In this document: in pieces, positions 1 to 32,642 of the stretch
Layout of the letters: every line of letters begins with the position of its first letter
Position numbering within the stretch: the stretch's first letter is position 1
Source of the DNA: Thermoplasmata archaeon
Lineage (GTDB): Archaea; Thermoplasmatota; Thermoplasmata; Lutacidiplasmatales; UBA184
Direction of reading: 5' to 3'
Assembly (NCBI GenBank): GCA_022750435.1
Contig: JAKIVS010000017.1
Coordinates: 1 to 32,642 of the forward strand
Length of the DNA stretch: 32,642 bases
Notes under the pieces: generated by a model
What the model was told of the DNA's origin: nothing
What the model saw: the letters and a program-made list of their open reading frames with translations, nothing else
Database searches by the model: none
Program-made: the position numbers and the translations under genes

Positions 1-27
1 CGACGCCGATCCCCGCCCGCTGACGGC

Positions 28-134
28 GCGGGGATAGCCAAGCCCGGAAACGGCGCAGGACTTAAACGGCGGCGCACGCCGCCTGAGAGATCCTGTCGCA
101 CAGGCGTTCGCCGGTTCAAATCCGGCTCCCCGCA
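28..134 (+). tRNA. tRNA-Leu(UAA) with a 23-nt intron
   Basis: Acceptor stem GCGGGGA (28-34) pairs with TCCCCGC (127-133), followed by discriminator A134; CCA is not encoded. The T arm is GCCGG-TTCAAAT-CCGGC (110-126). The D stem is GCC (37-39) with GGC (52-54), and the D loop carries GG (46-47). The anticodon stem CAGGA (56-60) pairs with TCCTG (91-95), and the anticodon TAA is at 63-65. A long variable arm with stem CGC/GCG (97-99, 104-106) makes it a class II tRNA, and A73 fits leucine. The intron spans 67-89, after the canonical position 37. The mature tRNA would be 84 nt. Confidence 0.95.
67..89 (+). other. tRNA intron with bulge-helix-bulge
   Basis: The pre-tRNA folds into a textbook archaeal splicing motif. 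The anticodon stem is followed by a central 4-bp helix, C61-A64 with T84-G87 (one G-U pair). It is flanked by two 3-nt bulges, A65-C67 and A88-A90, and capped by an intron hairpin (68-73 with 78-83). Cutting after the second bulge nucleotide on each side gives exactly positions 66/67 and 89/90. The splicing endonuclease is not in this window; the likely ligase, RtcB, is at 19858-21309. Confidence 0.9.
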
Positions 135-151
135 TCCCCTGCCTACGGAAC

Positions 152-156
152 GGAGG
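152..156 (+). promoter_or_regulatory. Shine-Dalgarno GGAGG before the METTL5-like gene
   Basis: GGAGG lies 10 nt before the ATG at 167 and supports that start. The gene follows the tRNA by only 32 nt and no TATA-like box is visible between them, so co-transcription with the tRNA is possible. Confidence 0.55.
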
Positions 157-166
157 ACGACGGTCG

Positions 167-778
167 ATGCGGCGGAGCGAACTGATCCGGCTCCTGTCTC
201 AGGTCCCTGGGTTCCCGACCCCGGACCCGAAGCTCGAGCAGGTCGCCACGCCGCCGGAGCGGGGGGCGGACCTCCTCTTCGAGGCGCTCGCCCGCGGGGA
301 CCTCGAGGGGCGCTCCGTCGTCGACCTCGGGAGCGGGACGGGTCGCCTCGCCATCGGGGCGTCGCTGCTGGGGTCGCCGCGGGTGGAAGGAATCGAGGCG
401 GACCTCGCGGCGCTCTCGGTCGCCCGGACCGCGGCGGAGACGGCCGGCGCGACGGTGACCTGGACCCACCGGAGCGTCGAAGGATGGGACTCCGAGGCCG
501 ACACGGTCGTGATGAATCCGCCGTTCGGCGCCCAGACCCGGGGCGCGGACCGCCCGTTCTGGGACGCCGCGCTCGCCCGCCCCCGGGTCGTCTACGCGTT
601 CGCGCTCGCCGACTCCCGAACCTTTATAGCGCGCCTCACGGTCGCTCGCCGCGCGCGGGTCGAGGCCCAACGGCCGGTCCCGTGGACGCTCGGCCCGACG
701 TTCCGGCACCACCGGAAGCGGTCCGTCGAGCTCCCGGTCGACCTCTGGGTAATCCGCTCGCAAGGACCCCCAGCATGA
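167..778 (+). CDS. METTL5-like SAM-dependent RNA methyltransferase
   Basis: This 203-residue Rossmann-fold methyltransferase has a SAM-binding LGSGTG motif near residue 55 and the amino-methyltransferase signature NPPFG at 117-121. The EQVATP segment near residue 24 resembles the EQY-T-P entry motif of the METTL5/archaeal putative methylase family. Human METTL5 makes m6A in 18S rRNA; an rRNA or tRNA adenine target here is inferred. The C-terminal part has a basic HHRKR stretch before a final beta strand, as in the family. The ATG at 167 is chosen because of the GGAGG upstream. The gene overlaps csl4 by four bases (ATGA, 775-778), so the two are probably translationally coupled. Confidence 0.85.
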   Translation: MRRSELIRLLSQVPGFPTPDPKLEQVATPPERGADLLFEALARGDLEGRSVVDLGSGTGRLAIGASLLGSPRVEGIEADLAALSVARTAAETAGATVTWTHRSVEGWDSEADTVVMNPPFGAQTRGADRPFWDAALARPRVVYAFALADSRTFIARLTVARRARVEAQRPVPWTLGPTFRHHRKRSVELPVDLWVIRSQGPPA

Positions 779-1377
779 GCACCGAACCGACCAGCACCCT
801 CGTCATCCCCGGCGACCTCCTTGGCACCGCCGAAGAGTTCGTCCCCGGCCACGGCACCTACGAAGACCGCGGGAAGATCTACGCGGCCCTCCTCGGCCAT
901 CGCCACGTCGACCCGAGCGACCGGGCCGTCCGCGTCGAGGCGCTCAACGCCATCCCGAGCATCCACGACGAGGACCTCGTGTACGGCCGCGTGGACGAGG
1001 TTAAGAGCGCCATGGCGATCGTCACGATCCTCACCGCCGCCGCCAACCAGCGCCCGGTGCCGGGCGCCCCGGAGGGGACGGTCCACATCTCGAAGGCGAA
1101 GGACGGCTACACCGAGGCGCTCTCCGACGAGTTCGCGCCGGGCGACCTGATCGTCGCGCGGGTCCTCCAGAGCCACCCCTCGGTCAAGCTCACCACGGCG
1201 GCCGCCGACCTGGGCGTCGTGGCGGCCCGCTGCCAATCCTGCCACGGCCTCCTCGCCCGCGGCGACAAGGAGCTGCGGTGCCCGCGCTGCGGGAACCGCG
1301 AACACCGGAAGACCGCGAGCGGCTACGGGGAGCTCCCGTCCGCCGGGCCGAAGGGCGATGCCCGCGCTCCCGGCTGA
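775..1377 (+). CDS. csl4: exosome complex subunit Csl4
   Basis: This 200-residue RNA-binding cap subunit of the archaeal exosome acts with the Rrp41/Rrp42 ring and DnaG in 3'-5' RNA decay. The N-terminal domain (VIPGDLLGTAEEFVPGHGTY, about residues 9-28) is the typical Csl4 opening. An S1-type OB domain follows, with DLVYGRVDEV near residue 67. The C-terminal zinc ribbon has C153-x2-C156 and C169-x2-C172. The reading frame is open further upstream, but the ATG at 775 overlapping the previous stop gives the normal family length. The last 20 bases overlap the start of glyA. Confidence 0.93.
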   Translation: MSTEPTSTLVIPGDLLGTAEEFVPGHGTYEDRGKIYAALLGHRHVDPSDRAVRVEALNAIPSIHDEDLVYGRVDEVKSAMAIVTILTAAANQRPVPGAPEGTVHISKAKDGYTEALSDEFAPGDLIVARVLQSHPSVKLTTAAADLGVVAARCQSCHGLLARGDKELRCPRCGNREHRKTASGYGELPSAGPKGDARAPG

Positions 1378-2587
1378 CGAGGCGCGCCTCCTCCGGCTCG
1401 TCCGGGCGCACGACCGCTGGCGCGGTCGCTCGGTGTTCAACCTGCTCCCCAGCGAGAACGCGGTCTCGCCGCGCGCGCGCTCGTTTCTCTCGAGCGACCT
1501 CGCCGGTCGCTACACGCTCCCCGTGGTGACCCAGTTCCACGGGGAGACGATCGACAACAGCTACGCCGGGACGAGGTACACCGACGAGATCGAGGCGCTC
1601 GGGAACGCCGCGTGCGCCCGCCTGTTCCGGGCGAAGCACGCCACGCTCCGGCCCCTCTCCGGCCACATCGCCGCGATGTCGGCGATGGTGCCGCTCCTCC
1701 CGAAGGGCTCCACGATCCTCGCCATCGCCCCGGACCAAGGCGGCTACGACGGCTACGCCCCCGGCTACCTCCCCGCCGTGTTCGGGTGGGACGTTCGGCC
1801 CCTCCCGGCCGATGGTCCCGGCTTCTCGGTCGAAGCGGACACCGCCGTCGCCGAGATCCGCCGCGAGCGGCCCACCGCGGTGGTCCTCGGCCAGAGCTTC
1901 TTCCTGTTCCCGTACCCGCTCGCCGCGATCGCCGAGGCGACGCACGCGGTCGGCGCGCTCGTCTTCTACGACGCCTCGCACGTCCTCGGCCTCATCGCCG
2001 GGGGCGAGTTCCAGGACCCCCTGAGGGAAGGGGCCGACGTCCTCTACGGGAGCACCCACAAGTCGTTCCCCGGTCCCCAGGGAGGGATCCTCGCCACGGA
2101 CCGGACCGACCTGTTCGAGCAGATCGACCCGGCGCTCGTCTGGCGGGTGTTCGACAACGCCCACTGGAACCGGATCGCCGGCGTCGCCCAGACGGTGCTC
2201 GAGCTCGAGCGGGTCGGGCCGGAGTACGCCAGGACCGTGGTGAAGAACTCGCAAGCGCTCGGTCGCGCCCTCAGCGACCGCGGGATCCCGCTCGTCGCCG
2301 AGTCGCTCGGCTTCACCCGCTCCCACCAGCTCTTGCTCGACGGCGAGGAGCTGAAGCGCCGTCACGGAATCGGGCCCGGCGCGCTCGGCCGCCGCTGGGA
2401 GAAGCAACGGCTCGTCGGCGACCTCGCCGGCCGGGTGGGCACGGCCGAGGTGACCCGACTCGGCCTCGTGCCGGAGGACATGCCGAGGCTCTCAGACCTC
2501 CTCGTCCGCGCCGGGATCGGGAAGGAACGGGTCGCCGCCGAGGTGCTCGCCTGGCGGAAGCAGTACCCCGCTCTCCGCTTCGCGTGA
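1358..2587 (+). CDS. glyA: serine hydroxymethyltransferase
   Basis: This 409-residue PLP enzyme interconverts serine and glycine with transfer of a one-carbon unit to a pterin carrier (tetrahydrofolate or tetrahydromethanopterin; not decided by sequence). Visible motifs are LLPSENAVSP near the N-terminus, the YDASHVLGLI segment with the PLP-ring-contacting Asp, and the Schiff-base motif STHKSFPGPQGG with the lysine at K235. Length is normal for the family. The ATG at 1358 lies inside the csl4 end (20-nt overlap), so it is the third gene of a METTL5-like/csl4/glyA operon. The pairing of RNA genes with one-carbon supply is by position only. Confidence 0.95.
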   Translation: MPALPADEARLLRLVRAHDRWRGRSVFNLLPSENAVSPRARSFLSSDLAGRYTLPVVTQFHGETIDNSYAGTRYTDEIEALGNAACARLFRAKHATLRPLSGHIAAMSAMVPLLPKGSTILAIAPDQGGYDGYAPGYLPAVFGWDVRPLPADGPGFSVEADTAVAEIRRERPTAVVLGQSFFLFPYPLAAIAEATHAVGALVFYDASHVLGLIAGGEFQDPLREGADVLYGSTHKSFPGPQGGILATDRTDLFEQIDPALVWRVFDNAHWNRIAGVAQTVLELERVGPEYARTVVKNSQALGRALSDRGIPLVAESLGFTRSHQLLLDGEELKRRHGIGPGALGRRWEKQRLVGDLAGRVGTAEVTRLGLVPEDMPRLSDLLVRAGIGKERVAAEVLAWRKQYPALRFA

Positions 2588-2666
2588 CCCCGGTTCGCCG
2601 AATCCCGGGCCTCGCCCAGTGGTCTTGAAAAAACCCAATTGAGAAGGAAGAGGTTGGACCCTCGAA

Positions 2667-2690
2667 CGCCCCCGGCGCGCGCCGGGGGCG
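2667..2690. terminator. perfect 24-nt GC palindrome between convergent genes
   Basis: The 12-nt half CGCCCCCGGCGC is followed at once by its exact reverse complement. It lies between the glyA stop (2587) and the stop of the minus-strand gene at 2703. It could fold on either strand as a terminator stem, or mark a dyad protein site. No long U tract follows on either strand, so the terminator role is inferred from position. Confidence 0.4.
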
Positions 2691-2702
2691 TCGACGCTCG
2701 CC

Positions 2703-4274
2703 CTACGTCTTCGGCGTCGAGCTGTCGGAACTCATGTCCGAACTGCCCGAGGAACTGGAGGAGGAGCTGTCCGTCCCACCGCTGGAGCTGCTGCTTCCGC
2801 TGCTCTGGGTCGGAGACCACGGCTGCGGAGACGACGGCTGGCTCGGGGTGCCCCACATCATCCGGCCCAGCACCAACGCCACCACCAGGCCGATGATTAG
2901 CCCGACGACCAGCAGGAGCATGCCCGCGATCCCCGAGGAGACGCCACCGATCAGCGAGGCGTTGTGGTACGAGGTCTGGTTGATGTAGATTGTCTGGCCC
3001 GCCGGGATGACGGTGTACTTCTGACTAAACAGGTAGTCTCCGTACGGGGTCGTCACGTTCACGGTAGCCGTGAACACGCCTGGAGTGACCGCCAGCCACG
3101 CCGTGTCCACCACGACCGTCCGGTTGCCCTGTCCGGCCGCGAAGACGCCCGCCAGGAAGACGACCTGGCCGGTGGCGTTCGTGACCGACAACTCAGCGCC
3201 GGTGATATAGTCGCCCGTGTAGGTGACCGCGAACGTCAGGTTCCCGGTCGAGAGGCTGGTGGACGGGACCGGGTTGTTGAACACGCCCGACGGGTCGTGG
3301 AACACCAGGTAGGCGTTCTGCTCGAGCGCCGTCGTCACGTTCGCGACGGAGTTGTTGTCGCTGACCCAGGCGATGAACTGGTAGACGTCGGCCGGGAACA
3401 CGCCCGCGGTGGGGTTCGCGTAGCCGGCGGAGTCGAGGTTGGTGTAGTTCATCTCGTAGGACCACGTCGACTGGCCCGACGTCACCGGGACGGAGACGTT
3501 CAGCACCTCGGGGCACGGGGGTGCGCCCAGGAAGCTGTACTGGGAGCCGCACGTCGGGATCAGGTCCCGGACGTTGACGCTCACCCAGGTCTGGCTCGGC
3601 GAGACCGACCCACCCGTGACGCTCACGGTGAACGTCAGGTCCCACGGGACCTGCATGTACACTTGAAACGCCGTCGTGAACTGGATCGAGATCGACGGGT
3701 CGCCATCTCCGACCACCGTGATCATCGCGGGGGCCGCGGCCACGCTCGCGTTGGTGTAGTTCGTGGAGTCGGTGCTGTTGAACGCTGCGCTCAGCTCAAT
3801 CGTCGTGGCCGAAGGGCTCCAGCCCGCGTTGAACTGGACCGAAGGTCCACTCGTCGCGTTGAGGCTGCCCGCGAACGGGACGTCGACCGCCCATGTGTAG
3901 GTCAGGTTCGCGGTCACGTTCGCATCACACGCGACGGTCGTGTTGTTCTGGGTGCAGGTCGGGTTCGCGGTGAGGATCGTGTGCCCGCCCGGCGCGACCG
4001 TCGTGTTGATCGGCGTGATGGCCACCGCGGTGACCGTTGTGGTGTTGTTCCCCTGTTCAGGGTGGATCGCCAACGGCCGCACGCTCGTGGGGACGGCCAT
4101 ATGGACCGAGGGAGCCGCCAACGTCGTTCGGGCGGACTCCGCGTGCCCGGGCGCCGCCGTCCGGACGGAGACCACCGACGGGAGGGCGAACACGCCCGCT
4201 CCGACGGATAGGGCCACCAACAGAACAGCCAAAACGGCGATCGTCCCGACCCGGATTCCCGAAGTGCGGCGCAT
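2703..4274 (-). CDS. secreted membrane-anchored protein with Ser-rich cytoplasmic tail
   Basis: This 523-residue protein has an N-terminal signal segment (IAVLAVLLVALSVGAGVFAL, about residues 12-31) after basic residues. A long Thr/Ser/Asn-rich extracellular part follows, with many NxT/S sequons and Ig-like beta character. One membrane helix (about 446-470) precedes a tail (471-523) made mostly of Ser, Pro, Gln and Gly. Residues about 238-438, starting at PTCGS (C242), align by eye with the C-terminal module of the protease encoded upstream at 4420-9363. The enzyme function, if any, is unknown; no catalytic motif was seen. The ATG at 4274 lies about 26 nt below the TTTAAG box at 4298-4303, which suggests a leaderless message. 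It is probably a surface partner or anchor related to the protease. Confidence 0.85.
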   Translation of the reverse strand: MRRTSGIRVGTIAVLAVLLVALSVGAGVFALPSVVSVRTAAPGHAESARTTLAAPSVHMAVPTSVRPLAIHPEQGNNTTTVTAVAITPINTTVAPGGHTILTANPTCTQNNTTVACDANVTANLTYTWAVDVPFAGSLNATSGPSVQFNAGWSPSATTIELSAAFNSTDSTNYTNASVAAAPAMITVVGDGDPSISIQFTTAFQVYMQVPWDLTFTVSVTGGSVSPSQTWVSVNVRDLIPTCGSQYSFLGAPPCPEVLNVSVPVTSGQSTWSYEMNYTNLDSAGYANPTAGVFPADVYQFIAWVSDNNSVANVTTALEQNAYLVFHDPSGVFNNPVPSTSLSTGNLTFAVTYTGDYITGAELSVTNATGQVVFLAGVFAAGQGNRTVVVDTAWLAVTPGVFTATVNVTTPYGDYLFSQKYTVIPAGQTIYINQTSYHNASLIGGVSSGIAGMLLLVVGLIIGLVVALVLGRMMWGTPSQPSSPQPWSPTQSSGSSSSSGGTDSSSSSSSGSSDMSSDSSTPKT

Positions 4275-4296
4275 AGGTCAGGTGACGACTTTCATT

Positions 4297-4304
4297 ACTT
4301 AAAT
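4297..4304 (-). promoter_or_regulatory. TATA-like box ATTTAAGT for the gene at 4274
   Basis: On the minus strand the box reads ATTTAAGT in otherwise GC-rich DNA. Its centre is about 26 nt from the ATG at 4274, the spacing expected if transcription starts at or next to the start codon. Confidence 0.5.
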
Positions 4305-4367
4305 GTCGCGGAGACGACGGCCGACCTGGAGGCCGTCCTTTCGTCGTCGGACGACGGATAACCCGAG

Positions 4368-4393
4368 CCGGACGGGGGACAACCCCCGTCCGG
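4368..4393 (-). terminator. 11-bp perfect hairpin after the S53 protease gene
   Basis: CCGGACGGGGG (4368-4378) and its exact complement (4383-4393) are separated by the four-base loop ACAA. The hairpin lies 27-52 nt past the stop of the protease gene at 4420. A weaker stem (GACGGCC/GGCCGTC, 4316-4337) follows. No clear U run is present, so termination is inferred. Confidence 0.45.
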
Positions 4394-4419
4394 ACGGGAG
4401 CGGAATGGGTTCGCTGAAT

Positions 4420-7400
4420 CTACTCTTCGAGACCGTGCACGACCTGCTGGTGCTGGTGCAAGGCGAACTCGTTGGTCGCCGGCTCGTGGCAGATCGGGCA
4501 GCTCAGGCCGCCCGGGGTGCTCGCTCCAGACCCCGCGCTCGAGGTCGCGTCGCCCGGCTTTCCCTCGTCCCACGGCTTCGGGGCCGACGTCCCCGCCGAG
4601 GCGGAGCCGCCGAGGGCCGGTCGGAGGGCGGGGGCGGCAATCAGGCCGAGGAACAGCCCGACCAGGACACCGATGATCGCCAAGATCGCCGCGAGGGACG
4701 CGGACGACAGCGAAACGATCGGCTTGGTGGACGACTGGTTGAGGAACACCAGCCCGTTCGGATTGGTCACGTTGATCCAATCGTGCGCGGTGAAATTGCC
4801 GTACGGGGTCCCGAGCAACAGGACGATCTCGTACATCCCAATCTGGACCGCCTGCCACGTGGAGGCCCCACCCCGCGGTTGTTCCCCGACGGCCGGGACG
4901 TACGCTCCCGCGGTGAACACCGGCGTCGTGTTCGACGTCGACGGGTAGACGAACAGCGAGGCGTTCACGATGTACCCCCCCTGGTAGGAGTAGGCAATCG
5001 TGACGTTCCCGATTGGGACCGTGGCGTTCGTGCCCGGACCCGTGATCGACCCGGTGACGGCGGAGAAGATCAGGAACGTGTTCACCTGCTTCGCGATCGA
5101 ACCGGAATGGTTCGCGTTCAGCCAGATGATCACCTGGTACTGACCCGGGGGATAGCCTCCGGATCCCGCGTAGAAGTGGTCGAGCCCCATCAGGGTCAGG
5201 TTGATCGACTGGTTGTAGAGCACCTGGCCGTCCTTGACCTTCTCCGTCAGGTTGACGACCGTCGGGCACGGGTTGTTCGGCGACCCGCAGCTCGGCGTGA
5301 CGTAGCGGAGGTCGAACGTCTGGTTGAAAGTGTAGTTGTACACCTCGGTGCTGGGGATGTCGAGCGTCCAGTTGACGACGAACGGCACGACCGTGTAGAG
5401 GTTGTTCGTCCCGAGGTTCGTGATCGTCACGCCGCCGACGATGAACTGCTGGGTGTCGGTGAAGACGTGACCCTGGCTATCCGTGACCACGATCGTCAGG
5501 TTGTGCGTCCCGTTCGCGAAGTCGTTCGACAGGTTGCCGAACTTCGTGACGTTCTGCCAATACGGCGGTGACCCGGGGGACAGGTCGAGGGCGTACCGAC
5601 CGTCGACGTACGCCTTGATCGAGTCGACGTGCTCGCGGGACGCCGGCCAGTTCCATCCGATGTTGTTGCCCGCGACCGGGTCGAGGAAGGGAAGGGAGAC
5701 ATTGACCTCGAAGGAGACGTTCGCGCCGTAGCCGAAGAAGTCGAGCGGGAGCCGGCTCGGCGTCTGGACGGTCAGGTTGACCGGGTTCGGCAGCACGAGG
5801 ATCGGCGCCGCGGTGTAGTTCCGCTGGTAGGAGTTGTTGAACTCGCAGTGGATCAACGCCGTGAACGTCGCCTGGGTCGGAATACACGGTTCCGTGTACT
5901 GGAACGTACGGTTGACCGAGCCGCCGATGTCGACCGCGACGAATCCCCAGCCCGAGGTCTGCCCCTGGGCGGTCGCCGAGAAGAACCCGGTGTCCGACAT
6001 GTTGTCCGGGATCTGGATGTACGCGGTGCCGTTCGGGAGCGTGGTGTTGGCCGTCCCGGACGTGTTGGTGACGCCGAGCGTCGCCCCCGTACTCTCATAG
6101 GTCTCGAATTTCGTGTTGCGGCCGTTGTCGAACGTACCGAGCCATACGTTGGCGCCCCCGAGGGCGCCGCCCGTGTAGTTCGAGACGTTGACGGCGAGGC
6201 GCTCGCCCTGCCAGCCGTACATCAGGTTCCAGAACGCCGTCTGGTTGAGGGCGTTCGGCTCCTCCCGCGCGATGGCGGCGGCCGAGTCGTTCTGGTGGGT
6301 CGCGTAGAGGATCCACCGGATGATGTTGAAGTTCGACATGCTGCCGCCGGAATTGTCGGAGATCCCGACGTTCGGTCCGGGAAGGACCTGGTAGGTCGTT
6401 CCGCCCGTCGCCGCGCCGTACGTGGCGTTCACGAAGAACGTCGTCGGAGCGATGACGTTCCAGGTGTACACCAGCGCGTATCCCGTGACGTTCGTGAACG
6501 TCTGCGAGACGATCGTCGGCGACAGGTAGTGCGGATTGCCGTAGGAGGTCGCCTGGGCCTCCGCGAGGGACCCGGAGAACGCGAGGAGGTTCGTCGTGGC
6601 GATCTGTGCCTGGACCTCGGCGTCGTAGACGGGTTGCCCGTTCTGGGTGACGCGGACGGTGAACGTGTTCGGGAAGAGGGCGCCGCAGCACGCCGGGTCG
6701 ACGGTGGGGGGTCCGAATCCGAGGAAGCCGTTGAACTCCGCGTACCCGCCGACCTCCCCCGAGGTGCTGGGATTGACGACGGTGACGTTGAGCGGAGACG
6801 ACGGAATCTGCGGGCTGATCCAGTCGTAGAAGAAGCCGAGGTTCTTCTCCGTGGCATTGCCGAGCGTGAAGAGGATGAGTCCGGGCGAGAACAGAGGCGC
6901 GAAGGGCGCCACAGCTGTGTTCAAGGTGAATCGCAGACTCAGTGACGGCGACGGAACCAATGTTGCGTTGGTGACGTAGCTCGTGCTGTTAACACCGTTC
7001 GCTCCGAAGAACTCGATTCCGACGACAGGATTCGACGCCGCAATTCCGGCCGTCGTGTTCACGTCGATCGTGTACGTGCTGTTCAGGGTCATGTCGGTCC
7101 ATTCGAGCGGCGCGTACCGGTTCGTCGTCGCGTTGACGGTGATGAACGTCCCGGGCATCTGGTCGATCTTCAGCATGTCCTGCGCGAAGTTCCAGACGTT
7201 GATCGTTCCCCAGCCGGTCGGGAAGTCCCATCCCTTGCCGGTGTCCCCGTAGGTCGTGGTCCCGTCGGGCGCGTGGGGGTACACCTGGCCCGGCGGCCAC
7301 GCGTACTGGTTCTGGGCCCCGATGTTGCCCCAGTAGCTCGTGCCGTTCGTGATGTCGTAGAACGGAACCAGGGAGACGTTCCCGTTGTAGTAGGCGTTCG

Positions 7401-9363
7401 CGACGTCGAAGACGGGGACGTCGCCGACGCCGAGGTACGGGCTCTGGCCGTTCGCCCGCAGGTAGTCGTCGATGAGGGCGAGCTCGCCGGCGGTCGTCGG
7501 GCACGCGAAGCTGGTGCCACCGTAGCCCCACTCGAAGGTGCCGTCGAAGAAGATCGTCTCGTTGAAGTCGGCCTCCGCCGCGACGGAGCTGCCGAGGGCG
7601 CGTCCGACGTTCGGCACGGAGAGTCCGTGCTGGTACCACGGCTGCTGGAACCAGTAGCTTGTTCCGAACCCACCGGACGCGTAGGGCGGGGCGTACGTCG
7701 TCAGGTTGGTGTTCGGGACGTACCAGAACTCCTGGCTCTGGATCCCCTGCGTCTGGTCGACGTGAATCGTCTCGTTCGGCAAGCCGAACAGCGGGATCTC
7801 CGTGTTGAACGACCCGTAGGTATCCACCGCCGGGAACGTCGCGCCTCCCGGCCCGTAGGCGACCGTCCGCGCGCCGTCCACCGACAGGACGTACGGGTCG
7901 GTCGCCGGGAAGCTCCCGGAGAGGATCCCCGACGTCTTGTCGAAGCCGCCGCCGTCCGCGCTCGAGGCGAGGACGGTGGTGCCCCGCGCCGAGAGGAGCA
8001 TGAAGTAATCGTGCATGGTGAGCGCATTCGCCCAGTTCGGACCGTAGAGGTTCGGCCAGCGGTCCTCGCCGCCGCCCCAGGAGTTCGAGACGATGTTCGG
8101 GGCGGTCGTCATCGACGCCACCGCCGCGTAGTCGTCGTCAAGGATGTTGGACGCGAGGTCGGGTCCGTAGACCGGGACGATGTGCGCGCCCGGCGCCATC
8201 GTACTGGAGAACTCGATGTCGAGCGCCATTTCCCCGGAGCCGCCGTCGGTCCAGGTGATGGTGCCGTTCAGGCCAAAGGAACGGTCGACCGGGTCCGGTG
8301 TTACCCGGTCGATGATCTGGTTCGGATTGTTCCAGACCATCTGGCTGAACCCCTTCAGGTCGCCGGGGTTGATCCCGCCGGCCATGATGATCGCGATCGT
8401 GATCGGGCGGCCGGTCGAGTTGCCGTTGATGCCGGCGTTGATGAGCGGCATCGCCTGGTACATCGTGCTCAGCGCGGCGGGCGTGATGACCTGGTACGTG
8501 CGGAACTGGTGGTGGCTCGTCGAGTAGTATCGGAACCAGATGTAGCCGTGGTTCGTGTAGTTGTACGCCGAGCTCTCGTTGACGGTGGCGTTCACGAAGG
8601 CGCTGTTGAACGAGGGCTGGTCGATGGCCGGGATCGAGGAGTCGATGTCGCTCGCCACCTGGCCGTTGAACTCGTTCGTCGGGGCCGCCACGGTGGCCGA
8701 GTCGAGCCCATCGACCGTGACCACGCCGGGGGCGATCGGGGTCGGGAGGGCGAGGGGGAGGTCGTTGACGTAGCCGAGCGTGCCGTTGTCGTACTGGACA
8801 CTGACGAGCTGGGTCTTGAACGCCTCGTTGACTTGCGCGGCCGTGCCGATGAAGGAGATCGAGATCGGACCCCGGGTCCCGACGTGGAATCCGAGGGACG
8901 TGAAGTAATTCTCCGTGTTCTGGACCGTGGCCGGGTCCGGGCCGAACAGCGACTCCTCCTGCGGGAGGGTGAGCCACTGGTGGTAGAGGCCCGAGCCCGC
9001 CGTCTCCTCCTCGGAGATCATGTTGGCGAGCAGCTGGGCGTTCCGCATCTGGAATCCGACGGTGAAGGTGATCGTCTGGTTCGACGGAAGGTTGCCGAGA
9101 ATGGAGGCGTTGGAGAGAGAGCTGACGGGGGTACCGGGGTTCTGCAGGAACGAATCGTGCTGGAGCTGCGCCCCCGTCTGGACGACGGCGGAGGGGGCCA
9201 TGGGCGCCCCGCCCGTCGGCGAACCGGCCGGGGTGACCCCGGAGGCGAACGCCATCGCGGACCCCGAAACCAGCATGATCAGGACGATCAGAAGGGCGGC
9301 CCCCGCACGCGCGTAGGGTCGGAATGTGGCGGATGGCGGCACCAGTGATGCGGTTCCCTGCAT
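4420..9363 (-). CDS. giant membrane-anchored S53 (kumamolisin-like) protease with C-terminal C2H2 finger
   Basis: This protein has 1647 residues from the chosen ATG. The signal segment is at about 19-40 and a pro-kumamolisin-type propeptide at about 85-220. The S53 catalytic domain runs from about 265 to 740. Its catalytic pair is E378 and D382 (GEMALDIEF), the oxyanion Asp is D470 (SSADGG) and the nucleophile is S618 (YGGTSFACP). The calcium-loop pattern is DITNG...GWDFPTGWG, about 670-715. Long sequon-rich beta domains follow, then a module (about 1356-1555) shared with the neighbour at 2703-4274 and a membrane helix (1555-1577). The predicted cytoplasmic end carries C1622-x2-C1625-x12-H1638-x4-H1643. 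S53 enzymes are acid-active endopeptidases; an extracellular site is inferred. An in-frame ATG at 9426 with AAGGAG upstream is a real alternative, but it would give a 40-residue Arg/His-rich extension before the signal helix. Confidence 0.9.
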   Translation of the reverse strand: MQGTASLVPPSATFRPYARAGAALLIVLIMLVSGSAMAFASGVTPAGSPTGGAPMAPSAVVQTGAQLQHDSFLQNPGTPVSSLSNASILGNLPSNQTITFTVGFQMRNAQLLANMISEEETAGSGLYHQWLTLPQEESLFGPDPATVQNTENYFTSLGFHVGTRGPISISFIGTAAQVNEAFKTQLVSVQYDNGTLGYVNDLPLALPTPIAPGVVTVDGLDSATVAAPTNEFNGQVASDIDSSIPAIDQPSFNSAFVNATVNESSAYNYTNHGYIWFRYYSTSHHQFRTYQVITPAALSTMYQAMPLINAGINGNSTGRPITIAIIMAGGINPGDLKGFSQMVWNNPNQIIDRVTPDPVDRSFGLNGTITWTDGGSGEMALDIEFSSTMAPGAHIVPVYGPDLASNILDDDYAAVASMTTAPNIVSNSWGGGEDRWPNLYGPNWANALTMHDYFMLLSARGTTVLASSADGGGFDKTSGILSGSFPATDPYVLSVDGARTVAYGPGGATFPAVDTYGSFNTEIPLFGLPNETIHVDQTQGIQSQEFWYVPNTNLTTYAPPYASGGFGTSYWFQQPWYQHGLSVPNVGRALGSSVAAEADFNETIFFDGTFEWGYGGTSFACPTTAGELALIDDYLRANGQSPYLGVGDVPVFDVANAYYNGNVSLVPFYDITNGTSYWGNIGAQNQYAWPPGQVYPHAPDGTTTYGDTGKGWDFPTGWGTINVWNFAQDMLKIDQMPGTFITVNATTNRYAPLEWTDMTLNSTYTIDVNTTAGIAASNPVVGIEFFGANGVNSTSYVTNATLVPSPSLSLRFTLNTAVAPFAPLFSPGLILFTLGNATEKNLGFFYDWISPQIPSSPLNVTVVNPSTSGEVGGYAEFNGFLGFGPPTVDPACCGALFPNTFTVRVTQNGQPVYDAEVQAQIATTNLLAFSGSLAEAQATSYGNPHYLSPTIVSQTFTNVTGYALVYTWNVIAPTTFFVNATYGAATGGTTYQVLPGPNVGISDNSGGSMSNFNIIRWILYATHQNDSAAAIAREEPNALNQTAFWNLMYGWQGERLAVNVSNYTGGALGGANVWLGTFDNGRNTKFETYESTGATLGVTNTSGTANTTLPNGTAYIQIPDNMSDTGFFSATAQGQTSGWGFVAVDIGGSVNRTFQYTEPCIPTQATFTALIHCEFNNSYQRNYTAAPILVLPNPVNLTVQTPSRLPLDFFGYGANVSFEVNVSLPFLDPVAGNNIGWNWPASREHVDSIKAYVDGRYALDLSPGSPPYWQNVTKFGNLSNDFANGTHNLTIVVTDSQGHVFTDTQQFIVGGVTITNLGTNNLYTVVPFVVNWTLDIPSTEVYNYTFNQTFDLRYVTPSCGSPNNPCPTVVNLTEKVKDGQVLYNQSINLTLMGLDHFYAGSGGYPPGQYQVIIWLNANHSGSIAKQVNTFLIFSAVTGSITGPGTNATVPIGNVTIAYSYQGGYIVNASLFVYPSTSNTTPVFTAGAYVPAVGEQPRGGASTWQAVQIGMYEIVLLLGTPYGNFTAHDWINVTNPNGLVFLNQSSTKPIVSLSSASLAAILAIIGVLVGLFLGLIAAPALRPALGGSASAGTSAPKPWDEGKPGDATSSAGSGASTPGGLSCPICHEPATNEFALHQHQQVVHGLEE

Positions 9364-9437
9364 GGTTCGGACTCTCCGGCGGTGGGTAGCGTGTCTTCCC
9401 GTCGATGCGCGAGAGTGCCGTGCCATACCGGCCTCTC

Positions 9438-9444
9438 CTTAAAG
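9438..9444. promoter_or_regulatory. shared TATA-like box between divergent genes
   Basis: CTTAAAG on the plus strand reads CTTTAAG on the minus strand. Its centre is 27 nt from the plus-strand ATG at 9468, which fits a leaderless AK6-like message. On the minus strand it would start transcription near 9415, leaving a leader of about 50 nt before the protease ATG at 9363. That ATG has GGAGAG roughly 10 nt upstream. Confidence 0.45.
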
Positions 9445-9467
9445 ACCTTCGGGGGTGGGTGTCACGA

Positions 9468-10040
9468 ATGGGAACGTCCCACCGTCGACCGGAGTGCCCG
9501 GAACGGGTCGCGCTGACGGGCACGCCCGGGACCGGAAAAACCGCGGTCGGGAGGCGTCTTTCCGGCCGGTTTCCGGTCGTGGAAGTCGCCGACCTGGCCG
9601 TCCAAAGCGGGCTCGGAACGGCGACCCCCGGGGGGGTGGAGGTCGACCTCGCCGCGCTCTCCCGCGCGCTCCGGCGCCGCCGGGACCTCGCCGAGGGTGC
9701 GGTCGTGGTCGGACACCTGGCCCACCTCCTCCCGATCCCGGATGTCGTCGTCCTCCGGTGCCGGCCCGACACGCTCGCCCGCCGGTTGAAGCGGGCGCGT
9801 CGGGGCACCGCGGCCGACCGTCGGGAGAACTACCTGGCGGAATCGCTCGACATTGTCCTCGCGGAGGCCCTCGGGCTCGGCCGTCGCGTGTGGGAAGTCG
9901 ACACGTCCGGACGGACCGTGGTCGCGGTGGCCCGGGAGGTCGCCGACCTCGTGAACCATCGACCGGCACCTCGCGTGGGCGTCGTCGATTGGCTCGCCGA
10001 CCCTCGCGTTGCCGCGCACCTTTTGGACCCACCGGCGTAG
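9468..10040 (+). CDS. AK6/Fap7-type adenylate kinase
   Basis: This 190-residue P-loop NMP kinase has its Walker A GTPGTGKT at residues 18-25. The VVGHLAHLLPIPDVVVLRC stretch, followed by RPDTLARRL and RENYLAESLDIV, is typical of the Fap7/hCINAP/AK6 group rather than bacterial Adk. The family converts ATP + AMP to 2 ADP, and in yeast and archaea it is tied to small-subunit rRNA maturation with ribosomal protein S11. The start at 9468 is chosen because it puts the P-loop at the usual position and sits 27 nt below the TATA-like box; the frame is open to 9405. The next gene begins 9 nt after the stop, so they form an operon. Confidence 0.88.
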   Translation: MGTSHRRPECPERVALTGTPGTGKTAVGRRLSGRFPVVEVADLAVQSGLGTATPGGVEVDLAALSRALRRRRDLAEGAVVVGHLAHLLPIPDVVVLRCRPDTLARRLKRARRGTAADRRENYLAESLDIVLAEALGLGRRVWEVDTSGRTVVAVAREVADLVNHRPAPRVGVVDWLADPRVAAHLLDPPA

Positions 10041-10049
10041 GCGGGCGCG

Positions 10050-10712
10050 ATGGGGGCGGAGTCGTACCGGGGCCGGGTTGCCCCGTACGTCGACTGCCTG
10101 AGCGTCCCGTTCCTCGGCTGGACCCCGAACGCGCTCAGCACGCTCGCACTGGCCCTCGCCTTCGCGGCCGGGGGGCTTTCGCTCGTGGTGCGCTGGACGA
10201 CCCCGCTCCTGTTCCTCGGCGTCGGGTTCCTGATCTTCTTCTCCGGCGTCTTCGACGTGCTGGATGGCGCGGTGGCGCGCCGGACCGGACGATCAAGCGC
10301 GCGCGGGGACTTCCTCGACCACGTGTTCGACCGGTACGCCGACGTCGCGATCGTCGTCGGCCTCTCGGTGTCGGGGTTCGCCTACCTCCCCCTCGGCCTC
10401 CTCGCCCTCGTCAGCCTGCTCTTGACGAGCTACATGGGCACCCAGGCCCAGGCGGTGGGCCAGGGCCGGCTCTACGGTGGACTTCTCGGCCGGGCGGACC
10501 GGCTGCTGATCCTCGCGGCCGCGGCGCTGCTCGAGTTCGACCTCTCGCTCCCCTGGCCGTGGGCGCCGTCGGCGCCCCTCTCGCGGATCCACCTCTCCGG
10601 CGTCACGTTCACGGTGATCGACCTCGCGCTCCTCTACTTCGTCATCGCCGGTCAGTGGACGGCCGTTTCTCGGGCGGCGCGGGTCTACCGGGCCCTTCCG
10701 CCGTCGGCGTGA
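10050..10712 (+). CDS. CDP-alcohol phosphatidyltransferase, probably archaetidylinositol-phosphate synthase type
   Basis: This 220-residue integral membrane enzyme has the complete CDP-alcohol transferase signature: D69, D72, G73, A76, R77, G86, D90 and D94, in the spacing D-x2-D-G-x2-A-R-x8-G-x3-D-x3-D. About six hydrophobic segments surround it. The family swaps CMP on a CDP-lipid for a polar alcohol. The length and the GRSSARGDFLDHVFDRYADV context match archaeal enzymes annotated as archaetidylinositol phosphate synthase, but the alcohol cannot be read from sequence. It follows the AK6-like gene by 9 nt. Its last 71 bases overlap the 3' end of priL on the other strand. Confidence 0.88.
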   Translation: MGAESYRGRVAPYVDCLSVPFLGWTPNALSTLALALAFAAGGLSLVVRWTTPLLFLGVGFLIFFSGVFDVLDGAVARRTGRSSARGDFLDHVFDRYADVAIVVGLSVSGFAYLPLGLLALVSLLLTSYMGTQAQAVGQGRLYGGLLGRADRLLILAAAALLEFDLSLPWPWAPSAPLSRIHLSGVTFTVIDLALLYFVIAGQWTAVSRAARVYRALPPSA

Positions 10713-11829
10713 CGGCCTCGTTCGGACGCTCCCGGTCGTCGATAGCGACCGGGCCGCCGCGGATGCGGTAGTACTGCAACGGGTGCCGGAGGAACGGCTC
10801 GTGGCACAGCGGGTCGACCCGCTGGTCGGCGGGGACGCGCGAAGACTTGTCGCCGTCCCAGAAGCAGAGCCCGTGGGTTCGGAGGGTGGAGCATTCGCTC
10901 GGAGAGTACCCCCGACCGTGGTCGCGCTGCGTGATGTGCTCGACCTGGTACCGGGTCACCGATTCGTCGAAGTCGGGCGCGCCGCGGTACGCGTCGACGA
11001 TCGTCTCGGCGTTCGCGCCGGCGCGGTGGAGGAACGCCGCGAGGGCGAACCGTCCCGCGTGGGAGAGGTTCTCGCCGTCCTGCAAGACCCGTCGCATCGC
11101 CCGCACACACGGTGGGAAGATCTCGGGCCGGAGGGGACCGACTCCGGGTCCCGCGCGGGCGGCGGGCGCGGGCATCTTCGCCTCGACCTCGGCGAGGAGT
11201 TCGGCCTCGGCGGAGGCGATCGTCGTCCGCGCGGCATCGGCCAGTTCGACCGGCTCGCCGAGATTCCTTCGGATACCCTCCTGCAAGAGCCGGACGGCCC
11301 GCGCCTTCGACACCCGGACGAGCCCTCCGTGGACGGCCTGGTGGACCAGGCGGAACTCGGCTTCCCGGACGGCGGTCGCGAGCCGTAGATAATCGGGAAG
11401 GCGGAAGGCCACGGCGCCACCGTCCAATTCGAGCGGGAACCCGAGCCTTCGGGAGACCTCCAGGACCTCCTCGAGCTCCTCGCCCGCGAGCCGGCCGGTC
11501 GCCTCCTTCGCCTCGGCCACGGCCCAGCGACGGAGCGGGGCGCGCGTGCGCGCCGCCGAGAGCACGAACCGGGCGTACTGGAACGAGAGGTACCGCTCCT
11601 GCGGGTCGAGGAGGGAGAGCTCGGCGACGCCGCTCCCGCCGGTCGGGTCGTCGACGGCCGCCCGGATCCGGGCGCGGCCGTACTCCCGGGCCCGCTGGTA
11701 TCCCGGATGCCGCAGGAGTTCCCCGATGGACGGGGGGGAGTCGACGACGAGCGCCTCGGCGCCCGGGAGGAACGGGTACGCCGCGAGGAGCGTGCGTTCG
11801 TCTACAGGTGCGGCGCCACGAACTGCCAT
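10642..11829 (-). CDS. priL: DNA primase large subunit PriL
   Basis: This 395-residue regulatory subunit of the archaeal/eukaryotic-type primase works with catalytic PriS, which is not in the window. An all-alpha N-terminal domain opens with LLAAYPFLPGAEALV. The C-terminal iron-sulfur domain has four cysteines, C241 (FPPC), C313 (SEC), C322 (GLC) and C342 (PLC), which are the four 4Fe-4S ligands of the family. HPLQYYRIRG near residue 350 is also typical. A Pro-rich tail of about 35 residues follows. The frame is open far upstream, but only from the ATG at 11829 does it look like PriL; the upstream part is a shadow of the S2P gene. The start overlaps the S2P gene end by 28 nt, so they form one operon. 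Confidence 0.92.
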   Translation of the reverse strand: MAVRGAAPVDERTLLAAYPFLPGAEALVVDSPPSIGELLRHPGYQRAREYGRARIRAAVDDPTGGSGVAELSLLDPQERYLSFQYARFVLSAARTRAPLRRWAVAEAKEATGRLAGEELEEVLEVSRRLGFPLELDGGAVAFRLPDYLRLATAVREAEFRLVHQAVHGGLVRVSKARAVRLLQEGIRRNLGEPVELADAARTTIASAEAELLAEVEAKMPAPAARAGPGVGPLRPEIFPPCVRAMRRVLQDGENLSHAGRFALAAFLHRAGANAETIVDAYRGAPDFDESVTRYQVEHITQRDHGRGYSPSECSTLRTHGLCFWDGDKSSRVPADQRVDPLCHEPFLRHPLQYYRIRGGPVAIDDRERPNEAVTPTAEGPGRPAPPEKRPSTDRR

Positions 11830-13154
11830 AGGAGCAACAGAACGACGGCGATCGAGGAGGCGACGGCGACTCGTCCGGCGAAGGCGTCGAGTCGCGCCGT
11901 GTCCCATCCGCGCTTGACGCGGGCTGTGAGGGAGGCGACAAAGTCGCGGAAGATCAGTCCGCCGTCGAGCGGGAACAGCGGGAGCGCGTTCGACAGCCCG
12001 AGCAGGAGGTTCATCCACGACAGCCAGTAGAGGATGTTCAGGAGGACCCAGAATCCTCCGACCCCAAGTCCGGCGAGCGGCCCGGACACCGTGAAGAAAC
12101 TCGTCGTCGTCCCCGAGATCGGCTCGAGCCCGGCGATCGGCAGCACGACCCAGTAGGTGACCCCGGCGAGGGGCCCGCCCGGTCCGGCCGCCGGATTGAC
12201 GAGGATCGTCTTCAGCTGCGTCGGGGTGACGAACGTCGGCGACACGCCGAGGAACCCTTTCGACGAGTCCGTCGTGAGGTGGGTGTAGTCGCTGAGCGCT
12301 TCCAGTTGGACGGACCCGGAGACGACCGAACCGACGTTCGGGTCGTAGTAGGAGATCGCGACGGTCTGGTTGGCGTGGGTCGCGGCGAGGGCGTTGAACA
12401 GGTCGTTCGTCGTCACCGTTCGGGTCCCGTTGATGGAGACGATGATGTCCCCCGGGTGAAGTCCGATCGAGGACGCGGGCGTGCCGGAGACGACGGCGCC
12501 GAGCCCGACGCCGTCGGCGGTCGGGTGGAGCGTGGTGGTCGCCGCGGCGGCGACCAGGAGGAAGAAGATCACCGCGAGCACGAGGTTCGCGAGGACGCCG
12601 GCCGCGGCGACGCGCGCCCGCTTCCGGCGCGGGGCCGCGTTCATCTCGGCGTCGTCCTGCTCGACGAACGCCCCGACCGGGATGACGAGCCAGAGGATGC
12701 CGATGCTCTTCACGCCGATCTTCTGGGAACGCGCGATGATGCCGTGCATCAGCTCGTGGAGCACGACGCCGATCACGAGCGCGATGAGGCCGTAGCCGAT
12801 CGGGATGAACGGGTTGATGCCGGGGATCCCGAGCGCCTCCTGCGGGGTCGGGGCGGCGCTCGCCGGCGTGCGGAGCGCCACGGTGGCGTCGAGGACCAGT
12901 ACTGCGACGATCGTCGCCATTGCGAGGGCGGCGAGGACGATCCCCGCATCGCCGACCACCGACCAGAACCGCCGGAAGCGGCCTACGCGGTCGAGCATCC
13001 CGCGCCCCCGCTGGGTCTTGATCATCAGCGCGGGGCCGAAGAGGGAGAGCGCTTTCCCGGGGCCGACGCGACCGCGCCGGTACATCGCCACGACGAAGAT
13101 CGCGTAGGCGGCGACCAGCCCGAGCCCGACCGCCCAATCGATCCAGTCGTTCAC
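11802..13154 (-). CDS. site-2 protease family M50 zinc metalloprotease with PDZ domain
   Basis: This 450-residue multi-pass intramembrane protease carries the zinc motif H133-E134-L-M-H137. The second motif NALPLFPLDGG contains the metal-ligand Asp D397. A PDZ-like domain lies between them: VVSGTPASSIGLHPGDIIVSINGTRT at about 218-243 in translation, here named by its ends only as the GLHPGD core. Cytosolic residues KRKRAR-type follow the first helices. The family cuts membrane-bound regulators inside the bilayer; no substrate is visible here. The start is GTG at 13154, about 33 nt below the box TTTTAACC at 13184-13191. The gene overlaps priL by 28 nt, so protease and primase subunit are likely co-expressed. 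Confidence 0.92.
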   Translation of the reverse strand: MNDWIDWAVGLGLVAAYAIFVVAMYRRGRVGPGKALSLFGPALMIKTQRGRGMLDRVGRFRRFWSVVGDAGIVLAALAMATIVAVLVLDATVALRTPASAAPTPQEALGIPGINPFIPIGYGLIALVIGVVLHELMHGIIARSQKIGVKSIGILWLVIPVGAFVEQDDAEMNAAPRRKRARVAAAGVLANLVLAVIFFLLVAAAATTTLHPTADGVGLGAVVSGTPASSIGLHPGDIIVSINGTRTVTTNDLFNALAATHANQTVAISYYDPNVGSVVSGSVQLEALSDYTHLTTDSSKGFLGVSPTFVTPTQLKTILVNPAAGPGGPLAGVTYWVVLPIAGLEPISGTTTSFFTVSGPLAGLGVGGFWVLLNILYWLSWMNLLLGLSNALPLFPLDGGLIFRDFVASLTARVKRGWDTARLDAFAGRVAVASSIAVVLLLLWQFVAPHL

Positions 13155-13183
13155 GAACGTCCGGAGGTCCCCGAGCGGTCGGA

Positions 13184-13191
13184 GGTTAAAA
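13184..13191 (-). promoter_or_regulatory. TATA-like box TTTTAACC for the S2P-priL operon
   Basis: It reads TTTTAACC on the minus strand, centred about 33 nt before the GTG at 13154. It is the only AT-rich stretch nearby on that side and supports the GTG start with a very short or absent leader. Confidence 0.5.
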
Positions 13192-13236
13192 CGCCCTGCG
13201 CGGATTTGGTCGCTGCCCGCCCATCGGTAGGGCGGG

Positions 13237-13244
13237 GATAATAC
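13237..13244 (+). promoter_or_regulatory. TATA-like box GATAATAC for the PKD-type S53 gene
   Basis: GATAATAC is centred about 33 nt before the ATG at 13274 in an otherwise GC-rich gap. Together with the oppositely facing box at 13184-13191 it forms a divergent promoter region of about 120 bp. Confidence 0.5.
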
Positions 13245-13273
13245 GGGGGCGCCGCCTCGCCGGTCGAGGCACG

Positions 13274-16200
13274 ATGCCGGTCGCGCGCCGCCGCATCGGC
13301 GTTCCCCTTGCCCGCGTTACGCTCGTCCTCGCGGTCGCCGTCGCAATGGCGATTCCGGTGTGGAGCGGTACGCTCACCGTCGCGTCGAGCTCCGCGACGA
13401 CCTCGACCCCGCCGGTCCCCCCCGGGAGCGGTGTCGTGGTAGCACCCGCGTTCGTTCCCGGCCCAACCACATCGGTACTAGGTCCGATGGCGGCCAACAC
13501 CACGCTCGACGTGGCCGTCGGGGTCGCCGGACTTGCCGCGGCTTCGGCCCAGGGAACGCTCACCCTGATCGATACCCCCGGTACGCCCGAGTACCGGCAG
13601 TACCTCACGCCCGCGGAGGTCGCGGACCGGTTCGGCGCGTCGACAACGACCTACAGCGTCGCGGTCGACCACTTTCGGTCGCTCGGACTCACGGTCCAGA
13701 CGAGCCCCGACCGCACGATGCTCCTCGTCCACGGGAACGCCTCGTCTGTAGGCGCGGCGTTTGATACGCGGTTCGAGACGTACCGCGACGGCGGTCGAAC
13801 GTTCTTCGACCATCCAACGGCCGCCCGACTTCCCGCCGGCGTACCATGGTCTGGGGCGCTCGGCCTCGGCAACGTCAGTGAGATCCAGCCGATGGCCGCG
13901 CCGAACCCGAATCCCGTGGCTCCGCTGGCCGGATGCTCGGGGACGTTCGGTTTCCTCCCGTGCCAGATCCAGAAGGCGTACAATCTTTCCGGTGTCCTGG
14001 CGGGAGGGGCGAACGGGAGCGGCTACACGCTCGCGGTCGTCGACACCTACGACGGGAACGAGCCGCAGCCGCAGCTGAGCGCCGACCTGGCGTCGTTCGA
14101 CAGCGATGTCGGTTTGGCCGCCGGAACCGTGGACTACCTGTACCCCGTGCCCACGAGCCGGAACCTGAACACGACCGCCACCGGATGGGCGCTCGAGGAG
14201 GCGCTCGACCTCGAATGGGCCCGCGCGATGGCGCCCGCGGCGACGATCAAGATGACGTTCGCCCCGGACGCGACGGCCGGGCTCTACGGGAGTGTCGACT
14301 GGTTGGTCGCCCACCACGCCGCCGACGTCATCTCGCTGAGTTGGGGGGAGCCGGACGTCGGTGTCTTCAACGCGTATTCCGCAGCGTGCCCGTCGGCGTG
14401 CAACGCCACCACCGACGGCTCGTACGCCCTCCTTCACCCCGTGCTCGAGGACGCGGCCCTCGAGGGGATCACGGTGCTCGCGGCGACCGGGGACTGCGGC
14501 GCCGCCGGAGGGACGAGCGGGGTCTCGACGGACTATCCCGCGAGCGACCCGTACGTCGTCGGCGTCGGCGCCACCGACCTCACCGTCAATGCCTCGAACG
14601 GCTACGTGCGCGAGAGCGCCTGGAGCGGGAACGCGACGGGAGCGAGCTCCCCCGGGTGCCAGAATCAAGGCGGGAGTGGGGGCGGGTACGCTCCGTTCCC
14701 TCGCCCGTACTGGCAGCACGACACCGGCCTCGCCACCTCGGAGACGAAACGCGGGGTTCCGGACGTCGCGATCAACGGCGGGAACGGCGTGGAGATCGTC
14801 TTCGAGGGATTCCTCACCGCGGCGAGCGGTACGAGCGTCTCCTCCCCGCTGTGGGGCGGGATTGTCACCGACCTCGACACCTACGGCGCGGCCGCGCTCG
14901 GGTTCGTCGACCCGTCCCTCTACACCGTCGCATCGGGAGTCTCGGGCTCCGCCGCGTTTCACGACGTGACGACCGGGTCGAACGGCTACCACACGGGCGT
15001 CGGATGGGACCCTGTGACGGGGATCGGTTCCCCGAACGTCGGTCGGCTCGCTCCGCTACTGACCCGGACGACCGTCACCGCTTCCCCGATGGAGGTGACC
15101 CTCCTCGCGACCCCGAGGTTCGGCTCGGCGCCGCTCAACGTCAGCTTCCAGGTGAAGGCGACCGGTGGCGCGACGCCGTACAACTTCGAGGAGGTCGACT
15201 TCGGCGACTTCAACACGAGTCTCGCGCCGAACGGGTTCACGAACCACACGTTCGTTCGCCCCGGCGTCTACGATGCCTGGGCGGTGGTGTTCGATGCCCA
15301 GGGGAACAGCTCGACCTCGACCCCGATAGTTGTGGTCGTGGGCGGGGGCGGAGGGCTGCCGGTGAATCTCACGACCAACCATCCGCTTCCCACGGTCGGT
15401 CTCGCGGTGAATTATCGAGCGAACGTGACCGGGGGTACGGCACCGTTCACGTACAACTGGAGCTTCGGCGACGGGACGTACCTCGAGAACGGAACGACCG
15501 CGTCGGTCAACCACTCGTACGGGGCCTCGGGACCGGCGTGCGTGGTCGTGACGGTGCACGACTCCGGCCACCCCCAGGACGGAGGCGCGTCGAACCGGGT
15601 CCTGGAGCTGGTCGGCGGCGCGACCTCCGGTTTCTGCCCGAACCCGTCGGCGATCTCCGCGTCCCTGTCCCCGGTGCCGGCCGCCCGGGACCTACCCGGG
15701 GACTTTGACCTCGCCCCGACGATCGTCGGCGGAACGGCGCCGTACACCGTCCAGTACGCGGCGAACGACACCTACGCCGACCTCTGCGAATGCGGGATCT
15801 TCCGGACGCTCGGCGTCCACAACGTCACGGCGTTCGTCAACGACTCCCTCGACCAGCAGACGACCGTCTCGACGAACCTCACGCTGTACCCCGCAATGTA
15901 CGGCCGGTTCACGGCGAGCGTGCAGGGAGGCCCGGCCCCGCTGCTGGTCCAGTTCGACATGCAGGTCGGCGGAGGTCACGGACCCAACACGTCGCTGTGG
16001 CAGTTCGGCGACGGCGCGACAAACACGAGCCTCTCGGCGAACCACACGTACGCCACTCCCGGCTTCTACGTCGCGACCGGCCGGTCGAACGACTCCTTCG
16101 GGGGGAGCACGAGCGAGGCGTTCCTCATCGACGTGACGAACTCGCTCGCCCCTCCGCCGGTCGTCGTCACAGCGACCGTCACCCCGGCGGTCTCCGTGCC

Positions 16201-17464
16201 GGCGGGAACGCCGGTCAATTTCTCCGCCAACGTCGTTGGGACCATCGGAGCCCCGTTCGTCGATTACTGGTCGTTTGCCCCGTTCGGTCTCTCCGCGTAC
16301 GGCCCCACGGTGTCGGAGTCGTTCCCGTACGTGGCGTGCGTGACGAGCGGGAGCTGCCCGCTGTTCGCGAACCTTTCGGTCCGCGCCTCTGACGGGCTCA
16401 CCGTCGCCGCCGTGCCGATCGAGGTCGGCGGCGCGCAGCAGGGCAACGACACCGGCCTGGCGTTCCAGACCCGGCTCTCCCCGTCCGGTGGCAACGCCCC
16501 GTTCGTGGTGTTCGGCTTCGCGGGGGCGACCGGCCTCCCCGGCGTGGGCCTCGGCTGGCAGTTCGGGGACGGCGGCACGGCAACCGGCCCCATCGTCACC
16601 CACGTGTACAACCTCAACGGGAATTACACGGCGACCATCACCGCCACGGACGCCGGGGGAGACGCCGTCGTCCAGACGTTCGCGATCTCCGGCGGGCCGC
16701 CCGGCCCGGGGATCGTGGACGTCTCCGGGGGACCGAACGTCACCGCCGGGGTCGCGCCCCTCAGGGTCGGATACTCGGTGAGCGCGGCCGGGGGAGTCGG
16801 CGCTCCGTACACGTACAGCTGGTCGCTCGGAGATACGACGAATGCGAGCGGCGCGGTGGTGAACCACTCGTACGACCGACCGGGCCACTACATCGCCTTC
16901 GTGACCGCCACCGACGAGCTCGGGACGACCGGGACCGCGGCGTACTCGATCGACGTGTACAACGGCACGGACGTACTCCTGACCCTCGCTCTCCTCCCCA
17001 ACGTGACCGACCCGGGAGGCGGGGTCGGACTCGACGTCGCGGCGGCGCCGCACTGCACCCCGACCTCGGTCCCCGCGTGCGCGCCCGGGAACGTGACGGT
17101 GCGCGCGACGTATGTGCCCGTAACCTCGACCGCGGCACCGACCGGGTTCGGCGGGTCGTCGTACACGTCGGTCCCCCTCAACGCCTCCGGGGAAGGCGTC
17201 ACGGACGTCCACGCGCCGTCCGCCTCCGGGACCTACATCGTCACGGCGCAGACCGTGGGCCGCAACTACACCGGCCTCGCCGTCGCCTACCTGGTCGTCA
17301 ACGCCACCTCGACTCCGGCGCCCGCCGACCACTCCCTCGAGCTCCTCGCCGGGGCCGGCGTGGTCGGTCTGGGGGTCGGCCTGGCCGCGTTCGTACTCCT
17401 GCGACCTCGTCGGCGGGAGCCGGACGCCCCCGCTCCCGGAGTCGGGACGGGCCCAAACCCCTAA
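13274..17464 (+). CDS. S53 (kumamolisin-like) protease with PKD-like domains and C-terminal membrane anchor
   Basis: This 1396-residue protein starts with a signal segment (about 12-40) and a pro-kumamolisin-type propeptide (about 75-207). The S53 domain (about 220-597) has catalytic E308 and D312 (WALEEALDLEW), oxyanion Asp D407 (AATGDCG) and nucleophile S521 (SGTS). A calcium loop ends in GVGWDPVTGIGSPN near 576-589. About seven PKD-like repeats follow (about 612-1230). Several show the W/F-x-FGDG core (YNWSFGDG, LWQFGDG, LGWQFGDG) and a later HxY/N-H-x-Y strand. A further beta domain, one membrane helix (about 1355-1375) and an Arg-rich stop-transfer end follow. S53 enzymes work at acid pH; PKD domains often bind protein or polysaccharide. 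It is inferred to be a cell-surface protease. Confidence 0.93.
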   Translation: MPVARRRIGVPLARVTLVLAVAVAMAIPVWSGTLTVASSSATTSTPPVPPGSGVVVAPAFVPGPTTSVLGPMAANTTLDVAVGVAGLAAASAQGTLTLIDTPGTPEYRQYLTPAEVADRFGASTTTYSVAVDHFRSLGLTVQTSPDRTMLLVHGNASSVGAAFDTRFETYRDGGRTFFDHPTAARLPAGVPWSGALGLGNVSEIQPMAAPNPNPVAPLAGCSGTFGFLPCQIQKAYNLSGVLAGGANGSGYTLAVVDTYDGNEPQPQLSADLASFDSDVGLAAGTVDYLYPVPTSRNLNTTATGWALEEALDLEWARAMAPAATIKMTFAPDATAGLYGSVDWLVAHHAADVISLSWGEPDVGVFNAYSAACPSACNATTDGSYALLHPVLEDAALEGITVLAATGDCGAAGGTSGVSTDYPASDPYVVGVGATDLTVNASNGYVRESAWSGNATGASSPGCQNQGGSGGGYAPFPRPYWQHDTGLATSETKRGVPDVAINGGNGVEIVFEGFLTAASGTSVSSPLWGGIVTDLDTYGAAALGFVDPSLYTVASGVSGSAAFHDVTTGSNGYHTGVGWDPVTGIGSPNVGRLAPLLTRTTVTASPMEVTLLATPRFGSAPLNVSFQVKATGGATPYNFEEVDFGDFNTSLAPNGFTNHTFVRPGVYDAWAVVFDAQGNSSTSTPIVVVVGGGGGLPVNLTTNHPLPTVGLAVNYRANVTGGTAPFTYNWSFGDGTYLENGTTASVNHSYGASGPACVVVTVHDSGHPQDGGASNRVLELVGGATSGFCPNPSAISASLSPVPAARDLPGDFDLAPTIVGGTAPYTVQYAANDTYADLCECGIFRTLGVHNVTAFVNDSLDQQTTVSTNLTLYPAMYGRFTASVQGGPAPLLVQFDMQVGGGHGPNTSLWQFGDGATNTSLSANHTYATPGFYVATGRSNDSFGGSTSEAFLIDVTNSLAPPPVVVTATVTPAVSVPAGTPVNFSANVVGTIGAPFVDYWSFAPFGLSAYGPTVSESFPYVACVTSGSCPLFANLSVRASDGLTVAAVPIEVGGAQQGNDTGLAFQTRLSPSGGNAPFVVFGFAGATGLPGVGLGWQFGDGGTATGPIVTHVYNLNGNYTATITATDAGGDAVVQTFAISGGPPGPGIVDVSGGPNVTAGVAPLRVGYSVSAAGGVGAPYTYSWSLGDTTNASGAVVNHSYDRPGHYIAFVTATDELGTTGTAAYSIDVYNGTDVLLTLALLPNVTDPGGGVGLDVAAAPHCTPTSVPACAPGNVTVRATYVPVTSTAAPTGFGGSSYTSVPLNASGEGVTDVHAPSASGTYIVTAQTVGRNYTGLAVAYLVVNATSTPAPADHSLELLAGAGVVGLGVGLAAFVLLRPRRREPDAPAPGVGTGPNP

Positions 17465-17494
17465 GCGCGCGCTCCGGGTCCCTCGGAGGCCGCG

Positions 17495-17902
17495 ATGCCG
17501 ATGTGGTTGCACTCCTCCGCGGTCGAGGTGGCCGACCGGAAGAAGGCGGTGCGGTGGTACTGCGACGTCCTCGGGTTCTCCGTCCTCGACGACGACCCGG
17601 AGCATTGGACGACCGTCGGCCACCCCGCGCTCGGAGCCCGGCTCCATCTCTGCGAGGGCGGAGGGTCCCGGCGAGGTCGCCGACGGGAGTCGAGCTCGAA
17701 CTCCGGGATCCTTCTGCTCACGAAGGAGTCGCTCCCGCGCCTGTGCCGCCGCCTCGCGAAGCGAGGCGTCCGGTTCACTCTCCCCCCGCGCGAGGTCCCG
17801 TGGGGCTGGATCGCCAAGTTCGTCGACCCGGATGGGAACGAGTTCTGGCTGATGCCCGCCCCGAAGTCGACGCGGAGCGTCGGCCGCCGCCGTCCGGCTT
17901 GA
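17495..17902 (+). CDS. VOC-superfamily (glyoxalase/dioxygenase-fold) protein
   Basis: This single-module vicinal-oxygen-chelate protein has 135 residues. The N-terminal beta-alpha-beta unit shows HSSAVEVADRKKAVRWYCDVL-type sequence (His6 as likely metal ligand, WYCDVLGF helix end). The C-terminal unit ends in the family pattern FVDPDGNEFWLM with a likely metal-binding Glu. An Arg/Ser-rich insert (about 58-69) separates the halves. The substrate is unknown. The ATG at 17495 is used, and a second ATG two codons on is possible. CCCTAAGC around 17460, at the end of the previous gene, could be a weak promoter box about 32 nt upstream. Confidence 0.8.
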   Translation: MPMWLHSSAVEVADRKKAVRWYCDVLGFSVLDDDPEHWTTVGHPALGARLHLCEGGGSRRGRRRESSSNSGILLLTKESLPRLCRRLAKRGVRFTLPPREVPWGWIAKFVDPDGNEFWLMPAPKSTRSVGRRRPA

Positions 17903-17908
17903 AATACG
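17901..17908 (+). promoter_or_regulatory. TATA-like box GAAATACG before the bPH2 gene
   Basis: It overlaps the VOC stop codon and is centred about 25 nt before the GTG at 17929. It is the main reason that GTG is chosen as start. Confidence 0.4.
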
Positions 17909-17928
17909 CGCATCCGCTCTCGGCCCGG

Positions 17929-18846
17929 GTGACGTCCGGCGCGGCGTCGCCGCCGACGGCGACCCGGATCCATGCGTCGACCGACCCCGGACCGTTCTTG
18001 GACGGGTTCCTCGTCGCCGAGGAACGGGGCCTTCTCTCGGTCCGGCCGCGGATCCAGGCATTCCTCGGAATCGGTCCTGTGGTGTTCGTCGGCGTCGCGC
18101 TGTTCGTTCTCGGGCTCGGCATCGCTGCGTTCACGCCCGTCTCGCAGCAGTTCTCGGACTACCTGACGGGGCCCAACGGAACGACCATTCCAGCTCCTCC
18201 GGATTTCGACACCATCCTCCTGGGGCTCGCGCTCCTCTCTGGGTTCGGCGCGCTGCTCTGGCGCCAGATCGCCCAATCGATCCGGCTCGGCCTCGCCGCC
18301 CTGGGGTTCTTCGCCGTCCCCTCCGTGTACTTCGAGGCGTACGTGTACGCCGTCCCGTCGGCGAACCCTAGCGGGGCGGTGTTCCCCCCGTTGAACGCGT
18401 CGAACCCGCTGGCCCCCACGGCGCTCCTGAACGACCTGTGGAGCGCCTACGGCATCGCCGCCCTGGTGGCCGTCCTCTTGGTGGTCTTGCTTCCGATGGC
18501 CTGCTCGCTCCTGACGTGGAGGCGGACCGAATACGCGCTGACCGACCGACGACTCCTCACGACCACCGGCATGGCCGGACGGTACGTTCGGGACGCCCCG
18601 CTCGACCAGATCCGGGACGTGACCACCGACCAGGGCATCTTGGGCCGATCGATGGACTATGGGGACGTGATCTTCTCCTCCGGTTCGGCCGCCGGCACGT
18701 GGTGGGGACTGCGAGCGGGGCGTCACGGACTCGGGATCGCCTGGCTCGGCGTGGCCGACCCGTTCGAGGTGCGCCGACGGGTGAAGGAAGCGACCGACCG
18801 CGGGCGACGTGAGGGTGCCAGGGGCGGCTCTCGGCCGCCGACCTGA
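17929..18846 (+). CDS. membrane protein with C-terminal bacterial PH (bPH2-like) domain
   Basis: This protein has 305 residues from the chosen GTG. A short cytoplasmic N-terminus is followed by four or so membrane segments (IGPVVFVGVALFVLGLGIAAF near 45-65; ILLGLALLSGFGALLW near 95; a pair near 120-135 and 170-195). The C-terminal region (about 199-290) has the bPH2 pattern: EYALTDRRLLTTTG, then PLDQIRDVTTDQGILGRSMDYGD, then a WLGVADPFEVRRRV end. YdbS/YdbT-like proteins share this pattern; their function is poorly known. A TTG at 17899 overlapping the VOC stop is an alternative start. An Arg-rich tail closes the protein. Confidence 0.75.
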   Translation: MTSGAASPPTATRIHASTDPGPFLDGFLVAEERGLLSVRPRIQAFLGIGPVVFVGVALFVLGLGIAAFTPVSQQFSDYLTGPNGTTIPAPPDFDTILLGLALLSGFGALLWRQIAQSIRLGLAALGFFAVPSVYFEAYVYAVPSANPSGAVFPPLNASNPLAPTALLNDLWSAYGIAALVAVLLVVLLPMACSLLTWRRTEYALTDRRLLTTTGMAGRYVRDAPLDQIRDVTTDQGILGRSMDYGDVIFSSGSAAGTWWGLRAGRHGLGIAWLGVADPFEVRRRVKEATDRGRREGARGGSRPPT

Positions 18847-18887
18847 ACTCGACGCCGAGGTCCGACGAAACGCTCCGCCGGCCCCCG

Positions 18888-18903
18888 GCCGGACGAATCC
18901 GGC
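18888..18903. terminator. small GC hairpin between convergent genes
   Basis: GCCGGA and TCCGGC form a 6-bp stem with a CGAA loop in the 122-bp gap between the stops at 18846 and 18969. The surrounding gap is very GC-rich and has no other visible feature. The terminator role is a guess from position. Confidence 0.25.
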
Positions 18904-18968
18904 GGCGCCCCGGCGGACCGCAACGTCGTGGGGCCCTCCCACGCCGGGGGTCGCTCCCCGATTGGCGC

Positions 18969-19754
18969 TCAGGTGAGCGTCATCTTGAGGAGCTTCACCT
19001 GGTGCCCCCCCGTCCCCATGTTGATCCGGGCGCTCGCATGGGTGTTCGTGCCGGACGGCGCGTACGTCCACTCGTACAGCTCCACATAGAATTGGAAGAT
19101 GTACTGGTGGCCGACCACGGTCAAGTTCGCGAAGTTGATCACCGAACCTCCGCCGGGGCCGGAAACGTATCCGGACGAATTTCCCGTCGTCGTGGCGTTG
19201 GTCGGGAGAAGGAGGTAGGTCGTGGTGAACCCCTCCCGCACCGACGCGTTCGTCAGGTCGTAGAGGACCCCGACCCACACGATCGACGCCGACGCCCAGG
19301 CGAACGGTCCGCCGAACGGGTTCATCGGGGTCGCGGAGAGGTTCCAGCTGACGTTCGACCGGAAGCTGAAGCTAAAGTTTCGGTCGGCGGCGTGGGCCAC
19401 GAAGGGCAGGCTGTCGTATCCGGTCGTGACCTCGGTGAATCCGGTGTCCGAGAACGTCGGCGGTCCGCACCCGTTCGCCGAGGACTGGCCGTCCTCCCGC
19501 CCGATTCCCGTGCTCAGGTTGAACGCCGGAGGCACGACGATCGTCGCGGACCCTCCGCACCCGGTCGATTGCGCGGTGGAGGCGTAATGGTGGGTCCCGT
19601 GGAACGGGGCCGCCAACGTGACGGAATGGCGGACGCCGGCCGCGGTCACGTTCGGCATCGCCATCAGGAGTGTGAGGAGGAACACGCCTCCGGTCGTCAG
19701 CCAGATCGCTCGGAGCGGGGAGTGTCGATGCGGGGGAGCTCGGGGGGCCGCCAT
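18969..19754 (-). CDS. secreted sequon-rich protein of unknown function
   Basis: This protein has 261 residues from the chosen ATG. A basic, His/Pro-rich start is followed by a hydrophobic signal segment (LTTGGVFLLTLLMAMPNVTA, about 21-40). The mature part has several NxT/S sequons, four cysteines in two close sites (GCGGS and ANGCGPP) that could form a disulfide, and mostly beta-type sequence. There is no C-terminal membrane anchor, unlike the other secreted proteins here, so it may be released or lipid-bound. The frame is open to a TTG at 19826; the ATG at 19754 is preferred because it gives a normal signal peptide. I do not recognise a family. Confidence 0.6.
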   Translation of the reverse strand: MAAPRAPPHRHSPLRAIWLTTGGVFLLTLLMAMPNVTAAGVRHSVTLAAPFHGTHHYASTAQSTGCGGSATIVVPPAFNLSTGIGREDGQSSANGCGPPTFSDTGFTEVTTGYDSLPFVAHAADRNFSFSFRSNVSWNLSATPMNPFGGPFAWASASIVWVGVLYDLTNASVREGFTTTYLLLPTNATTTGNSSGYVSGPGGGSVINFANLTVVGHQYIFQFYVELYEWTYAPSGTNTHASARINMGTGGHQVKLLKMTLT

Positions 19755-19857
19755 GCGGTCGGGAACGAATTCCGGGTCAAAGACATGCTCCCGAATCTCG
19801 GTGCCCGGCGTAAACGCGCCGTCCAATTGCGACGTGGAGAACGCCGCGGCGGGTTCG

Positions 19858-21309
19858 CTACCCCTTGACGACCCCGAGGGGGACCAGGCGCGCCACGCGA
19901 CGGGTGAGGCCGGCGCCCTCGGCGACCTTGACGACCTCGTCGACGTTCTTGTACGCCCCGGGCGCCTCTTCGGTGACGCCCTCCCGCGAGGCGGCGCGCA
20001 CGATGATGCCGTGGCTCGAGAGGGAGCGGGTCACCTCGTCGTACCGGAACTGGCGGACGGCCGCGTGACGACTGAGCCGGCGCCCCGCGCCGTGACAGGA
20101 GGAGCCGAACGACCGCTCCATGGCGCTGGGGAGCCCGACGAGGACGTAGCTCGCCGTTCCCATATCGCCCGGGATCAGGACCGGCTGACCGAACGGCCGG
20201 TACGCCGCCGGAACTTCGTCGCGCCCGGCCGCGAAGGCGCGGGTCGCCCCCTTGCGGTGGACGAGCACCGGCGCCTCGCCGCCGTTGGTTCGGTGGCGCT
20301 CCTGCTTCGCGATGTTGTGCGCGATGTCGTAGACGACCGCGAGGTCCATCGATTCGTCCGGCCGGCCGAAGACGTTGCGGAAGGCGCGTCGCACGCCGGT
20401 GGTGATCAGCTGGCGGTTCGCCCAGGCGAAGTTCGCGCCGGACGCCATCGCCCCGAGGTAGCTCTGTCCGTCCTCGGAGGAGATCGGCGCGCACGAGAGC
20501 TGCCGGTCGACGAGCTGGACCCCCTCCTGCTGGAGCCGGGCGTCCATGCGGGCGATGTAGTCGGTGGCGATCTGGTGGCCCAAGCCGCGCGACCCGGTGT
20601 GCAGCATGACGGTCACCTGCCCGGTCGACAGACCGAGCGCCTTCGCAAACCCGGGTTCGGAGATCGTGTCGACCGCCTGCACCTCGAGGAAGTGGTTCCC
20701 AGAGCCGAGTGTTCCGAGTTGTCGGAGGCCGCGCTTCTTTGCGACGTCGCTGACCTTCGAGGGGACGGCGCCGGCGTGCCGGCCGTTCTCCTCCTGCACC
20801 GGCAGGTCTTCGGCCCGACCATGACCGTGCTCGACCGCCCACGCCGCCCCGCCGGCGAGGACCTCCTCGACCTGGCCAGGGGTGAGCGCCAATCCGCCCT
20901 TCGAGCCGACGCCGGTCGGGACTTCGCGGTAGAGGGCGTCGATGAGCTCCTTGAGCTTCGGCCGGACCTCGTCGACGGTGAAGTTGGTCCGGAGAAGCCG
21001 GACGCCGCAGTTGATGTCGTAGCCGATCCCGCCGGGGGAGACGACCCCCTCGTCGAGGTCGAACGCGGCGACGCCGCCGACCGGAAAGCCGTAGCCGAAG
21101 TGGATGTCGGGCATCGCGTAGGCGCCGCGGACGATGCCCGGGAGCGTCGCCACGTTCGCGAGCTGCTGGAGCGACGGGTCGCCGTCGACGCCGGAGAGGA
21201 GGGCCGCGCTCGAGTACAGGATCCCCGGCACGCGCATGCCGGGCGCCTCGCCGATCGGTATCTCGAAGGTGAACTCATCCCGCTGAATTAGCTTCGGCAC
21301 CGTCGGCAT
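19858..21309 (-). CDS. rtcB: RNA-splicing ligase RtcB
   Basis: This 483-residue GTP- and manganese-dependent ligase joins 2',3'-cyclic phosphate or 3'-phosphate RNA ends to 5'-OH ends, the last step of archaeal tRNA splicing. Motifs seen: YDINCGVRLL with metal-binding C101; GTLGSGNHFLEVQ; HTGSRGLGHQ; YDIAHNIAKQE; and SSCHGAGRRLSR with the guanylylated histidine H406. It ends in the usual GVVKG. No intein interrupts it. The second ATG (21309) is chosen over 21321 because it puts the active histidine close to the known H404 of the Pyrococcus enzyme and sits about 25 nt below a TATA-like box. It probably seals the tRNA-Leu intron found at 67-89. Confidence 0.95.
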   Translation of the reverse strand: MPTVPKLIQRDEFTFEIPIGEAPGMRVPGILYSSAALLSGVDGDPSLQQLANVATLPGIVRGAYAMPDIHFGYGFPVGGVAAFDLDEGVVSPGGIGYDINCGVRLLRTNFTVDEVRPKLKELIDALYREVPTGVGSKGGLALTPGQVEEVLAGGAAWAVEHGHGRAEDLPVQEENGRHAGAVPSKVSDVAKKRGLRQLGTLGSGNHFLEVQAVDTISEPGFAKALGLSTGQVTVMLHTGSRGLGHQIATDYIARMDARLQQEGVQLVDRQLSCAPISSEDGQSYLGAMASGANFAWANRQLITTGVRRAFRNVFGRPDESMDLAVVYDIAHNIAKQERHRTNGGEAPVLVHRKGATRAFAAGRDEVPAAYRPFGQPVLIPGDMGTASYVLVGLPSAMERSFGSSCHGAGRRLSRHAAVRQFRYDEVTRSLSSHGIIVRAASREGVTEEAPGAYKNVDEVVKVAEGAGLTRRVARLVPLGVVKG

Positions 21310-21330
21310 GGCGCGCGCCATCCGGGCGAG

Positions 21331-21338
21331 GTATTAGA
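21331..21338 (-). promoter_or_regulatory. TATA-like box CTAATAC for rtcB
   Basis: TCTAATAC on the minus strand is centred about 25 nt before the ATG at 21309 and only about 13 nt before the alternative ATG at 21321. It favours the shorter protein. Confidence 0.45.
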
Positions 21339-21427
21339 CGGCGCACGACACGGCACCGTCGACGCCACCGGCGTCGTCGGAGCTATGAGTCCCGACCGGT
21401 ACGACGCCCCGAGGGAGCCGACCAACC

Positions 21428-21751
21428 GTGATTCTCCGCTGGGTGCTCACGATCAGCTACCTCGTCGTCCTCGTCGTGGCGATCCTCGTGCAATTCCTCG
21501 ACCCGGCGATCTCCGTGTTTCTGTTCTACGGGGTCCTCGGCTGGTTCATCCTGAGCTTCTTCATCTACCGCCTCCCGGCGATGAACCGCCCGATCAGCTG
21601 GGGGAAGACCGCGCCGCCGCCGCCCGCCTCGGCGCCGCTCCCGTCCGGGAGCCCCGCGGTTTCGCTCGACTTCTGCACGAACTGCGGCACTCACGTGGCG
21701 CCCGGAACGGCGACCTGCCCGTCGTGCGGGCGGGCGATCGCCCCCGTCTGA
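21428..21751 (+). CDS. small two-helix membrane protein with C-terminal zinc ribbon
   Basis: This 107-residue protein starts with GTG. Two membrane helices (about 4-23 and 29-47) are followed by a Pro/Ser-rich linker and a zinc ribbon with C83-x2-C86 and C97-x2-C100 (CTNCG and CPSCG). Such zinc-ribbon tails are common in archaeal membrane proteins, but no function can be named. It is divergent from rtcB, with about 118 bp between the start codons. GCTATGAG near 21384 is an AT-richer patch but is 44 nt away, so no firm promoter is called. Confidence 0.65.
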   Translation: MILRWVLTISYLVVLVVAILVQFLDPAISVFLFYGVLGWFILSFFIYRLPAMNRPISWGKTAPPPPASAPLPSGSPAVSLDFCTNCGTHVAPGTATCPSCGRAIAPV

Positions 21752-21788
21752 GCGAGCCGCGGCCCGCGCGGCCGTTCGTACGTCGGGG

Positions 21789-21796
21789 ATTCATGT
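21789..21796 (+). promoter_or_regulatory. weak TATA-like patch before the gene at 21821
   Basis: ATTCATGT is centred about 28 nt before the GTG at 21821. It is the least GC-rich stretch in the 69-bp gap and fits the local leaderless spacing, but the match is weak. Confidence 0.25.
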
Positions 21797-21820
21797 AGCA
21801 CGTGAGTATCCCCGAAGTCC

Positions 21821-22219
21821 GTGTCGGTCCTCGTGCGACTCCCGTTCCCCGCGGCCTTGGCGATCCTCGCCGCAGCGACCGCCGGGGGTGTCGTCGCCTA
21901 CGCCCACTTCGAGTCGATCGTGTACCTGATCGCCACCATCGTGGTGGTCGGGGCGTTCGCGGTCCTGTACCTCCGAGAATACTCGCGCCTCCCGGGCCCG
22001 GCGCCGCGACCGCCCCGCGCGCAGACCGCCCGACCGCGGTCGGAGTTCTTCGCCGGGGAGGCGGCCGCCGCGGCGCCTGCTCCGGTCGAAGTGGCCCACA
22101 AGCCGGACACCGGCCCGGTCGAGGTCGACCGGTTCGACCCGGAGTACGACCCCGTCGCCGAGGCGGACGAGATCGAGACCCACGCGCCGACCAAACCGGC
22201 GCCGCCGCCGGAGAGCTGA
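21821..22219 (+). CDS. small two-helix membrane protein with charged tail
   Basis: This 132-residue protein starts with GTG (SVLVRLPFPAALAILAAATA...). Two adjacent membrane helices (about 9-27 and 31-51) are followed by a Pro/Ala/Arg linker and an acidic end (DRFDPEYDPVAEADEIETH). It has no zinc ribbon and no recognisable family. It converges on the biotin-carrier gene with only 17 nt between the stops. It is supported by coding-like composition, the helix pattern and the lack of any other gene here. Confidence 0.55.
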   Translation: MSVLVRLPFPAALAILAAATAGGVVAYAHFESIVYLIATIVVVGAFAVLYLREYSRLPGPAPRPPRAQTARPRSEFFAGEAAAAAPAPVEVAHKPDTGPVEVDRFDPEYDPVAEADEIETHAPTKPAPPPES

Positions 22220-22236
22220 CACCGACCGCGCGTGTC

Positions 22237-22782
22237 CTACGGGACGAGGGTGAGCATCGGCTCGCGGGCCCGGACGTTCGAGCCGGGCGAGACCTTCAGG
22301 TCCGCGACCCGCCCCGCGACCGGCGCCGCGATCTCGTTGCGCATCTTCATCGCTTCGAGGACGAGGAGGACCTGACCCTTCCCGACCCGGTCTCCCTCCC
22401 GGACGCGGAGTTCGACGACCTTCCCCGGCATCGGCGGGGCGACCGGAGTTCCCCCGGGGATCGAGGGCGCTACGGGGCCAGATACGATCGCCGTCGGCGT
22501 CCCCGTCGATGGGACCGGCCGGGGGGCATTCCCCGCGCCGACCCGCTTCACGATGGTGCGGTACTGCTCGCCGCTCACCACGACGACCGGCGGGGCGTCG
22601 GGCGTCGCTTCGGGCCACCCCTCGACGACGAGGCGTTCCCCCGCGACCTCGAGCTCGACCTTGCCGAGCGCGTCCTTGAGGACCTTGAGCGGAACCTCCC
22701 GGCCGTTCCACCGTACCGTGCCACGGTCGAGGTCGACCTCGACCGTGGTCGTCTCACCGTCGATCGCGACGTCGAGCCGCAT
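22237..22782 (-). CDS. biotin carboxyl carrier protein (transcarboxylase 1.3S-like)
   Basis: This 181-residue protein carries biotin on K146 in the motif EAMKMRNE, inside a C-terminal biotinyl/lipoyl domain (about 108-181) that starts with APPMPGKVVELRV. The N-terminal half (1-75) is a separate beta-rich domain, and a Pro/Thr/Ala-rich linker (about 80-108) acts as the swinging arm. It moves carboxyl groups between the two carboxyltransferases encoded upstream. The frame is open to 22914, but the ATG at 22782 is chosen; it overlaps the end of the preceding gene by 29 nt. It is the last gene of the birA operon. Confidence 0.9.
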   Translation of the reverse strand: MRLDVAIDGETTTVEVDLDRGTVRWNGREVPLKVLKDALGKVELEVAGERLVVEGWPEATPDAPPVVVVSGEQYRTIVKRVGAGNAPRPVPSTGTPTAIVSGPVAPSIPGGTPVAPPMPGKVVELRVREGDRVGKGQVLLVLEAMKMRNEIAAPVAGRVADLKVSPGSNVRAREPMLTLVP

Positions 22783-24283
22783 CGACCATCCTCCTCCCGG
22801 CCTGAAGCCGGGCGCGTCCTTCGTGGGCCCAGGGGCTGACGCCGGCCGCCGCCGGGCGCGCGACTGCCGGGAGAGCCACGACCGGCTTCGCGGTGCGAAG
22901 GGCCCCGACGACACCGACCGCGACCGCGTTCAGAACGTCCGGCGTGAGGCCGTCGTCCTTCGCCGTCCGGTACGCCTTGTAGACGAGCGGGAAGATCGCG
23001 TAGCTCAGCGCCTCGGCGGTGTCGGCCGAAGGGACGAGCGCGCGCACCTCGGCGACCGCCTTCGCGAACTCGGGCTCCAGGAGGTCGGCGGGACGTCCGG
23101 AGATCGCCTTCGCCTCGGCGAGCACCTTCTTCGTCAGCTCCGGGTCGAGTGGCCCGGGCGGGTGGCCGTAGAGCCCGCGAACGTAGTCCCGGACTTCGCG
23201 GGTGATCTGCTTGTACCGCTCGCCGACGAGGACGTTCACGACGGCCTGGATGCCGACGATCTGGCTCGTGGGCGTGACGAGTGGCGGATAGCCGAGGTCG
23301 GCCCGGACCCTCGGGATCTCCTGGAGCACCTCGGGAAGCCGGGCCAACTGGTCCTGCTCTTGGAGCTGGCTGAGGAGATTCGAGAGCATGCCGCCCGGGA
23401 CCTGGTGGACGAGGATCCCCGGGTCCGTCTGGAGCGACCGGAGGTTCAGCATCGGTCGGTAGTGCTCGAGGACGGTCTGGAAGTACTCGGCGAGGTCGGC
23501 GAGCGCGCCGAGGTCGAGCTTCGGGTCCGTCGGCGTGCCGCGCATCGCGCCGACGAGCGTCTCCGTCGGCGGCTGGCTTGTTCCGCCGGCGAAGGGGCTG
23601 AGGGCGCTGTCGACCGCGGTTGCCCCGGCGTCGGCGGCGGCGAGGCACGAGAGCGTCGACATGCCGCTCGAGGAATGGGTGTGGAGGACGACGGGGAGAC
23701 CGACGTTCGTGATGAGGGCCTTCGTGAGCTGCGACGCCTCCGTCGGAGGCAGGAAGCCGGCCATGTCCTTGATGCACAGTTCATCGGCCCCCATCTCGGC
23801 GAGCGTCGTGCCGAGGCGGACGAACGCTTCCAGAGTGTGGACCGGGGACTGCGTGTAGCAGATCGTCCCCTGGGCGACGGCGCCGGTACGCTTCACCGCC
23901 TTCAGCGCGACCTCCATGTTCCGGGGGTCGTTCAGCGCGTCGAACACGCGGAAGACGCCGATCCCTTGCCGGGCCGCCTCGGCGACGAACTTCTCGACCA
24001 GGTCGTCCGCGTAGTGCCGGTAGCCGACGAGGTTCTGGCCGCGCAGCAGCATCTGGAGCGGAGTGTTCGGCATCCCGCGCTTCAGAGTGCGCAGACGCTC
24101 CCACGGGTCCTCGTGGAGGAACCGGAGGGAGACGTCGAACGTCGCCCCGCCCCACGCCTCGATCGTGCGGTACCCGACGGCGTCGAGCCGCTCGAGCGCG
24201 GGAAGCATGTGCTTCGTGCGCATCCGCGTCGCGATCAGCGACTGGTGGCCGTCGCGCAGGACGGTCTCGGTGATGCCGACCAT
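22754..24283 (-). CDS. pyruvate/oxaloacetate carboxyltransferase (transcarboxylase 5S / PycB type)
   Basis: This 509-residue TIM-barrel carboxyltransferase starts with the family motif ITETVLRDGHQSL (metal-binding D11). K172 in CIKDMAGF is the expected carbamylated lysine, and H201/H203 in LHTHSSSG are the remaining metal ligands. The conserved C-terminal domain follows. It transfers carboxyl between carboxy-biotin and pyruvate/oxaloacetate. Unlike many PycB or OadA proteins it has no fused biotin domain: it ends in an Arg/Ala-rich stretch, and the biotin carrier is the next gene (29-nt overlap). It starts 27 nt after the acyl-CoA carboxyltransferase stop. Confidence 0.93.
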   Translation of the reverse strand: MVGITETVLRDGHQSLIATRMRTKHMLPALERLDAVGYRTIEAWGGATFDVSLRFLHEDPWERLRTLKRGMPNTPLQMLLRGQNLVGYRHYADDLVEKFVAEAARQGIGVFRVFDALNDPRNMEVALKAVKRTGAVAQGTICYTQSPVHTLEAFVRLGTTLAEMGADELCIKDMAGFLPPTEASQLTKALITNVGLPVVLHTHSSSGMSTLSCLAAADAGATAVDSALSPFAGGTSQPPTETLVGAMRGTPTDPKLDLGALADLAEYFQTVLEHYRPMLNLRSLQTDPGILVHQVPGGMLSNLLSQLQEQDQLARLPEVLQEIPRVRADLGYPPLVTPTSQIVGIQAVVNVLVGERYKQITREVRDYVRGLYGHPPGPLDPELTKKVLAEAKAISGRPADLLEPEFAKAVAEVRALVPSADTAEALSYAIFPLVYKAYRTAKDDGLTPDVLNAVAVGVVGALRTAKPVVALPAVARPAAAGVSPWAHEGRARLQAGRRMVDAARRRDRR

Positions 24284-24310
24284 CGGACGACGCCCCCCCG
24301 ACCCCTCGCC

Positions 24311-25861
24311 TCAGAGGGGGATGTTGCCGTGCTTCTTCGCCGGTCGGTCCTCGCGCTTCGGCTCGAGCAGCGTGAGCGCCTTCACGAGCTTCGCGCGCGT
24401 CTCCGACGGGTCGATCACGTCGTCGATGTAGCCACGCTCGGCGGCGAGGTACGGGTTGAGGAACTCGACCTGGTAGTCGTGGACGAGCTTCTTGCGCACG
24501 GCGTCCCGCTCGGCGGGGGCCGCCTTGTCGATCTCCCGGCGGAACAGGATGTTGACCGCGCCGTCGGCGCCCATGACGGCGATCTCCGCCGTCGGCCAGG
24601 CGACGTTGAAGTCGGCGCCGAGGTGCTTCGAGCACATCACGTCGTACGCGCCGCCGTACGCCTTGCGAAGGATCACCGTCAGCTTCGGGACCGTCGCCTC
24701 GGCGTACGCGTAGAGGAGTTTCGCGCCGTGGCGGATGATCCCGCCGTGCTCTTGCTGGACGCCGGGAAGGAACCCCGGCACGTCGACGAACGTGAGGAGG
24801 GGCAGATTGAACGCGTCGCAGAACCGGACGAACCGGGCGGCCTTCATTGAGGCGGTCAGGTCGAGGCAGCCGGCCAGGTGGCTCGGCTGGTTCGCGACGA
24901 CGCCGACGGATCGGCCGGCGAGCCGCGCGAATCCCACGACGATGTTCGGGGCGTGGCCCTCCTGCACCTCGAGGAACGTGTCCGGGTCGAGGACGTTGCG
25001 GACGACGGAGAGCACGTCGTACGGAGTGTTGGCGTCCTCCGGGACGAGTCCCTTCAGCGAGGCTGCCGCGTCCGCGGGCGGCTCGACCGGCGCGGTGGCG
25101 GGCGCCTCCTCGACGTTGTTCAGTGGGAGGTAGGAGAGTAACTTCCGAGTGAGGGCGAGGGCGTCGGCGTCGGAGGCCGCGGCGAAGTGGGAGACTCCGC
25201 TCCCCAGCCCGTGCGCGTCGGCGCCGCCGAGCGCCTCGGCCGTGGTCTCCTCCCCCGTGACCGCGCGGATCACGTCGGGGCCCGTGATGAACATCTGGCC
25301 CTGGCCACGGACCATGACGATGAAATCGGTGATCGCGGGAGAGTAGACCGCGCCGCCGGCGCAGGGACCGAGCACGACGGACAGTTGCGGAACGACGCCC
25401 GAGAGCGTGACGTTCCGGAAGAACACCTCGCCGTAGCCGCCGAGGCTCATCACGCCCTCCTGGATCCGGGCGCCGCCCGAGTCGTTGAGTCCCACGACGG
25501 GGACCCCGGCCTTCTTCGCGGTGTCCATCAGGCGGACGATCTTTTCGGCGTGGGCTTCCCCGAGCGCGCCGCCGAACACCGTCGCGTCCTGCGCGAACGC
25601 GCAGACCGGTCGGCCGTCGACCTCGCCCCAGCCGGTGACGACGCCGTCGCCGGGGATCCGCCGGTCGCCGAGCCCGAAGGTGGTGACCCGGTGGGTGACA
25701 TACGGGCCGGTCTCGACGAACGTCCCCGCGTCGAAGAACGTCTCCAGCCGCCCCCGCGCGGTGAGCTTCCCGCTCCCGGTGTGCTTGGCGACGCGGTCCG
25801 CCCCTCCGCCCTCGAGGGTCTGGCGTCGCTTGAGTTCCCATCGGTCGAACGCGCCGGTCAT
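24311..25861 (-). CDS. acyl-CoA carboxyltransferase (propionyl-CoA/methylmalonyl-CoA type, 12S/PccB/MmdA)
   Basis: This 516-residue tandem crotonase-fold carboxyltransferase has the first-half motifs NDSGGARIQEGV and GPCAGGAVYSPAITDF. The second half has VPGFLPGVQQEHGGIIRHG and RKAYGGAYDVM. D407 in AYDVM is the position that, in actinobacterial enzymes, separates propionyl-CoA-preferring (Asp) from acetyl-CoA-accepting forms, so propionyl-/methylmalonyl-CoA is the likely substrate. The ending KKHGNIPL is typical of PccB/MmdA. The frame is open upstream, but the ATG at 25861 overlaps the birA stop as ATGA. It works with the biotin carrier and the pyruvate-type subunit encoded downstream. Confidence 0.94.
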   Translation of the reverse strand: MTGAFDRWELKRRQTLEGGGADRVAKHTGSGKLTARGRLETFFDAGTFVETGPYVTHRVTTFGLGDRRIPGDGVVTGWGEVDGRPVCAFAQDATVFGGALGEAHAEKIVRLMDTAKKAGVPVVGLNDSGGARIQEGVMSLGGYGEVFFRNVTLSGVVPQLSVVLGPCAGGAVYSPAITDFIVMVRGQGQMFITGPDVIRAVTGEETTAEALGGADAHGLGSGVSHFAAASDADALALTRKLLSYLPLNNVEEAPATAPVEPPADAAASLKGLVPEDANTPYDVLSVVRNVLDPDTFLEVQEGHAPNIVVGFARLAGRSVGVVANQPSHLAGCLDLTASMKAARFVRFCDAFNLPLLTFVDVPGFLPGVQQEHGGIIRHGAKLLYAYAEATVPKLTVILRKAYGGAYDVMCSKHLGADFNVAWPTAEIAVMGADGAVNILFRREIDKAAPAERDAVRKKLVHDYQVEFLNPYLAAERGYIDDVIDPSETRAKLVKALTLLEPKREDRPAKKHGNIPL

Positions 25862-26598
25862 GCCTTCGCTCCCACGGAGAGGTCGCCCGCGTGGAACGAG
25901 CTGAGAGTGCCCTGGTGGTCCACCGTGATCGAACCGTCGTCGCCGAGAGAGCGGAGGACACCGACCTCGTGGCCGTCGACGCGGACCGGGTGACCAACGC
26001 CGCACAGATGACGGCGGCACTCGGCGACCACGTGGCGTGCTCCTTCCGGAAGATTCAGGCGTTGGACCGCGGAGTGGATGGACCGGAGCACGACCTTCTC
26101 CACCTCGCCCATCGGCAGAACGGGAGGAGGAAGGTCTTCGAGGAACAGCGCTCGCGACTCCACGTCCGCGGCGAGGGAGGCGGTCCCCCGATCCACGTTC
26201 ACCCCGACCCCGACGACGGCGATGTCCGGGTGGCCCGGTCGCGCGATCCGGTCCACGAGGATGCCCGAAAGCTTGCGCAGCGTCGGCTCGCCCCGGTCGG
26301 CGACGAGGTCGTTCGGCCACTTCACCGAAAGTCCCGAGGCGCCCTCGGGGTCGAACGCGGCGCGGAGCTCGGCGACGACCGCGAGGGGCAACAGTTCCGG
26401 AGTCGATGTCGGCAGGTCGACGAGGACGGAGAGATAGAGGCCACCGTCGGGCGAATCCCAGCTTCGTTCCAAGCGCCCCCGGCCCTGGCTTTGGGCTCGC
26501 GCAACGACCACGGTGCCGCTCGCGAAGCCGCGACGAGCGAGAGCGACGGCTTCGGTCTGCGTCGAACCGACCACCTCGTGCTCGAACCGCTGCGCCAC
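25858..26598 (-). CDS. birA: biotin--[biotin carboxyl-carrier protein] ligase
   Basis: This 246-residue enzyme activates biotin with ATP and attaches it to the carrier lysine. Motifs are GSTQTEA (11-17), the biotinyl-AMP loop GRGRLERSWDSPDGG (39-53), KWPND (93-97) and RKLSGIL with K109. A small C-terminal SH3-like domain ends the protein. There is no N-terminal helix-turn-helix, so it is a ligase only and not a repressor. The start is GTG at 26598. The stop overlaps the start of the carboxyltransferase gene (ATGA), so ligase and substrate protein are made from one operon. Confidence 0.93.
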   Translation of the reverse strand: MAQRFEHEVVGSTQTEAVALARRGFASGTVVVARAQSQGRGRLERSWDSPDGGLYLSVLVDLPTSTPELLPLAVVAELRAAFDPEGASGLSVKWPNDLVADRGEPTLRKLSGILVDRIARPGHPDIAVVGVGVNVDRGTASLAADVESRALFLEDLPPPVLPMGEVEKVVLRSIHSAVQRLNLPEGARHVVAECRRHLCGVGHPVRVDGHEVGVLRSLGDDGSITVDHQGTLSSFHAGDLSVGAKA

Positions 26599-26630
26599 CC
26601 GACTCCCCGCGGTCGAGGGAGCGAGACTGG

Positions 26631-26638
26631 GGCATAAC
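26631..26638 (-). promoter_or_regulatory. TATA-like box GTTATGCC for the birA operon
   Basis: On the minus strand the region reads GTTATGCC, centred about 36 nt before the GTG at 26598, leaving a leader of about 10 nt or less. The rest of the gap up to the next stop (26639-26805, 167 nt) was searched on both strands by eye and shows no gene or tRNA. Confidence 0.35.
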
Positions 26639-26805
26639 AGTTGTCGCGCTCGAGGTGGCGTCCCACGTGCGGCACCCTCAGCCGACGAGGTTCGCGGCAG
26701 TTCCGGCCCCGTGACTCCGCTCGCTCGCCGTACGCCGCGTGTTGGCCACGAATCGACGGGCGGGAACCGGGATCGTGGACGAGGCGCGGCCCGGGGTCGA
26801 GCGCG

Positions 26806-28104
26806 TTAGGCGGCCGGCGGAGGGGGAGGGGGCGGCGGCGGTGGTGGAGGGGGCGGAGGAGGAGCTCCGTACGGTCTCGGAGGCGGTGGAGGCGGTGGAA
26901 GCGGAACACCGTACGGTTGGGCCTGGGGTAGTTGGGGCGAGTAGGGGACCCAGTAGTACTGTTGGGCGGGCGGTGGGGGGAGTGGGGGGCCGACCGCCGG
27001 GGGCGGAGGTAAAGATGCGGACGGAGCCGACGAGAGGGGCGATGCCGGGAGGTTGAGCGCACGCGTCGTCGCGGGTGGAACCGTCGGCGGTGGGACCACG
27101 TTGTGCGGGTGGTCGACGGGCGGGGGATACGGGTTGTACCCCGCCGGCGGGCGCGAGGGAGGGTGATCCTGGATCCACGCATCGTACGCCTCGTGGATCT
27201 GGTAGAGGCCGGCGACCAGCAGGAGGGGAGAGATCAGGCCCGCGAACCCGACCAACGGAGTCCCGTCGTTCCCGAGGAGGAGGGCGGCGTTGACGATGCC
27301 GATCGGCGTCAAGCCGGCCCCGATCACCATGAGGAGTCGTCCCCGGTCGAGCCGCTCCTGCTGCTCGGTCCGGACGAGGGGGCGCAGCGCGTCGACCAGG
27401 CTCCGCGACGCGAAGTAGTACTCGAGGAACGCGAGCATGGCCGTGACCAGACCGAAGGCGACAACGACCCAGACGGCACCGGTCGGGTTCGTCGCGACCG
27501 ACGACGCGCAGCCAGTCGTGTTGCCCGGAGGCTGAAGGCAGCTGACGGGGACGGTTTCCGAGACGAGGACGGCGATCAGCGTGACCGCGAAGACCACCCC
27601 GGCCACGAGCGTGGTGACGAACACGTAGACCGTCCAACGATAGTCCCGCTCCGCGCCCTGCGCCGAGGCGACGTACGCCGGGCCGTACTCCGGAGCGGCC
27701 TGGGGGAGGGGGCGGACGCCTGCGCGCCAGTGGATCCACGATACGATGATCATCACCAGAGCCAGGACCCCGAGGAGACCGAGGGCGGCAGAGAGGACCG
27801 CTGTGGCGGCGGTCTCGCCGGCGCTCGGCAGGGCGCTGGTGCCGACTCCAAGGCCGGGTATGAGGACGTACCCCGCTACCGCGACGGCTCCGACGCCGAG
27901 GAAGAGAGTCAGGAGGAGCGTGGCCAGGTACCATCGGATTCCGCTCGCGACGTTACCGAGACAGTCGCGGACCGAGGGCCCGTACTGGTAGACCGGTCCC
28001 CCCATACCCACCGGGGGGCCGATGGGGGTGATGGGTCCGGGGTGGGGCGCCGGAAAGTACGTCGGCGGGTGCGGGAGCGGAAGCCCCCCGGTCGGCGCGG
28101 CCAT
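26806..28104 (-). CDS. multi-pass membrane protein with long polyproline C-terminal tail
   Basis: This 432-residue protein has a Pro/Gly-rich N-terminus (1-45) and about six membrane helices. These include WYLATLLLTLFLGVGAVAVAGY near 58, VLSAALGLLGVLALVMIIVSW near 100, and others near 160, 205, 255 and 280. A cytoplasmic tail of about 120 residues is rich in Pro, Tyr, Gln and Ser and ends in 16 prolines followed by two alanines. The proline codons are mixed, so the run is selected coding sequence rather than slippage. I recognise no family. The ATG at 28104 is about 30 nt below GTTAAAC (28131-28137). A role in membrane scaffolding through the tail is a guess. Confidence 0.75.
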   Translation of the reverse strand: MAAPTGGLPLPHPPTYFPAPHPGPITPIGPPVGMGGPVYQYGPSVRDCLGNVASGIRWYLATLLLTLFLGVGAVAVAGYVLIPGLGVGTSALPSAGETAATAVLSAALGLLGVLALVMIIVSWIHWRAGVRPLPQAAPEYGPAYVASAQGAERDYRWTVYVFVTTLVAGVVFAVTLIAVLVSETVPVSCLQPPGNTTGCASSVATNPTGAVWVVVAFGLVTAMLAFLEYYFASRSLVDALRPLVRTEQQERLDRGRLLMVIGAGLTPIGIVNAALLLGNDGTPLVGFAGLISPLLLVAGLYQIHEAYDAWIQDHPPSRPPAGYNPYPPPVDHPHNVVPPPTVPPATTRALNLPASPLSSAPSASLPPPPAVGPPLPPPPAQQYYWVPYSPQLPQAQPYGVPLPPPPPPPRPYGAPPPPPPPPPPPPPPPPAA

Positions 28105-28130
28105 CGACGACCCGGCATCCCGTTCCGCCC

Positions 28131-28137
28131 GTTTAAC
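28131..28137 (-). promoter_or_regulatory. TATA-like box GTTAAAC for the gene at 28104
   Basis: It is centred 30 nt before the ATG at 28104 on the minus strand, which fits a leaderless start. Confidence 0.5.
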
Positions 28138-28171
28138 TCCCTGCGTCGGGAACCCGCCATCGTCCGGTCGG

Positions 28172-28178
28172 CGTTATC
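28172..28178 (+). promoter_or_regulatory. TATA-like box CGTTATC for the gene at 28203
   Basis: CGTTATC is centred about 28 nt before the GTG at 28203. The same CGTTATC string occurs before the next gene, at 28651-28657. Confidence 0.45.
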
Positions 28179-28202
28179 GGCCCTCCCGCGTAGCGGGGCC
28201 CC

Positions 28203-28559
28203 GTGCCGAGCCTCGTGGAGCTTCTCACATCGATCGCCCCCGACCTCGAGCAGCGGGTCCGCGCCCAACTGACCGGATTCGCCGCGATGTTCGTTCGGCC
28301 CTACCTGCCGCAACGCTGGGTGTTCGTGACCGAGACGGAGACGGCGAGCCTGGTGGTCGACGCGACCGGCGGCGTCACCGCGGTCGCCGGCATCGCGGCC
28401 CCCCCGGACGTCACGCTGGAGATCGGCCTCGAGCGCCTTCGGATTGCGCTGACCACCCGCCGAAAGGACCTCGTCCCGCCCGGTCCGCTGAAGGTGACGC
28501 CCCACACGTCGAAGGGGGAGACGGCGTTCCAGTTCCTCCGATCCCGACTCGGGCTCTGA
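28203..28559 (+). CDS. small SCP2-like protein
   Basis: This 118-residue protein starts with GTG. An N-terminal helix (LVELLTSIAPDLEQRV) is followed by alternating beta strands (RWVFVTETETASLVV; VTLEIGLERLRIAL). It ends with GPLKVTPHTSKGETAFQFLRSRLGL-type sequence, here noted by its GPLKV and FLRSRLGL parts, which recalls sterol-carrier-protein-2-like folds that bind lipids or acyl-CoA. The match is by pattern only, and no catalytic residue is seen. The gene stands alone between divergent and co-directional neighbours with its own box. Confidence 0.6.
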   Translation: MPSLVELLTSIAPDLEQRVRAQLTGFAAMFVRPYLPQRWVFVTETETASLVVDATGGVTAVAGIAAPPDVTLEIGLERLRIALTTRRKDLVPPGPLKVTPHTSKGETAFQFLRSRLGL

Positions 28560-28650
28560 CCCGGAGACGCGCCGGACGGCGTGGAAAGTTCGTCCCGGTG
28601 TCCCCGGACCGGGCCGATTCCCGCGACGCGTCGCTCGACGGGGGCCCAGT

Positions 28651-28657
28651 CGTTATC
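28651..28657 (+). promoter_or_regulatory. TATA-like box CGTTATC for the Kelch-type gene
   Basis: It is centred about 28 nt before the GTG at 28682, supporting that GTG as start in a frame that stays open far upstream. Confidence 0.45.
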
Positions 28658-28681
28658 TGCCTTACCCATCTCCGACCCGGA

Positions 28682-31198
28682 GTGCGGCGCCTCCGCTGCC
28701 CGGTCGCGCGGCTCGCGCTCCTTCTCGCGCTGACCGGAGTCCTCGTGGCCCCCGGGGGATTCGGGTTCGCGGCCGGCTCCGCGTCCATCGTTCCGGCGGT
28801 GCCGGCCCACGATCCCGCCGCCTCGGCCGCGGCGAGCGTCCCCGCCCCCGCGCCGGCCCCCGCGGCTCCTCAGCCGTCCGCGACCCTTCCGACGTTTGAG
28901 TGGGGCCTCGCGTTCATCCTCTACGGACAGGGCGACGACACGACCCACTTCATGGGCGAGGGAGCCGCGATGGTGGTCGACAATCAACTTCGGAACATCA
29001 CGACGTTCGGCGGCGAAGGGTCCGGAGGGCTCACGAACTCGACGGTGAATTACAACTATTCGGCGGGCTACTTCAACGTCACCCAGAACAGCCCGAGCCC
29101 CTCCGCGCGCACGAACGTCTCGTTCGCCGACGTGCCGGGCAAGGACTTCGCCGTGCTGTTCGGGGGCCTCACGAACCTCCGCACCCAGCGGACCGCGAAC
29201 GACACGTGGGTGTACTACTTCGCGAACCAGACGTGGTTCAACGTGACCCATGCCTTGGCTCCCCCGGCCCGGCAATCGGCCGCGTTCGCCGTGAACGCCT
29301 CCGGGAACATCGCCCTCCTGGAGGGGGGCTGGAACCCGACGTACACCGCGAACGGCTCCGGAGCGGCCGTGATCTGGAACGACACCTGGTCGCTCAATCT
29401 CACGACGTTCGACTGGACCGAGCTCCACCCGACGGCGGCGCCACCCCCGTTGTTCGGCTCCGGCCTGATCTGGCAGAACGTGACGAACCGGTTCGACCTG
29501 TTCGGCGGCTGCGCGCTCGCGTGCTCGTCGACGCTTTGGACCTACGGAGGAGTCCCGGCCAACTGGCACAAGGAGGCGACGACGGGAACGCCGTCGGCCC
29601 GGGCTTCCGACGCCTTCGTCTGGGACGGCGAGGACGGGGTCGGCATCCTCGTCGGCGGGTTCTCCTGGAGCGGCTCCGGCGCCCAGGCGCTGGGGGACCA
29701 GTACCTGCTTTCCCCCGGATCTCTCGCTTGGTCGATCCTCGGCGCCGGCGGCGGACCCGGACCGCGGTACGACGCACCGAACGCGTGGGCCGACTTCCCC
29801 GGATGCATCGGCCTCAACATCCTCGGGGGCGACATCTCGCTGGCCGGTCCCCCGCAGAACGCCTCCCTGCTGGAGCCGTTCGGCGGACCCGCGACCGACT
29901 GCTTCCCGAACTTGATCGCCGGCGGGGGCTCCCCACCGCCTCCGCCCTGCTCGGTCCAAAGCGTCCCCCTCGAGTTGCGCGTGACCGACAACGTGACCGG
30001 ACACGGCATCGCCAACGCGACCGTGACGATCGACGGGAAGTGCCTCGACTCCCACCTCATCACGAACTCGGCGGGATACCTCAACGCGACCCTGCCGGCA
30101 CCCGACGTCCTCAACTTCACGGCGAGCGCCGCCGGGTACCGCGACCGGACGGTGGTCGACCGATTCCTCCCGAACACGACGAACTTCGTGGGCATCACCC
30201 TCCTGCCGGACCCGTCCCTCGACGTCCAGGCCTGGGGACTCGGAATCTCGGGAGTTCCGGTGCCGCTCGCGAACGTGGCGATCCAGGAGGGGCAGTACCG
30301 GATCCTTGGGGGCACCGACGCCGAGGGGTGGCTAAACACCACGCCGCTCGTGGCCTCGCCGGGGCCTCTCGTGGTGAGCGGGGCGCTCGTCAACTATTCG
30401 GGCGCCTCGGTGGGCGTGGTGGTCCCGGTCACCGGCCGCGTCGTGGCCAACCTCACGCTCCTCGCGGCCGGCCCGCTCGACCTCCACATCGTGGACGGCA
30501 CGACCGGCCTCGGGGTGGCCGCGGTGAACGAGGAGATGCGGGACCTCGACCTCGAGGGACCGGCCTTGACCCCGTTCTCGGTCGACGCGCAGGGCTGGTA
30601 CAATGTCTCCGCTCTGGACGCCGCGAACTATTCCATCTCTGCGGGGGCGGCCGGCTATCTCTCGAATCAGACCACGTTCGACCACCCGTGGATCGAGCCT
30701 CAGATCGTCGTCCTCTCCCTCCCGGAAGAGTCCGGCGCCACCCTCGATGTCTTCGTCCAGAACTCGGCCACCGGGGGGCCTATCCCGGCGGCGACGGTCC
30801 GCCTCGTTGGCTTCGCGACGCTGGTCAGCACACCGACCGGATGGGCGAACTTCTCGGACGTCAAGCCGCCCAACCTCTACCCCGTCCAGGTGAACGCGAC
30901 GGGCTTCACCTCGAACTACACCGTCGTCTCGCTGAGCTTCTTCCAGAAGGTCGCACCGTACGTCGTCGACCTGACGCCGTTGCCGACCTGCCCGGGGAGC
31001 CCAAGCTGCAGCCCGGGAACGTCCGGAACGAATGGCCCGCCGTTTGGGTTCGTGACCTCGGGCGGCGGGGTCGGCGTCCTGCTGCTCGCCACCCCCGTCG
31101 CGCTCCTTTGGGCGGGCGCCCTGTACGCCCTCGTGGTCCTCCGCCGGTCCCCTCGCCGAGCCCCCGCCTCACCGGTCCGCGCGGACCCGGGTCGGTGA
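28682..31198 (+). CDS. anchored surface protein with Kelch-like propeller and repeated Ig-like (carboxypeptidase-regulatory-type) domains
   Basis: This protein has 838 residues from the chosen GTG. A signal segment (VRRLRCPVARLALLLALTG start) is followed by an Ala/Pro linker (about 40-72). Residues about 75-410 hold Kelch-like blades: recurring FGG/LFGGL, NDTW-WYY or NDTWSLNL, and LVGGFSWSG strands. From about 427 to 768 four Ig-like units resemble carboxypeptidase-regulatory domains (ATVTIDG...TNSAGYLNATLP; TDAEGWLNTT; DAQGWYNVSA; TPTGWANFSD). A TCPGSPSCSP hinge, one membrane helix (about 793-822) and a basic end follow. Kelch propellers bind proteins or sugars, so a binding or adhesion role is inferred. 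Confidence 0.85.
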   Translation: MRRLRCPVARLALLLALTGVLVAPGGFGFAAGSASIVPAVPAHDPAASAAASVPAPAPAPAAPQPSATLPTFEWGLAFILYGQGDDTTHFMGEGAAMVVDNQLRNITTFGGEGSGGLTNSTVNYNYSAGYFNVTQNSPSPSARTNVSFADVPGKDFAVLFGGLTNLRTQRTANDTWVYYFANQTWFNVTHALAPPARQSAAFAVNASGNIALLEGGWNPTYTANGSGAAVIWNDTWSLNLTTFDWTELHPTAAPPPLFGSGLIWQNVTNRFDLFGGCALACSSTLWTYGGVPANWHKEATTGTPSARASDAFVWDGEDGVGILVGGFSWSGSGAQALGDQYLLSPGSLAWSILGAGGGPGPRYDAPNAWADFPGCIGLNILGGDISLAGPPQNASLLEPFGGPATDCFPNLIAGGGSPPPPPCSVQSVPLELRVTDNVTGHGIANATVTIDGKCLDSHLITNSAGYLNATLPAPDVLNFTASAAGYRDRTVVDRFLPNTTNFVGITLLPDPSLDVQAWGLGISGVPVPLANVAIQEGQYRILGGTDAEGWLNTTPLVASPGPLVVSGALVNYSGASVGVVVPVTGRVVANLTLLAAGPLDLHIVDGTTGLGVAAVNEEMRDLDLEGPALTPFSVDAQGWYNVSALDAANYSISAGAAGYLSNQTTFDHPWIEPQIVVLSLPEESGATLDVFVQNSATGGPIPAATVRLVGFATLVSTPTGWANFSDVKPPNLYPVQVNATGFTSNYTVVSLSFFQKVAPYVVDLTPLPTCPGSPSCSPGTSGTNGPPFGFVTSGGGVGVLLLATPVALLWAGALYALVVLRRSPRRAPASPVRADPGR

Positions 31199-31206
31199 GC
31201 CCGCCG

Positions 31207-31668
31207 ATGTTTCGCCGACCCGAGCCCACACCTCCCGTCGTCCTGGACCGAATCCGCCCCGTCGAGGTGCCGGTGCTGACGGAAGTCAAGCGCCGCCTCG
31301 GACGCGACGACGTCGCCGGGGCGCTCCTCTACGCCTACCCGAAGGTCGTCGAGGACCTCGGACGCGCGTACGACGTGGCGTTCCCGGAGGGGTATTCTCA
31401 CGAGGAGATCCTGACGCGCCGGTTCAACGAGGCGATGGCGCCGATGGCCGAGTTCTTCGACCAGCTGTACCGAATGTACGCCCCCGTCCGATTCGGCGGA
31501 CGCGCCCCGCCCGGCACGGCGGACGTCGTCCTCGAGCTCGTCCAGAGCCTGTACTCCCCCGAGCCGATGTGGCGCCTGTACGTGACCCCCTACTCGCCGG
31601 AGCCAGCGGCCACGACGAGCGCCGGAACCTCCGCCACGACCCCCGAGCGCGCGGGCGAGGAGGGCTAG
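31207..31668 (+). CDS. small DUF4129-like protein of a MoxR operon
   Basis: This protein has 153 residues from the ATG at 31207; a GTG at 31195 overlapping the previous stop (GTGA) is an alternative. The helical core (ALLYAYPKVVEDLGRAYDVAF, then HEEILTRRF, then FFDQLYRMYAPVRFGG) resembles the C-terminal DUF4129 domain often encoded beside MoxR ATPases. No membrane segment is visible. It abuts the next gene (stop 31668, start 31669). The domain call is by pattern and context. Confidence 0.65.
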   Translation: MFRRPEPTPPVVLDRIRPVEVPVLTEVKRRLGRDDVAGALLYAYPKVVEDLGRAYDVAFPEGYSHEEILTRRFNEAMAPMAEFFDQLYRMYAPVRFGGRAPPGTADVVLELVQSLYSPEPMWRLYVTPYSPEPAATTSAGTSATTPERAGEEG

Positions 31669-32190
31669 ATGGTCGACGCACCCACCATCCTCCTCGGGCT
31701 CGTGACCGACCCCCGGGTCGGCCTGCCAATCCTCTTGCTCGCCGGGGCCACGGTCGCGTGGGTCGCCTCGCACCCGGGCTCGGAACCCCGCCGCCACCGA
31801 AGCGAAGCGAGCGCGCCCGAGCCCGACGCCGACCCGGTGTCGCGGACCTACCTCGCGGTCCGGCGGGAGGCGTACTCCTCGCTCCTCGTGGAGACGCACG
31901 TCCGCCTCGACCGCGCGCTGCTCGCTCGCACGGGCCGACGGCTGCGCGACATCCCGTGGCGCGCGAGCGCGGCGAAGACGCTCGGCGTTCCCGATGCGAA
32001 GGCACTCCGCGCGAGCTTGCGCGGCCTTGAGTCCCTCTACCTCTGGTCGGTCCGGCTCGAGACCGCGAGCCTGCTGCGGTGGGACTTCTGGCGCTCCATC
32101 GAGGCCTCCCGGGTCCAGTTCCGGATCCGTCTCGCCGCCCAGCTCCAGCTCGTCGACCACCAGCTCCGCCGCCTCGGATACGTTCCATGA
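31669..32190 (+). CDS. single-pass membrane protein in a MoxR operon
   Basis: This 173-residue protein has one hydrophobic stretch ([19 protein letters not shown], about 19-37). A cytoplasmic Arg-rich helical domain follows ([27 protein letters not shown]..., residues about 62-173). I recognise no family, though in position it matches small membrane partners in MoxR/DUF58 clusters. It starts directly after the previous stop and ends with a four-base ATGA overlap with moxR, so tight translational coupling is likely. Confidence 0.65.
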
Positions 32191-32642
32191 ACTCCTCGAA
32201 GCCCGCCCGACCGGCCGCCGCCATCCCGAACGCGCCCGGACCGACCCCGGCGAGCGCCCCCAGCGGCGCCCCCGATGCGGCCACGGTCCTCGACCGGCTC
32301 TCGAAGTCGGTCGGGGAGTCGGTGATCGGCTACGACCCGGTCGTCCGACTGCTCACGGTCGCCCTGATCTCGGAGGGCCACGTCCTCCTCGAGGGCGTCC
32401 CGGGGATCGCGAAGACGATGCTCGTGCGGAGGTTCTCCTCCGCCCTCTCGCTCTCGTTCAAGCGGATCCAGTTCACGCCCGACATGCTCCCGTCCGACAT
32501 CGTGGGCACGGTGGTGCTCAACCCCGTGAGCCAGGAGTTCGAGTACCGGCGGGGGCCGGTGTTCGCAAACGTGGTGCTCGCCGACGAGATCAACCGGGCG
32601 CCGCCGAAGGTCCAGTCGGCGCTCCTCGAGGCGATGCAGGAG
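32187..32642 (+). CDS. MoxR-family AAA+ ATPase (partial, runs off the window)
   Basis: 152 residues are visible. An Ala/Pro-rich start is followed by [16 protein letters not shown], Walker A GVPGIAKT (about 68-75), [14 protein letters not shown], and Walker [21 protein letters not shown]. These are the diagnostic MoxR motifs. MoxR ATPases act as chaperones, often with DUF58/von Willebrand factor A partners and transglutaminase or DUF4129 proteins that would lie past the window edge. The 3' part is missing because the window ends at 32642. Confidence 0.93.

Follow-up and report, generated by a model that had tools for sequence, protein, structure and literature searches.

The operon at positions 22237 to 26598 of the window (the whole 32,642-nucleotide stretch analysed, from a Thermoplasmata archaeon of the order Lutacidiplasmatales) is predicted from its sequence to encode a soluble, ATP-independent biotin transcarboxylase. 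The enzyme would act on the pair methylmalonyl-CoA/pyruvate and run mainly from propionyl-CoA and oxaloacetate; we give this reading a probability of about 0.8. In the proposed mechanism, BirA would biotinylate a separate carrier. The 12S-like core would shuttle the carboxyl group between methylmalonyl-CoA/propionyl-CoA and the carrier biotin, and the 5S-like subunit would shuttle it between biotin and pyruvate/oxaloacetate. A C-terminal W-x3-GR tail would tether 5S to the 12S core, just as the biotin carboxylase (BC) may be tethered in related carboxylases of archaea, and the delta subunit in Na+-pump decarboxylases. Together with an epimerase and a mutase, this would link propionyl-CoA to succinyl-CoA with neither BC nor ATP. 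The gene set, the absence of BC and of the membrane beta subunit from the available assemblies, the presence of mutase and epimerase and the distribution of the tail were computed; activity, substrates, tail docking and direction are what we infer.

The operon consists of four minus-strand genes, namely BirA, 12S-like, 5S-like and carrier in that order:

25858..26598, minus strand: BirA-type biotin-protein ligase, 246 aa, GTG start.
24311..25861, minus strand: 12S-like acyl-CoA carboxyltransferase (PccB/MmdA type), 516 aa, ATG at 25861.
22754..24283, minus strand: 5S-like pyruvate/oxaloacetate carboxyltransferase of the PycB/OadA type, without a biotinyl domain, 509 aa.
22757..22942, minus strand: C-terminal module of 5S, the proposed 12S-docking tail (helix and W485-x3-G489-R490).
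22237..22782, minus strand: separate biotin carrier (1.3S-like), 181 aa, ATG at 22782.
22246..22443, minus strand: biotinyl domain of the carrier, with the biotin-acceptor Lys in LEAMKM, codon 22345-22347.

The BirA stop and the 12S start overlap in ATGA, 27 bp separate 12S from 5S, and the end of 5S overlaps the carrier by 29 bp. Coordinates, Pfam and NCBIfam agree with the sequence-only reading, which had proposed four closely spaced or overlapping genes of these types, an Asp at the AYDVM site of the acyl-CoA carboxyltransferase, and a 5S/PycB-type subunit whose biotin domain is not fused but carried separately. BirA scores 101.7 bits with NCBIfam TIGR00121 (cut-off 83.1) and matches Pfam BPL_LplA_LipB PF03099 (E 1.3e-16). 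The 12S-like protein matches Carboxyl_trans PF01039 (E 1.4e-194) and contains RKAYGGAYDVM, with the AYDVM specificity motif; against PDB entries it reaches 669 bits with 1vrg, 663 with PccB 1xnv and 609 with 12S 1on3. Pfam finds PYC_OADA (E 2.8e-51) and HMGL-like (E 3.8e-17) but no biotinyl domain in the 5S-like protein, whose PDB scores are 486 bits for PycB 5ks8, 471 for OadA 2nx9 and 426 for 5S 1rqb. The carrier, in which LEAMKM lies, matches Biotin_lipoyl PF00364 (E 1.2e-17), the methylmalonyl-CoA decarboxylase gamma chain 2d5d (E 1.6e-12) and 1.3S 1dcz (E 4.5e-9). In all eight same-genus genomes for which a longer stretch was read, both a BirA-like ORF and a carrier gene lie near 12S.

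The structural model of 5S has a mean pLDDT of 84 and is matched by PycB 5ks8_C (TMq 0.85), OadA 2nx9 (0.83) and the 5S entries 1rqb (0.82) and 1rqh (0.83). Residues D11, K172, H201 and H203 align with the 1rqb sequence and are invariant in 18 rows; their counterparts D23, K184, H215 and H217 are, we assume, the metal ligands and the carbamylated lysine of 5S. In addition, Q14 and R81, which we take to be the pyruvate-binding residues of pyruvate carboxylase, are invariant in 15 rows.

Our genus sample comprises 49 genomes, many of them incomplete, and includes the operon's own genome (84% complete). Methylmalonyl-CoA mutase occurs in 45/49, with two matches in the own genome, and an epimerase above 100 bits in 38/49; the latter adjoins one of the mutases on contig G000:C17. 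PEPC (PF14010) and GTP-PEPCK (PF00821) both gave 0/49. Three genomes from other genera of the same order (G049-G051) have no match to 12S, mutase, epimerase or BC, and their 5S matches are weak.

A transcarboxylase reaction is reversible, and the same subunits could work in the fermentative direction, from methylmalonyl-CoA and pyruvate to propionyl-CoA and oxaloacetate, as in Propionibacterium. We consider this doubtful, although Asgard sets are interpreted as serving propionate fermentation in the accessible part of PMC7015854, and acetate and ethanol genes suggest that Lutacidiplasmatales are facultative anaerobes, according to the part of PMC9287336 available. Against it, the same part of PMC9287336 gives Complex IV in 19 of the 22 more complete Lutacidiplasmatales genomes and predicts pathways that yield propionyl-CoA, along with aerobic respiration, beta-oxidation and degradation of branched amino acids. 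It also uses pccB, together with other genes, as a marker of the propionate pathway, that part of the text making no mention of a missing BC. The host lineage, whose GC content of 69.7% and set of genes point to Lutacidiplasmatales, is probably a respiring one that degrades fatty acids and amino acids. Judging from the lineage, net flux from propionyl-CoA and oxaloacetate to methylmalonyl-CoA and pyruvate is more likely than a Wood-Werkman fermentation. The transfer from methylmalonyl-CoA to pyruvate that had been suggested thus keeps its substrate pair but probably not its direction.

It is improbable that the transcarboxylase acts on something else, such as malonyl-CoA or a different 2-oxoacid. 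The substrate range of a carboxyltransferase is not certain from sequence, and one same-genus 12S (L064) reads AYVVM; however, AYDVM, as in Streptomyces PccB, is found in nine of ten same-genus rows of the own type (two of the rows being one sequence), the putative pyruvate-binding residues are conserved in 5S, and methylmalonyl-CoA mutase co-occurs.

BC was sought with a single model, PF02785, which is blind to a non-homologous BC. Neither this model nor that of the beta subunit of Na+-pump decarboxylases (PF03977) has a match in the own genome, which extends what had been noticed for the window, which contains neither BC nor a membrane decarboxylase subunit. Across the genus, BC occurs in two of 49 genomes, G006 (62% complete) and G032; the same search is positive in 13 of 14 control genomes. 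By comparison, 5S (E < 1e-50) is found in 43/49, being absent from G006, G009, G029, G032, G034 and G041, and 12S of the own type also in 43/49, with none in G026, G029, G034 and G041. Of the 42 genomes that have both, 41 have them side by side, and the other, G020, has them on separate contigs. Both BC-bearing genomes lack 5S and the own-type 12S, and have instead a 54-55% identical carboxyltransferase beside BC, which looks like a natural replacement by a genuine carboxylase. Thirteen genus genomes have at least 90% completeness and at most 5% contamination: twelve contain 5S and 12S and no BC, and the thirteenth is G032, with BC, another carboxyltransferase and no 5S.

These counts bear on the alternative already raised from the sequence, namely that two carboxylases share an unlinked BC, 12S with BC acting as propionyl-CoA carboxylase and 5S with BC as pyruvate carboxylase. 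The subunits are indeed nearer to PccB and PycB than to Propionibacterium 12S and 5S. However, no BC was found in 47/49 genus genomes, including twelve of the thirteen high-quality ones, and in the other two it is paired with a different carboxyltransferase in a genome without 5S (G006 being only 62% complete). Co-conservation of a BC with the operon, named beforehand as the observation that would speak against a transcarboxylase, was not seen. A shared BC is therefore quite improbable, since BC is not co-conserved, the beta subunit is found in 0/49 and mutase and epimerase are present. It is highly improbable that the operon encodes a decarboxylase that pumps Na+ and acts on methylmalonyl-CoA or oxaloacetate: the pump cluster of G063 does contain a 12S with 60% identity, and the 5S tail resembles that of the pump delta subunit, but the beta subunit is missing from all 49 genomes in a search that is positive in G057, G063, G069, G079 and two of 14 control genomes.

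On present data, the genus genomes have no standard propionyl-CoA or pyruvate carboxylase and no biotin Na+ pump, because BC occurs in 2/49 and beta in 0/49, while both carboxyltransferases are kept. In terms of composition, the BC subunit of propionyl-CoA carboxylase is missing from the own genome and from 47/49 in the genus, the PycA BC and the biotinyl domain fused to PycB that characterize a two-subunit pyruvate carboxylase are missing here, and so, throughout the genus, is the beta subunit of a Na+-pumping biotin decarboxylase. What is found corresponds to EC 2.1.3.1: a CoA-carboxyltransferase core, a pyruvate carboxyltransferase and a carrier encoded together, no BC, and the 5S metal site. 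The genome-wide distribution (BC 2/49, beta 0/49, mutase 45/49, epimerase 38/49) supports ATP-free carboxyl transfer between methylmalonyl-CoA and pyruvate as the reading of the operon.

A scan of named genomes covered the best 80 loci and fetched stretches, so that the spread of relatives is a sample. Three main neighbourhoods of 5S appear among the listed matches, marked by BC (PycB), by beta (OadA), or by 12S and a carrier together. The last kind, among those listed, occurs in Bathyarchaeota (L081), a Hermod archaeon (L087), Thorarchaeota (L110), f17 (L056/L057) and some Clostridia; an acidobacterial locus (L093) is also of this kind, with 12S as a fragment, and another thorarchaeotal one (L105) has 5S and carrier only, with no 12S in the stretch examined. 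The five genomes with 12S-5S-carrier from the Bathyarchaeon, the Hermod archaeon, the Thorarchaeon and two f17 all have mutase and no beta, and three of them (G065, G082, G084) have no BC. Across seven relatives (G065, G075, G081-G085, the completeness of G081-G085 not being known), BC is absent from G065, G082, G083 and G084 and present in the f17 genome G075, the bathyarchaeal G081 and the acidobacterial G085; beta occurs only in G085, and mutase in all seven.

Trees with 12S and 5S were one of the checks proposed for the operon. The genus 5S stands on a supported branch of its own with a long stem and is not securely placed. It does not group with Propionibacterium 5S in the free tree; joining the two is not rejected (AU p 0.109), nor is joining it with the f17 5S (AU p 0.089). 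In a small tree from a small sample, the genus 12S is sister to Streptomyces PccB. With the NCBIfam 5S equivalog NF008984, the 5S scores 502 bits, below the curated cut-off of 827. The resemblance to the 12S, 5S and 1.3S set of Propionibacterium that had been claimed thus holds for composition but is not clear for kinship: the subunits are found among proteins of the PccB and PycB/OadA types, and the operon is therefore a transcarboxylase by composition, not a proven member of the Propionibacterium family. From its sequences, the enzyme looks like a combination of PccB-type and PycB-type components that may have come together separately from the one in Propionibacterium.

The C-terminus of 5S consists of a helix (residues 448-463) and then a low-confidence part, with pLDDT below 50 at 463-490 and 492-509. 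In distinct 5S genes, we looked for W-x3-[GE][RK] within the C-terminal 60 residues. Where the neighbour is a 12S and neither BC nor beta is there, 35 of 37 5S have this tail, 30/30 from the same genus and 5/7 from others, so that one genus provides 30 of the 35 positives. It is found in 0/40 5S beside BC and 0/14 beside beta, seven of these 14 also having a 12S, and in 2/24 with no 12S, BC or beta at the thresholds used, one of the two coming from the same genus, at a locus where the contig ends within 12S. As a background, W-x3-GR occurs in the last 60 residues of 7/476 ORFs (1.5%), and the positives include the Na+-pump delta subunit of G063 and the BC beside 12S of G074.

In Thermoplasmata, the tail is carried by four of six BC beside 12S (G061, G064, G069 and G074; none in G006 and G032) and by 0/3 BC beside PycB; other 5S-linked BC have it in 0/31, and the BC genes L001 and L156 are without it. 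Two clostridial 5S (L118, L146) are linked to 12S yet have no tail. The 5S is likewise tailless at seven loci of Clostridia that combine it with 12S and beta (L116, L130, L137, L147, L153, L154, L155) and that were counted under beta; in some loci of this kind the delta ORF ends in a similar W...AR(R). The acidobacterial L093 5S ends in W-x3-YR.

Profile comparison gave a probability of 79% for 5S tails against BC tails and 25% against delta tails. No column shuffle reached the score in either case (0/200 each), but the shuffles overstate the significance because presence of the W/GR motif was the criterion for including a row, which makes the comparison partly circular; the linkage counts are free of that selection. 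Pfam OAD_gamma matches both delta pieces and 0/4 5S tails. A single origin of tail-bearing 5S was also considered: one clade is rejected (AU p 0.007) and parsimony needs five changes, so the tail has been repeatedly gained or lost, or has spread by recombination.

From its sequence distribution, we infer that the W-x3-GR tail may dock onto the 12S core. If right, this would be independent evidence that 5S and 12S belong to one complex here. We tentatively extend the idea, without regarding it as the likelier outcome, to a portable docking tail (short helix, linker, W-x3-[G/A]R) common to enzymes with a PccB/12S core, in which the wearer, be it BC, 5S or delta, would set whether an archaeal enzyme is a carboxylase, a transcarboxylase or a Na+ pump. 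A probably aerobic lineage, in most or all genomes of which PC, PEPC and GTP-PEPCK go undetected, would then oxidise propionyl-CoA via the transcarboxylase, two members having swapped back to BC.

The enzyme would do a job usually credited to propionyl-CoA carboxylase. As the ATP-using half was not found in the lineage, the propionate pathway changes, and with it the energy that it costs and the way it connects to the pyruvate/oxaloacetate node. Archaeal transcarboxylases have been suggested before: a methylmalonyl-CoA transcarboxylase with an associated biotin ligase was already inferred in Asgard archaea (PMC7015854, accessible part). Our search of the literature, largely outside subscription journals and supplements, returned no account of the tail, nor any of the operon in this lineage. 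The tail rule is new here, and it is a testable structural rule. Should it hold up, it would give a simple sequence clue to the partner of 12S, separating transcarboxylase, carboxylase and decarboxylase in uncultured archaea, and would open the modular evolution of biotin enzymes to direct tests.

Compared with the Propionibacterium freudenreichii transcarboxylase (12S/5S/1.3S), the archaeal set has the same three functional subunits, the separate carrier, the 5S metal site and no BC, and its 5S model matches 1rqb/1rqh as given above (TMq 0.82/0.83). In contrast, its 5S is nearer to PycB/OadA and below the equivalog cut-off, its 12S is nearer to PccB, BirA is linked to the operon, and 5S carries the W-x3-GR tail (Propionibacterium 5S compared up to residue 498). 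Archaeal sets resembling propionyl-CoA carboxylase (12S, BC and carrier; G074, G064) share the 12S type, the separate carrier and a tail on the partner, but that partner is the ATP-dependent BC, whereas here it is 5S. In Pelotomaculum, a propionyl-CoA:oxaloacetate transcarboxylase is named in propionate oxidation; it is likened here by description only, as given in the accessible part of PMC6046458, for a reaction in the propionate-oxidising direction with mutase and epimerase, and the organism differs in being a syntrophic anaerobic bacterium. The Asgard transcarboxylase is similar in gene content, with 12S-5S-carrier in Hermod L087 and Thorarchaeota L110 and 5S-carrier in Thorarchaeota L105; all three 5S bear the tail, and no BC was found in the three genomes. 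Its 5S and 12S nevertheless belong to other branches (as compared through L087/L105/L110, not the sequences of PMC7015854 itself), and it is placed in propionate fermentation in the accessible part of that paper, which does not mention the tail, whereas the lineage described here probably respires.

Two genomes of the same genus pair a PccB-type (12S) carboxyltransferase gene with an adjoining biotin carboxylase (BC) gene:

L058 (G032:C25), 6043-9248: PccB-type carboxyltransferase and adjoining BC
L059 (G006:C76), 1717-5051: PccB-type carboxyltransferase and adjoining BC

The 5S carboxyltransferase is absent from both genomes. Their BCs end in GGRF[VI]DGL, without the Trp of the W-x3-GR tail by which the operon's 5S is proposed to dock onto the 12S core; in G006, F-x3-GR occupies the place of the Trp motif. 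Apparently, a true carboxylase stands here in place of the transcarboxylase. A tail resembling that of 5S, W-x3-[GE][RK], is found at the C-terminus of other BCs (L004/L070, L005, L003, L007, L008, L157 and L158), which either adjoin a 12S gene or have no PycB, the BC-linked 5S-like subunit, within the short stretch covered.

As for oxaloacetate supply, neither PEPC (PF14010) nor GTP-PEPCK (PF00821) was matched in any of the 49 same-genus genomes (G000-G048). The remaining genes of the window include:

1151-2584, +: SHMT-family protein
13274-17464, +: large secreted protein
19858-21321, -: RtcB ligase
28700-31195, +: Kelch and carboxypeptidase-regulatory-domain protein

Going by its translation alone, the large secreted protein looks like an S53 (sedolisin) peptidase bearing PKD-like repeats.

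The 1.5-Mb genome G063, with no BC match, carries a solitary 5S-like gene (L054) besides a Na+-pump methylmalonyl-CoA decarboxylase cluster (L055):

G063:C1:1298000-1314000: consecutive epimerase, mutase, 12S, OAD_gamma-like delta, carrier and beta genes

At six clostridial loci (L116, L130, L137, L153, L154 and L155), 12S, a small delta-like ORF, carrier and beta are clustered with a tailless 5S-like gene: these are pumps adjoining a 5S.
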